In this document: positions 1 to 64,000 of the stretch, in pieces
How positions within the stretch are numbered: position 1 is the first letter of the stretch
Layout of the letters: each line of letters starts with the position of its first letter
NCBI GenBank assembly: GCA_964036045.1
Contig: OZ038385.1
Coordinates: forward strand, 43,575,722-43,639,721
Length of the DNA stretch: 64,000 nucleotides
Source of the DNA: Eutreptiella sp. 'Long Island Sound 2002'
Lineage: Eukaryota > Euglenozoa > Euglenophyceae > Eutreptiales > Eutreptiaceae
Direction: 5' to 3'
Program-made: the position numbers and the translations under genes
The notes under the pieces: model-generated
What the model saw: the letters and a program-made list of their open reading frames with translations, nothing else
Told to the model about the DNA's origin: nothing
The model's database searches: none

Positions 1-639
1 TAATTCACGGGGGGGAGACGCCCATGCGTAGCCCTTGCGGCCGCTGTCGGGGTGTCCCAGTGCCGTGGTTGGGTAGGGGGGGGGCTCTGTCCTAACCCCT
101 TCCTATCTCTTAGCAGCAGCAGGCAAGTAAGCAGGCAGTACCGGGGGTCATAACCCCGGGGTAACAGTAGCCGGGACTCAACGTGAGTCCTCTTAACCAT
201 CAACAACCCCAAATTCCGCCGGGGCTTAACTACCGAACGAAACGGTATTTGGGGCCCCCGTGGGCCTTATGAGCCCACGGAGTGTACTGAGGTGTGGCTA
301 CCAGCACTTAAAGTCTGGCCTGCCATACCCATTGCTGGGCTCGCCTCAGCACGGCCGGTCGGGTCCGGCTCTGGGGGGTGCGCACGAAACTAGCCCCGGG
401 AGAAGGGCCTTCTACCCGGTTAAGCATTAATTACAGCAGTAAGCACTATTTATTACGTTAGATGTTTACTAAGCGCATGTTTTTACCCCGCAGACATGCC
501 CCTTCCAGTGCAGCGCTCACCTTTGGGGCTGCCGTTGGGGGGTCCGGGGCTTTTACCCGGACCTCCGGCCCTCCCTGGCTGTTGGCCGGAGGCGTACATT
601 ATACAATACTGTGGTTCTTTCAGTAACATACGTACATTA

Positions 640-1160
640 CTTGATACATACACATCTGGGGCCTGAGGGGGATGGCGCCCCCCCTTGGTTCCAAACAAAT
701 TCGTCTCCGGGGGGCCTCCCCTTGATTCACTATCGTCTCGGGACCGTTCCGAGGTCGCCCTGCATGGCAGAGGCAGGGACGGGGGGGCCACCCCTTATTT
801 CAGAACTGTATCGGTGCATCAATGTCTTTCCACCCTGCTTGGGCGGAAGACCAGGGACCGGGGGGCCACCTCTTATTTCAAAACTGCATCGGCATATCAA
901 GGTCGTTCCACCCTGCATGGGCGGAGGACCCGGGACCGGGGGGCCGCCCCTTATTTCATTCCCGCTCTGGCAGATCAAAATTCCTCCGCCCCTTGTAGGC
1001 AGAGGTCCAGGGATCGGGGGCCTCCCCTTATTTCAGTACAGCCATTCAGGTACGGGTCTGGGGGGTCTCCCCTTATTTCAAACCACAAGTCCAAGTATCG
1101 GTTCCTCGCCCCGACGGGCAAATGACCAGGGACGGGGGGCCTCCCCTTGTGTCACAGCAC
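640..1160. repeat. 78-bp tandem repeat array, about six units
   Basis: A unit built around ccttatttca preceded by a G-rich tract recurs at 717 (variant), 795, 873, 951 and 1028, a spacing of 78 bp. Shortened or variant units lie near 1073 and 1148. Because 78 is a multiple of three, each frame repeats the same peptide on both strands. That explains the long overlapping ORFs without implying a protein. Confidence 0.75.
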
Positions 1161-1299
1161 TTCCTGGGGAGCCAGACGTCGAGGCTGCAGGCAGGTGCCA
1201 TTACCCCGGCGCAGTGAGCACCGTAGCGGCAGGCGCTGGCCCTTACCTCCGCCCGGGCGCTGACTCCTCTTTATTCCACCGCCTCCCTATTCTGGTCCC

Positions 1300-1800
1300 G
1301 TCGGATAGGACGAGATCTCCACCCCATGATGTACCTGTGCACAACACAAGGAACAGTGGGTTGGGGTAGGGGAGCGCACAAGAGCCCTGGAGAGGGCTGG
1401 GTCACAGGGGGACCCGGGTTACTCCTGCATACCGCCACCCCCCGGTAGAGCCCGCCCTGTGCCATCGTGGCTCCCGGTGCTCACTGGGTAAGTGGTTGTA
1501 AGGTCTGATGTCACAGTTGTCCCGCATTGCACCGCAGGGCAGGACGGGTAGCCCCCCGTGACATCAGACCCCTGACCGAAGGCCATTGTGTTGTAACCCC
1601 ACACCTGGCCGGGGATTCTCGTATGCGGCCCCCACCCATGACGTACCTGTGCAGGGACGCACGGTGTCGTGGGTGGGAGCATTGTGGGGGGGGACACACA
1701 AGCCGTGGGAGGGCTGGGCCACAGGGAGACCTGGGGCTCACTTGCTTACCGCCACCCCCCGGTGGAGCCCGCCCTGTGCCATCGTGGCTGACCCACGGTG
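1300..1800. repeat. Imperfect ~310-bp direct duplication
   Basis: Two copies begin near 1325 (tgtacctgtgca) and 1640 (cgtacctgtgca). Both run through accgccaccccccggt and agcccgccctgtgccatcgt (about 1432 and 1750). Spacing is 310-317 bp and the copies are diverged. Function unknown. Confidence 0.65.
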
Positions 1801-2370
1801 GTGGGCGAGGGGTGAGGCGCTGAGTCCCGTGACCCGGCCGCCGCGGCTGGGCCAGATCACCCCGCAGATTGCACAGACATGCACATACCAAGCAGTTCGA
1901 AAAGGGGGGGGGGGGGTTACTATACCCAGGGTCCCTGACTTTCCCGCATGTTGAACGTTTTCCTAGGTTCCATATTTTCCCATTTTCCACTTGTTCCCAG
2001 TAGCATGGCAGTTTCTTGTCCGACCTCGCCCCCCAACAGCACTTGGTGGGTGGGTGGGGGGGGGAGAAAAGCCTGATGGGGGGTTTCGGGTTGAGCGTTG
2101 GGGTGGCCCACCAGCAAAACTGACCCTGTTGTTATTCACATACCTAGTTCATGCCTACGGCCATGGTCGAGGAAGCAAGGTGCAGAATTGGGCAAGAGAA
2201 AAAGGGGGGGGGGGCAAGTCTGATATGGGGGGCAAAGCGCATGTCTGATATTTTGGGGGGGGGGGGGGCAAAGGCCTATCATGGGGGGCTTGGGGGGTTG
2301 GGGGTTGGGGGTGATGGTCCATAAAAGTCTGAAGTCTGAAGTCTGATAGCCTATTGGGTTACTATACCCA

Positions 2371-3464
2371 TAGCTGTGGCGCCCCTTCCTGCCGGGTTAG
2401 GTCCTGGCTCTGCCGGCTGGGCGGCTGCGCCAGGCGGCTGCGTGTGGCTCTGGGTTAGGGGGCTGGGGTTGTCCGTTTCCTTTCTCCTCTGCGGTGCCGG
2501 TTTCAACTTTCTGGGTGGTCCACCACCGTTGTTGCCGGGCGCGCGGTGGCCCCGTGTGTGGCCTGCGGTGCCGGTGTGTGGCGTGCTGGTGCGGCGCCTT
2601 CCGGGGTGTGCGGTGGCTTGCTTCGGTTAGTCCTTCAGGTTAGGGTCAGTCGTGCCGTGTCGTGCCGCTCTGTGCCGCGTCGCGTCGCGTCGTGCTGTGG
2701 CGCATTGCTCTGTGGCGCGCTGTGGTGCGGTGTGCCGTGCTGTCTCGCGTTGTGCCGTGGTTGGTCAGTGGAGGTCAGCCTGGCCTGTGTCGTGGTGCGG
2801 AGTGCGGGCCAGAGTGTGGCTGGCTGGTGGCTGGGGGGTGCGGTTAGGTGTGGGTGTCTCGCCGGGTCCGTGCTGTGGGGGCCTGGGCGTGCCACTCGGG
2901 CTGGTGGGTCGGGTAGGCGTCCGTGGGGTTGCCCTACCTGGGGGCCTGTGCCTTGGTCCCGTGTCCTCTGGGGGTCCCGGTCCCTAGCCCTGGTCGCTGT
3001 GGCCGTGCCTTCGTCCTCTTCCGGTGCCTGTGAGGTGGCCCTTGTGGCGGCCGGGGTCGTCGCCTGGCGGTGCGGGCGTGGTGGTGCGCCGCGCGGCGAC
3101 GTTCCCCGCGGCTTCCTCTGTGGGTGTGGCCCGTTCTCCCCGTGTAGGTGTGCCCTCCATCCCCCGTGTGGTTTCCGGTGGCTGGTGGCTGTGCGCTGGT
3201 GTGATCCGTACGGCGTCCGATGCTTGCTTCGGCGGTGCGTGTTGGGGGGTGCGCCCCCGGGAGTCGTGCGGCGTTCGGTGGGGGTGGGGCGGCGCTGGTG
3301 CCCCCGTCGTGGTATGCCGTTCCTGGGTGTGGGTCCTGGCGTTTGCCGTGGTGCCCTTTTCCTCTGTGCCTCGGTCCCCGTTCCTGCCCCTTCCTGGTTC
3401 TTGGGTGGTTTCCTGCCCCCATGTTGTGTCTCTTCCGGCGCCCTGTCCCTATGGGTGCCTGCCC
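2371..3464. other. G/T-rich tract downstream of the LINE-like ORF, no gene seen
   Basis: The plus strand is strongly G+T rich (the minus strand C+A rich), a bias continuous with the minus-strand ORF ending at 3465. Open frames on both strands encode low-complexity Arg/Pro/His peptides with no recognisable domain. It may be the decayed 3' part of the LINE-like element. The similar tract at 30360-31186 sits in the same position relative to a homologous peptide. Confidence 0.4.
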
Positions 3465-5639
3465 TCACTTGGGGCCCCTCCGTGCCCTCTTGCCTGAGTG
3501 CCCCTTGCTGTCCCTTGCCCTCCCCTTGCCCTTGTCGTTCCCCTTCCTGGTGTGGCGGATGCGGGGTGGGGAGGGGGCGCCGATGGCCCACGCCTGGGGG
3601 TGGGTGGCCTGGAGCCATTGGCGGAGGGCTTGGGGGGTGTAGGGGGGGCGGAGGCCCTGGAGCGCATCACGGAGGAGGGCCTCCCATGCCGCTTGCGGCA
3701 TGATGGCCTCCGGGGCGGCCTCGGTGGGGGCGCCGGGGGTGCGGGTGTGCATCTTCTCGAAGGTGTGCACCATGTGCACCCCTTCTCGCCTTTTCGCTCC
3801 CCCGGCCCACTTCACCCAACGGCGGAGCTCCCGCAAAGCGAGGGCAGACCACCAGGCGAGGTGGGCGGGGGCCCAGGGGGGGGAGGGGTCCGAGCTCTGG
3901 GTCCTGGAGCGGCGGGGGGAGGACGTGGACCTGCGGGGGTGGTGGGGGTGGCGGTGCCTGGGGGAGCGGGAGCGGCGGTGGCGGGGGCTGGGGGAGGAGG
4001 ACGGGTACGGGCGGAGGGGGGAACGGGAGGGGGAGGTGGACTTGGGGCGGCGGTGGCGCGCTTGGTGGCGCCTGGGGGAGCGGGAGTGGTGGTGGCGGGG
4101 GCTGGGGGTGGTTGATGGGTATGGGCGGCGGGGGAAACGGGGAGCCTGGGGGGGCCTGTGGGGGGAGGGGGAGGTGGACATGGGGCGGCGGTGGCGTGCC
4201 TGATGGCGCCGGGGGGACCGGGAGCGGTGGTGGCAGGGGCTGGGGGTGGGGGTCGTGTACGACCGGAGGGGGGAGGGGGAGGTGGACATGGGGCGGCAGT
4301 GGCGCTCGTGGTGGCGCCCGGGGGAGTGGGAGCGGCGGGAGCGGGGTCCCGGGGGGTCGTGGTGGCGCCTGGGGGAGTGGGAGCGGCGCGAGTGGGTGGT
4401 TGAGGCGCGGTGGCGGTGTGGGGAGTGTGGGCGCCGGGGGCGAGTGTGCCGTGCGGGGGGGGAGCGGGAGCGCCGCCGTTTGCAGGACCGGGCCTCATCG
4501 CTCGAGTCGGGCCAGTCAGGAGGCATCGGCGGGTCCTGGGGGGCCTCGCGTGGTGCCGCCTCGTACTGGGGGGGGGCGGGAGGTCCCCCGTCGTCCTTGG
4601 ATCCGCCACGTAGGGGTGTGGTGGCGGCAGAGGCTGGTGGTATGGGTCGAGTGACTGTCCCTGGCGGGGTTGGGCCCGGGGGGCCCCTTCGGCGTGGACG
4701 TGGTGGCCGGGGGGATACGGTTCCTGGTACGGGGGGGGGTGGCTGGTACGGGGGGGGTGGCCCCTGGTGGTAGGTGGGGAATGCGGGTGGAGCGCTCGGT
4801 GGTTGCCATCCCATTCGTTGGTGCTGTTCGTGCACGGGGGGTTGTGGCCCGGTGGGGTAGGGTGGTGGGCAGTGGTAGTGGTGGGGGTCGTGTTGGTGGT
4901 GGTGGTGGTGGGGCTGCTGGTGGTGGTGGCGTTGGTAGTGGTGGGGTTGGTGTTGCGGGTATGGCCCTTGGACCCCTTGTGGGTATTCCGGTCCCCCTTG
5001 TGGGGGTGGGGGGTCGGGCATCGTGCGCAGCCACTGGGGCTGTACTATGTGGTGGGTAGGGGGGGCGGGTCGGGGGCCGGGCTTGACGGTGACGGTGGTC
5101 GAGGGGTCCCACATCCCTGGGTCGGTTTGGCCGGTGGTGGTGCTGGTCTGTGGGGGATGGATGACGGGGCGCTTGGTGACGGGGATGTTGACGAGGGTTT
5201 GGACGGGGTCGTGTTGGGTGGCCGCCTCCGCGGTGGCGGTGGCTGCTGGTTGGAGGGGGGCGTGGGTTGTGGTGGGTGGGGGGTCCTGGCTTGGGTTAGG
5301 GTTTGGGTTAGGGCGGTGTCGGTTGGGTTTGTGTCGTTGCATTTGTGGTGTTGTGTGTGCTCGCTTGGGCACCGGTTTGGGTTTGGGGTCGGGTTTGGGG
5401 TTGGGGTCTGGTTCTAGGTTGAGGAGGACCTCTGTCCGGAGGTGTGAGGGCGCCGATGTCGGGTCGGGGGTCTTCCCAGTGCGTTGCCGGGGTGCCTGAG
5501 TCGCCTGTGTGGGGGTCGGGGGGTCGGTGCGTGCGGCCGCGGCTTTGGCTTTTGCCGTGGCCTTGAGGATGAGGGCGGCAGGGAGGGGGGGGTCGGAGGA
5601 TGAGGCGGAGGAGGTGGATGAGGCTGTGGATGAGGAGGA
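3465..5639 (-). pseudogene. C-terminal part of a Pro/His/Arg-rich LINE-like protein, split by LTR-A
   Basis: About 720 codons are open on the minus strand. The order is a Ser-rich start, Pro-rich and His-rich tracts, RS-like repeats (many SRSP and SPRRH blocks), and a globular C-terminal stretch beginning MPQAAWEALL, ending at 3465. A homologous stretch (MPQAAWEAML) is encoded near 31130-31186 on the same strand, so the protein is repeated in the genome. The upstream half lies at 16845-18784. Removing LTR-A and one 5-bp TSD copy rejoins the two halves in the same frame. The apparent N-terminus starting inside the LTR (MKCLIYFG...) is an insertion artefact. Assignment to a LINE ORF rests on context and composition; no enzyme domain is visible in this half. 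Confidence 0.5.
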
Positions 5640-5644
5640 GGTGG

Positions 5645-6354
5645 AGTAAGAAAAAGTCACTGCCATGTCTTTCTTGGAGGGCTTGATCCAGGCTAAGCCC
5701 CCCTTAAAACCCTTTGTTGATGCTAAGACAAACTTAAGTGTTTTTATCTCTCTTTTGTTGCCTAAAGTACACTTTCTCAAAGTAACTAGGGTTGTGACCC
5801 TAGCCCCCCCATGAAGTTCACCCCTACCACTCAACTGAGCGAAGGTGCCTTCCTTCATGGAGGACATACCAAAATAAATCAGGCATTTCATGCTTGTTGG
5901 CCTTGGAGGTTAAGCCTAGTGGTCTCCCACCCCAAGACCCCTATACTCAATTGTTTCTACCACTTATTGTGGTCCTACTTTGTAACTGTTTCTGAATTCA
6001 GTTGCTTGGCCAAGTCATTTTCTGTGTGGTCCTGACATCTATGCCTCTCAGTCCTAACCAGCACCATTTCACCCAAAAGAGTGCACATGAAGTGCCTAAT
6101 GCAATTTCTGAGGCTAGAGTCTGACCAATTTTCATATAAAATCTTTTGTATTATCCATTTGTGATTGAATCTATGTGCATAAACCTGCTTTGTCTATCTG
6201 CAGCCCTTCTGTGTTACACTGGATTCCAACACCAATCATTGATTCGATCCACATCCTCTTATTGCTCTACTTGCTGCTTTGGTTTGGGTTTTCAACTACA
6301 AAACCTGCAGGACATCATCAAAATATCTAGGGCATAAAGCAAGGACATCTTTCC
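5645..6354 (+). repeat. 5' LTR of LTR-A
   Basis: The 710-bp direct repeat of 16130-16839 starts agtaagaaaaagtcactg and ends catctttcc. Boundaries are set by the 5-bp TSD outside, the primer site immediately downstream, and the polypurine tract before the partner copy. Unlike the LTR of LTR-B, it shows no clear tRNA-like segment. Confidence 0.93.
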
Positions 6355-6370
6355 GGTAGCAGAGACAGTC
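6354..6370 (+). promoter_or_regulatory. Primer binding site of LTR-A (tRNA-iMet type)
   Basis: ggtagcagagacag follows the LTR end directly. Ten bases (GGTAGCAGAG) are complementary to the conserved 3' end of eukaryotic initiator tRNA-Met (CTCTGCTACCA). Confidence 0.8.
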
Positions 6371-6752
6371 CCTTGTGCCCTTTTGAACCGACCCTGAAAA
6401 GAAGTGCAGAACAAAAGCTCAACAACAAGTTCATCATGTCCACGCCAAGCGTCAGGACCTGGCCTATCCGAACTGTCCAAGTACAAATGGGCAGCATGGC
6501 CCACCCAACGAGTGAACCACCTTCTGAGCTCCACATCATCTCAGTGGCGCATCTGGGTCCCAAGGAGATCCAGAACGCAGAAGGGCGGAAGAGAATAAAG
6601 GCCTTACCACCGAGGCCTTAGCAGCACACGGTGGAGACAGCTACAGTCACCTCCACAGACGTGTAGCTGCCTCAATATCCAGATCAAATTGTCCAGCTTC
6701 ATCCTCAACTGCCATTGAAGGACCTGAGGAGTATGAGGAGCTGAAGCAGAAG

Positions 6753-8626
6753 ATGGATGAGTACATCCTACATGAGGAGTACTACAAATCCATCTGTGGG
6801 GAAGATGGAGAGGAGCCACTAGCTGTACATGGATCCATACCACGTACAGACCTAGGGTCCTACGCACACTCAGGTCCTCCGTCCACTGCATCCCTGCCAA
6901 GACGACTAAGACCTGAGTATCCAAGACCATGTTGTCCAACCCCAGGGGCTCCAGAAGTGGGCCCGACACGAGTCGAAGAACAACAACATCCAAGGCCAAC
7001 CTACGGTGCCCTGGATCAGACGGCCGAGCTGTTGGCCAAACTCCTGTCTGGATCAGAAGATCCAGATGTGACGGCCCTATCGGAGGCCATTAAGGCTAAA
7101 CTGGGTATTGCAGAACCCTTACCCAAGCCTGAGTTGCCCTCTCTCTCTCCAGGGCTGAGTACCCTGGCCGAAGATCTCAAGAGATCAAGGGTCTCAAGGC
7201 TGTTGCCTAAGGTCACCTGCCCCAGCCCCTTTCACCCCCGTGCCAGGACTGTGCCTATGGCTGATCTACAGGACGTGCCTGTCACAGAGAGTGAGAGAAG
7301 AGGGCTGTGAGCCCTGGCCCCTCTTGCCGGCGTGTCGCCTTCTGGCCTAACTCCGGGGGGTGGGAAGACGGGCAGACCAATTGCCCAGGCGAACATCCAG
7401 CTGGAACTGCCGGAGTTCGACCCCAAAAATCTGCCTGAATGGGCGGAAGAATTTGCAGAGTTCCTTTTGTTGACTGGCCAATCCCATGTGGATGTGGCCA
7501 CCAAATGTTCACTGCTAAAACGCTCATGCAAAAAGAAATTTTTGCAAAGACAGGTCAAACAGATTGTGAAAACCTGTTCTACCTGGGCAGAGGTACTCCT
7601 GAGGTTAGAGAAAACATTCCCAGTCTATGAGACTGACCTCAGCGTACGCACACAGATCGAGGAGCTACCTATGCTCCCGGAGTTTCCATCCGCTGCGCGA
7701 ATTTCTGAGTATGTGTGCGACTTGGAGTACTTATTTTCGAGGATGAACGTGGGCTCCTACGGAGCCACTGAGCCCCACCTGTGGCTCATGAGTAAGATCC
7801 CCCAGCGTACGTGGGATGATTGCCGCTCCACCTCTGAGAGGAAGAGCAGGACCCACTCGTACGATGAACTGGTGGATCTCTTAATTGAGCTAGCTCTTGA
7901 GAGAGAGAATGACTCCCACATGGAGAAATTCCTCAAGAAGGGTTTGGGACGAGGTGGTACCCCTACCCCCGAACGTGGCGAAGGGAAGGGGCATAAAAAT
8001 CCCACTACACCAACCAGGGAGGTGGTAAAGGGAGGGGCAACCTACGTGCCATGAACGAGGTTCAACCTGATGCAGGCACACCCCCCCTGTTCTACTGCCG
8101 ACCTGTCAATGACAAGGGGGGACCTTGTCATGCTTCTGACTGCGATCTCCGCAGTGGTTGTATGCTGCAGATGAAACGTCAGCAGCACACCAAGGATGGG
8201 AAACAGGTGACCCATCAGGACCATTTCGGGTATACCATCACCTGTGGTTACTGTGGCAAACGTCGTCACTACGAGGACGAATGCCACATCAAGAAACGCG
8301 AGAGTGACAAAATCAAGCGTCAGGAGGCGGAGCGCCAGAAGACCCAGACGCCCGCCAGAAATCCCCCGAATGGGGATAAAGGTAAAGGAGTCGGCAAGGG
8401 GGGTGGCAAAACTGGACCCCCTAACCCCCAGAGGCGCTCATCAGCGCCCGTTGCTACCCCCACTCCTGCTGCTACACCCGCTCCTGCCGCAGGTGAGCCT
8501 AAGAAACGCCCCCAAGGGGATAACGCTACCCCTGAGGGGAATAATTCAAAGAAGAGGCGCTTGGCCTGGATGGCCAAGTCCCTCATGGCTGCAGGGGTGG
8601 ATGTGAAATTCCCTGATGAGGAATAG
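6753..8626 (+). pseudogene. gag: gag of LTR-A, broken by a stop and a frameshift
   Basis: Segment 6753-7310 ends in TGA and continues in the same frame at 7332-8054, which carries the capsid-like region (ELPEFDPKNLPEWAEEF onward), parallel to residues ~414-590 of the intact LTR-B Gag. The nucleocapsid part is in another frame (8051-8626), with a CX2CX4HX4C knuckle (CGYCGKRRHYEDEC) and a basic, Pro/Ala-rich tail. A one-base shift between about 7980 and 8050 is therefore needed. The first ATG of this frame is at 6753, since stops lie just upstream. The final TAG at 8624-8626 matches the gag/pol stop of LTR-B, but a base is missing in the following G run, so pol is now out of frame. Confidence 0.85.
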
Positions 8627-11600
8627 GGGGGCGACCCGAAGAGGAGCAGTTGGTTTTCTGGATCCTCGTGAAAATCGGGGATCAGGTTTTTCGAGCGGTG
8701 CTTGATACCGGTGCAACACTTTCCATAGTGGCCCGGCGCCTGCTTAAGACTTTCAGGAAAACTAAGACCGTGGCCATAAGAGTAGGGGATGGGCGTACCA
8801 TCCATTCCTTGGGGGGGGTCGATGTGACCATATGTCTGGGCAACGAAACCGTGACCCAACACTGCAGAGTGTCGGACACTGACGCCTTTGACATCGTCAT
8901 TGGCACCGACTTTCTAAGAAGAAACCCCCAGGTTAAAATGCTGTCCCTACAGCGTCCTTACTCTTTGCACTGCGACTTTGGCAGTGGGCTATTCTCCGTT
9001 CCTTTGGAGCTGTCAGGACGAAAAGAGTCTGGGCTGCGCTACGCAGCCAAGACGAACTATCGTACTGAAAACTACCAACTGGCCCGTCACGTTCTTGAAA
9101 ATGGACTGGCGGCCCTTCAGGTAAACCTGGATGAGATCCAGGTGGAATTGTTTGCGAGCCAACAACAGCACATCATGCAGTTGTACTGCTCGAAACAAAT
9201 GAACAATGCTTTCCGTTTCTTCTGGAAAGCAATGGGCCTAGCGTATGCTAACCCTCCCTTCTCCCTGCTCGCGAAGGTTCTAACCAAAATCGCTTATGAG
9301 GGAGGAAGGGTTGTTATGTGCACCCCTGACTGGGGTTGCTCTGGTGAACATGCTTACTGGCGCCGTATGCTAGATCGAATGACCGTGGGAAGAGTGCAAC
9401 TCCCCGACGGCCCCATCTATGTGCCTGAGGACTCAGACACAGCTATGCAGGCCCCTGAGTGGGCCAGTTTCCTGTCCATCATCGATGGATCTCTCAATCC
9501 TGTACCCCTGTGTGACCTAGACCAGGTGCTACTAAAAGAGGTCATGGCCGAAAATCGTGGCCTGACCCTTTAGGATCTCAAAAATCAATCTCCTGAGCAC
9601 CTATCTGCCACACTTACAGGGTGTGAGTCTCCTGATGACTATCTGGAACCTGCAGCTGTAAAAGAGGATGCTGACGACCAACTGTCTGAGGTCGTGAGCA
9701 CTATTCCCTCTGTTGATCCCAGCTGTGTTGACCTAAAACATAGTGCCTTCCTAGCCCAGCTGTTGCTAGAGGAGGTAGATCTAGAGTCAACCTCTGAACC
9801 CGCTTCCCCTGTTGGGAAGCCATTGCTACACATGCAGCCTGTGCACACAGGTGAACCCGTGGCCCGGAGTACTGATGCTCTGGCGCGGCCTGCTGCTAAT
9901 AACATGCCATTGTCTGAGCATGACACTCAAGAACTCCGGCGGCTTTTGTACCTGAAGGCCGGAGGTATTGAGCGCCAAGAGCGGCTGCAATACCTCAGAC
10001 AGACCTGGAAATACTCCATCTGGTCTGAGGAGGACGATGAGTCCTATACGCTGCCTGATCCTGAGATACCTCTAGTGTATTCTCTACACTATGGGCAGCA
10101 ATGTCCCCCTGAGTGGGACGATGGTACTGTGCCTGCCGAAACTGCTGATCGGCATAAAAAGAAAGAACATGGAAAAAACAACCTCCATGCTGAGGAGGAT
10201 TTCCTTCATAAACTCGAGAGTCTTAACCTTGACCCCCGCCTGAAGAAACTGCTGATAACCTATGAGGAGGTGTTCGGCGCCTTGCCGCCTCCCCTTTCTT
10301 GTAAAAAACTGGTCCAGATGGACCTGAAATTGAAACCAGAATTTGAAAAGACGCGAGTGAGGCGTCGTCCCTATCCCGCTCCACAGGAACAGGTCGAAGA
10401 AATCGAGCGCCAGATCCAAGAATGCATTGATGCTGGCCTCGTTGAAGAGTATAAACACGGGGACTATCCCCATCACTGCAGTCCCTGTTTCCTTGTTGCT
10501 AAACCAGGGTCGACTGCCCTATGTCTTGTTGTAGACTATGGTGAGGTCAACAAGAAAACCCAGAACCACTCAGGGAGTATTCCTAACATGGAAAACACCC
10601 TGGAGCGTATTGCCAAATGCAGGTATCAGACCAAAATGGACAAACGCTCTGGTTTCTGGCAGGTTGACCTAACCGCCGCAGCTCAGGAGCTGCTGGCCTT
10701 TATAGCCCCTAAGGGTCGTGTCTTCAAGTGGAAGGTTATGCTATTCGGGGTGGCAAATGCCCCAGCGCTCTTCCAGGAGCTTATGAACAAAATTTTGTAC
10801 ATACTGAGGCGCAGGCCTCTAGTACAAGAGTTGATTTCTCGGGGTGCAGAAATGGAGGCTCACATCGACGACGTGAGTTTGGGTACTAATACCAAAGAGG
10901 ACCACGTCCTTCTCCTCCGTGAATTTTTCACTGTCTGTCAAGAAAACCATCTCCGAATCAAACTAGAAAAATGTGAGTTTATGAAAGAGGAGATGGAGTA
11001 TTTGGGTTTCGACGTGGGGTACGGCTGGTGGAAACCAGCCGCGTCTAAGATGCAGCCCCTACAGAACATGCAGATTCGCGATGACCCTAAGAGGGGTCTA
11101 CACGATGTGAGGAGTTTTGTGGGCGCCTGTAATTTCTATCGGCGTCACATCCACAATTTTACTTACTCCTCTGCACCCCTCACTGACCTGATCAAGAAAA
11201 CTACTCCCTGGAGATGGACCTCCAGAGAGGAAGAGTGTTTCCAGGAGTTGAAGAAGAAGATTGCCTCCTCCAACTGCCTGGGAGTGCCCCGCCCTGAGGG
11301 CGAGATAGTCCTGATCACTGATGCCAGTGATGTAGGGGGGGGAGGTACGATCTACCAATGGCAGGAGCTTAACCCCGCTGAACTAACCCACTGCCATTAT
11401 CGTACTACTGGACTGAACCGTGATGGTTCGTTGAAACATGACTATCCTACCAGTGAGTGGCGACTGGTGCCACTGGGACACTGGAATTGGAAATGGAACC
11501 AAGCGCGTTCCAACTACAGCACCTATGACCAGGAACTCCTGGCCGGTATGTTGGTGCTATCGTCACAATCCCGACTCCTGGGACCTAACCCTATTGTCTG

Positions 11601-13428
11601 GCTGTGTGACCAGGAGCCTGTGAAGTCTTTTCAGAAGGGCCCACCACCTGAAAAAGCAAAGCTAAAACGGTGGTGGACTTACCTGAGCCAGTTCAGGCTG
11701 ACAGTGCATCATATCCCCGGGATTAAGAATGAACTGTCTGACTATATATCGCGCAACAACTTCGATGCGCTTATTGGTGAGAGCTCTGAGGCGCTCGCCA
11801 AAGAGGCTTTCCAGCGTATGGATCTCCAGCTTGACCTGTCCATGCGCACTGCCGGAATCCTGGAGGGTTGGAGTCTAACCGACTATCAGTCAGAGTATGA
11901 AGAAATTCTCCAAACCCTCAGCACTGGTCTCGAACCCCGTGTCATTGACGGGCACCAGTGGTATAAAAACCATCAGTACCTCTTCTACGAGGACCGAATT
12001 GTGGTGCCTGAGGCACGACTGGATGGGTGCCTACAGTGGTCCCATCTCAGTTCTGGTCACACTGGCGCTAATTGCTCAGTGGACCTCTTCCGTGAGTGTT
12101 TCTACTCTAGTCTAACCCTGACCGAACTGAGGTCGCGTATGCAGACCATTTTGGATGCTTGTGGCTGTCATGCCAGCAAGCAGAGCGACAGTAGGGATAG
12201 GGGCCTGATCTCCAGCTTACCCATACCCTATTGTGCTAACTCTCTTCTCTACGTGGATTACATCCACGGCCTACCACGCTTTGGCGGCTATGATAGTTGC
12301 CTCGTGGTCACCTGTGGTCTATCTCGCTTCACCCGTGTGTTCCCTTGCAATAAGAAAATCACAGGTGAGCAGACTGTGAAAATGTTGGTCGAACAATGGT
12401 TCGAACCCTATGGAGCACCTAAGCAGGTGCACTCTGATGAGGATGTACGCATCCGCAGTGACACTGGGTGGTACAAACGAGTGCTAAATGCCCTCAACGT
12501 GGAGGTAACCACAGGTGTGCCCTATACCCACACGTCTAACCCTCTCTGTGAGAGACAGAACCGTGTGGTGGAGCAAAACTTAAGGATCCTGATGAAACAG
12601 GAGCGCACCAAGGACTGGGTACGCCTAGTGCCCTGGGCAGTGCTGTCCATGAACTCACAGCGGAGCTCTTCTACGGGTTTCACCCCCCACGAACTGTTCC
12701 ATGGAGGACGACCTGCTTGGTTCTTCAAAACCCCCTTCCCTGAGGACTTCAAGAGCCCTGTGGGAGATTGGCTGGAACACAAGCAGTCTCTGGCTAACAA
12801 GGCTGGTACTAACCTGAGGCACATTCGTGTCCGTGAACAGAGCCGACGGGGCCGCCTACGGCGACCTGCCAGCTTCAAGGTTGGTGACCTTGTTTTGGTA
12901 CACCATTCACGCCTACCCTCCTGGCCACGTAACTGCCTACAGGACCCTTACTTTGGACCCTATCCTATCATCAGGATAGATGGATCCAGGATCCATGTCA
13001 GGTGCAGTCCACGTCTAGGTGGTGAACTGCTGTGTGCACCTAAGCAGTTGAGGCACTATCACTCCCCTGACAACTTGTCTTGGGATGAGTGGCGCCTCAG
13101 CGACAGTGAGATTGAACGTATAGACCTAGAGAACGCTGCCAGCCCAGAGGAGGCAGACGAACTCGAAGAGATGACTGCCGATGAGATGGCAGTCGATGGT
13201 TACTACGTGGTTGCAGGTATTGCTCGCCACGAATATAAACAGGGCTGGAAATTCCTTACCCTGTGGGATGGCTATGGGTTGTCTGAGGCGACCTGGGAAC
13301 CTATGTCAGCCTTCATACAACCAGATGGGAGTATCAACCCCATCTTCCGCACTTACCTCGTTGAGAACAACGAGGGGCAGCTCCTAACCCGTGCTGAGAC
13401 TATGTCCCAGCGTAAGAAGCGAAACTAA
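8627..13428 (+). pseudogene. pol: pol of LTR-A: protease, Dam-like domain, RT, RNase H, integrase, chromodomain; one internal stop
   Basis: The open frame from ~8650 carries the aspartic protease motif LDTGA (about 8701) and a domain containing VELFAS and NPPF (about 9141-9420) resembling a Dam-type DNA methylase fold. A TAG at 9571-9573 interrupts the frame where LTR-B has a Ser codon. The same frame reopens as a 1244-residue stretch (9694-13428) with the RT box HIDD (about 10863), RNase H (ITDASDVGGGG, about 11315), an integrase zinc region (H-x4-H, later C and C), a D/D-35-E core (second D in HSDED about 12430, E in LCERQ), and a C-terminal chromodomain (YYVVAGIARHEY... TWEP). It is close to the intact Pol at 35670-40598. 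There is no ATG; expression would have been as Gag-Pol. Confidence 0.92.
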
Positions 13429-14710
13429 TTGCCCTGTGTCAGTCTACTGACAGGTGCAGTGAGCACTCTTCTGCACACGTGCCTGTGTATGGGTGTAAGA
13501 GCAGTTGTCACAGTTGCCCCGCATTGCATCGCAGGACAGGACCGTTAGCCCCCCGTGACAACCACTCCCTGGCCGAAGGCCATTGGTTTCTCACAGACTA
13601 CTGCTTACTGAGCACTGCACTGACCCTGTCTGTGCCCTGCAGACCCATGCCTATGGTTTCCAGCGTGGACCAGGTGGCCGCTTATCATGATTGCAGCCAC
13701 CCAGCAAGTGTGTGCCTTGTTGACCATGTGTTGCATGGGTACTGCCCTAATGTAATGACCTTGGAGAGCCAACGAAGAACGGCGGCTTACTACACCAGGG
13801 GGGAATGACAAGCAAGGTGTTATGAGGCAAGGTGTGTCTTCCCTCCTTGGGGACAAGCGAGCCCACAGTTAGGACCCCTGACTGGTCCACACCCATGGGG
13901 TTCTACCCTTCCTTACAGGGTTTACCATACCCCTAAGTGTGCTACGTATGTCTGTATGTGTCTCACTTCTCTCCCCAGCGTGGCTCCCGGAGACCGGGCT
14001 TCGCTGACGTCGGACCGCAGGTCCTAATCAGGTACTATTACCACTCCTATGGCGCCCAATTTCTGTGCTGGCGCCTATCCTTGGGGTAAGACGGCAAAAG
14101 CCCTACCTACTAGAGGGGAGGGGTGGCCAGGTGTGCTAAGGGCATACAAAACGCCCATTTTTGCTACAGGCCAAAAGCTAACGCACTCCCCTGCCCACGA
14201 GGAGAAGCACGCGGGACAGGAGACACCACTACACTACACTCACTAACGCCAGCACCGGCCTTCGAAGGCAGGGTGAGCACTCATCACTTGCACTCCACTC
14301 CTGCCAGGCCTGCTGACCCTAACCCCTACACACCCTACTTGGGGCTGCTGTCCAGGAAGACTCAGGCCCTAGTGGCCCTCCTGTGAAGAGGACAAGAGAA
14401 CACAGCGCTCCTAAGCAGCTGTGGCCTAACAGGGGACGCCACAACGCGTTTCCCCTGCTTGGGCTTCGAGGGAAGGGGTGCTCTCGTTGCGTGCACAGCG
14501 CAGATGTCGTTGAAGTCGAACTGCCCTCGCCAGTCCTGGCTGAGGCACAGTCATTTGATTTGTGATCAGCGCCCCTGTTTGCTGGGGCAGAAAAATGGAT
14601 AGCCGCCGAAGGCAGCTGCTGCGTGCACCAATCACCCTTAACCTCTCCCACCTGTACAACAGAGGCAAATGAAGGGGCGTTTGCGGCGGAGGAACCAAGC
14701 CACACTCCCC

Positions 14711-14743
14711 GTATTATACGGTTCTCAGTGTGACCTATAATAC
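14711..14743 (+). other. Conserved hairpin 1 (GTATTATA / TATAATAC)
   Basis: Perfect 8-bp arms flank a 17-nt loop containing ttctcagtgtg. The same arms and loop core occur at 41446-41478 in LTR-B. It could be an RNA or DNA element; function unknown. Confidence 0.6.
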
Positions 14744-14803
14744 ACTGTCCGCAAACACGCTGAAGATTCAGCTACCCCTGTCAAGCAAGCAAGCTTTAAG
14801 AAA

Positions 14804-14837
14804 CTCCTCGGGTTCTCTTAAAGAACGTACCGAGGAG
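14804..14837 (+). other. Conserved hairpin 2 (CTCCTCGG ... CCGAGGAG enclosing GTTCT/AGAAC)
   Basis: The outer stem is 8 bp and the inner stem GTTCT/AGAAC has a CTTAA loop. The LTR-B counterpart at 41540-41573 keeps the inner stem perfectly and the outer stem with one mismatch. It may be a packaging or translation signal. Confidence 0.6.
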
Positions 14838-15827
14838 CCTCTGGGTAACCTAAACAAGGTTTACCGTGCGCAATTCGCGTGGCCTACCCTTTAATGCATC
14901 ATGTGCACGCAGGGAGAGGAGGCTGAACCACTGACTCAACCAGGAGGTGAGCTCCTCCTGGGCTAACCTACCTTACTCACCATGCATCGTGTGAATGCCG
15001 AATTGAAACGAACACAAAACAAGCCTAAGCGTTTTAAGCAACCCTACTTTAACGCCACGGCCGCACACGAACAAACGCTTTCTGTACTTACCTGTGAAGA
15101 AGAAAACAAGGGTGAATTTGGGATACAGGTAAAGCGTCACAGCGTGTGGATGCCTCGATTAGGCACATGCATTGCGAGCACAGCGCATATTCTAACCCTA
15201 CGTGCGCGCTGCGCGCTCGATTCGCATCACATACCTTTCATTCCTGTTTTTACCTGTGCAGAGCACGAGAGAAGAACACCCGACCCCCCAATGAGCACAG
15301 CGTTGACAACCCTAACGTTTTGACGAAACAACCAACACGAACGCAATGCGTAAGTGTGAGGTGACACTGACATACCTGAGAGATGGGTTGTTGACCTGCT
15401 CTGTGGTGTGGGCTGAATTTGAATACTTGACTCTGAAGTTTGTAAAAATTTTGATGCAACTGTGCAAAAATTTTCTTTGAAACTTTAAAAACTACGGCTC
15501 ATACCTTCTTTTCCAAAAGCCGTTTACGCTTGCGCAACCCTTTTCTTGGAGTCCGCTTCCTTTGCGCTTGTCTGCGACTTTAAGATATGTGTAAAAATGA
15601 AGATTTCCCGCGTGGTTTCGTCGATTTTTAACGATTACACTTGCTAAATCGCAACCCCTTCCGCTAGACCGTAGGAATCACTCCCTGCTGGTTATATTTT
15701 CTATTTTTTCCAGCTCCTGGGGGTTTGTGTCCTCCATTAGGAGTATTGCTCCGCCCTGGCCTTTGGTCAGGACGTTTACTAAAACGCTGTTCATACAGCG
15801 ATAGCCGTCCGCATTAGAGCGTTCGAA

Positions 15828-15896
15828 TGTACCCTAGTGGGCAAGCACATGTGCTCTAGGGAGGGAGTCCTGGGTTCAATTCCCACTACCCCCAAA
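15828..15896 (+). other. tRNA-like segment with Pol III A/B-box resemblance
   Basis: ctagtgggcaagca resembles an A box and ggttcaattcc matches the B-box consensus GGTTCNANTCC. The T-arm is nearly formed (TGGG/CCCA), but the acceptor stem does not pair, so this is not a functional tRNA. A related sequence lies inside the LTRs of LTR-B, G1 and G2. Confidence 0.45.
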
Positions 15897-16122
15897 CTTT
15901 TTCCAAAAGTTTTCGTCGCACGCCGGCGACTTTTGAGGAATGCCCCATCGAAGGGACATCATTCACGGTACATTACACTGTTTTTCAAGGGTACCTACAG
16001 TGTGATAGGCTTCTATGAAGTGATGAGGATGTTTTTGGTAAGTTTAATGCATTTTCTGAGGTAATTTTGGGAATATCTGAGCCTTTTTCCTTGGTCCTAC
16101 TAGCTTGATCAACTAGTACTCC

Positions 16123-16129
16123 AGGGGGG
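16123..16129 (+). promoter_or_regulatory. Polypurine tract of LTR-A
   Basis: aggggggag spans the junction with the 3' LTR. The same G-run precedes the 3' LTR of LTR-B. Confidence 0.8.
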
Positions 16130-16839
16130 AGTAAGAAAAAGTCACTGCCATGTCTTTCTTGGAGGGCTTGATCCAGGCTAAGCCCCCCTTAAAACCCTTT
16201 GTTGATGCTAAGACAAACTTAAGTGTTTTTATCTCTCTTTTGTTGCCTAAAGTACACTTTCTCAAAGTAACTAGGGTTGTGACCCTAGCCCCCCCATGAA
16301 GTTCACCCCTACCACTCAACTGAGCGGAGGTACCTTCCTTCATGGAGGACATACCAAAATAAATCAGGCATTTCATGCTTGTTGGCCTTGGAGGTTAAGC
16401 CTAGTGGTCTCCCACCCCAAGACCCCTATACTCAATTGTTTCTACCACTTATTGTGGTCCTACTTTGTAACTGTTTCTGAATTCAGTTGCTTGGCCAAGT
16501 CATTTTCTGTGTGGTCCTGACATCTATGCCTCTCAGTCCTAACCAGCACCATTTCACCCAAAAGAGTGCACATGAAGTGCCTAATGCAACCTCTGAGGCT
16601 AGAGTCTGACCAATTTTCATATAAAATCTTTTGTATTATCCATTTGTGATTGAATCTATGTGCATAAACCTGCTTTGTCTATCTGCAGCCCTTCTGTGTT
16701 ACACTGGATTCCAAAACCAATCATTGACTCGATCCACATCCTCTTATTGCTCTACTTGCTGCTTTGGTTTGGGTTTTCAACTACAAAACCTGCAGGACAT
16801 CATCAAAATATCTAGGGCATAAAGCAAGGACATCTTTCT
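16130..16839 (+). repeat. 3' LTR of LTR-A
   Basis: It matches 5645-6354 with about seven substitutions and is followed directly by the TSD ggtgg. The minus-strand ORF that enters it from the right (peptide ending KMSLLYALDILMM...) is read-through of the disrupted host ORF, not a gene. Confidence 0.93.
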
Positions 16840-16844
16840 GGTGG

Positions 16845-18784
16845 TGGACGCGGGTTGGGCTGTGATGCGGGCGGGCTTGTGGGCGGCGGCTTCTGCTGCG
16901 GCCAAGGCGGGGAGGATGGAGGGCATGTCCTCAGGCTGTAGGTTGGGGGCGGGCGGCTGGGGGGGCCCGGTCGTGACCTGGCGGCCCGGCGGGCCGATCT
17001 GGTCGGCAGCGGCGGGGGAGGGAGGCGCGGGGCTGTGGCCTTCTCCTTCCGGGCTTGGCTGGGCCGGGGTCCTGCAATGTGTGAGGTTGTGTGGGCTGGC
17101 GTCCGCGGGGGGGAACAGTTCGCGTGGGCTGCATTCAGGGGCCGGGGGGGGTGGGCCTGGGTCTTCTGGGGTGTGCGGGGGGGGCGTGTGCGGGCCGCTG
17201 GGTGGGGTGGGCGTGCCGCGGAGCGCGGGGCTCCTCTCGGCGGGTGTGTGCGGGTTGTCGAGTGTGGGGGGTGGTGAGGGGTGTCCGGCGGGTGGGTGTG
17301 TGCCGGGCGTGTGCTGGTGTTCGGGCGGGTGGGGGAGGCCCGTGTCGCGGGGCCCGGGGGTGCGCGCGATGGTGGGCGTGTGTGGGTCTCTGGGTGAGCA
17401 GCGAGAGGGGAGGGGCATGGGCGGGGATTGTGCGGTGGGGGGTGTTGTGTCGGTGTATGTGTCCGCTCGCCGCGGCGCGCTTGCGTGGTCAGTTGTAGGC
17501 CAGGCGGTTTGGAGGAGAAGCTTGCCGTCCTCTGCTGCCGCGGCAAGGACTTTGCAGACCAGCTTGCGTATCTGGTGGACCTCTTGGTCAGTGGTGGGAA
17601 GGGGGTATGCTAGCTCTGGGCTAAGACCCACGCGGCTGAGGACCCTGTGGATGGCGTGGTACCCGCAGGTGAGGGAGTGCTGCGGTCTGGGGGGGGGGGG
17701 GGGGGGGTTGGCCGCGTGTCCGGGCCCGCCTCGATTTGTGTGTGGGCGGTGGGGACGGCCCAAATCCAGGGCACGGTCCCCGTGGGTGGCCAGCGGCTCT
17801 GGATCCAGTGGGTCAGGCAGAGCATGGCCAGTCCCAGGTGGTAGCCCGCCTTCCCTGAGGTGATTTGGGCCAGGGCGCGGGCTGGGGGCTTTTCCCCTGG
17901 CTGGAGGACGCCCCTGAGGACCCTGTGCTGGGTGGGGGGGTCCCCTACTGCCCCTGGTGGGGCGGCCCCTGGGGCGAGCATGGTGTCTGTCCCTTTGATG
18001 AGCCATTGCGGGCCGGGGGACGTAGCCGTAGCGGCTATCACGTAGTAGTGCCCGCGCTCGAGGACTGTAACCCAGACCTCCGGCGGGGGGTGGTCACTGT
18101 CTGTAGGTGGGGGGGGGAGGTCGTCGTCTGGGGTGCGGAGGCCGGCGGCGCGGAGGGCGGTGTCGCGGGTTGGTGCGGTGGCCTGTTCCCACTGCTCCAG
18201 GCGGTTCGGGTCCGCTGGGTGGTCCTTCTCCGCTGGGGCCCGTCGTAGGCGTACGGTCCCTCGACGTGTGACGTTGATGTCGGTGTCGTGTGTCAGGGCC
18301 TGGCCCCACTCGATGGGGGGGATCCAAACGTGCTGGCCCTGGGTGTGTTTGCGGGCTCACCAGAGTACGAGGTCTACGATGGTCTCCTGGAGGCCGTTGC
18401 CTGGGTGGTCAGGTCCCGGAGGGCTTTGACGATGAGCTTGGTCCAGTCCTCTTGTAGGCGGTTCCAGCCCACGGGGGTGGTCAGGGCCCTGCCTTGGAGG
18501 GTTGCTCGGAGGAGGTCGCGGTCGCGGATGGTGGCCGGTATGAGGGGGGGGTGTCCTGGGTCCGGGGGGGGTTGGCTGGATGGGTTGCCGGGGTCTTGCG
18601 CGTCTACGTCGACGTATGGTTGGCCCTGGTTGGGCTCGACCGGGCTGGGCGGTGCCGGGTGGCTTCTTGGGTGAGAGATGGGCTTCGGGGCGCTGTGGTG
18701 GTGTCTTGGAGGCCTGCGGATGGAGATGGGGGGCGCGTGCGGGGCGCGGAGTGGGTTAGCGGACGTCTGGGTCATGCACGGCAT
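16845..18784 (-). pseudogene. N-terminal part of the LINE-like protein, with possible Ulp1-like cysteine peptidase
   Basis: This is the upstream half of the ORF split by LTR-A. It has a Pro-rich start (MTQTSANPLRAPH), then a frame with WIPPIEWGQALTH, then ERGHYYVIAATATS followed by PQWLIKGTDTM, and, after a frameshift in a 19-G run (17689-17707), QHSLTCGYHAIHRVLSRVG. The order His, acidic residue, Gln, Cys resembles C48/Ulp1-type cysteine peptidases. This is motif-level only. A long Pro-rich tail follows to 16845. Breaks seen are an in-frame TGA near 18358, a probable shift near 18400, and the homopolymer shift. It begins just after the end of the 18756-19493 fragment. Confidence 0.45.
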
Positions 18785-19493
18785 GGTAATGGATGAGACG
18801 CTGCATGTGTTCCCTGGCGGTGGGGTCGGTGAGTTGCTCCGCGTGTGTTAACAGGAGGTGTTTGCGGTGTACCATTTGGGCCGCTGCTCTGCGGACTGCT
18901 TCTAGCTGGAGGTGCGCTGCTGCCTCCATGGCGCTTTCCGTGTGTTTGGTGAGGTGTCGGTGCAGGGCCTGTGTCACCGCCCCTCTCATGGTGGCTTCTT
19001 TGACCAGGGGATCCCGGAAGAGGTGTTCGCTGGCCTGGTGTGCGTGGCTGTGGGTTGGCCATCCTTCGTGTTGTCGTAGGGTTTCCGCCGGGGACCAGCC
19101 CACTAGCGTGTCCCTGCCTGTATGGAGGGGGCATTTCTTGAAGTGTTCCCAGTCCTCCGGGGTGGTGTGGTCGCACGGGCAACCGGTGTGTTCTTCGGGG
19201 ACGTGGATGTGCTTGCGGGCGAGCCATCTGGCGACCCTGGTGAGGAATGGTAGTTGCTCCCTGAGGAGCTGGATGCATCGTTTTTGGAGCTGGGCTGGGA
19301 CGTTTGCTGGGCGCGGTGCTGAGTGGTAGAGGGGTATTTGCAGTCTGTCCTGGAGCTTCTGGATGTGCGCCCGGCTGTTTGCGTCGCCAAGCACGCAGGC
19401 GAGATGTTGGATGGGGTTGGGGTAGTGGTATGCTCTGTCGTGGGAGGAATAGGGGGCGTCCTCTGGTACCCAGTCCGGGGTCTGATGGAGGCC
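18756..19493 (-). pseudogene. C-terminal fragment of a LINE-type ORF2
   Basis: About 240 codons are open from the junction with gag remnant G1 (DWVPEDAPYSSHD...) to a stop at 18756. The stretch TGCPCDHTTPEDWEHFKKCPL, with its Cys/His spacing, is typical of the zinc-binding segment after reverse transcriptase in non-LTR ORF2 proteins; an Ala/Arg-rich helical tail follows. The RT and endonuclease are absent, consistent with 5' truncation on insertion into gag. No poly-A tail is seen; another LINE-like ORF follows within 30 bp. Family assignment is by motif resemblance. Confidence 0.45.
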
Positions 19494-19632
19494 TCAGAGG
19501 GCGAAGCAGAAGTCATGGACGGCGGCTCATCATCAGAGGGGTCTCCGCTAAGGTCACTAGAGCCATAGGGCTCCACGTCAACCATTGCCCTCAGGGCTGT
19601 CAGCCCCAGCCGGTCCAGCTCGACTCTCGTGG
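19494..19632 (-). pseudogene. gag: Internal gag fragment of remnant G1
   Basis: It encodes ALRAMVDVEPYGSSDLSGD..., nearly the same as LTR-B Gag around 34160-34290. It continues the G1 gag of 26729-27691 after removal of transposon T. Similarity to LTR-B Gag stops near 19493, where the LINE-like sequence begins. Confidence 0.8.
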
Positions 19633-19634
19633 AA

Positions 19635-19670
19635 TGAAATGCAGCGTTCTAGGGCGTGGTGCGGAACCCC
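19635..19670 (+). repeat. Left TIR of transposon T
   Basis: It begins TGAAATGCAGCG and ends GGAACCCC. It matches the reverse complement of 26691-26726 except at positions 3-4. Confidence 0.88.
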
Positions 19671-19826
19671 TAGTTAGAACGCAATTTCTGGAAAACCCAC
19701 CTACCCTCAATTTTGGGGCAAACCACCTAAAAAAATGGATTCAGCACCCTCAAAAAACCCCCATCCCCTTTCTTTCCCCACATAACCCTCATCGTAGGGG
19801 TGGTTTTTGGGGGGGGGGTCAAACAG

Positions 19827-19955
19827 TTAGAGCACAGTTAGAACAGAGTTAGAACGCAGTTAGAGCACTTTGCTATAACTAGTTATCGCGCTAGTTATCG
19901 CGCGATAACTCAGTTATCGCGCAGTTATCGCGGGTAGTTATCGCGCACCCCTCCT
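19827..19955. repeat. Array 1 of transposon T (GTTATCGCG / GTTAGAAC motifs)
   Basis: Repeated gttagagca/gttagaac units are followed by several gttatcgcg copies in both orientations. The array lies between the left TIR and the end of the transposase ORF. Confidence 0.75.
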
Positions 19956-21674
19956 CCCTCTCTCCCTAGGACAAACAACACAAAACACTTGGCACAAAGC
20001 ATCTGTGGTCGTTTTGCATACAAAGTCATCACTGTCTGAGGCCTTGGCTGCCTCCAGTCCCAAAAGCCCTTGCTCCAGGGCGTTCATGGACATGCAATGG
20101 TGCATGTGGCGGAGGGACATACTTGGCCTCACCAAGGACCAACCCTTAAAACAATTTTTGAGCCTCCTCTTGTAAGGCCCATGCCGATACTCCGTTGGGA
20201 TGGAGGAAAACTGAAAAATGTTCCTCCATTTCTCGGCAAAAAAGGTGGAATGTGCCAAGCACCAATGGATCCACCTGGTGGGGGACCAACCTGAGTCTCC
20301 CCACGCTTTTGAAAATCTTGTGGTCAACGCACGGTGGCGTTCCACTTGGGTTAGAGTGTACAACTCCCTCACCCTCCAAAGCTCATACAAACCCTCAATG
20401 CATTTGACCATGACATGCACAACAACCCATAACATAGGTCCCCCAGGGGTCCTCACTGTGGGGACATGCTCTTTGAGGCAATCCACAAATTGCCTTTGGA
20501 AGGGGGGGGAGGTTAGGAAAACTTTGGTGCTTGTTAGATCGAAATCTTTTTCTGTGGCCCTTGAGGCCGATGGGAGGCGTTCCCTCAGAGGGATGCCTGA
20601 GGTCTCATCCTTGAGGGCTTGTTTGAAGGCCTGCAAAGCTGCAAGAGCTTGGGCCTTACCAGGGGTACCAGGGGGGAGGGCCTGAAGGGTGGTCTCAATG
20701 CGCTTTGCAATGCCGTTTAGGATGCGGCATGCTGCATGTTGGTAGTCCCCCGGCCGCCTATCAGGGGTCACACTTCTCAAGAATGCCCCCCATCTTGAGG
20801 TGGACTCCACCCCCATTTGCTCAACAATCCCATTGGGGTCTTTGCACAACCAACACTTAGACCCAGCCCCCCCCATTGCTTGCATCCCCTTCCCATCCCC
20901 TGTCAAAATGACAGTGCAAGTCAAAAATTGGTTTTGAAAGAGGACAACGTCCTCTTCCACATCCCTCACCTCTTGGTTGAGGTTGGCGGAGATGTCCAGG
21001 CTTCTCAAAAAAGCCTGTTCATCCCCGCCATCCATGCAAAACCATGAGGCCCATAGCTTCACCTTCGAAGCATATTTTGCCCCCCCCCATACATTAACCC
21101 ATACATCCGCACGGGTAGAGGATGCCTTCCACAAGGAAGTCGCATCAACTGAAATAACAATATTGGCAACCCCACTAGGGGGGGGTTTCCCAATAACTCG
21201 GGCCATAGATATTGCATTTTGCACAATTGATTGCAAAGGCACATGGGCAGCTGCCCTATTGCGGCCTGTGGTAGACTTTACAATGGTGGTTTGGGGAAAG
21301 TAGGGCATGATCCGTTGCCGAACGGTCCTTAGGTCCCGTTGTGTGCAACGGCGGGGCATTCGCAAAAGGGCCCGTTGGGAGAGATGGATGCTGCATGCCA
21401 TGCGTAGCATGCTCAGGGCCTCATGCTCCTGAGCTGTTAATGCAAGATGGCCGCCAAGTGGGCCAGACAGGGCAGTGCACGCCCCACCACTTGAACAAGC
21501 TTCGCCTTTGGTGTTGGTGCCACACACGACGTCTGGGTCACCCAATAGAACTGGCACCAGCCGCTGAACCGCCTTCAAACGCCGCCGCCGGGCCTTGGGG
21601 CACTGCAGATCGGTGTACCGCCGGAGGTTAGCTGTGTTGAGAGCCCCCAGGGCCTCATTGACAGCACTGTCCAT
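19938..21674 (-). CDS. Candidate D/D/E (RNase H-fold) transposase of T
   Basis: 578 residues from the ATG at 21674 (the frame extends 21 codons further upstream without another ATG). Candidate acidic residues are D177 (ISVDATSLWK), D260 (LTGDGKGMQ) and E495 (SIPTEYRHG); a CX2C pair (KCWLC) lies just after the second Asp. Spacing of about 83 and 235 residues fits transposases with a large helical insertion before the final Glu (hAT, RAG/Transib, KDZ types). Conserved-looking His/Cys (HWCLAHSTFF) precede the Glu. The single frame has no internal stop, so the protein may be functional. Array 2 lies just upstream and would be its control region. The catalytic assignment is by eye, not by alignment. 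Confidence 0.6.
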   Translation of the reverse strand: MDSAVNEALGALNTANLRRYTDLQCPKARRRRLKAVQRLVPVLLGDPDVVCGTNTKGEACSSGGACTALSGPLGGHLALTAQEHEALSMLRMACSIHLSQRALLRMPRRCTQRDLRTVRQRIMPYFPQTTIVKSTTGRNRAAAHVPLQSIVQNAISMARVIGKPPPSGVANIVISVDATSLWKASSTRADVWVNVWGGAKYASKVKLWASWFCMDGGDEQAFLRSLDISANLNQEVRDVEEDVVLFQNQFLTCTVILTGDGKGMQAMGGAGSKCWLCKDPNGIVEQMGVESTSRWGAFLRSVTPDRRPGDYQHAACRILNGIAKRIETTLQALPPGTPGKAQALAALQAFKQALKDETSGIPLRERLPSASRATEKDFDLTSTKVFLTSPPFQRQFVDCLKEHVPTVRTPGGPMLWVVVHVMVKCIEGLYELWRVRELYTLTQVERHRALTTRFSKAWGDSGWSPTRWIHWCLAHSTFFAEKWRNIFQFSSIPTEYRHGPYKRRLKNCFKGWSLVRPSMSLRHMHHCMSMNALEQGLLGLEAAKASDSDDFVCKTTTDALCQVFCVVCPRERGRRGAR

Positions 21675-21734
21675 GAAGAATAAGAGGACCTGGACACGAA
21701 ATGAGGGAGGGTTTTGAAGCAAGGGCCCAAAAAA

Positions 21735-21935
21735 CACACGCGATAACCCACGCGATAGCCCCCGCGATAACTAGGTTATCGCGCGATAACCCCCGCGATA
21801 ACCCCCCGTGATAACTAGTTAGAGCGCGATAACCCCCCGCGATAACTAGTTAGAGCACCCAGTTAGAGCGCGATAACCCCCGCGATAACTAGTTAGAGCA
21901 GGGGTTAGTGCGCACTAACTGGTGGGGTTAGAGCA
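21735..21935. repeat. Array 2 of transposon T, upstream of the transposase
   Basis: About eight CGCGATAAC copies alternate with TAGTTAGAGC units. The 16-bp palindrome GTTATCGCGCGATAAC occurs near 21777. Its position immediately 5' of the transposase suggests a promoter or protein-binding array. Confidence 0.8.
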
Positions 21936-22144
21936 AGCGTTGGGCACCCTAAAACCTTCACAAACGTTGATTTTGCACCCAGGAAACCTTGGAGATGTCA
22001 GCAATGTGCAGGCACGGGGTACATGGCGCTACAATCACAAATTCAAATCAGTCAAATGGACATGTTCCGGGCTAGTTGCCCCTCCTCAGAGTCCACAGAG
22101 TACAGTAATAGAAATAGTGAACAATAATCGAATCACAAATAACA
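21936..22144. other. Spacer in T, no gene seen
   Basis: The motif gttgggcaccctaaaac near 21939 recurs as attgggcaccctaaaac near 22169, so the spacer is bounded by a short direct repeat. No ORF of note. Confidence 0.5.
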
Positions 22145-22769
22145 CTAGCTGGAGGGGTTAGAGGGAGCATTGGGCACCCTAAAACCCATGGACAGCAGCT
22201 GCTGCCGCCACACAGGCGTGCAGTGCAGAACCCCCCCCGTACTATAAAAAATCACGCTCCATCGCTCGCCCTCCCATGGCAATGGAGCGTGTAGTGCCCT
22301 GGTGTTGAACAACACCGGGGCTTGGGGGGTGGCGGTGCATGCCCAACCCTTTACCGCCGTACCCTTGCACACACGGGTGTGCCGCTTTTTTTCCCTCAAG
22401 GAGGGATTCAGCAGGCCACCACTCTCCACCCCCCGTGAAAGACCCCACACACACAATAAGCGCCATGGGCGCCCCATCCCGCAAATGGGAGTGGAGGCCC
22501 ATGGTGTCCGTCCCTTGGGGGCGAACAATTTGGATGCTACACCATGTGAACCATGGTGGAGCATTGGAGGTGCAATACCCATTGAGGTCTGCCTCCAAGG
22601 GGGTGAGGGCAGGCCTGAGGGTAGCAGCGGCCATGTGGGTCGCCCTAAAATTAGAGGGGTTGGGGTTTCCACTTCCCACGAGGCCGAAGTGGCACATGTC
22701 CACTTGGGCCCCATATCGCTCCTCCCCACGAAAAATGCCCTTGGGCAACCCCTTGAGCAAATCCACTAG
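22145..22769 (-). pseudogene. TET/JBP-like 2OG-Fe(II) dioxygenase domain, frameshifted, HxD motif altered
   Basis: The first frame reads MDLLKGLPKGIF..., then WCSIQIVRPQG, LHSHLRDGAP, and GSFTGGGEWW. After a shift in a seven-base A/T run (22386-22392) the second frame gives RALHAPLPWEGERWSVIFY. The pattern (strand, metal site, G-x-F-TGG, then His ... G-x-R-x-S-V-x-F) is that of TET/JBP-type DNA dioxygenases. Distal His and 2OG-binding Arg are visible, but the first metal motif reads HSH where HxD is expected. The frame is collinear with the coiled-coil ORF upstream and separated from it by a single TGA (22770-22772), so both may be one gene. It may be inactive, or the altered site and shift may be assembly errors. 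Confidence 0.5.
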
Positions 22770-23970
22770 TCATTGGCTCCCACTCCTACTCCCGCTACCC
22801 TGACTCTGCAACCCTTGCGGCGCCAGCCCCTGCTGGGCCTGCTGCACCCCGAAGGAGGCACAGAGGGTGGAGGTGAGGCTGCGCACCTGCGCCTCAGCCA
22901 CCCCCAAGCGCTGCCCAAGGTCATCCCCCCTCCTCCGCTGCCCCTCCACCTCCACCCTAAGCTGAGCCGCCTCCACCTCCGCCTTCCGCCTCCCCTCCTG
23001 GGCCTCCCTCAGGGCCTCCCTCATCGCCTGCACCTCCTCCCCCCTCTTGGCGGCCAGGTTGAGGTCCTGGTCCAGGGCACGCTGGGTGTTGCCCTGGGCC
23101 TTTTCGGCCTTCGCCAAGGCCGACTTGTGGTCGGCCGACCGACCCTTGGCCAGTGCGGCCTCGACCCCCGTGGCGGCCGCCTGCTCCACCAAAACCTGGC
23201 AAGCGTCCGTCACGTGGGTGGCCACACTGGCCCCCAAGGCCTCCACGTCCAGGGCCTCATGGGGGGGCTGGGCTGCCGCCACGTTTGCCACCTTCGATGG
23301 CTTGGGGGAGGGCTTGGGGGCGGGGGTTTGGCCCTTACCCCTAAGGGGGGGGGGGGGCATCCGGCTCAACCACCACCACGTCTGGTCCCCGCTTCGTCTG
23401 GCCTTTTCCCAGCCTTCCCCCCTTGGGTGCATACTGCCGAACCCAATCGGCAGTGGCGTCCACCACAGAAGGGGGGGGGTCATACCCACCAACCTGGTGG
23501 ATGTCCCCCCCCCTGTGCAGCTTCTGCCACACTTCCCTCCCCGTATACTCCCCCTCCCACAAAAAAAACACCCTCAAAAGGAAATAGGATTTCCTTAAGG
23601 GGGGGTCGCTCATCCCAAACAAACACAAAAAAGCCGCAACCGTTTCCCCCTCTGCGGCTTGCGGCCACTTGGCCGTTTCCCCCCCAACCCACAAATAGGA
23701 GGGGAGGGTGAGGTTGGTCTTCCTCTCCACCCCCCCCTCCTTCTCGGTGATGGTGACCTGCCGGTACCATCCCGTCCCCCCCATCCTGCAGGCCTCATCC
23801 CAAGGCTCCCCCCACCGCCAGGACACCCCCTCCGGCAGCCTCTTCTCCCCCTTCAGCTCCAACCGGGCCGCCACCGGCTTGGCGGGCCGTGCCCCTGCTG
23901 CTTCTGCCGCTCCGCCTGCTGCCTCGGCTGCCTGGGCGTCGTCCTTGACGAAGATGCGGGGCAGCTGCAA
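22770..23970 (-). pseudogene. Unknown globular domain plus coiled coil, transposon T gene B
   Basis: The first frame (23970-23341) gives a basic globular stretch (LPEGVSWRWGEPWDEACRMGG ... REVWQKLHRGGD) that I do not recognise. A shift in a 13-G run (23345-23357) leads into a frame rich in Ala/Glu/Arg heptads (about 23300-22850), predicted coiled coil, then a Gln/Ser-rich end and TGA. No ATG opens the first frame. A pyrimidine tract ending in CAG precedes the codons QATILQLPRIF (~23980), so an upstream exon is possible. Array 3 lies immediately upstream. Confidence 0.45.
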
Positions 23971-24004
23971 GATGGTAGCCTGAAAAAAACAAATGAAACA
24001 AAAA

Positions 24005-24195
24005 AAAACACGCGATAACCCGCGCGATAACCCCCGCGATAACTAGGTTATCGCGCGATAACCCCCGCGATAACCCCCCGCGATAACCCCACGATAACTA
24101 GTTAGAACGCGATAACCTAGCGCGATAACTAGTTAGAGCACCTAGTTAGAACGCGATAACCTAGCGCGATAACTAGTTAGAGCAGGGGTTGGAGC
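24005..24195. repeat. Array 3 of transposon T, upstream of gene B
   Basis: It has the same mixture of CGCGATAAC and TAGTTAGAGC/GAAC units, with GTTATCGCGCGATAAC near 24048. Confidence 0.8.
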
Positions 24196-24214
24196 AGGGT
24201 GTTGTGGGAAGTTT

Positions 24215-26339
24215 TCACACCTGGTGACATGGACACATGCCTTGGCCCTCCTTCTTGGCGTCGTCCAGCACCAGGCCCAGCCTCCGCAGCCACACGAAGT
24301 CCGTGACGGCCGCATACTCCCCCACCTGCCGCCAGTTCACCACCTGGGCCACCCCCTCCACCTCAGGGGCCACCCTTGCCACTCCCCCATACAACCCCCT
24401 CCTCACCACCAAAATGATGCCCGCCGGCACCTTCATCCCAACATGCCCTTGCAAGGTGTGCCAGGGCAGTGCCTCCCCATGGCGCACCTTGGCCAAGGGG
24501 CACTGATCGGGGTGGCCTGCGACCGCCCCCGCCTCCTCATTAGTGAGGGGGGCAATCACCTCCCTCCCAATCCCCCACCCCGACAACAAAAAATGCCCTG
24601 TGGTTGTTCCCACCGGGAGCAAGCACTGAGCAGATTGCTCAATGCTGACCCCATTCGGGTCCACCACCACCTCCTCCTCCTCCCCCCCCACCACCTCCTC
24701 CCCCTCCTGGCATGGCACACAAAGGCCATCTTTGTGGGCGGTGAACAAAATCAGCCGATTGCATCCGTAGCAATTGGCTACCACCTTCCCCCTACACCTA
24801 AGCGCCCCATCACACTGGACTGTCGTGGCCACCCGGCCACCAGGTGCCCCCAGCTGGGGCCTCTTAATGGACTGTGTCACGTGCAGGTTGGGGAATCGAA
24901 GATTCGCCCCCTGGGTAGGCTCAATGGCAAAAAATGCCATGAGGCGGGGGTCCCTTACCCCCATGGGGGAGGCCTTGGGAATCCCCGACCCCCTGTGGAC
25001 ATCAAGGGCATTAAAAAAAACGCAGTGCCCCTCTTGAATGGCACAGCCCTCTCCACCCAAGGGTCAGGGAACCCCGAACTGCTGGAGGGCACAAAAAGAA
25101 AATATGACCCATCCTCCTCCTCATGATTATGGGTTAGCATAATAAGGCAATTGACAATCAATGTGCCTTCAGGAATGGTGTAGGGGGGGGCGTCGCGATG
25201 GAGGTGCTGGGGGGTGTGGTCATAGCTCGAAATTTCGGCCATGTCAAGGATGGTGCAGCTCCATCCGCCCCCCTCCACCACAGTCTTCTTTGCGGTCTCC
25301 AGCACACGATCTGCCACCCTTTTGAGGACTGGCAGATCATGGAGCTTGTGGGGGTTGTGCTTGTGGTGGTTGGCACCCCCATAGTTGCCATACAATGTGC
25401 GGCGGGTCCCAGAATCTTGGGGCCTGTCGACAATGGGGGGGTTCTCATTGAAAATGGGTGCCTTCTCTGAGAGAGGCACCCTATCCAAATCATCCAAAAG
25501 ACTTTGCAGCTGCACATCACTCAAAAAATCGTGCTCCAGGAGGTGGTTGACCACCAGCTTTCCCCCCACCGTGAGCACAAGGTCATTGGGGTCCCTATTA
25601 AAGGCCCCCAAGGGCTCGGCGGCAACCACCTCCTGCGCCTCCCCAATAAGGGGGGGTGTTGCCCCAAATGGAAAAAGAATCACCCCCTGCCCCGAAACAA
25701 TGTTGGGAGTGGTGACCCCATACCACTCACGCTCCCACTCCCTTGTGGGGCAAAGGGAGTGCATGGGGAGCTTGTTTTCGGGGTCGTCAGTGCAGACCCG
25801 GCGGGTGTTGTGGGTGAGGGGTGGGAGAACCAACCATCCGACTTCCCCTTCCCCTTACCCGGTCGGATCCTTACCTTCTGGACACTAATCATGAGGGGGT
25901 TGTGGGGCTTCTCCTCCCTCCCCCCAGCCCCCAACCCCCCCGCATCCTCCTCCTCCTCCTCCACTTCCTCCTCCTCCTCCTCCTGACCCACATAGAGGGT
26001 CGTCTTCGTCCCCGCACCCTTCTCGGCATGGGCGGTGACGGACTCCACCACGGCGTCCACGTCCTCGGGATGAAGCTGGATCAAAAATCCAGCAACCCCT
26101 GGATTTACCTCTAGCAACTCGAAGATGTAGTTGCTGAGAACCAGGGGGTCTCGCTTGTCCGCCATGAAGGAGGACTTATGGACAAGGAGTCCAAAGTCCA
26201 CACCATGTTCAAAGCGGGTCGCCACAGGGCGCCTCACATTGGCATCACCCATCGTAAACCCCTCAGGACCGCCAAGGCGACGGACCCCAAGGAGCTTTTG
26301 ATGGTGCTCGCACCAAGCGTGGGCAGCAGCAAGGGCCAT
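24215..26339 (-). pseudogene. 2OG-Fe(II) dioxygenase-like protein, transposon T gene A
   Basis: ATG at 26339. Three overlapping frames form one collinear protein: 26339 to ~25840 (acidic Glu tract, GKGKGKSDG), ~25833 to ~25015, and ~25020 to 24215. The middle frame has an oxygenase-type core: WSCTILDMAEISSYDHT, then HLHRD (HxD at about 25200-25192) and LIVNCLIMLTHN. The third frame supplies ALDVHRGSG (distal His) and RDPRLMAFFAIEP (candidate 2OG-binding Arg). A Cys-rich segment (QCDGALRC ... NCYGCN ... CVPC) may bind zinc. The second junction falls at an eight-A run (25013-25020), so an indel is likely; the first could be an indel or an intron (AAG|GTAAGG near 25870). Substrate unknown. Array 4 lies upstream. 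Confidence 0.5.
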
Positions 26340-26394
26340 TATCAAAGAATATGAAAGCTTTGAGAGCTAAAGCGAAAAGGGGAAACATAAAATG

Positions 26395-26550
26395 AAGCGC
26401 GATAACCCACGCGATAACCCACGCGATAACTAGGTCATCGCGCGATAACCCCCGCGATAACCCCCGCGATAACTAGGTTATCGCGCGATAACCCACGCGA
26501 TAACTAGTGCTCTAACCCCGTTCTAACCCCGCGATAACTAGTTAGAGCAC
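26395..26550. repeat. Array 4 of transposon T, upstream of gene A
   Basis: Six or more CGCGATAAC copies in both orientations, then gtgctctaacc and gttagagcac as an inverted pair. Confidence 0.8.
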
Positions 26551-26690
26551 ACAAAGATCAAATCGCAAAAAGTGCAAAACGGGCAATATCGAGCAAACGA
26601 AACATGGAAGGCACATTGTTGCATCATAGTTCACCCATGTAACATGTGAAATTCCGGGGTTCACCCATATTAACAACACCCAAAATTGGG

Positions 26691-26726
26691 GGGGTTCCGC
26701 ACCACGCCCTAGAACGCTGCATCCCA
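26691..26726 (-). repeat. Right TIR of transposon T
   Basis: Read on the minus strand it begins TGGGATGCAGCG and ends GGAACCCC. The gag reading frame of G1 resumes directly outside it. Confidence 0.88.
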
Positions 26727-26728
26727 AA

Positions 26729-27691
26729 TTCCCCACATGGCTGTAGGGTGGGTGGGCCGTCCTCTGTACGAAAGGGCTTCTCGGTATCACTGCAGGGGTC
26801 GGCATCGGTCGGCTGCTCAGGCTCCCCAGGGTGTTTGTCAACCCTGCCGCCAGGTGGTTAGCCTGTACTCGATGGGGTGAAACTCCCACGATGGTAGGTG
26901 ACGCTTGGGGCGGAATCAGGGGCCCTAGTTTAGCCCGAGTCTCTTCAGTGAGAACGCCAACAAGTTCAGAGGTGGCTCCTCGGAAAGCCTCTTTTAGCTC
27001 CGACCGCGTCAGGGACGTGTTGGAGGATCTTCCCGATCCTCTACTCCTGCTCCCGCATGACTCAGGTCCTCTCCTCAGCCCACTCAGGGTTGCATACCCA
27101 GGAACATCCACATAGGTTCCCGTAGCGGGTAGAGGATGGTGATAGTCAGCCGCATACCATCGCGGCGCAGAACTGGAGGCCACTAGCCCACTGGTAGTAG
27201 TTGCCTCTGGAAACGCAGTGGTAGATGGGTCCACACCATAGGCAGGGTAGGTAGGCATACCAGTAAAGCCTGTGCGCTCAGCCATAGGCGGGGTTGTTAT
27301 GGGTGTGGATGTTGTCGCGGCTGGGTCTGGAGTTGGGAGTGTGGTGGTTGTAGGAGAGGGTGATGCGTGGAGGCCAGAGGCGCTTGGTGCACCCTCGAAG
27401 GTCGACTCACTCAACAGGTCGTGCCCATGGTCTACTCCTTCGTCTGCCATGCTTTCTCCTGCATCCATCTCTCTCTCTCTTTCTCTTCACAGGGTTGATG
27501 TCCACCTCCTCGACTGAGAGGGCCCGGAAGGCCGACTGAAGTCCCTCCAGCGAGTCATCAACCACGTCCACTGGCCCATGTAAGGGCAGCGAAGGTACAG
27601 CGCTAGGTCCAGGTCCAAGTTCACCAGGTGCTGGCATTGCTGGTGCCTCAGGCGCCGTCCTCACGTCGGTGTCCTCCTTCTTTGTGTCCAT
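26729..27691 (-). pseudogene. gag: N-terminal gag fragment of remnant G1
   Basis: ATG at 27691 (MDTKKEDTDVRTAPEAP) aligns with LTR-B Gag at 33168. A frameshift near 27470 separates the first ~70 codons from the rest (EGAPSASGLHASPSP ... RVQANHLAAGLTNTLG). The frame stops at the right edge of transposon T and resumes at 19632. It is nearly identical to G2 at 31187-32165. Confidence 0.85.
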
Positions 27692-27773
27692 ATTTGCCCT
27701 TCTTGCTTATATATCACAGATCTCGGCGCACTGGATGTACGGCACGGGGTTGCTGCCGGTACGCAGAGACTGT

Positions 27774-27788
27774 CTGCCTCTTGCTACC
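27774..27788 (-). promoter_or_regulatory. Primer binding site of G1
   Basis: On the minus strand ggtagcaagaggcag follows the LTR directly. It is the tRNA-iMet type site with one extra A compared with LTR-B. Confidence 0.7.
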
Positions 27789-28580
27789 AGAAGGTTTTAT
27801 AGTAATTTCAACACTGTGTTTTTGTTGTGCCTCTCCTGCTGCTTGCTGCTGGTATAGGGTTCCTGCTGCTTGTTTTTGATGAGGAAAATGTTTTATTGTT
27901 GAAATACAACCAATCCAGGATAACCCAAGCCAGAGATAAGCAAGAAGAAGATAAACAGGATCAAAGCATGAAGGGCTGCAGTCACAAAGAGTTAGATAAA
28001 GACAACTATCAACAATAGACCACAGCAATTAGCATACATTGTAACTCAGGATGAAATATTTTACATGTTTGAGAAAAACTGATTGGAAAACTGCCCCTAG
28101 GGCTCACTCTCATCCACAGTGCCATCTTGAGATGTGCACTCTTTGTTTTTGGGTCCCATAGGTGCTGAGGTGGCATGGCTTGTGGCGCTGAGGTCACTGC
28201 CATGTCACATGGGATCATCCTACTTAGCTAGGCTGACTGGGTATTGAACCCAGGACCTCTCAAAAAGAGGTGGCCCAGCCCCCTAGGGTGCATACCACTA
28301 GGATAGCTAAGAATTCATGAGAAAACATAGATAAATTCATAGGCTCTGCCTTCAGTATATCAGTGCCTCAGTCACCCAGGAAAAGATGTTTTAGCGCCTA
28401 TAGCTTGGGGATTAAGGGGCCCACACAACATCCTGATTTAGTGTTTGGTTCAATAGGTCAAAATGTGTCATCACCCATTTTGGTTAGGCCAATACTAAGA
28501 TAAAAATGCGAGAGTGCTTAGAGCACCTCTAATACAACTAAAGTATACTCTAAAACATTGGAAAAGCACTTTTTCTTACT
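27789..28580 (-). repeat. 5' LTR of remnant G1
   Basis: The reverse complement starts agtaagaaaaagtgc and ends in aaaaccttct. It is homologous throughout to the LTR of LTR-B and nearly the same as that of G2. It contains a tRNA-like segment (about 28231-28303). The partner 3' LTR is not in the window. Confidence 0.88.
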
Positions 28581-28785
28581 TCCTATGCTAGTTTCGCCAC
28601 AGAATGCCCATGGATATATTTGGTGTTGTCCAAAGCAGGTTGTTGAAGGTGCCTCTGAGGAGGCGTCACCTCATGCCATGTGTTCTGCACCTTCTGATTT
28701 TTGTAGGGAGGGAGGTCACTGCCTTGCTATGCAGATTGGCCAACTCTGTGCTTCCTAGGACTAGGGTCTTTGTTCAGGCTATTCT
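28581..28785. repeat. Flank shared by G1 and G2 (segmental duplication)
   Basis: It matches 44461-44663 nearly base for base outside the LTR (tcctatgctagtttcgccac ... ttgttcaggctatt). Two independent insertions would not share outside sequence, so G1 and G2 are copies of one insertion, or lie inside a larger repeat. Confidence 0.8.
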
Positions 28786-28840
28786 TCACAGGTCGGGCTG
28801 TCACATAGCACTACCGGGGACGGCTAGGGTTTCGAACCTC

Positions 28841-28930
28841 TTTTATTAGAAATAACCGGTTTTTTTCGATTATTTTTACCCAAATAACCGGTTATTCCGA
28901 TTATTACTTTTCAAAGGTAGGTAGGTAGGT
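28841..28930. repeat. AT-rich short repeats (AATAACCGGTT) and (GGTA)n
   Basis: aataaccggtt occurs twice about 40 bp apart with cgattatt spacers, followed by ggtaggtaggta. No gene. Confidence 0.6.
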
Positions 28931-29510
28931 ATCTTCGGGAGCTCGGGATGCCTCCTTTGACAATGCAAGAAGAAGGTCTTACCAAGGGGACCTCCTGTCC
29001 CTCCCACTGCCCTACGTCAGCTGCCTCTTGAGCCGCTCCTGCATGTGGTTGGGAAGGCATTGTCGCGGCCACCCGGTCCATGCGTTCAGGTGGGAGGGTG
29101 TCCCCACATGTGTCCATGGGTAGGGCCACATGCCCCCTCCTTTGGGCGGCAGCTCTGGGGGCTGCCCAGCCGTGTGGAGTATCTCTCACCACAAGGGGTA
29201 TTGCTCCCGCTTGTCTACGGTACGACCGCCTCACCCTTGTGGCTTGAGTTGCGGGGCCACTCTGCCTGGCAGGCGACCCCCTCCTGGACTGTGTACCGGC
29301 TCGCCTGTCACCGGTTGTTTCCATGGCTCCGGGTGACGTTTGCCATGGTCCCCGATGCAGCCTGGCCGGACTCGGACCAGTGGCCTTGGAGTACCGCTCC
29401 TGCCCCTGGCCCGGTGGGTCGGCCGGGTCTCCCCGGTGCGTCCGACCCATGGAGTGTCGGTTCTTTCCTGTCCCTCGGCCGCCCTATGTGTGCGAGGTGT
29501 CCCGGGCCTC
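28931..29510. other. GC-rich stretch, no supported gene
   Basis: ORFs on both strands are long only because of base composition. No recognisable domain. Confidence 0.4.
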
Positions 29511-30260
29511 TTGGCTCCTGTTCACCGGTGTGCTCGCGTGGTTTGTTGTGCTGTGTCTGCGGTGTCCTGGGCCGCTTGGCTCCTGTTCACCGGTGTGCCC
29601 CCTCGGTGTGGTGTGTTGTGTGTGCGGTGTCCCGGGCCCCTTGGCTCCCGTTCACCGGTGTGCACGCTGGCTGTGTTGTGTTGCGTGTGCGGCATCCTGG
29701 GCCACTTGGCTCCTGTTCACCGGTGCGCCTGCTCGGTGTGTTGCTTTGCGTGCGCCGTGTCCTGGGCCACTTGGCTCATGTTCACCGGTGTGCCTGCTCT
29801 GTCTTTTGTTTTGTTTGTGCGGTGTCTTGGGCCACTTGGCTCCTGTCCGCCGGTGTGCCCGCGTGGTTTGTTCACCGGTGCGCCCGCTCGGTGTGTTGTG
29901 TTGCGTGTGCGGTGTCCTGGGCCCCTTGGCTCCCGTTCACGGGTTTGCCCGCTGGGTGTGTTGTGTTGCGTGTGCGGTGTCCTGGGCCACTTGGCTCCTG
30001 TTCACCGGTGGGCCCGCTCGGTGTGTTGCTTTGCGTGCGCGGTGTCCTGGGCCACCTGGCTCCTGTTCACCGGTGTGCCTGCTCTGTCTTTTGTTTTGTT
30101 TGTGTGGTGTCCTGGGCCGCTTGGCTCCTGTTCACCGGTGTGTCCTCTCGGTGTGCTGTTTTGTGTGTGCGGTGTCCTGGGCCTCCTGGCTCCTGTTCAC
30201 CGGCGCGCCAGGCTATGGTGTCCCGCCCCTCTGTTGCCCTCGGTGCGCGCGCGTGTGCGG
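29511..30260. repeat. 65-bp tandem repeat array, about 11 units
   Basis: The core ttggctcctgttcaccggtg recurs at 29511, 29576, 29641, 29706, 29771, 29836, 29926, 29991, 30056, 30121 and 30186. Spacing is exactly 65 bp except for one 90-bp step that contains a partial extra unit. Since 65 is not a multiple of three, successive units are read in different frames, yet all three plus frames stay open. That argues against a real protein. Confidence 0.85.
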
Positions 30261-31186
30261 TGTCGTGGACCTCGTGGTGCCTGTTCACCGGTGTGCGCGC
30301 TGTGTACGGTGCGCGCGTGCCGTTGGCTATTGTGTCCCGCTTTCCCCCCCCCCTAATTGTCTTTTTTTTGAAATAGAACAAAGGGCGGTGCGCGTACACT
30401 GCAGGCACAGGCACGGGCAGCTGGTGCAGCGGTGCAATAGTGTTGTGTTCTCTGGCGTGTGTCGTTGGTGCTTTGGCGGCGGTCGCGCCCCAGGGGTGCG
30501 GCTCGCGTGTCCTGATGTACACGGGTATGGGTCAGGCTGGGTTTGGTTAGGTGCCTCCTTCCTTCTGGTGCTGGGTGGTTAGATGGCTGTGTGGGCTGTG
30601 GGTGTGGCCTGTGGCAACGTTGCTCCCTCGGCGGGCCTGGTTAGGAGTCAAGGGTTAGTGGTCTTGGGGTGTGGCTCGGGTTTGATTTGTGTTGGGGCTT
30701 TGGCTGAGTTAGGCGGTTGTGACGGTTGCGGGCTTGGGTTCGGTGCCTTTGGGCGTAGCGGTGCCCGCTGGCGTGTGCGTTGGCGTCATTTGGCTTCCGG
30801 TTTGCTGGGTGTCTTCTAGGCGGGGCCTGGCGTGGCGCCCCGCGGCGGTGGTTGGCTGGGTAACGGGGTTAGGTGGCGGCGCCGCTGGCTGGGGGGTCAG
30901 GCGCGTCGTGTTGTGTTGCGCGCAGGGCTCCTGGGGTGCTGTTGGTGCCGCCGATGTCAGTGCGCCGACGCTTGTGGGGTGGCGAGGGGGTGTGTGTGTG
31001 CGGGGTTGGGCTTTGGGTGATGTCCCACAGGCGGATGCCGTCTTGCTGTGTCTCCTGGAGGGTCTCCCGCAGGCGCCTGAGGACATACGGGTGGTCCTAG
31101 GGCGCGGGGAGGTTGCGGGGGTGGACTCCCAGGGGGTGGAGCGCATCGGCCAGCATGGCTTCCCATGCGGCCTGCGGCATCCACCC
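30261..31186 (-). pseudogene. Second LINE-like 3' tail joined to G2 gag
   Basis: The minus strand near 31186-31130 encodes GWMPQAAWEAMLADAL, homologous to the C-terminal part of the ORF at 3465-5639, then Pro/Thr/Arg-rich low-complexity sequence. A C-rich run and T8 (30344-30369) lie at the left. The junction with G2 gag (LPYSH) is near 31187. No start codon or enzymatic domain is visible. Confidence 0.45.
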
Positions 31187-32165
31187 ATGGCTGTAGGGTA
31201 GCTGGGCCGTCCTCGGTACGAAAGGGCTTCTCCGTATCACTGCATACACTGCATGCAGGGGGCGGCATCGGTCGGCTCCTCAGGCTCCCCAGGGTGTTTG
31301 TCAACCCTGCCGCCAGGTGGTTAGCCTGTACTCGATGGGGTGAAACTCCCACGATGGTAGGTGACGCTTGGGGCAGAATCAGGGGCTCTAGTTTAGCCCG
31401 AATCTCTTGAGTGAGATCGCCAACAAGTTCAGAGGTGGCTCCTCGGAGAGCCTCTTTTATCTCCGACCGCGTCAGGGACGTGTTGGAGGACCTTCCCGAT
31501 CCTCTACTCCTGCTCCCGCATGACTCAGGTCCTCTCCTCAGCCCACTCAGGGTTGCATACCCAGGAACATCCACATAGGTTCCCGTAGCGGGTAGAGGAT
31601 GGTGATAGTCAGCCGCATACCATCGCGGCGCAGAACTGGAGGCCACTGGCCCACTGGTAGTAGTTGCCTCTGGAAACGCAGTGGTAGATGGGTCCACACC
31701 ATAGGCAGGGTAGGTAGGCATACCAATAAAGCCTGTGCCCTCAGCCATAGGCGGGGTGGTTATGGGTGTGGATGTTGTCGCGGCTGGGTCTGGAGTTGGG
31801 AGTGTGGTGGTTGTAGGAGAGGGTGATGCGTGGAGGCCAGACGCGCTTGGTGCGCCCTCTAAGGTCAACTCACTCGTCGGGTCGTGCCCATGGTCTACTC
31901 CTTCGTCTGCCATGCTTTCTCCTGCATCCTTCTCTCTCTCCCTCTCTCTTTCTCTTCACAGGGTTGGTGTCCACCTGCTCGACTTGACTGAGAGGGCCCG
32001 GAAGGCCGACTGAAGTCCGTCCACCGAGTCATCACCCACGTCCACTGGCCCATGTAAGGGCACCGAAGGTACAGCGCTAGGTCCAGGTCAAAGTTCACCA
32101 GGTGCTGGCATTGCTGGTGCCTCAGGCGCCGTCCTCACGTCGGTGTCCTCCTTCTTTGTGTCCAT
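31187..32165 (-). pseudogene. gag: N-terminal gag fragment of remnant G2
   Basis: ATG at 32165, almost the same sequence as G1. It has an in-frame TGA near codon 25 (G1 has GGA) and a frameshift near 31950. It then reads MADEGVDHGHD... to RPMPPPA. The frame runs into the LINE-like sequence at ~31187, within about 15 bp of the point where transposon T entered G1. Confidence 0.85.
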
Positions 32166-32261
32166 ATTTGCCCTTCTTGCTTATATATGACAGATCTCGG
32201 CGCACTGGATGTACGGCACGGGGTTCTGCCGGTACGCAGAGACTGTCTGCCTCTTGCTACC

Positions 32262-32272
32262 AGAAGGTTTTA
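32262..32272 (-). repeat. Terminal 11 bp of the G2 LTR, cut off by LTR-B
   Basis: agaaggtttta continues as tagtaatttc at 43675. G1 has the uninterrupted sequence at 27789. tttta (32268-32272 and 43670-43674) is the TSD of LTR-B. Confidence 0.9.
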
Positions 32273-33070
32273 AGTAAGAAAAAGTGCTTTTCCATTGCTT
32301 TGGGACATACTCTAGTTGTATTAGAGATGCACTGAGCATCCATGCATTTTTATCTTAGTATTGGTCCAGCCAAAAGTGGTGAGAACACATTTTGACCTAT
32401 GGAACCAAACACCCAATCAGGATATGGAGTGGACCCCTTAATCCCCTTTCAATCAGAAGTAAAACATCGTTTCCTGAGTTGACTGAGCACTGACATACCT
32501 AAGGTAGGGCCTATGAATTTATCTATGTTTTTCCATGAATACTTATCTGCCCTAGTGGTATGCACCATAGGGGGTTAGGCACCTCTTTTTGAGAGGTCCT
32601 GGGTTCAATTCCTGGTCAGCCTAACTAAGTAGGAAGATCCCATGTGACATGGCAGTGACCTCATCGCCACATACCATGCCACCTCAGCACATATGGGACC
32701 CAAAACAAAGAGTGCACATCTCCTAAGATGGCACTATGGAGAGAGAGTGATCCTGAGGCAGTTTTCTAACTCTTTTCCCAAAACATTTCAGCTATCTCTG
32801 TGAATATGCATTCATTTGTATCCTGAGTTGCAGTTTCTGTGAATATCTAATCATCTTTCACTGTTTACACTGCAGCCCTTCATGCTTTGATCCTGAATTA
32901 CCTTCTCCTTGCATACTATTGGCTTGGGCTATCCTGGATTGAGTTGGCTTTACTGTATTTCAACAAACAAAAGCTTTTCATCATCCAAAACCAGCAGCAG
33001 GACACCCTACAGCAACAACAAGCAGCAGGAGAAGCAAAAACACAGTGCTGAAAACACTATAAACTTTTCT
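32273..33070 (+). repeat. 5' LTR of LTR-B
   Basis: Starts agtaagaaaaagtgctttt and ends aaacttttct. It contains a tRNA-like segment at 32552-32620. The LTR should hold promoter and polyadenylation signals; none is unambiguous. Confidence 0.95.
32552..32620 (+). promoter_or_regulatory. tRNA-like segment inside the LTR (Pol III A/B boxes)
   Basis: tagtggtatgca (A-box-like), a perfect anticodon-type arm CCTCT-TTTTG-AGAGG, and ctgggttcaattcctgg (T arm with B box GGTTCAATTCC) come in tRNA order. It is repeated in the 3' LTR (43151-43219) and, on the minus strand, in the G1 (28231-28303) and G2 (~44108-44180) LTRs. The acceptor stem is not convincing, so it is a tRNA-derived or tRNA-mimicking segment. 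Confidence 0.5.
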
Positions 33071-33083
33071 GGTAGCAGAGGCA
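33070..33083 (+). promoter_or_regulatory. Primer binding site of LTR-B
   Basis: tggtagcagaggcag: the first 12 bases are complementary to the 3' end of eukaryotic initiator tRNA-Met. The initial T is also the last LTR base. Confidence 0.85.
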
Positions 33084-33167
33084 GCCTGTCTCTGTGCACC
33101 GGCAGCGACCCCGCGCCGTACAACCAGTGCTCCGAGCAGGCAAATACAAGCAGAAGGGCGGATTAAG

Positions 33168-35669
33168 ATGGATCCAGGAAGAGTGGACGCCGAGGTGAAC
33201 ACAGCGCCAGCGCCAGAGGCACCGGCAAGGCCGGCGCCTGACGCTGTACCTTCGGTGGACCCCTTACATGGGCCAATGGATACGGCGGAGGACTCCTTGG
33301 ATGGCCTCCAGACGGCCTTTGGGGCCCTGTCGGTGAAGGAAATGGTCTCTCAGCCTCAGCCTGTGAAGAGGAAGAGAGGAAACGAGAGCGAGAAGGATGC
33401 TGGAGAAAGAGCAGACGAAGGAGAGGAGCAAGGGCAAGACCCGACGGATGTCCCTACCTTCGAAGGCGCACCAAGCGCTTCTGGCCTCCATGCATCACCC
33501 TCTCCCATAACCACCACACTCCCAGCCGCCGCTACATCCACTTCCACAACCAACCAGCCTATGGCAGAGGGCACAGGCTTTACTGGCATGCCTCACTACC
33601 CCGCCTATGGCATGGGCCCACCTACCACTGCGCTCCTTGAGGCAACTACTGCCAGTGAGCCGGTGGCTTCCAGCTCTGCGCCGCGTTGGTATGCGGCTGA
33701 CCATCCCCATCCACTCCACGCCACTGGAACCTACATGGAAGTTCCTGGGTATGCTCCTGGGTGTGCACCTGGGTATGCACCCCTGAGTGGGTTGAGGAGA
33801 GGACCAGAGTCTCTGGGAGGCAGGAGTAGAGGATCGGGAAGATCCTCCAACAGGTCCCTGACGCGGTCGGAGATCAATGAGGTGCTCCGAGCAGCCACTT
33901 CGCAAATCGTGAGCGACCTCACGCAAGAGATCAGGGAGAAACTGCAGCCCCTGATGATCCCGTCCCATGCGTCACCTACGACAGTGGGAATGTCACCCCA
34001 CCGAGTACAGGCTAACCACCTGGCGGCAGGGTTGACGAATACCCTGGGGAGCCTGAGGAGCCGACCGATGCCGACTCCTGCAGCAGTACCGAGAAGTCCA
34101 TTCGTCCCGAGGACAGCCCAGCCGCCCTACAGTCACGTGACGAACTCGACGAGGGCCGAGCTGGACCAGCTGGGGCTGACAGCCCTAAGGGCTATGGTGG
34201 ACGTGGAGCCTTCTGGCTCCAGTGATCTAGGCGGAGACCCCTCCGATGATGGGCCGCCTTCGATGACTTCTTCTTCGCCATCAGATGACGAAGACCCTGA
34301 GGACCCTGAGGACCCCAAGGGTAAGAAGAAGAAGAAGAAGAAGAAGAAGACCCGACGCCCTGAAGGACGCCGGGCTCAGGAGGCGAAGGCTATTGCCACC
34401 TCCAAGATAGTGGTGAACCTGCCTGAATTCACAGGCAAGGACCTCAGCGAGTTTGCTGAGAACTTTGGCCGGTTCCTACGACTGACCGGCCAAACCCACG
34501 CGAGTGGGCGAGTGAAGTGCGACCTGCTCCTGCAGTGCTGCAAGACGAAGTACCTGGAGAAGCAGGTCAGGCAGATCGTCACCAACTCCGCCACCTTTGC
34601 CGACGTGTTGGTTGCCCTGGAGAGGCAGTACCCAACCTACGAGACCGACCTCTCCATCAGGGCCGAGATCCAGAACCTGCCCGTGCTGCCGAACAACCCC
34701 AAACCCGGCAGGGTCTCCGAGCTGTTGGCGGACCTGGACCACTGGGCTGGACGACTGACGCCCGGCTCCTACAGCAGCGACGACCTGCTGTTTTGGTTGT
34801 GCTCCAAGCTCCCCCGTGAGCTATGGGACGAGTGCCGTCTGACGGCTGAGCGCAAGGCTAGATCCCTCCGCTACGAGGATCTATGCGTGCTGCTCCTGGA
34901 GATGGCGCTGGAGAAGGAGAGCGACCAACACCTGAACCACTACCGTCCTGGTGGTGGAGGTTCTGGAGGCAAAGGGTACCAAGGGTCCCGACCTGGGCAG
35001 GGGACTACCCCCAAACACGCCCACGCCCGCCTAATGGAGAACGTGAAGGAGCTATTCTGGTGTGATGCCAGAGATGAACAGGGCCACCTGCAGCATGCCT
35101 CCGACTGCGAGCAGCGAGACTGCTTTGTAGTCCAGGGGAAGCAGCAGGAAAAGATCACCGGCGCCAAGGTGAAGCTGCCGGATCATTACCGCTGCACCAT
35201 CACGTGTGCATTCTGCGGTAAGCGGAAGCACTATGAGGACGAGTGCTACCATAAGCAACGCCTATCGGCGAAGCTTAAGGGGGAAGATCCTGGCAAAAGC
35301 TCCGGCAAAGGTGGAGGCAAGGCCAAAGGCAACGACTCCGGCAAGGGCAAGTCGACAGGACGTGGTCAAGGGGGTCAAGACAAGGGTCAAGGCGGACGAG
35401 GAGGAGGCGCTAATCGCCAGAACGACAACAAGAACAAGGACAAGAACGGAGGTAACCCCAACCCTAATCCAGGGGGGAACTCCGAGCCCTCTGGAGGGCA
35501 GTCTGGACCTACCACACGCTCACAGACGCAGGCCCAGCAAGAACAAGGAGCCAAGCGTGAGCATGAAGGTGGTGACGACGGCAACGCCAAGAAGAGAAGC
35601 CGTTTCATGAGGATGGCCCGCAAATTGCGGAACAAGGGGTTCGAGGTGACCTGTCCCGCGGAATTCTGA
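33168..35669 (+). CDS. gag: Gag of LTR-B
   Basis: 833 residues from ATG (aagATGG context). The first ~400 residues are Pro/Ser-rich with an acidic-basic stretch and a Lys run encoded by an (AAG) microsatellite at 34323-34351. Residues ~414-590 (IVVNLPEFTGKDLSEFAENF ... LEKESDQHL) form the helical capsid-like region. CAFCGKRKHYEDEC (about 681-694) is a CCHC zinc knuckle for RNA packaging. A Gly/Lys-rich linker and basic tail close the protein. It ends TGA CGG; the downstream frame stays open into Pol, so ribosomal readthrough would give Gag-Pol. G1, G2 and LTR-A carry broken homologues. Confidence 0.93.
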   Translation: MDPGRVDAEVNTAPAPEAPARPAPDAVPSVDPLHGPMDTAEDSLDGLQTAFGALSVKEMVSQPQPVKRKRGNESEKDAGERADEGEEQGQDPTDVPTFEGAPSASGLHASPSPITTTLPAAATSTSTTNQPMAEGTGFTGMPHYPAYGMGPPTTALLEATTASEPVASSSAPRWYAADHPHPLHATGTYMEVPGYAPGCAPGYAPLSGLRRGPESLGGRSRGSGRSSNRSLTRSEINEVLRAATSQIVSDLTQEIREKLQPLMIPSHASPTTVGMSPHRVQANHLAAGLTNTLGSLRSRPMPTPAAVPRSPFVPRTAQPPYSHVTNSTRAELDQLGLTALRAMVDVEPSGSSDLGGDPSDDGPPSMTSSSPSDDEDPEDPEDPKGKKKKKKKKKTRRPEGRRAQEAKAIATSKIVVNLPEFTGKDLSEFAENFGRFLRLTGQTHASGRVKCDLLLQCCKTKYLEKQVRQIVTNSATFADVLVALERQYPTYETDLSIRAEIQNLPVLPNNPKPGRVSELLADLDHWAGRLTPGSYSSDDLLFWLCSKLPRELWDECRLTAERKARSLRYEDLCVLLLEMALEKESDQHLNHYRPGGGGSGGKGYQGSRPGQGTTPKHAHARLMENVKELFWCDARDEQGHLQHASDCEQRDCFVVQGKQQEKITGAKVKLPDHYRCTITCAFCGKRKHYEDECYHKQRLSAKLKGEDPGKSSGKGGGKAKGNDSGKGKSTGRGQGGQDKGQGGRGGGANRQNDNKNKDKNGGNPNPNPGGNSEPSGGQSGPTTRSQTQAQQEQGAKREHEGGDDGNAKKRSRFMRMARKLRNKGFEVTCPAEF

Positions 35670-38600
35670 CGGGGACGCTCTGGTGGCACCCAAGACCTGG
35701 TGTTTTGGGTACGTATCCGACTAGGGGGACGTGAATACCTGGGGGTACTGGATACTGGAGCCACAATATCGATAGTGGCCAAGAAAATTTTACCTTGTGG
35801 GAGCCTGAAGAACACCATGACCACCGCCGCTATACGGATTGGGGATGGACATGTGGTGCACAGCTGCGGGGACTGCGAAGTGGAGGTACCTATGGGCTCC
35901 AGGACTATCGCCCATCGGTTCTATGTGATGGACACTGATGCCTTCGACTTTGTACTGGGTACTGACTTCTTCGTGCAGCACTCCCAGATACAATCCCTGA
36001 CGCTGCAAACGCCCTACCTCCTGTACGTGGACCACGGCAGTGGCAGAGAGTCTGTGCCACTGGAGCAGTCGGAACATACCTCGAGTTACCTGAGACTATC
36101 GAAGGAGGAGCCCTCGAACATGATGGCGGCCTCCAAAACTGAGGACTACCAACTATTGGGGGAAGTCCTAGACCAAGGTCTGAAGGAGTTGGGTTACTCT
36201 CGAGAAGACCTAAGTGTGGAGCTGTTCGCCAGCGACAAGCAGCATGTACTGGACCTATACTGCAGCAAGGGGAAGAACTGCAGCTACAAATTTTACTGGC
36301 CCTCTTTCGGGATGGCCTACGGGAACCCCAGATTCAGTGAACTGGGGAAGGTGCTGACCAAGGTGGCCTTGGAACGTTCCCGTATGGTCCTGTGTTCCCC
36401 CGATTGGGGAGCCCATGGGGGCAACGAGTACTGGCGAACCCTCCTTGACAAGCTGACTATCAGCTCTGTGCGGTTACCTGATGAGGCCATCTACGTGCCT
36501 CTGGGACGCAAGACGCCCATTGGGAAGCCCGGATGGGGGAGTATGCTCAGCGTGGTGGACGGGAGTCTTACCACCATCCCCTGGGAAGACCTAGACCCTA
36601 CTCTGGTCCAGGCTATACAACGAGAAAGCGATGGACTCGCCTTGAGTGACTTGAAGGATCGCCTACGACCTCAAGATGCTGTTGAAACTACACCCGGAGG
36701 AGATGAGTACGTCGTGACTGACACCAACGCCCCCAACTCTCCCTGTCATGTACCTGTTCCTGATGGAGTCTCTGAGTGTGGACTATCTGAGCTACCTAGC
36801 TCTATCCACTCAGACGACGAAACTGAGCACGACGCCTTCTTCGTGCAGACTGCGGTGGAAGAAGTGGAGAACGCCGAGTACGTCGCCCCACTAAAACCCC
36901 TACTCTCCATGAGGGTGGAAGACCCCGTGGATGAAGAGCTGGACCCTCGATCCAGGCTCAGGGAGTATGTGGATTCCAAGAGGAAGTTGGTGGCGAAAAA
37001 GCTATGCTACGCGAAGCCTACCCGCAGCTCATGGCCACTGAAGCAAGGACGGATGGGAGACCTATCCCAACTGAAGGAGGACCTCGAACAGAAGATCACC
37101 ACCTGGCAAAGGGAGGTAGATCTCAAGCTCATGAAGAGCGTATGGGGTGCCCATGTGAGGACCCCAGAGGAGGACGACCTCTCGGAGGAATGTGTATGTG
37201 AACCCCCTAAAGCGTGCCTATGTTGCCATCGTCCACCGGAGATGGTTGAGCAAGACCTTCTGTATGCCTACCAAGGGCTGAAGGATGCTACCGCGGGCGA
37301 AGAGTCGGTGGAGGACCACCTCCCGACGTCTATTCAAGGGGCAAGCAACTTACACTCCGACGAGGACATGGAGGACAAGATCAAGGTACTGGACCCGCGG
37401 GTACAAAAGCTGATAAGGACCTATCTGGAGGTGTTCGGAGAACTACCCCCTCCAGCCTCATGCGACAAGCTGGTACAGATGGACCTCAAGCTGAAACCCG
37501 AGTTCGTGGGTCACAAGATCCGGAGGAGACCCTATCCAGCTCCTAAAGAGCAGGCCGACGAGATTGAGCGACAGATACAAGAATGTATCGACGCTGGCCT
37601 AGTCCTGGAGTACAAGGATGGGGACTACCCCCTACACTGCAGCCCCTGTTTCCTGGTGGCTAAACCTGGGTCTACAGCCAAACGGCTGGTAGTGGACTAT
37701 GGAGAGCTGAACAAGAAGACGCTGAACCACTCAGGGTCCATTCCCAATATGGAGTCTACCCTGGAGAAGATAGCCTCCTGTCGCTACAAGACCAAGATGG
37801 ACAAGCGAAGTGGATTCTGGCAAGTGGACCTGACGCCCAACGCGCAGGAACTACTGGCCTTCATCACCCCTCAGGGGAGGGTATTCAAGTGGAAGGTCAT
37901 GCCATTCGGCGTGGCTAACGCCCCCGCTCTGTTCCAAGAGCTGATGAACAAGATCTTGTCCATCCTACGAAGGAGACCTAAGGTGCAGGAGCTCATATCC
38001 CGTGGGGCCCAGATGGAGGCTCACATCGACGATGTATGCCTCGGGACCAATACCCAGGAGGATCACCTAATCCTCTTGGGTGAGTTCTTTGCGGTCTGCC
38101 AGGAGAACCACACACGACTCAAGCTGGAGAAGTGTGAGTTCATGCAGGAGACCATGCAGTACCTGGGGTTTGACGTTGGCTATGGGTGGTGGACCCCAGC
38201 GGCCTCTAAGGCCCAACCCCTGATGGATGCCAAGGTACGACACGAAGACCCCAAGAAAGGACTTCATGATGTACGCAGTTTCATTGGGGCGTGCAACTTC
38301 TATCGCCGCCACATCAAAAACTTCACCTACACCAGCGCGGTACTGACTGACTTGATCAAGAAGAGTACTACTTGGCGCTGGGGCCCACAAGAGCAACAAG
38401 CGTTTGACGAGCTCAAAGACAAGGTAGTCAACGCTAAGTGCTTGGGCGTGCCTAGGGCCCAAGGGGAGATTATCCTGGTGACCGACGCCAGCAATGTGGG
38501 CGGTGGTGGAACGTTGTTCCAGTGGCAAGCACTAGAGAAGGAGGAGTTCGACTCGGCCATTTCCCAATGGGGGACGGAAGGTCTCAACCGAGATGGAACC

Positions 38601-40598
38601 CTCAAGCACAGCTACCCTGACGACAAGTGGGTCCTAGTACCTCTGGGCCACTGGAACTGGAAGTGGAACCAGGCCAGGGGGAACTACTCCACCTATGAGC
38701 AGGAACTGCTCGCGGGTATGCTGGTGCTATCCTCACAAGCACGACTGTTGGGGAGTAACCCTGTGGTCTGGCTATGCGACCAAGAACCGGTCCGCAGTTT
38801 CCAGAAGGGCCCCCCACCTGAGAAGGCCAAGCTACGTCGCTGGTGGACCTACCTCAGTCAACTACGGCTGACGGTACACCATATCCAGGGAGTGAAGAAC
38901 GAGTGTGCCGACTACATCAGCCGCAACAACTTCGACGCCCTGATTGGTGCCCGGTCTGAAGCGCTGGCTAAGGAGGCGTTCAGCCGTATGGACGTACACC
39001 TGGACCTGAACATGACCATGATACGCCCCCTGGATGGACTCCAACAATCGGAGTACCTACAGGAGTTTGGGGATATCTACCGGCGCCTGGAGAAACGCCT
39101 TGAACCCCTCCTGGTCAACCAAGACCAGTGGAAGCGGGACAAGAGCTACCTCTGGCACGAGGACCGCATCGTGGTGCCTAGTGACCGAGTCCCAGCGCTG
39201 CTGAAGTGGACCCATGAGTCCAGTGGTCATGTGGGTGCTGACCGTACCCTGAGGCTGTTCAAGCAGTGGTTCCACACTACGTGGACTGACGACCAGCTGC
39301 GGAAGACGCTCCTGCCTATCGTGGACAAGTGCCCGTGCAGGTCCTGTAAACCAGGGGATATCAGGGACAGAGGTCTCTACTCGACCCTGCCCATCCCTCA
39401 CTGTGCTAACAGTGTTCTATACGTGGACTACACGGAGATGCCGAAGTTCGGGGGCTATGACTTCGCCCTCGTGGTAACCTGTGGGTTGACCAGGTTTACC
39501 AGGGTGTTCCCATGTACCAAGCACATTACCGGAGAGGAGACTATCAAGATACTCCTGGAGGAGTGGTTTTGTGTCTATGGGGCGCCCAAGGAGATCAACT
39601 CCGATGAGGACGTACGAGTACGCTCAGATACTGGCTGGTACAAGAGGGTCCTGAGGTCCCTCAATGTCCAGGTGTCTACGGGGATTCCCTACTCTCACAC
39701 GAGCAACCCCCTATGTGAGCGACAGATTCGTGTCCTGAAGGAGAACGTCAGGATATGGTGCAAAACTGAACGCACCAGAGACTGGGTGAGACTACTCCCC
39801 GTCATATCCTTGATGATGAACTCCCAAGAGAGTTCAGCTACTGGCTACTCGCCACATGAGCTATTCATGGGGCGCCCGGCATGGTTCCTACATGCCCCCT
39901 ATCCAGAGGACACCCATTCTTCTGTGGGTGAATGGGTCCAAGAGCAACAAGCGAAGGTGGACAAGGCCAAGGCTCTGCTCCAGAGAGTGAGGGAGCGTCA
40001 GTGGAACAAGAAGAACAAGCACCGTGTACCGGCCACCTACCAAGAAGGGCACTGGGTGCTGGTGCACCACAGTCGACTACCCGCCTGGCCACGCTCTACC
40101 AGCGATGACCCATACTTCGGGCCGTACAAGATCCTATCTGTGGATGGACACCGTATCACCGTGCGGTGTTCTCCCCGTCTAGGGGGGACCCTGGTGTGCG
40201 CCGCTCAACACCTGAAGCGCTACCATGATCCTGAAGACCTCTGTGGGGAGGAGTGGGAGCTGAACGACGAGGAAATCGCCGCTCTGGACCTACAAGGGGC
40301 TGCCAGCCCTATGGAAGTTGAAGGTGAACTCCCCGACATGAACGTCGAGGAGATGGCTAAGGAGGGCTTCTACCTGGTGAAGTCTGTCCTACGCCACCGC
40401 TATCGCCAGGGTTGGCGCTTCCTCACCCTCTGGGAAGGGTTTGGAGTCGAAGAGGCCACCTGGGAGCCCTTCTCTGCATTTGTTCTACCTGAGGGACGCC
40501 TAAACTCAGTTCTGGTTGACTACTTGTCCCAGAACAACCTTGGTGAGTTGTTGAGGCTCGCTGAGACGCTTGCCTCCAAGAATAAAGCTAGGGACTGA
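35670..40598 (+). CDS. pol: Pol of LTR-B: PR, Dam-like domain, RT, RNase H, IN, chromodomain
   Basis: Same frame as gag and no ATG near the start. Residues from 35700: protease LDTGA (~17-21); Dam-methylase-like domain (~172-265, VELFAS ... AYGNPRFSELGKVLTK ... CSPDW); acidic linker; RT (~620-860) with DYGELNK and the catalytic box HIDD (~774) in place of the usual YxDD; RNase H (VTDASNVGGGG, ~925); integrase zinc region (HESSGH ... CPCRSC, ~1170-1220); D/D-35-E core (YVDY ~1238, SDED ~1298, CERQ ~1337); chromodomain (YLVKSVLRHRYR ... TWEPFSAF, ~1556-1600), which in this group directs integration to marked chromatin. No internal stop or shift. At 1632 residues Pol is long for Ty3 elements because of the extra domain and linker. 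Confidence 0.95.
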   Translation, partial: RGRSGGTQDLVFWVRIRLGGREYLGVLDTGATISIVAKKILPCGSLKNTMTTAAIRIGDGHVVHSCGDCEVEVPMGSRTIAHRFYVMDTDAFDFVLGTDFFVQHSQIQSLTLQTPYLLYVDHGSGRESVPLEQSEHTSSYLRLSKEEPSNMMAASKTEDYQLLGEVLDQGLKELGYSREDLSVELFASDKQHVLDLYCSKGKNCSYKFYWPSFGMAYGNPRFSELGKVLTKVALERSRMVLCSPDWGAHGGNEYWRTLLDKLTISSVRLPDEAIYVPLGRKTPIGKPGWGSMLSVVDGSLTTIPWEDLDPTLVQAIQRESDGLALSDLKDRLRPQDAVETTPGGDEYVVTDTNAPNSPCHVPVPDGVSECGLSELPSSIHSDDETEHDAFFVQTAVEEVENAEYVAPLKPLLSMRVEDPVDEELDPRSRLREYVDSKRKLVAKKLCYAKPTRSSWPLKQGRMGDLSQLKEDLEQKITTWQREVDLKLMKSVWGAHVRTPEEDDLSEECVCEPPKACLCCHRPPEMVEQDLLYAYQGLKDATAGEESVEDHLPTSIQGASNLHSDEDMEDKIKVLDPRVQKLIRTYLEVFGELPPPASCDKLVQMDLKLKPEFVGHKIRRRPYPAPKEQADEIERQIQECIDAGLVLEYKDGDYPLHCSPCFLVAKPGSTAKRLVVDYGELNKKTLNHSGSIPNMESTLEKIASCRYKTKMDKRSGFWQVDLTPNAQELLAFITPQGRVFKWKVMPFGVANAPALFQELMNKILSILRRRPKVQELISRGAQMEAHIDDVCLGTNTQEDHLILLGEFFAVCQENHTRLKLEKCEFMQETMQYLGFDVGYGWWTPAASKAQPLMDAKVRHEDPKKGLHDVRSFIGACNFYRRHIKNFTYTSAVLTDLIKKSTTWRWGPQEQQAFDELKDKVVNAKCLGVPRAQGEIILVTDASNVGGGGTLFQWQALEKEEFDSAISQWGTEGLNRDGTLKHSYPDDKWVLVPLGHWNWKWNQARGNYSTYEQELLAGMLVLSSQARLLGSNPVVWLCDQEPVRSFQKGPPPEKAKLRRWWTYLSQLRLTVHHIQGVKNECADYISRNNFDALIGARSEALAKEAFSRMDVHLDLNMTMIRPLDGLQQSEYLQEFGDIYRRLEKRLEPLLVNQDQWKRDKSYLWHEDRIVVPSDRVPALLKWTHESSGHVGADRTLRLFKQWFHTTWTDDQLRKTLLPIVDKCPCRSCKPGDIRDRGLYSTLPIPHCANSVLYVDYTEMPKFGGYDFALVVTCGLTRFTRVFPCTKHITGEETIKILLEEWFCVYGAPKEINSDEDVRVRSDTGWYKRVLRSLNVQVSTGIPYSHTSNPLCERQIRVLKENVRIWCKTERTRDWVRLLPVISLMMNSQESSATGYSPHELFMGRPAWFLHAPYPEDTHSSVGEWVQEQQAKVDKAKALLQRVRERQWNKKNKHRVPATYQEGHWVLVHHSRLPAWPRSTSDDPYFGPYKILSVDGHRITVRCSPRLGGTLVCAAQHLKRYHDPEDLCGEEWELNDEEIAALDLQGAASPMEVEGELPDMNVEEMAKEGFYLVKSVLRHRYRQGWRFLTLWEGFGVEEATWEPFSAFVLPEGRLNSVLVDYLSQNNLGELLRLAETLASKNKARD

Positions 40599-42864
40599 AC
40601 CTTACCCTTACCTGCCAAAGCGTATGTGTGAGTGTGCTAGTCCTAAGGTCCTGAGAGCAAGCCGCAGAAGTGGTGTCCTAATTATACCCAAGTCTGCGCC
40701 CTTGCTGAACCTGGAGGGTTGGCTTATTGATGCCACGGGGTACGCCCCGGGTCTCCCCTCCCCTATGCGCCCAATTTCTGTGCTGGCGCAAAACCTTGGG
40801 GGAATACCCAGAGTGTTAATCCAGGTATTGTTTTCCCTACCTACCTGTCTACTACAGGGAGGGGTGGCCAAAAGCTATGAAGGCATGCAAAACGCCTGTT
40901 TGCTATGTGGCCAAAAACACTAACCTAACCCACTGTCACAGCCCACCAACCCAGCTAAAATTGCAGGAAAAGGGTGGGACAGTGACACGCCCCCTACAGG
41001 TCCTACACACCCTACAGTGGCACCATCCTGGTGGGCGAGCACTGGGCAACTGGCTCTAGCCCCCACTCAGGACTACCACTCCTACACGCACACTCTACTT
41101 GGCGTTGCGAAGAGGAAGGTCTCGAGGGTCCTAGCGACCCACCTGTGAAATGACAAGAGAACACAGCGCTGCTAAGCAACTGTGGCCTCACAGGGGACGC
41201 CACAACGCGTTTCCCCTGCAAGGGCTTGGAGGGAAGGAGTGCTCTCGTGTGCAAAGCGCAGATGTCGATGAAGTCGGACTCCCTGCTCTGCCACAGGCGG
41301 AGCGGAGCTACTTGTTTGTGTGATCTGCGCCCCTGTTTAGCAGGGCATAAAAAAATGCTGCTGCACCACTCACCCTACCTGCCCACCTGTAAAACAAAGG
41401 CAAATGAAAGGGCGTTTGCGGCGGAGGAACCAAGGCACACTCCAGGTATTATACCCTTCTCAGTGTGCCCTATAATACGCTGTCCGCAAACACGCTGCAT
41501 GGAGCAGCTACCCTTGTCAAGCAAGCAAGCGTTAAGGGACTCCTCAGGTTCTCTTAAAGAACGTACCGAGGAGCCCCTGGGTAGCCTAAACAAGGTTTAC
41601 CGTGCGCACTTCGCGTGGCCTACCCTTTAATGCGTGTGTGCATGCACGAGTATGCGACAAGTTCGTGGGCATACCTGCCCATCTACGCGTAAATCCTGAC
41701 TCCACCAGGGGGTGGCCCCGCCTGGGCGTACCTACCTTACCTACCGCTGGGAAGTGAAGCAAGGTGAGAGAACAAAAGGGGCGCACGCGAAGAACGTTGC
41801 TATGCACTTGTGTGTATGACTAATCACCCTGATCTGACCGCTAATCATCTGCAATCTTTCTAATCAATCCCTCTACCGCGTCCTATCGTGGTTATCGTTG
41901 TTAGCGCTGCTACACGACTCGTTCACGGAGACACGAGACGAGCAATGTGTATGCGGCATGCAAGACAAGCATACCTGTAGTTTATACCTGATTCATTGAA
42001 GTCTTTTCAATTGATTTTCGAATTCTTGAATTTTTGAAGCTTCTATTAGTGTGGGTGGAATCTGTATGTTTGTTTATTAATGTGTGTCTCGTCATTTTCA
42101 AGACTACGTGATACATACGTTTATAATTCCATTATTTTTCCATTTTCCGGCGCTTCGCTAGGAGCCGCTCCTGCGCGCCGCCATTTTGTGCGTATGAATT
42201 TCTGGATTTAAAAAATCCAGAGATGACTATAATTTCTATAAAAATGTGCTGAAGATGCACAATTGGATTCTGCTCAGGTGCGTCGTTTCAGAAAAATTCT
42301 ACGCCGTCATTTGACGGATTTTGGTGTCGTCGCTTCGTTTTTGCGTGGATTCGTCCAAATTCCTCCCCTTCCTGTCTCTGCAGATACCCACGCGCAGCCT
42401 CGCTGAGTAGGCCGTGTTCGGGCCGAAACGCAGGTGCCTGGAGAGACTGAGCAGAACGAAGACCCCACCAAGGGGCAGATTTAATTTTCTTTCGACTCCC
42501 TTCGCCCTAAGACAGGTCACAGGTCGCCAGCAGGTTTACGAGAACCCATGCGAGTGTGTATAATGTGTCTTGCGTTTGGGTTGTGTCGACGCTGCGTCTT
42601 GGAGGGAGGGATGCATATGCACATGTTTGGCATGCTCCCAATCTAACCTAACCAAGCCACAGGAGCCCCGGCAGCGCCAAGAGCGCTGAGTCTTCTGTAG
42701 GAAACTGTACAATCAGAGCAGCAAAAGGACGCCAGCCATGGTGGGCGCCCATTTTTCAGTGTGAGGGAGACTGTAGGTATTTTAAAGTAGATGTGGAAAC
42801 CAAGGAAAGGCCAAGAAAAATTCCCTTTTTCCTAAAATGCGACAGTGGTGGCCACCACAGCACA
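40599..42864 (+). other. 3' noncoding region of LTR-B
   Basis: No supported ORF. 40760-41640 is conserved with LTR-A (14040-14910), including hairpins at 41446-41478 and 41540-41573. The remainder is AT-richer and unlike LTR-A. Confidence 0.75.
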
Positions 42865-42871
42865 AGGGGGG
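42865..42871 (+). promoter_or_regulatory. Polypurine tract of LTR-B
   Basis: aaggggggag crosses into the 3' LTR, matching the tract of LTR-A. Confidence 0.8.
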
Positions 42872-43669
42872 AGTAAGAAAAAGTGCTTTTCCATTGCTTT
42901 GGGACATACTCTAGTTGTATTAGAGATGCACTGAGCATCCATGCATTTTTATCTTAGTATTGGTCCAGCCAAAAGTGGTGAGATCACATTTTGACCTATG
43001 GAACCAAACACCCAATCAGGATATGGAGTGGACCCCTTAATCCCCTTTCAATCAGAAGTAAAACATCTTTTCCTGAGTTGACTGAGCACTGACATACCTA
43101 AGGTAGAGCCTATGAATTTATCTATGTTTTTCCATGAATACTTATCTGCCCTAGTGGTATGCACCATAGGGGGTTAGGCACCTCTTTTTGAGAGGTCCTG
43201 GGTTCAATTCCTGGTCAGCCTAACTAAGTAGGAAGATCCCATGTGACATGGCAGTGACCTCATCGCCACATACCATGCCACCTCAGCACATATGGGACCC
43301 AAAACAAAGAGTGCACATCTCCTAAGATGGCACTATGGAGAGAGAGTGATCCTGAGGCAGTTTTCTAACTCTTTTCCCAAAACATTTCAGCTATCTCTGT
43401 GAATATGCATTCATTTGTATCCTGAGTTGCAGTTTCTGTGAATATCTAATCATCTTTCACTGTTTACACTGCAGCCCTTCATGCTTTGATCCTGAATTAC
43501 CTTCTCCTTGCATACTATTGGCTTGGGCTATCCTGGATTGAGTTGGCTTTACTGTATTTCAACAAACAAAAGCTTTTCATCATCCAAAACCAGCAGCAGG
43601 ACACCCTACAGCAACAACAAGCAGCAGGAGAAGCAAAAACACAGTGCTGAAAACACTATAAACTTTTCT
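42872..43669 (+). repeat. 3' LTR of LTR-B
   Basis: Matches 32273-33070 with three visible substitutions. The TSD tttta follows at 43670-43674. Confidence 0.95.
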
Positions 43670-44460
43670 TTTTATAGTAATTTCAACACTGTGTTTTTGT
43701 TGTGCCTCTCCTGCTACTTGCTGCTGGTGTAGGGTTCCTGCTGCTTGTTTTTGATGAGGAAACTGTTTTATTGTTGAAATACAACCAATCCAGGGTAGCC
43801 CAAGCCAGAGATAAGCAAGTAGAAGATAAACAGGATCAAAGCATGAAGGGCTGCAGTCACAAAGAGTTAGATAAAGACAACTATCAACAATAGACCACAG
43901 CAATTAGCATACATTGTAACTCAGGATGAAATATTTTACATGTTTGAGAAAAACTGATTGGAAAACTGCCCCTAGGGCTCACTCTCATCCACAGTGCCAT
44001 CTTGAGATGTGCACTCTTTGGTTTTGGGTCCCATAGGTGCTGAGGTGGCATGGCTTGTGGCGCTGAGGTCACTGCCATGTCACATGGGATAATCCTACTT
44101 AGCTAGGCTGACTGGGTATTGAACCCAGGACCTCTCAAAAAGAGGTGCCCCAGCCCCCTAGGGTGCATACCACCAGGATAGCTAAGAATTCATGAGAAAA
44201 CATAGATAAATTCATAGGCTCTGCCCTCAGTATATCAGTGCCTCAGTAACGCAGGAAAAGATGTTTTAGTGCCTATAGCTTGGGGATTAAGGGGTCCAGA
44301 CAACGTCCTGATTTAGTGTTTGGTTCCATAGGTCAAAATGTGTCATCACCCAATTTGGTTAGGCCAATACTAAGATAAAAATGCGAGAGTGCTTAGAGCA
44401 TTACACCTCTAATACAACTAAAGTATACTCCAAAACATTGGAAGAGCACTTTTTCTTACT
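43670..44460 (-). repeat. 5' LTR of remnant G2 (main part)
   Basis: Reverse complement of an LTR nearly the same as 27789-28580. It is separated from its last 11 bp (32262-32272) by LTR-B. A tRNA-like segment lies at ~44108-44180. Confidence 0.88.
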
Positions 44461-44663
44461 TCCTATGCTAGTTTCGCCACAGAATGCCCATGGATATATT
44501 TGGTGTTGTCCAGAGCAGGTTGTTGAAGGTGCCTCTGAGGAGGCGTCACCTCATGCCATGTGTTCTGCACCTTCTGATTTTTGTAGGGAGGGAGGTCAGT
44601 GCCTGGCTACACAGATTGGCCAACTCTGTGCTTCCTAGGACTAGGGTCTTTGTTCAGGCTATT
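44461..44663. repeat. Duplicated flank of G2
   Basis: Same sequence as 28581-28785. Cut at ctatt by LTR-D; in the G1 copy the sequence continues cttcacagg. Confidence 0.8.
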
Positions 44664-44950
44664 TGTTGTGGTTTATTTCTTGGGAACTCGACTGCACTCC
44701 TGTGCCTCTTTGTTTCTCAAAATCCGAAATCCAAAATCCCAATCGACAAACCTCGCAGGATCTTTAGACGGGGCACCAATAATAACACAATCTCGAAGAC
44801 ATAAACCCTGTTCAAAGATCGAAGTATCTTACAGCGCTCATTCACAGTTGGCATTCGATGCTTCTTTATTATTCACAGACTGTCAGCGCGATTGCGACTG
44901 CGACTTGCGATTTGCGCGCTGCTGCGCTGCTGCTGTTCGAAGCCATAACA
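44664..44950 (-). repeat. 3' LTR of LTR-D, 287 bp
   Basis: On the minus strand it starts TGTTATGGCTTCGAA, directly after GGGGGGGTAG (44951-44960), and ends ACCACAACA. The G1 copy of the flank shows that foreign sequence begins exactly here. Confidence 0.65.
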
Positions 44951-45505
44951 CTACCCCCCCGTTGAGACCTCGAAGAGGTCTCACTCACCTGGGTGGGCGT
45001 CACGATGTCGAATACAGAGCAGGCCCAGAGGGAAAAAAAATTTTTTGGGCCTCGACATGTGTTGGCTACAGAAGCATAACAGTGGACCAATCCTGGTCGA
45101 AACAGTCGACCAATCCTGGTCGAAACTCAAACACCGAGGTGCAGTCATGGGACACCCGTTGTCAGCGCCTCATTCACACGCCGTGTTCGACTCTGCCACG
45201 GCTGCGGCTCTCGGCGGAAGCTGCAGAAGACAACCTCGCCAGGCACACTGCACGGGCGCTGTACCCGCAGCAAGGCTGTCGGCACGTCGAACCATAACAT
45301 ACCATAACATTGGGCACAGCTATCGAAGCTGGATGCTCAGCAGACCAACAGGCCTACACATCTGTCAGCTCGACAGGACATATGAAGGCAGTCGATACCA
45401 TTAATGGCATCCAGACTGTCGAATAAGCCATTACTTGGCATCCAGACTGTCGAATAAGCCATTACTTGGCATCCAGACATGTCGAATCAGCACAGACATG
45501 TCGAA
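44951..45505. other. Noncoding part of LTR-D with short tandem repeats
   Basis: Contains two copies of ccaatcctggtcgaaac (about 45086-45125), ccataacat twice (45292-45310), and a 31-bp tandem repeat (ggcatccagactgtcgaata...) at about 45411-45480. No gene supported. Confidence 0.6.
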
Positions 45506-47635
45506 TCAGCAGTCCGTGCCCCACGTGAACGTGTACGAACGATCCACCGGAAGTCGACATACTTCATGCACTTCCTTCAGTGTCTCGACGCCAGCCATGA
45601 ACTTGAAGGTGTCATGACCCGTGTAGTGTCGACGGATATCACTGTCGAGGGCACGCTTCTGAATCAGGATACCAGATCGATGGTTCGGCAATCGAAGGTT
45701 GGGATCACCAGGTCGGTCGTCGACGGGGCACTTGTACTGGAATACGAAGACATGTTCACGGGCAAGCGCTCGAAATTGTCCAGGTCCCAGCGTTTGTGCC
45801 CTGGTCGAATAGAAGTCCCAGAGGCTCGACGGTTTCCAAACGTCCTCACGCCACAGATCGGCCCGATTGGTGGCCTCGAAGGAGCATCCGTCATGTCGAC
45901 CAGTGGTCCATCGATAGGTTTCCTTCGATCCAGTACCAGCGGCCATGCTGTGGTAGAACTGACCAGTTCGCGTATCGACTCACCACCACGGCGTGTCGGC
46001 AATCGAAAGTCGTCGTACGACAATGACGGCGCTGATGTCGTCCTTTTCAGGGCCGAGGGCATATCGGTCGACGATCTCAAGCGTGTCGGTTCGAGAACCT
46101 TCTTCTTGGAGTCGACCGAGGTGTTGATGGACATAGTGGCCATCAGCGAGGGAACTCTGCAGAGCGAATCGAACCGCTTCTGCAGTCACAAGGCTCGAAG
46201 CCGTGTCAACAATGACCGCTTCGAGGACTTGGTCTCGGCAGCTGACCTTGCGTCGATGTGCAGCCTTAAAGTCATCGTGGATCGGTGTGAGGTACTTGAA
46301 GAACGGAATGTCGAAGTGGTGCTGATAGGCGTTCGACTCCATCGACAAAAACCGGTGATCGAGGGGGTCCGGGTGGAACGGGTCGCTCGCAGGCGAGTCG
46401 GTTTTCTCGATCTCCTCCCGTTCATCGGTATAGACATCCCTTCGAAACTTGACCGCTCGACGCCAATGTTGTCCATCTTCGTATCCGGCCTCGAAGGGGG
46501 ACATGAGGTATGTCGAGGTACCCAGGCGTCGAACCAATTCGGGGGCATCCACGAAAGGGAAAAGATTGGCATACTCTTCATTCGATGAGTGAAGGGCAGC
46601 AACTCGTCGGATCGCCCTATCGAAGTCGTGGTACCCGAGCCGTCCGGGTCCAGTCTGGTAGATCGTCGCCAACTGGACAAGGTCGATGGGGGCGCCTGGT
46701 GCGACGGCGTTGTACGCATAGGGTTCGATCTGTTCTCGGAGTCGAAAGTACTCCTGGAGCTGGACCGCAAGGTCCTGTGTTCGATGTGGAGCGCACCCAT
46801 ACCGCTTATACCCAAGTCGAGAGGTGCCTCGAAGGCCGCGCAGTTGGTGTCGGCGAAGAAGCAAATCGACCTTGTACGCAAGGAAGGGGGCTCGATCTTC
46901 GAAGAGCCAGTCTTTCGCCTGGCAAACCTTTTGAAGATCACGGATGGCTCCCATAAACGAAACGGCAACGGGAGCTTCTCGTCTCATCCTTTCGTGGGTC
47001 CAGAAGCGTCGATATTTGAGGATCAGGTCGATCCCATCGGCAACGTTTATCAGGTCGTCGATACCCGAGATCTCTCGATGCATGCGGTTGAGTCAAGCAA
47101 TTTGACTCGGCAGGGTATGTTCGGTGAGGTCTTGTCGGAATCCCCAATCGAGCTCTTCATCATAATGTCGCCATTTCATGAGGGCCGCTCGAAAGTTTTG
47201 ACAAGCCACTTCGATTTTTGTATACCACTGGTATCCCGGCTTACCAGCAAGATTTCCACGCTCATCGAAAGACGTGTCAGGGGCGCTTCGAGCCAATTCG
47301 TAAGGGAATGGTGCGGTTCGTCCCCAACTGTCGATGCAGATGGTCTTGCCTAACTCGACAATGGCGGCATTTGCCTTCAACACGACTTCATAATGTTTCT
47401 CGTTCAGGAACGTGTGCGGTTTTCGAAGACCAGCCATGGTACTCGACGCAATAGTGAGTACCGATGGTTCGAGCTTAGTGTACTCCGTCTTCATCGGATC
47501 ATCCTCATGTGTCCCAAATCGATAGGGTGGCTTCAATCCGAACGTGCCCAAGTGTCGAAGTTCGTCGATGGTCTCGATTTCATGATTGTACTGCGGCATG
47601 TTGTAGGGCTGCCACTTTGACTCCGGCACCGGCAC
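45506..47635 (-). pseudogene. Unknown protein of LTR-D, one frame with two TGA stops
   Basis: One minus-strand frame of ~710 codons is interrupted only by TGA at 47093-47095 (after LPSQIA) and TGA at 45980 (after ADTPWW). Segments are MPVPESKWQPYNMPQYNHE..., then REISGIDDLINVADGIDL ... FHPDPLDHRFLSME, then MAAGTGSKETYRWTTGRHD.... Composition is that of a folded soluble protein. There is no zinc knuckle or enzyme motif that I recognise; a divergent Gag is possible. Both stops are one C-to-T change from CGA (Arg), as expected from methylcytosine decay. Confidence 0.45.
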
Positions 47636-47949
47636 AGAATCGTAGCTGGGTGGTGCTGTCGACCGCGCGGGTTCGTAAGGATATTCTTCTTCGTCGTCGG
47701 ACTCGAGTGGCCAGGGTTCAGCGTCGTAGTTGTAGTCATCGTCGTGGTAATAGGAGTCGGATTGGTGCGTTCGAGTAGAAGCTTGTGTTTTTCCGGGGCA
47801 TTCGAATGCCAGGATTGGTCAACCCAGTCGTCTTCGACTTTCGGCTCTCAGGTACCTGGATCCTCTCTGGATGACCTTGATGTCCAGGTGTTCGGCCTCG
47901 ATGTCCAAGAACTGTCGACCCATCCGGGCGCTGAACAGAGGAAGGAAGA

Positions 47950-48479
47950 TCAGTCGTCGTACCCCGTGTAGCAAGCAAGATCTTCATCAGAATCGAACCA
48001 GTCAGGGCTTGAGCACCGCTCTCGAAAGTATTCTGCATCGACCGGGGGAGGGGGCCCGTACAGCTTACAGAGTTCTGGCGGCATGTCGGGTGGGGTCCCT
48101 CCCTTCGTCGGTTCCAGAACAGGCAAGTTGGCGAGGGCTATCTCGAGCACTCCCAAGCCTTCGGCGCCTCCTGTTATGATGGTTCGTCCACTCGGCGCCA
48201 TTCCTGCAAATTTCCGGCGAGGGAACACACCTCCCTTGCCTCCTTTCGACGGGCCTCCTTTTCCTTTCGAGCTCCCAGCATATGCCGACTGGCTGTAGTT
48301 CGGCGGTTCGAATGGATCGAGAGGTCGACTCGGACGAGTTGGCGCTGATGCTACCGACAAGCAGCGGCCAGTTGGAGTCGTCCTCGCTGGGGGTTCGATC
48401 GCGTCAACATCGATGACGTTCGACGGTGTCGCTCGAGAAGGCGGAGGTCGAGAGGAAGTTCGGGGCGTCCGGGATGTAG
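47950..48479 (-). pseudogene. Upstream partial ORF of LTR-D
   Basis: An open frame enters from the LTR-C boundary (RTPRTSSRPPPSRATPSN) and runs to CYTGYDD. It is Pro/Ser/Gly-rich with a GKGGPSKGGKGG stretch. The first residues shown by a naive translation (MYAVTWPWGSG) belong to the LTR-C LTR. Between 47950 and 47636 the frame changes; no homology recognised. Confidence 0.35.
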
Positions 48480-49774
48480 TGAAGCGGTACCCAGAACCCC
48501 ATGGCCAGGTTACGGCATACAACCGGTCTCCGGTCCACTAACCCCATGCACGGCGTGTTCCGTGCCGTGAAGCCCCGCATCGGCAACCGATGCACCGCCA
48601 GCGGAGATTTGTGTATCAGAATATCAGGAATCAACAGGGTTTTATTTTCATATTGTTTCCGTCAATTTTTACGCTTCCGTTCCGATACTCACTATTTTGA
48701 CTGCTGGCGGTTGGTTCGCGACTTTACCGTAACCGCCAGTTTAACTGTTTCTAATGGAAATTTTAACGCTATCCGTCACGAAGGCTCCAAAGTCGCCAGG
48801 AACTGCATGGATGCTTCCGCAATTTTCATAATTAATACTCGCAACCTTAATCCGAATTTTTCAGGATGTCGAAATCGGATTTTCGACTTCGACATCCCCG
48901 CACTTGATTTGACCTCTTTCGAGTGGACCTACGTGCTTCCGTATGCACGAATCAACTTCCCTTTTATCCTGCCCTCCATTTGTCTTAAAGATATGGGCAA
49001 AACAAAGTTGATTCGTGAGGCCACCTGTGAAGGTCATATCTCGTGTTGCTTGCGAGGAATTACGATAAGGAAACGTGGGATGTATTTACAATACTCCCGA
49101 CGTAATTTAGGAAGCTTCATATGCCTTGCGTTTCTACACATGCGCGCTAGTGTAATGGATCATGGTCAAGAGGGTAGAGTTTGCGTTATAACTCTTTGGC
49201 CATGATATTGCGTGCGTTAAGATAACTTTCGAGTGTAGCGCGCAAGTGTTGGTGTTGCATAGGAACTCTCCTTGAGTTCCTATGAGCGATTGACACAAAG
49301 TTATGCCCTTGGAGGGGCATGACATATCGTGGTGGGAGCTGCCTTTTTGGGCAATATTTGGTATTTGCCATGTGTGGTGTTGCGTGCCCATTTGGCGGGC
49401 CCATTGCTCCAAGACAAGCCCGCCAATGGACCTCATATTGTGCAAGCCCCTTCTCCATACTCCCTACGGTCAATTGCATGCCTAACCTTCGTGAAGGGAA
49501 GCTTGTGTGGTGATCCCGAAGCGATGCGTTGGGAGCAAGGTGTGTGTTTTACAATTTTCCATATTTTCATGTGCCCACTTGGGAAGTAGCGCTTGTAACC
49601 TTTCAAGGCGCCCCAAGTGGAGCACATATGTGGGATCAAAGGTCAATGGTGTCAAGTCATTGTGTTTAGAAGGATTAAGTGATTGCACGATCCAAGCCGG
49701 AGATATTATAATATAATTGTAGACCTTTCAAGGCACTTTTGTGTGTCATTGTGCCAATTTTGCCATTTTTGGCT
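48480..49774 (+). repeat. 5' LTR of LTR-C (minimum extent)
   Basis: The part provably repeated within the window; the true LTR probably extends further right. An ORF (48501-49205) is open in both LTR copies, but it starts without ATG and the copies are too similar to count as evidence of selection. Confidence 0.85.
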
Positions 49775-51861
49775 CGTCATGATGTCAAGTGGCGACCGTG
49801 TATCTCAACGTTGCGCTCAATTGACATCATGACCCAAGTATGTTATGAGGGTACACACTTCGGTAGCCAACATATCTTGGACCCGGCGAATAACTCCTCT
49901 TAGGCTTGGCATACCGTGGCCGCCATGTTGGCGATTTGGGACTATCCCAAATCATGGGCTCACTTGGCGACCCTGCCATTCCCAATACCGGAGGAGTTGG
50001 GCGACGCCCCAAAGATATGTTGGACACATATGACTTGATATCAATCCTATGGCACACTCCCGTCCAAGTCGGGCATGTGCCTCATTTGCCCCAACCATGA
50101 GTGTGCGCATTTTTGGCCATTTTGAGCATTTTTCCACTTTTGCTGCCCGCCGTGCACTATGTTCTAACCCTCGTGCACGCCGGACGCATGGACCAATGGA
50201 CCATATATGACATGGGTGTTATGGGTAATGGTCCCCATGGTCCACACACCACGTGGGCGAAGCGGAGCCGCCTTCGTTAAGGCGCTAGGCCAAATTGAGT
50301 ATGGGCAGTTTTGCCATTTTTGCATTTGTGGACCCAATTGGGATCGTCACCACGCCGAGTGGCATGGAGATCTTTGAGAGCCAAGGGCATGGGAGTCTCC
50401 GTTGGGCTCCCGTTGGATCACGTATGGAATGGCGGATCCGATCTCCAAGCCGGCGTGGAGATATACTATTGGGAGCACACCGAATTTTGGCTCATTTCAG
50501 GCAGCCAAAATGACCCAATTTTGGGACCCCATTTTCCCCCTTCCGTGTGGTCAATTGGCGGCCCCATTTCTCTAAGCCCATAGGGAGCCCGGACCTAAAT
50601 TCAAGTTGTACACTCAGATAGAAGTCCTAGGTCCGGCCTCCTGCCCTGTGAGTTAATGGCCTCACCTTGGCCGAGCGAGCCGCGCGTGGGAATGACGCCA
50701 ATTTTGGTGATTTTGGCATCATGATCCGTGTTGCCCTGATGCCGGGACCTCAAAGGGACCCAGGTTGGGTGAGGGCTCCAGGGGGTTCGTACTCGAAGGG
50801 CATAGGGTCACCAGCCTCGTCCCTACCTCTGGCGGGTCCGGACGAGGGGTCAATTTTGGGGATTTTTGAGTTAATTTCAGTTTGGGCTGAAACAGCCCAA
50901 TTTCAGCTACCAACTCCTGGGTGATAATGGCGGGGCCATATCTCTGGCTCAGAGTGGAGTTGGGACCTGCCATTAAGGGAGCATAGGGAGCCACTGTCGG
51001 TTGGCCTTGGAGCCCCTTGGTTTCCAGGAACTCGCCTGTGGCTGGGCGGGACACCCCCCCTATTGGCAGGGTTTCAGGGTCCGGACTGAGCAGGGCATGG
51101 GTTGTGTTTGAGCCCCCGCCCCCATCAGCCACTGAGAGGGTCGGACCTGGGATTGGGATATGAGTGGGGACTGAGTGTCTATGGTCCTGTGATGCCCTTA
51201 CCCCAGTCCAGTCTTAACCCCATGTGTACATATCCTGATGTGTTGCTGTACATACTTTCGTTCCCTCTTTGCAGAGTGGCAAGGATTCTGAAACGCTTTG
51301 TCACATGACATGAGCGCATTGATGCCCTTGTGAGCGTAGTGCTTTGCCTGCCTGCTCACTTGCGCGTGTCCTGCAGCGTCCCGTGGCCGGCCCCCCACGG
51401 GAACGCGTCAAAAGCGTTTCACCGCCGCGGGGTTACCCAGCCCTCGCGTGCCACTCGGGGCCACCAACCCCGAGCAGCGCGTCGCAGCAGCGCGGCGCAG
51501 CTCGCAGCTCGCAGCGCAGCGCAGCGTCTCGCAGCGCAGCGCAGCGGCTCGCAGCGCCACTCAGCGACAGCGTCGAGTTCGTCACGGAGCCAGCAGCGCC
51601 GTCCAGAGCTTCGCCCTGACCGCGCAGCAGCCGTGAAAGAGGTGCACAGACCAGGACTCCTGCATCAGCCCCATCGGCCGACCCGGAGTCCCAACGGCCG
51701 ACCAGCAAGGCCGCGTCAACCACCTCCACAACCACCGGCTGACCAGCACCAGCCGCACTTCCAATCCAGTGCTGCAGCACCCTCCTCAACAACCACAACC
51801 AGTTCGTTGAGTTGAACGAGTGCACATCAAGGACTTCAAGACCATCTACGCCCCCGCTGCC
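49775..51861 (+). other. Remainder of 5' LTR and leader of LTR-C
   Basis: No gene. A stem-loop region lies at 49866-50020: long imperfect arms (ccaacatatctt ... aagatatgttgg) enclose a perfect palindrome near 49932-49952 (GATTTGGGA CTA TCCCAAATC). A GCAGC/CGCAG-rich tract lies at 51470-51560. I could not locate a tRNA-iMet type primer site; the LTR end is therefore undetermined. Confidence 0.5.
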
Positions 51862-54800
51862 ATGGTGAATTGGCAGGAGGCGGGCAGGACGTGGCCGCGG
51901 CCCCACCCCCATGCAGCACGCCTGCTGCGTGGGTTGGTTTGGGACCAGCACTACCGCCACAGCAACCCCCAGTGCGAAGGCGGCATGCCCAGGAGCTTCG
52001 AGCTCCGCACGGACATCGCCCCCGACCGCCTGCAGGCCGTGGAGGACTGGCTGCGGGCGGAAGGGTACGAGTACCGCCACCAGCAGAGGCGCTGGAGGGC
52101 GTGGACCCGGCCGGACAGGCCCGGGGAAGGGCTGCGCCCCGACGGGATCGAGGAGGACGAGGACCCCAACGCCTACCCGTCGGGCGCCTCGATCAACGTC
52201 TCCCTGTGGGACTTGATCGAGAGGAAGTTCCCGGAACCGGGGAGCGAGCGCAGGCTGCAGGGCAGCAGCAGCGCGTCTCCGGGGACGGAGAAGCGGTCCG
52301 CCGGGGACAGGAAGAGGGACCGGAAGTGGCGGGAGTACCAGGAGTCCCTGGCCGCCGAAGCCGCCCAAGGCGCCAAGGGCGGAACCCCAGCCCCCAGTCC
52401 CCCACGGGCCAATGGTGGTCACCACCCCGGCTCGACCACCCTTGGCGACTACATCCAAGTCGCCAAGCAGACCCAGGGCAAGTCCCGTCCGCTGCTCCTG
52501 AGGGCCCGGCAGGCCCCAGCAGGCCCCAGCAGCGACGTGGAGTCGGCCCACCGCGGGAGGATGCCGGCCGACCAGGCCAGCTCCAGCAGCAGCGTCGCTC
52601 CCGAAAGGGACGTGGCGCGCGCATGTGAGCGCGCCTGTGGGGTGCCCTGCAACCGTCGGGTTGCCCGGCAACGGGCCAGGCAGTACAGCGCTGCCGTGGA
52701 GGGCGCCACCGGCATCGCCCAGGAGGAGGCTGCGCAGTGGGCGCATGGCATGGCCATCCACGCCCAGACCGTGGCGGCCATTGCGGCCGGACTCACGGCC
52801 GTGGCCGCCCATGGGGCAGCGACTGCCCAGGTCAACGGTGAGTTGGCGGCAGCCGACGCGGAAGCCCGCCTGACGCAGGAGGCCATTGCCTGCAAGGAGG
52901 CCGAGGTGAAGGCGCTGGAAGAGGCGCTTGCCCAAGGGAGGGCAAAGAAGGAGGCGGAGGAAAGGGCCCACGCCGAAGCGACGGCTAAGGCCCAGGAGGA
53001 TGCCGCCAAGAAGGAAGCCATCGAGGCCGCGCGACGGAAGGTCGCTGAGGAGAAGGCCAAGACGGAGGCGGAGCTGGCGGCGTTGGAGGCGCAGAAGGCG
53101 CAGCTGCTGCAGGCCCGGGAAGCCGAGGCGGCTCGTGCTCGGGAAGAAGCCGAAGCGCGAGCTGCCGCAGCCACCGCCGCCGCAATGGAGGAGGCAGAGG
53201 CCAAACTCCGCCACGAGACTCCCCCGGGAGGATCGCGATCGGAGACCCTTCGAAGGCTTTTCGAAGGGGACGCCTCCTCCGGGATGAAGTTGGATGAGGC
53301 GGACACGGGCAGCAGTGGGAGCGGTGGCACCACCGCCCGTCGACGGAGGAAGGGCAAGGGGAAGACCCCCGAGAGGCCGCGGAGGCCAGCGGGTGGGCAC
53401 CCCCACGACAGTGACCCCTTCTTCACCGCCAGTGACGGGGATGAACGAGGCCGTCGGCATCGCCAAGTGGTGGCTTGGACGGGCGCAGGAGGCGGAGACG
53501 TCCCCATGGAGCCGGAAGGTGAGGATGAGGATCCCCCTCCTCCCTACCGGAGCTCCGAGTCCTCCGTGACCGAGACGCCCAGGTGGGGCGACATGGACGA
53601 GGATGACGACATGGAGTTCGGCATCACGAGGAAGCGCCCATCCTCGGACCCACCGAGGCGACCCGGCGGAGACCCACCGGGACCCCCTGGCGGAGGACCT
53701 TCAGGACCCCCTGGAGGACGCCCACCAAGTGGACCCCCTGGAGGCGGACCACCGGGCGGGGGAGGACCCCCTGGACCGGGCGGACCCGTCGGAGGCCATC
53801 CTGGAGGACCCCCTGGGGACCCCGACGACCCACCAGGGAACGGCGACCCGGATACCACCTGGCGGTGGATTGTCTACCTCCGCAGGAGGGTCTTTGCCCT
53901 CGAGTGCGAGGTAGACACGGGCAAGGTCGAGATGGCTCGCATCTCCGGGGTCGCCGCGCGCGCGCAGAAGGACCTGGACATCGCCAGAGCCGAGACCAAG
54001 TCGCTGACCAACGTCGTCAGCGGCCTGCAGGAGAGGCTGGATGCGCTGGAAGCCCGTGGGAGAGTCGGCAGCGACCACCCACCCCTGGAGTCAGGCTCGT
54101 CGGACGACGGCTGGGGACCCGGACCAGGTCCAGGCAGACCCCACGCCCCCGGCGGAGCCCCCAGGAGTCGCCCCAGCGCCAGTGCCCCCTCTCTCTCCGC
54201 CCCCTCTCACCACAGCGCGGGCCGCCGCAACGAGCGCGTGCCGCCCGGCAGTGGCAGTGAGGAATGGCGCGATGAGTGGCTCAGCGCGGACTACCACAAC
54301 CGCCGTGCCCCACCGCGGACGCCTGTACGCCCCCGACGCCCGGCACCAGCCCCGGCGCCAATCCCCAGGGCTGGAGGACGTTATGGTGGACTCAGGGATG
54401 AGGTCCCCAGAGGAGACGTGGAGTGGGATGTCGGCGAAGGTGAGGACCTGGACCTGGACCTGGACCTGGAGGAGTTCGACATCAGCCCGCCGCGTGGTGT
54501 ACGACGGGAGGCCGCTGAACGCAGCCGCCGGCGCCGTGATGAGGATGCGTACATGGATGCAGTACGGCGTGAACATTTTGGTTCAGCGTACGTGGAGGAA
54601 CCGCGGCGTAGCCACAGGGACTCCATGGAGGAGATGGACGTGGCGGCCGTGGGAGTCCGTGGGCGAGGCCGATGGGAACCTCGGTCGACCTCGCGGCCGG
54701 CGTTCATGGTCTCTAAGGCCCCGGACGCCGCCGTGTGGGAAGACTTGAAGGACATCAAGCCCCCCATGTACGATGGCAACCCCCTCAACCTCGACCGCTT

Positions 54801-56196
54801 CTTGGAGAAGCTGGACGATTGGGGGCTGACCGTCACTGAAGACCTACCTCCCGCGGATGCGGAGAGATATGTCTTCAAACGGTTCAGGTACCGCCTGCCG
54901 GAAGTGCTCGGCGAGCTATACTTCGTGGCGACCAAGGAGGGGAAAATCAAGACCCTCAAGGACGCCAAGAAGTGGCTCAACGAGCAGGAGCGGGTGGACG
55001 CTCCGCAGGTGGCTGCCAAGCGCTGGAAGTCCATCAAGCTTGAGCATGATGGACGGGAGATCCGCCTACGGGACTGGCGTGACTTCCGAGGGAAATACAC
55101 CCTCTTCCGCCGCAATGTGGAGGATTGGAACGAGGGTGACGAGCAGGCTCGCCTGCTCTCCATGCTGCCGGAAGCATGGATCAAGAGGGTCACCAAGGAG
55201 GAATCCAAGAGGGCCAAGTCCAACCACACGGTCAAGATGATGCTCCCCAAGGAGTATCATACGAACGTGGTGTCTTGGGCGAAGAAGAACGTGGCCCGGG
55301 ATGTCAAACGGCACTCCCTGCGGAACGCTCTTCTCATCACCGTCTCGGGCGATCGCGAGAAGACCGCGATGTGGCGCCTTGACGACTGTGAGTTGAGCGG
55401 CCAGACCATCCGTCTGCAGCCCATCCCGGCGCGGATGAGCTGCGACGAGATCCTGGAGTGGGTTGGCGAGGAGGTACTCAAGGAGTACCGAAACCTCCAC
55501 CACACCCGCGGGTTGAGGCCCGGCGACCGCGACGTCAACTACGTTGGCGAGGGACCTGGCGGGGAAGACGCCATGGACCCAGCGGGAGCCGGCGGCGATG
55601 AGACTCTCATCGACGATGACGACGACGATGAGCCCGCCGAGGTGGCCGTCTGTGCCTTCGTGGCCAGGAACCTGAGCGCGGGGAGCAAGCCGGGAAACTG
55701 GAAGCCCCTGCAGCAGGGTTGGAGGAAGCAGGAGAAGAGGGATCCTCGCCGCATTGGCGACCCTCCGCTGTCCTTTGGGGAGTTCATACGAGCTCACCCG
55801 CAGGGCTGTTTCGTGTGTTATGGGAGGAAGAAAGGCTTCAACCATGACCACCGAACATGCCCCGTCCACAAGGCCGACACGGAGGCTTACAAGAAGGCGC
55901 ACGGGTCGAAGAAACGTGCGCCCGCGGGTATCCGGGAAGCCAAGATGGAGGTGGACAAGGACGAGCTGGCCAAGCTGATGTTGTCGGTGGGAACCGAGTT
56001 GGCCAAGGAGATCCAGGAGATCAAGCGGAACTGGGTCCCCAGGTCGGACAACAAGAACAAGGAGAACAACCAGAATGACCAGAACAAGGACAAGGACAAG
56101 AAGGGTAAAGGAGGAGGTAAAGGGGGAAGAAAGAAGGGCATCAACGACGTTGAGGCCGAGGAGAACACCCCCTCTTCCACAACCGACGCCCCCTAG
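51862..56196 (+). CDS. gag: Gag of LTR-C, unusually large
   Basis: About 1444 residues from the first ATG in frame (MVNWQEAGRTW); the frame is open a further 14 codons upstream. Order: globular N-terminal region; Ala/Glu/Lys-rich coiled coil (about nt 52690-53210); Pro/Gly-rich linker (53650-53860); acidic region; capsid-like helical region (KPPMYDGNPLNLDRFLEKL onward, 54750-55540); zinc-binding CFVC ... HDHRTC (55807-55860); Lys-rich tail (KGKGGGKGGRKK). At more than 1400 residues it is several times the usual Ty3 Gag; the N-terminal half is extra. The TAG at 56194-56196 is followed by CGG and an open frame into Pol. Confidence 0.88.
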   Translation: MVNWQEAGRTWPRPHPHAARLLRGLVWDQHYRHSNPQCEGGMPRSFELRTDIAPDRLQAVEDWLRAEGYEYRHQQRRWRAWTRPDRPGEGLRPDGIEEDEDPNAYPSGASINVSLWDLIERKFPEPGSERRLQGSSSASPGTEKRSAGDRKRDRKWREYQESLAAEAAQGAKGGTPAPSPPRANGGHHPGSTTLGDYIQVAKQTQGKSRPLLLRARQAPAGPSSDVESAHRGRMPADQASSSSSVAPERDVARACERACGVPCNRRVARQRARQYSAAVEGATGIAQEEAAQWAHGMAIHAQTVAAIAAGLTAVAAHGAATAQVNGELAAADAEARLTQEAIACKEAEVKALEEALAQGRAKKEAEERAHAEATAKAQEDAAKKEAIEAARRKVAEEKAKTEAELAALEAQKAQLLQAREAEAARAREEAEARAAAATAAAMEEAEAKLRHETPPGGSRSETLRRLFEGDASSGMKLDEADTGSSGSGGTTARRRRKGKGKTPERPRRPAGGHPHDSDPFFTASDGDERGRRHRQVVAWTGAGGGDVPMEPEGEDEDPPPPYRSSESSVTETPRWGDMDEDDDMEFGITRKRPSSDPPRRPGGDPPGPPGGGPSGPPGGRPPSGPPGGGPPGGGGPPGPGGPVGGHPGGPPGDPDDPPGNGDPDTTWRWIVYLRRRVFALECEVDTGKVEMARISGVAARAQKDLDIARAETKSLTNVVSGLQERLDALEARGRVGSDHPPLESGSSDDGWGPGPGPGRPHAPGGAPRSRPSASAPSLSAPSHHSAGRRNERVPPGSGSEEWRDEWLSADYHNRRAPPRTPVRPRRPAPAPAPIPRAGGRYGGLRDEVPRGDVEWDVGEGEDLDLDLDLEEFDISPPRGVRREAAERSRRRRDEDAYMDAVRREHFGSAYVEEPRRSHRDSMEEMDVAAVGVRGRGRWEPRSTSRPAFMVSKAPDAAVWEDLKDIKPPMYDGNPLNLDRFLEKLDDWGLTVTEDLPPADAERYVFKRFRYRLPEVLGELYFVATKEGKIKTLKDAKKWLNEQERVDAPQVAAKRWKSIKLEHDGREIRLRDWRDFRGKYTLFRRNVEDWNEGDEQARLLSMLPEAWIKRVTKEESKRAKSNHTVKMMLPKEYHTNVVSWAKKNVARDVKRHSLRNALLITVSGDREKTAMWRLDDCELSGQTIRLQPIPARMSCDEILEWVGEEVLKEYRNLHHTRGLRPGDRDVNYVGEGPGGEDAMDPAGAGGDETLIDDDDDDEPAEVAVCAFVARNLSAGSKPGNWKPLQQGWRKQEKRDPRRIGDPPLSFGEFIRAHPQGCFVCYGRKKGFNHDHRTCPVHKADTEAYKKAHGSKKRAPAGIREAKMEVDKDELAKLMLSVGTELAKEIQEIKRNWVPRSDNKNKENNQNDQNKDKDKKGKGGGKGGRKKGINDVEAEENTPSSTTDAP

Positions 56197-58312
56197 CGGA
56201 GCCCCTGCAGCCAAGGGCCCCAGCTAGGGCGGTCGCAGGATGGTGACGTGGGAAGCGCCGATCCATCCCAGTCGGGAGTCGATAAGCACAAGGGGACTGC
56301 CGCGGGCGGAAGGCCCGGTCTGGCGCCCAGTCGCGGAGGCGGGGTGAGGGCAAGTGAAGGCACGAACCCTTGCACCCGTCCGTCCTTCGCGACCAAGAAC
56401 GTGTTTGATGTACTACAGGATCTATCTGAGAGTATCGGAGGATCACCCGGACCGCAGCTGGATGCTGCAGATGGGCAGCCTGAGCCCATTGTCCACGACC
56501 TGCACCAGTCGCTTGTGGAGCTTCTGGAACGGCCGGAGATCCTGAGTTTGCACGCCGTGCGCCGTGTCGGTCGCGAGCGGCAGTTGCATCTTAAGGTCCG
56601 TGCCTTATGCGGGGAAGTGGAAAAGGTTTTCGACGTGTTGGTCGACACGGGAGCTCAAGTCAGCTTGGTCAAGGCTGGCCTGCTTCCGCCAGAGTGTCTT
56701 ACCGACAGTCGGAAACCTGTCAGGCTGAAGGTGGCGAACGGCCAGTACATGGTGGGAGGCACGAAGGAAGCGGCCATTGGGCTGCAGTTCGTGAACCATC
56801 GTGAGTTGAGCCGCCCAGACCTCGGCAAGGAAATCCTCCTGCACGGTAGCTTCTACGAGGCCGAGATGGACTGGGACATGATCGTCGGGTACGACTTCAT
56901 GATGGAGACGGACTCCGGCGTCCTCCCGGCCCAGGCCTCCATGACCCTGTACCAGGACGACCAGCTCTCGTGGCTTTCGTCACCTGAGCACCATGTGGAA
57001 TGCCAATGGATCCACCCCGAACGCAATCAGCTCGAAGTGGCCGCGCTGGACACTGAGCCTACTGGGCCAGCGAACCAGGAGTACGGCGTAAGGCCGGAAG
57101 TGGCGTACCGAGTGGTCGCGGACCTGGGAGCGTCGGATCTGGCCCTGGATGCGTTCTCTTCAGGAACCTCCGCCCATCTGCGGGTATGTGAGAAGTACTG
57201 GAGCGCCCAGGACTCCGCGTGGAAGAAGCACTGGGGTCCGCATCAGGGATTGATGTGGATCCATTGCCCCCGTTGGGACATTCCAAGAGCGATAGCGAAG
57301 ATTCGCAAGGACCGCTCCAAGGCAGTGCTGGTTGTTCCTATGGGATGCACCGAGGAGGAAAGTACCCGACATTGGGTAGCCTCATTGACCAACATGACCT
57401 TGAACAAGGTCGTCCTCCCGGCTGGAGAGAGTGTCTATCAGGACGCTAAGGGACAGCCCATGCCACCCCAGAGATGGCCAACAGAATTCCACTATGTGGA
57501 TGGGGGCCTTGATCAGGCCGACACCACGGACTTCGTGTGTGTCAACCGTATCATAGCAGAACCTTGGAGGCAATGCTTTGCGGTTCCCCCTGTTAACATC
57601 GAAGAATCGGACTCCGAAGACCCCCTCACTGAAGAGGAGTGGGATCTGGTTCAGGGGTATATGGATCAGCCCTTTCACGACTGGGGAAACCAGCGTGAGG
57701 GCAAAGGCCAGGACAAAGCCTGGTGGGAAGTGGACTCAATCGTCTCCGGTTCCTATGACGGGAATACCTTCGTGCAGAGGGTGCTGGATCACATGTCCAG
57801 CCAAGACGAGCCGCCTGGCGGTAACCCACCCACCTACGGCGATCTGTTCCGAGGCAAGACCAGAGATGGCCCTTTGGGCCACCTGGGAAGACCACCTGAG
57901 CCGAAAGCGAGCGGGGTCGCTACCCCTCAAGTAAGCTCCGTGGTTCAAGTGCCCGGAAAAGCCAAGGCGGAGTCCGATGACTGCCCCAAGATCCAGGCGT
58001 TGAGGGCCAGGCTGAAGCAGAAGTATGGCGAGACCTTCTTCAGCGGCAAACCTGTGTTCCCCCCACCGGTGCGTGGACCGTATGGCGAGGCCAAGATACG
58101 ACTGAAGCAGGACCCCCGTGTGTATCGTCACCGGGAGTTTGCCCTGAGGGGCGAGAGGAAAGAGGCCATGGAGAAGATCCTCCGTGACTTCATCCAGAGA
58201 GGCTGGCTCGAGCCGTGCCACTCCGAATGGGCCTCTCCTTGCTTCGTCGTCCCCAAGAAGGTTGCCGGTGAGTGGCGGCTCGTGGTCGACTACCGCAGCC
58301 TGACGCCCAAAC
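56197..58312 (+). CDS. pol: Pol of LTR-C, first part: protease, Dam-like domain, start of RT
   Basis: Same frame as gag. Protease VDTGAQVSLVKAG at about 56641. A Dam-like region (ALDAFSSGTSAHLRVCEKYW ... WIHCPRWDIPRAI ... VLVVPMG) spans about 57115-57420; its catalytic-type tetrapeptide is HCPR rather than NPPF. RT begins with GWLEPCHSEWASPCFVVPKK and DYRSLTPK. The frame is lost at about 58310, where TQHDSYTLPLIEDML continues in the next frame. Confidence 0.85.
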
Positions 58313-61217
58313 GCAGCACGACAGCTATACGCTGCCCCTCATTGAGGACATGCTGCAAAAGCAACACCGGCGGAGGATCTTCACGGTGATTGACCTGAAA
58401 CATGGTTATCATCAGATGCCTCTCGCCGAGGAGTCCCGTGCCTGCACAGCCATGAGCACCCCACTTGGACCTCTCCAGTGGAAGGTGATGCCCATGGGCG
58501 TTACCAACGGCAATGCAGCTTTTCAGCGGATGCTGGAGAACCTGCTTGAGCCGGTGCGCGACTGTGCGGACCCCTTCGTGGACGACGTGATCATCGCGTC
58601 CGGGGACCCCAGCATGAGCTACGAGGAGCTCCTGGAGGCACACGAGAGGGACGTCACTCGAGTGCTCGACCTTCTGGCTCGGCACAAACTCACGGGCAGC
58701 AGTGACAAGGCCACCATTGCGGTAAGCGAGGTGGTCTTTGCTGGCCACGTAGTCGGGAACGGGCAGCGAAAGCCCATACCTGGCAAGGTGGCCGCGATTG
58801 AGCACTGGGAAAAGCCCAAGACGGTCTCTGAGCTACGGGCGTATCTGGGATTCTGCAACTACTACTCGGGGTATATCAAGATGTATGCCGAGTATGCAGC
58901 CCCCATGACGACCATGCTCAAGGGCAACCGAGAGGAGACCAAGAAGGGGTCCAAGAAGGCTTTGGTCTGGACTGAAGAGTCTGACCGTGCCTTTGAGGGG
59001 ATGAAGCAGGCGCTGCTATCCGCAGTGGGTCTGCACCTCGTGGATCCCGACCAAGGGTTCGTCCTGCGCACCGACGCTTCCGACTACGCCATTGGCGCTG
59101 TGTTGGAGCAAGTGCTTGACGATGGGAGGCACGTGCCCGTGGCCTTCTGGAGCCGAGTCCTGGCGGAAGGCCAGAGACGGACGTGGACGCCCCGTGAAAA
59201 GGAGGCGTATGCCATTGTCATGGCTCTCAGGAAATGGGCTGGGTACATAGCCCTCCATCCCGTCACCGTCTGCACCGACCATCAGAGTCTGCAGTCGTGG
59301 CACAAGGAGCACGTGGACACCCCCTCGGGTCCCGCCTCCCGACGGGCAAGATGGCACGAGACCTTGGCCAAGTTCGACCTTACGGTTGTTTATATTCCTG
59401 GAAAGGATAACACCGTGGCGGACTGTCTCAGTAGGTGGGCCTATCCCGCCAGCAAGGGCATGCAGGATATCTCTGCCCATGGCGATGAGGCTGAGACCGC
59501 TGAAGCCAAGAGGATCATTGAAATGGAGCGCCTGATGGAGGAGGAGGGTGCCAAATGCTTCGTCGTCATGGCCGCAGATGCCCCCCTCGCTTCGAGGGTG
59601 AGCAGAACGGTCAGTGTACTCGCCCCTGTGGGTGCCGCGGGCGGAAGGCCCGGTCCGGCACCCCTTGTGGGAACTGAGTCCGACAAGCACCTCTTCCCGG
59701 AGTCTTGCCTCCAGGACGACTGGACCGACGATTACGCCAAGTCTGAGGACTTTGCGGCCGAGTATAGGGCTGTGACCGACCCTGACGACGGGCAGAAGTG
59801 GCCAAAGGGGCTGACCGAGGAAGATGGCAAGCTCTACCGGAATGGTAAGCTGCTAGTCCCGGAGTCCCGGGTGCTCGAGCTGTGTGAAGCTTGGCACCAC
59901 CACATGCTGCACCCAGGGGTCAAGAAGCAAGCTCTTGACATGCAGCGTCGGTTCGAGATCGACCATATCGTTCTCTACACCGCCATCAAGAAGGTCAGGA
60001 AGGGTTGTTCGGTCTGTCAGGCCTGCAATCCCGATAACCGGAACGTCAAGGGGGAACCCCAATGGACCCCGGTTCCTGACCAGCCCATGGAGAGCGTGGC
60101 CATGGACGTCTTCTCCATGCCCGAAGTGCACATTGGCAAGGAGACCTTTGACTGTGTGGTTCTCTGTGTGGACCGCCACAGCGGCTACGTTGTAGCCGTT
60201 CCGGCACGCAAAAAGGGGTTGCTTGCCAAGGAAGTGGCAGTCATGATGATTCGTCATTGGCTGACCGTCTTTGACATCCCCCGCACCATTTGCAGTGACC
60301 GAGGGCCCCAGTTTACTGGTGGCTGGTTCAAGGCTATGTGTTCCCTCATGGGGATACGTCATGCCAAGAGCGTCGCCTATCTCAGCCGGTCTAACGGCCG
60401 TGCTGAAGTGGCTGGACGGCAGCTGTTCGAGAAGCTGCGCAAGATCCACATCACCAATCCACGGCGGAACTGGTTCGAGGAGATGTGGCCTGCTCTGAAG
60501 GCCCATCATGACACCCCCACTCCGGGCGGTTTGTCCCCTCACCAGATTCTGTTTGGTAGGGACCCCCTGGGTAGGGGACTTCCCTTGTCTGGTGATGGCA
60601 TGGCTATGGATGCCAAGGAATTCTTCGCGCGGCAAGAGCAAACGGCGCAGGACATCCGCCAGCAGCTTGAGAAGGAGCATGCTGAGCGTCAGAAGTCCGC
60701 CCCGAGCGGGACAGCTCAGAAGTTCAGGGTGGGAGACCCGGTGTGGGTGATCAGACCCCGCCCCATGGGCACCCACCGCACCAAGACCTGGTTCACACCC
60801 GGCGAGGTGGTCCGCAGGATTGGTGAGGACACCTACCGCATCAAGGTGGGTCACGGACAGTTCCGGGAGCGCCACGAGAGTCAACTCCGTGTGCGGGAAC
60901 CCGACCTCCGTGGCCGTCATGTGTCCCTGGACTACGCCAAACATGAGGCCGATTCGGACGACGACTATGCTGAGCAGGACGACTATACTGTCGAGAAGAT
61001 CCTGGCTCAGCGTCCGAAGGCCTCGGCACCCGGAGGTCTGGAGTTCAAGGTTCGTTGGCGAGGCTATGGGCCGTCCCACGACACCTGGAAACCCGTCTCC
61101 TCGTTCGTGCCGCGGGTCAATACTCCCTTCATGGAGTACATCCGCAAGCACAAGACCAAGATCCACGTTTCGGACTTGGCAGCACTCACCCGGGCGATTG
61201 CAGCCAGGGGTGCCTGA
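58305..61217 (+). CDS. pol: Pol of LTR-C, second part: RT, RNase H, integrase, chromodomain
   Basis: Continues RT in a shifted frame. RT box FVDD (~58576); RNase H (LRTDASDYAIGAVLEQ ~59068); integrase HHCC (HHHMLHPG ... CSVCQAC, 59896-60030); D/D-35-E core (MDVFSM ~60100, CSDRGPQF ~60291, NGRAEV ~60395); chromodomain (YTVEKILAQR ... FKVRWRGYGPSHDTWKP, 60984-61110) and a basic end. All motifs are canonical and closer to standard chromoviruses than those of LTR-A/B. With the upstream part it forms one Pol of ~1660 residues apart from the single shift, which may be a real mutation or an assembly error. Confidence 0.92.
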   Translation, partial: AQTQHDSYTLPLIEDMLQKQHRRRIFTVIDLKHGYHQMPLAEESRACTAMSTPLGPLQWKVMPMGVTNGNAAFQRMLENLLEPVRDCADPFVDDVIIASGDPSMSYEELLEAHERDVTRVLDLLARHKLTGSSDKATIAVSEVVFAGHVVGNGQRKPIPGKVAAIEHWEKPKTVSELRAYLGFCNYYSGYIKMYAEYAAPMTTMLKGNREETKKGSKKALVWTEESDRAFEGMKQALLSAVGLHLVDPDQGFVLRTDASDYAIGAVLEQVLDDGRHVPVAFWSRVLAEGQRRTWTPREKEAYAIVMALRKWAGYIALHPVTVCTDHQSLQSWHKEHVDTPSGPASRRARWHETLAKFDLTVVYIPGKDNTVADCLSRWAYPASKGMQDISAHGDEAETAEAKRIIEMERLMEEEGAKCFVVMAADAPLASRVSRTVSVLAPVGAAGGRPGPAPLVGTESDKHLFPESCLQDDWTDDYAKSEDFAAEYRAVTDPDDGQKWPKGLTEEDGKLYRNGKLLVPESRVLELCEAWHHHMLHPGVKKQALDMQRRFEIDHIVLYTAIKKVRKGCSVCQACNPDNRNVKGEPQWTPVPDQPMESVAMDVFSMPEVHIGKETFDCVVLCVDRHSGYVVAVPARKKGLLAKEVAVMMIRHWLTVFDIPRTICSDRGPQFTGGWFKAMCSLMGIRHAKSVAYLSRSNGRAEVAGRQLFEKLRKIHITNPRRNWFEEMWPALKAHHDTPTPGGLSPHQILFGRDPLGRGLPLSGDGMAMDAKEFFARQEQTAQDIRQQLEKEHAERQKSAPSGTAQKFRVGDPVWVIRPRPMGTHRTKTWFTPGEVVRRIGEDTYRIKVGHGQFRERHESQLRVREPDLRGRHVSLDYAKHEADSDDDYAEQDDYTVEKILAQRPKASAPGGLEFKVRWRGYGPSHDTWKPVSSFVPRVNTPFMEYIRKHKTKIHVSDLAALTRAIAARGA

Positions 61218-62694
61218 TCAGCGCCCTGAGCTCTCCCCTGATGCGTTTTGAGCGCTTGTGAGGCCGACGAATCGTCCCTTGCTTGCTTGCTCTCTTCCAT
61301 CTTTCGGTGACAGAGTGGCCATATACCCCCCCCTGCTGAATCCAGAGGAGGATGGCCCCTCTCTTCTTCTACTCGTCACTCCCCCCCCTGCTGAATCCTT
61401 GGGAAACCAGGTAGGGCGACTGACCTTCATCATTCTGAGCTCTTGGGGCCTTGAAGCCCATACGACGTTGCGCAACGGATGCCGCTGTCATCGGCATTGC
61501 AATTTTTGAGTGTGTGGTCTGGTCCCATGGCATTTGCGGGATCCAGACCAGTCGACGTGTGTCTCGAGACTATATATGCCTGAACTCAGGCGTTATCCTG
61601 TCCATCCTCCTGCATTTGCCTTATCCTGACCGTGGCGTGGTTTGGCACTCTGTTCTGAGTGTGTTTACACGCCTATTTACCCAAATTGTTGCTTGTTTTT
61701 CTGCCCTCCAGGATATGTGCATCTGTATGTTAAGTGTCATCAGCCCATCGCTGAGGGATGGACTGTTTTTCACCACGAATCGGGATACAGAGGCGCCTTG
61801 AGTCGCCGTGTACATATCCTTACAGCCTGGTCCAGCCTGGACCAGTACTTGATTACAGATTCTACTGTTTGAGTGCCCGTGATACCGTATTGCCCTATTC
61901 GCTGTGATGTGTGGAGATCCTGATGGCGCCAGGCGGGAAGCCCAGTTGCCTGACTACACTCCCAGCGGTCCGCCACTGTCAGTCCCAGTGTGAGCCTACC
62001 GATTTGCAGACGCACTTGCACTCGGATGGCGGCCTCCGGTGCTCCTGACCTCGGTCAGTCTGCCTGGGAAACTGGTGGTTTGAGGAGTCGACGCCTCCGC
62101 CCACACTGCATGAGGACTCCCTCATGTATGGCCTTCGTGGCAGTAGGGCGAGGGAAAAGACGGCCTTGATGCCCGATCCCTTCAGGAGGAGTTCCCTTAC
62201 GATTTGGGGTTCGTAAGGAGTTCGACTTTGGCACTCTGGACTCGCGTCGTATGGATATGGACATGGTGCGCCCGAGGAAGGACCCGTGGGGACTCTCCCC
62301 AGTCGGCGGGCCTTGGGAAGCTTGGGGTAGCCTGATGGATCTTTGTGGTCGCTCTCGACTTGTGGGGCCACCTCGGCCGTCGTGTGACGCCTATGTTGGC
62401 CGTGTATGCCACTGCCACTGTGGTGGTGACCGTAGCAGCCGGCACCCGGTGCGCCTGGTATGGGTTAACGGGTCCCTTGGATGCCGAACAATCGCCGCCA
62501 GGACCCGGGACTTGATACTTGATACTATACATGTGCTACGAGCTGTTACAGCAGCATACCTATCCCACTGTGGGATACCTATCTTACTGTGACTTACTGA
62601 AGTGAGGATGTGACACCCCCCCCCCTTTCAGGGAGTGGTCCTGGGTACCCGCTGCCATGCGTGGGTGTTATCGAGCCCCCCCAGGGTTTGCTCT
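61218..62694 (+). other. 3' noncoding region of LTR-C
   Basis: No gene supported. Short features: ccccctgctgaatcc twice (about 61330 and 61386); a perfect 7-bp hairpin TATCCCA CTG TGGGATA (62561-62577); a C10 run near 62616. It does not resemble the conserved 3' region of LTR-A/B. Confidence 0.6.
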
Positions 62695-62705
62695 AAGGAG
62701 GGGGG
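62695..62705 (+). promoter_or_regulatory. Polypurine tract of LTR-C
   Basis: aaggagggggg lies directly before the TG start of the 3' LTR. Confidence 0.8.
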
Positions 62706-64000
62706 TGAAGCGGTACCCAGAACCCCATGGCCAGGTTACGGCATACAACCGGTCTCCGGTCCACTAACCCCATGCACGGCGTGTTCCGTGCCGTGAAGCC
62801 CCGCATCGGCAACCGATGCACCGCCAGCGGAGATTTGTGTATCAGAATATCAGGAATCAACAGGGTTTTATTTTCATATTGTTTCCGTCAATTTTTACGC
62901 TTCCGTTCCGATACTCACTATTTTGACTGCTGGCGGTTGGTTGGCGACTTTACCGTAACCGCCAGTTTAACTGTTTATAATGGAAATTTTAACGCTATCC
63001 GTCACGAAGGCTCCAAAGTCGCCAGGAACTGCATGGATGCTTCCGCAATTTTCATAATTAATACTCGCAACCTTAATCTGAATTTTTCAGGATGTCGAAA
63101 TCGGATTTTCGACTTCGACATCCCCGCACTTGATTTGACCTCTTTCGAGTGGACCTACGTGCTTCCGTATGCACGAATCAACTTCCCTTTTATCCTGCCC
63201 TCCATTTGTCTTAAAGATATGGGCAAAACAAAGTTGATTCGTGAGGCCACTTGTGAAGGTCATATCTCGTGTTGCTTGCGAGGAATTACGATAAGGAAAC
63301 GTGGGATGTATTTACAATACTCCCGACGTAATTTAGGAAGCTTCATATGCCTTGCGTTTCTACACATGCGCGCTAGTGTAATGGATCATGGTCAAGAGGG
63401 TAGAGTTTGCGTTATAACTCTTTGGCCATGATATTGCGTGCGTTAAGATAACTTTCGAGTGTAGCGCGCAAGTGTTGGTGTTGCATAGGAACTCTCCTTG
63501 AGTTCCTATGAGCGATTGACACAAAGTTATGCCCTTGGAGGGGCATGACATATCGTGGTGGGAGCTGCCTTTTTGGGCAATATTTGGTATGTGCCATGTG
63601 TGGTGTTGCGTGCCCATTTGGCGGGCCCATTGCTCCAAGACAAGCCCGCCAATGGACCTCATATTGTGCAAGCCCCTTCTCCATACTCCCTACGGTCAAT
63701 TGCATGCCTAACCTTCGTGAAGGGAAGCTTGTGTGGTGATCCCGAAGCGATGCGTTGGGAGCAAGGTGTGTGTTTTACAATTTTCCATATTTTCATGTGC
63801 CCACTTGGGAAGTAGCGCTTGTAACCTTTCAAGGCGCCCCAAGTGGAGCACATATGTGGGATCGAAGGTCAATGGTGTCAAGTCATTGTGTTTAGAAGGA
63901 TTAAGTGATTGCACGATCCAAGCCGGAGATATTATAATATAATTGTAGACCTTTCAAGGCACTTTTGTGTGTCATTGTGCCAATTTTGCCATTTTTGGCT
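62706..64000 (+). repeat. 3' LTR of LTR-C, truncated by the window end
   Basis: Matches 48480-49774 with about six visible substitutions; the remainder lies outside the window. Confidence 0.92.

Follow-up and report, generated by a model that had tools for sequence, protein, structure and literature searches.

A high-copy DNA transposon family with a 2OG-oxygenase-like gene, an in-frame TGA between two coding regions and CpG-dense arrays

Fungal DNA transposons that carry TET genes (TET+) fall into 11 lineages, including EnSpm, Plavaka and ESTA of the CMCT clade, according to the consulted sections of Kojima 2025 (PMC12730594). The signature of this clade, as given there, is a D-D-E set of residues in which C(2)C and H(3-4)H separate the second D from the E, a TSD of 2-5 bp, and termini that are mostly 5'-CA..TG-3'. 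KDZ transposons (Zisupton, Kyakuja, Dileera) likewise associate a transposase with dioxygenase-like genes and have TSDs of 7-8 bp (PMC12730594, in the same sections). A second body of work concerns stop codons that are read through. In human cells UGA CUA is a high-readthrough consensus, and UGA CUA G seems to be the strongest context, with the highest basal readthrough (PMC4359377, sections consulted).

The element described here resembles the fungal TET+ transposons of PMC12730594 (as far as covered by the sections consulted) in combining a transposase with a 2OG-type gene, in its CMCT motifs and in its short TSD; one of the fungal lineages also has a third protein. It differs from them in that the weak hits of its gene A are PhyH/P4H-like and not Tet_JBP, its B2 region is unmatched by Tet_JBP and lies behind a stop codon, a CpG array precedes each gene, and the termini are TGGGAT...ATCCCA. 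PlavakaA, a CMCT family, shares the 2-bp TSD, termini that start with TG and end with CA, and the CMCT motifs, a comparison of features and not of sequence kinship; unlike the present element it has TGT..ACA termini, and all TET+ Plavaka families in the consulted part of PMC12730594 are PlavakaB. The AQP4 and LDHB genes (PMC4359377, same sections) have the identical UGA CUA G followed by an in-frame extension, but these are host genes with tested readthrough, whereas in the present transposon readthrough would append an entire domain. A leaky stop codon could here set the dose of a TET/JBP-type enzyme, and the arrays ahead of each gene could direct it to its target.

The window, i.e. the whole 64-kb stretch analyzed, is C8:43575722-43639721 of a eukaryotic 2.28-Gb assembly of 2205 contigs. 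Its features, numbered from the first base of the window and with the basis of each call in parentheses, are:

19633..19634, no strand: left copy of the TSD AA (flank comparison)
19635..26726, no strand: complete TIR transposon, 7092 bp (ends and TSD set against other copies)
19635..19670, plus strand: left TIR, 36 bp, two changes relative to the family TIR (comparison with other copies)
19827..19944, no strand: fourth array, at the far end, units mostly inverted (motif clusters)
19938..21674, minus strand: transposase with D, D, C2C, H4H and E motifs; this copy has lost the stop codon of the family (ORF and alignment)
21741..21935, no strand: CpG-dense array upstream of the transposase gene (motif clusters)
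22145..22769, minus strand: B2, an in-frame extension past the TGA with presumed TET/JBP-like motifs (HSHLRDG, FTGG, HAPLPWEGERWSVIFY) (ORF and relatives)
22766..22772, minus strand: TGA stop followed by CTAG, a candidate signal for readthrough (copies and homologues; context from PMC4359377, in part)
22770..23970, minus strand: gene B1, helix-rich, with a frameshift at a C/G run here and an approximate start; 413 aa in P0068 (ORF and relatives)
24013..24184, no strand: CpG-dense array upstream of gene B (motif clusters)
24215..26339, minus strand: gene A, 2OG-oxygenase-like (HRD ... DVHRG), with two frameshifts here; 708 aa from ATG in L018 (ORF, relatives and profiles)
26400..26549, no strand: CpG-dense array upstream of gene A (motif clusters)
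26691..26726, minus strand: right TIR, 36 bp (comparison with other copies)
26727..26728, no strand: right copy of the TSD AA (flank comparison)

Comparison of the ends of 20 fetched loci gave a family TIR of 36 bp (TGGGATGCAGCG...ACCCC) with termini TGGGAT..ATCCCA. In the window copy 32 bp are identical between both ends, and the left end, which reads TGAAAT, is changed at 2 of the 36 positions. An exact 2-bp TSD flanks 9 of the 13 end pairs that were readable on both sides (CA, TT, AA, TA, CA, AT, TA, CA and AA; chance p = 8e-9); of the other four, three have one base in common and one has a damaged TIR. The boundaries at 19635 and 26726 and the 36-bp TIRs proposed in the preliminary description thus proved exact, and its view of the locus as a mobile TIR element with a transposase holds. 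Positions 19635-26726 are one decayed copy of a high-copy cut-and-paste DNA transposon family.

Elements bounded by the 13 end pairs range from 381 bp to 7150 bp, shorter derivatives with the same TIRs coexisting with full-length copies (L018, 7104 bp; L022, 7150 bp; L025, 7106 bp; the window copy, 7092 bp). Most copies are 97-99% alike. Clustering of proteins at 90% identity gave 220 and 491 members for gene A, 219 for B1, and 275 and 174 for the transposase. A first look at the genome returned 1391 candidates for a TIR end and 1078 for B2 DNA (40 of each were scored); with a B protein as query there were 4591 (the best 117 were scored). None of these figures is a copy count.

The gene order is gene A, B1, B2, transposase, in three transcription units, all on the minus strand as first described. 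In L018 the layout is array, gene A (708 aa from ATG), array, B1, TGA, B2 (211 codons), array, transposase (552 aa), array; L018 is itself imperfect as a reference, its B1 N-terminus being out of frame relative to P0068. In the window copy gene A carries two frameshifts and B1 carries one, B2 has suffered a 10-bp deletion (its B2 region is 10 bp shorter than the best matches, which shifts the frame), and the transposase stop is lost. As judged from relatives, which have longer open frames in gene A, B1, B2 and the transposase, these breaks are decay. Introns were considered as the source of the gene A breaks and ruled out, since relatives have a single unbroken ORF.

The transposase alignment comprises 12 rows, six of which are shortened or frame-shifted before the C-terminal part. 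By eye, five of the six rows in frame to that part (P0002, P0028, P0031, P0032, P0033) have the full set of D, D, C2C, H4H and E; in the sixth, P0003, the second D is gone. Pfam gave no match, the best PDB hit (E 0.095) was at chance level, and four relatives at 31-37% identity were found on short metagenome contigs. The CMCT motifs and a 2-bp TSD are both present; the termini are TGGGAT..ATCCCA rather than CA..TG, a rule to which PlavakaA is a known exception. By its motifs and TSD the transposase is of CMCT type (EnSpm/Mirage/Plavaka-like). Kinship with KDZ elements, which had been suggested earlier, was not borne out: the CMCT-type motifs, and TSDs of 2 bp rather than 7-8 bp, mean that the element is not KDZ.

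Gene A has the motif run HLHRDAPP ... FNALDVHRGSGIPK ... R, that is, HxD...H...R. In the alignment, read by eye, HRD occurs in 8 of 11 in-frame rows (P0042 has RRE, P0048 HRG and P0052 HRE), and DVH in all eight rows still in frame at that point. Pfam PhyH matches at E 0.0075-0.031 (15-17 bits against a cut-off of 22) and 2OG-FeII_Oxy_3 at E 0.073 (14.5 bits against 27); both weak matches cover the HRD-bearing part, and the weak matches are of PhyH and P4H types, none being TET/JBP. An AlphaFold model (mean pLDDT 26) was unusable, hhalign found no kinship between gene A and B2, and no relatives of gene A or the transposase were confirmed among viral contigs. The dioxygenase-like character first ascribed to gene A is upheld by the HxD, the distal His and the Arg, with Pfam matches under the cut-off, and we consider it quite probable that the gene encodes a working 2OG-Fe(II) oxygenase.

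Are these working genes or passengers? We compared N:S for variants common to at least three copies with N:S for private variants. For gene A the shared and private values were 16:20 and 142:63 (p 0.007), and for the transposase 8:18 and 159:98 (p 0.003), so purifying selection has acted on gene A and on the transposase, which evolved as working genes. The corresponding values were 16:7 and 119:49 for B1 (p 1.0) and 5:4 and 53:34 for B2 (p 0.74). By the preliminary description, TIR copies that lack these genes and reveal them as captured debris would count against its reading. Shorter copies with the same TIRs were indeed found, but the shared variants of gene A and the transposase show purifying selection, so these two are not debris.

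What had been described as a single gene B is a real transcription unit, but it consists of two in-frame pieces, B1 and B2, split by a TGA that had been overlooked. B1 matches Pfam ATG16 at E 0.026, under the cut-off, and a low-confidence AlphaFold model (mean pLDDT 39, unusable) has helices in B1; B1 is probably a coiled-coil protein. In B2, residues H93, H95, R97, D98, H164 and R173 are invariant in 6 of 6 sequences; the metal-site stretch is H-[S/A]-H-[L/F]-R-D, with no clean HxD, and H164 and R173 are candidates for the distal His and Arg. We take FTGG and HAPLPWEGERWSVIFY to be TET/JBP-like motifs. Searches of Pfam, PHROGs and PDB with B2 gave nothing significant (DUF5763 at E 0.2), L018 B2 matched no Pfam family at E 10, Tet_JBP (PF12851) included, and a whole-genome search with the Tet_JBP model gave one match, on contig C2034, outside the element. 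The proposal that gene B is a TET/JBP enzyme was therefore not confirmed by these databases. From its motifs B2 may still be a TET/JBP-like oxygenase, a reading to which we give not quite an even chance.

B1 ends SGSQ-TGA, and B2 continues in the same frame as CTA GTG GAT. TGA stands at the junction in all 39 aligned copies and CTAG follows it in 38; among 11 loci spanning the junction, ten have TGACTAG and L021 has TGATCCG. In 29 loci (L030-L058, retrieved with a junction-containing query; L047 overlaps L014) GGGAGCCAATGACTAG is present without exception, B2 is open for at least 200 codons in 28, and the B1 frame is open for at least 400 codons upstream of the TGA in only 10. Among the best 117 of the 4591 candidates matching P0077, which include P0077's own locus and for which the position of the stop within the match is not given, 113 have an in-frame TGA (89 as the only stop, 24 together with another stop), one has TAG alone and three have no stop. 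Older subfamily copies at 94-97% nucleotide identity to L018 keep the TGA, followed by CTAG (L059), CTCG (L060) and CTAG (L061), and their B2 is open; the TGA is lost in L062, the P0077 locus (CGA), and in L063 (TGC). In all five of these chosen subfamily copies the frame continues across the junction without a shift. Nearly every copy read, those of older subfamilies among them, thus retains an in-frame TGA CTAG between B1 and B2. Gene A and the transposase also end in TGA (L018), so the codon serves as an ordinary stop in this element. Of 16 homologous proteins that reach the junction, 12 end there and four continue, with Arg, Trp, Cys and Ser. Protein similarity starts directly after the stop, before the first Met of B2: P0077 is identical at 148 of 178 residues in B2 and 111 of 154 in the B1 part, and P0079 at 17 of the 18 residues right after the stop and 243 of 385 in B1.

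The best explanation, to which we lean by a small measure, is programmed readthrough of the B1 TGA to give some B1-B2 fusion. Ribosomes would mostly halt at the TGA, yielding B1, and would occasionally read through, yielding B1 fused to B2. A stop of the leaky type before B2 suggests an unusual route by which a transposon might produce low levels of a putative anti-silencing enzyme.

Four other explanations bear on the same junction. B2 could be a separate protein made from its own Met (at about codon 25) by reinitiation or from an internal promoter, the TGA being an ordinary stop. The ORF is compact and all motifs are retained downstream of that Met, but similarity beginning straight past the TGA, ahead of any Met, the unshifted frame in the five subfamily copies, the lack of an array upstream of B2 and the UGA CUA G context all count against a separate start, and we regard it as unlikely.

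Alternatively, the stop may have arisen in a master lineage, leaving B2 dead behind B1 and the TGA kept by descent. With most copies young and 97-99% alike, conservation of the TGA is indeed mostly descent, and the sense codon at the junction in four homologues would also suit a dead B2. So would the codon changes over L059-L063, which in B2 show no excess of silent substitutions over private variants (47 N of 79 versus 53 of 87, p 0.87); those in B1 are alike (63 of 90 against 119 of 168, p 0.89), and B1 and B2 do not differ (p 0.20). Against the theoretical neutral ratio B2 gave p 0.005 and B1 p 0.30; because the comparison of B2 with private variants gave p 0.87, we make no claim of selection on B2. 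This agreement of B1 and B2 codon changes with private variants lowered our estimate for programmed readthrough from fairly likely to only a little better than even. A dead B2 fits poorly, however, with the copies 94-97% alike to L018 that keep both the TGA and an open B2, and with a B2 open in 28 of 29 loci. Arg, Trp, Cys and Ser are, moreover, each one step from TGA, which fits an ancestral TGA (the codons themselves were read for only two of the four, CGA for Arg and TGC for Cys, the latter in a different copy). On these grounds a dead B2 is rather unlikely.

Could the TGA be removed or recoded? L018 has a GT-AG stretch of 33 nt (GTAGCGG...CTAG) whose excision would keep the frame; usual introns are far longer than 33 nt, and L060, with TGA followed by CTCG, lacks the AG, so that splicing is a very improbable account. 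Selenocysteine would fit the Cys at the junction in P0079 and L063, but the 21 matches found in L018 at E 10 or better include no SECIS, and Arg, Trp and Ser also occur at this position in homologues; we rate it as the most improbable of these explanations, close to negligible.

The CpG-dense arrays beside the genes, noted in the preliminary description, were found as four clusters with all units inside the element: the 64-kb window holds 28 copies of CGCGATAAC (0.23 expected per strand) and 8 of GTTATCGCG, and all 36 lie within the element. An array stands upstream of gene A, of gene B and of the transposase, and none upstream of B2. Observed/expected CpG is 0.41-0.49 in the genes, 1.66-1.98 in the arrays and 0.68 in the whole window. 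Among private variants, CpG transitions in genes number 61/12471 against 164/79321 at other C/G sites (2.36-fold), and in arrays 20/4420 against 20/5219 (ratio 1.15); the two ratios differ (bootstrap P 0.03), and the CpG excess also appears to be absent in arrays when all variants are used. The absolute CpG transition rate, however, is equal in arrays (20/4420) and genes (61/12471; p 0.90). The methylation signal in genes is weak, because CpG transversions there are raised as well (52/12471 against 195/79321; p 0.001). For these two reasons, equal absolute rates and raised transversions, an escape of the arrays from methylation decay is not claimed. The CpG variant data neither prove nor exclude methylation or local demethylation. 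CpG decay, which proceeds at the same rate in arrays and genes, does not prove the suggested self-demethylation of the transposon, which is a plausible hypothesis.

What, then, might the arrays and oxygenases do? It is reasonably likely that the arrays are promoter-proximal binding sites common to the three units, and they would be bound by element proteins. We suggest more tentatively, at a level clearly short of even, that one or both oxygenases oxidize a methylated base or a chromatin mark at the arrays, so that the element stays expressed. The complete scheme, in which UGA readthrough would place a low dose of oxygenase on an abundant coiled-coil carrier that binds the arrays, so that the oxygenase, with the gene A enzyme, strips or converts base methylation precisely at the promoters of the element itself, is improbable as a whole.

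An appreciable possibility, although below even, is that the accessory genes do not act in demethylation but, for instance, hydroxylate RNA or protein or contribute to the chemistry of transposition, and that the arrays are plain transposase binding sites. CACTA-type transposases usually bind subterminal repeated motifs, the weak matches of gene A are of PhyH/P4H types and not TET/JBP, and the array CpGs show no escape from decay. Arguing the other way, the arrays are also internal, ahead of each gene, and fungal transposons have repeatedly captured TET/JBP genes (PMC12730594, sections consulted).

In the literature on TET, KDZ, transposons and readthrough, covered mostly at the level of listings, we recognized no description of this gene set, and the consulted parts of an Ectocarpus paper (PMC12477816) and a Euglena paper (PMC12455990) have no bearing on it. 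Nor did we recognize a DNA transposon with stop-codon readthrough at that level or in the consulted part of PMC8226300; priority is not established.

Hairpin-targeted insertion was considered and set aside: the mean hairpin score at insertion sites was 5.6 against 4.2 for controls (p 0.0009), yet the medians were 5 and 4. Two of the 13 insertion sites (L018, score 13; L022, score 12) lie above all 1500 control positions, which were drawn from the 64-kb window alone, and these two sites raise the mean. The window also contains, near 44513-44590, an insertion-free related repeat (ACCTCATGCCATGTGTTC) that agrees with the TSD CA of L011.

The insertion site of L011, one of the other genomic loci carrying a copy of the element, has a counterpart in the window: sequence comparison identified the stretch at 44513-44590 as a related repeat without the transposon, and the reading of CA as the 2-bp target-site duplication (TSD) of L011 agrees with it. 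At two of the 13 insertion sites for which both ends were read (loci L018 and L022), the flanks are strongly palindromic, exceeding all 1500 control positions, which were drawn from the window.

The four distant relatives in the transposase alignment (P0028, P0031, P0032 and P0033; 31-37% identity to the transposase) are carried by metagenome contigs of 2-3 kb. The sole match to the Tet_JBP profile (PF12851) found in the host genome assembly lies at 19243-19665 of contig C2034, in a 534-aa frame (74.7 bits). This contig is short, and the match may represent a host gene or a contaminant.

The window is repeat-dense. It holds pol regions of Ty3/gypsy type at three places, comprising reverse transcriptase, RNase H and integrase and, in the third, a chromodomain, as well as other repeats:

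8620-13428, pol region
35670-40598, pol region
58272-61217, pol region plus chromodomain
29487-30203, long tandem repeat, 65-bp unit, higher-order periods 155, 220 and 285
21913-21956 and 22143-22186, direct repeat, 44 bp, 89%

The direct repeat is found where B2 (the extension with TET/JBP-like motifs that follows gene B1) ends and below that point, toward the transposase array.
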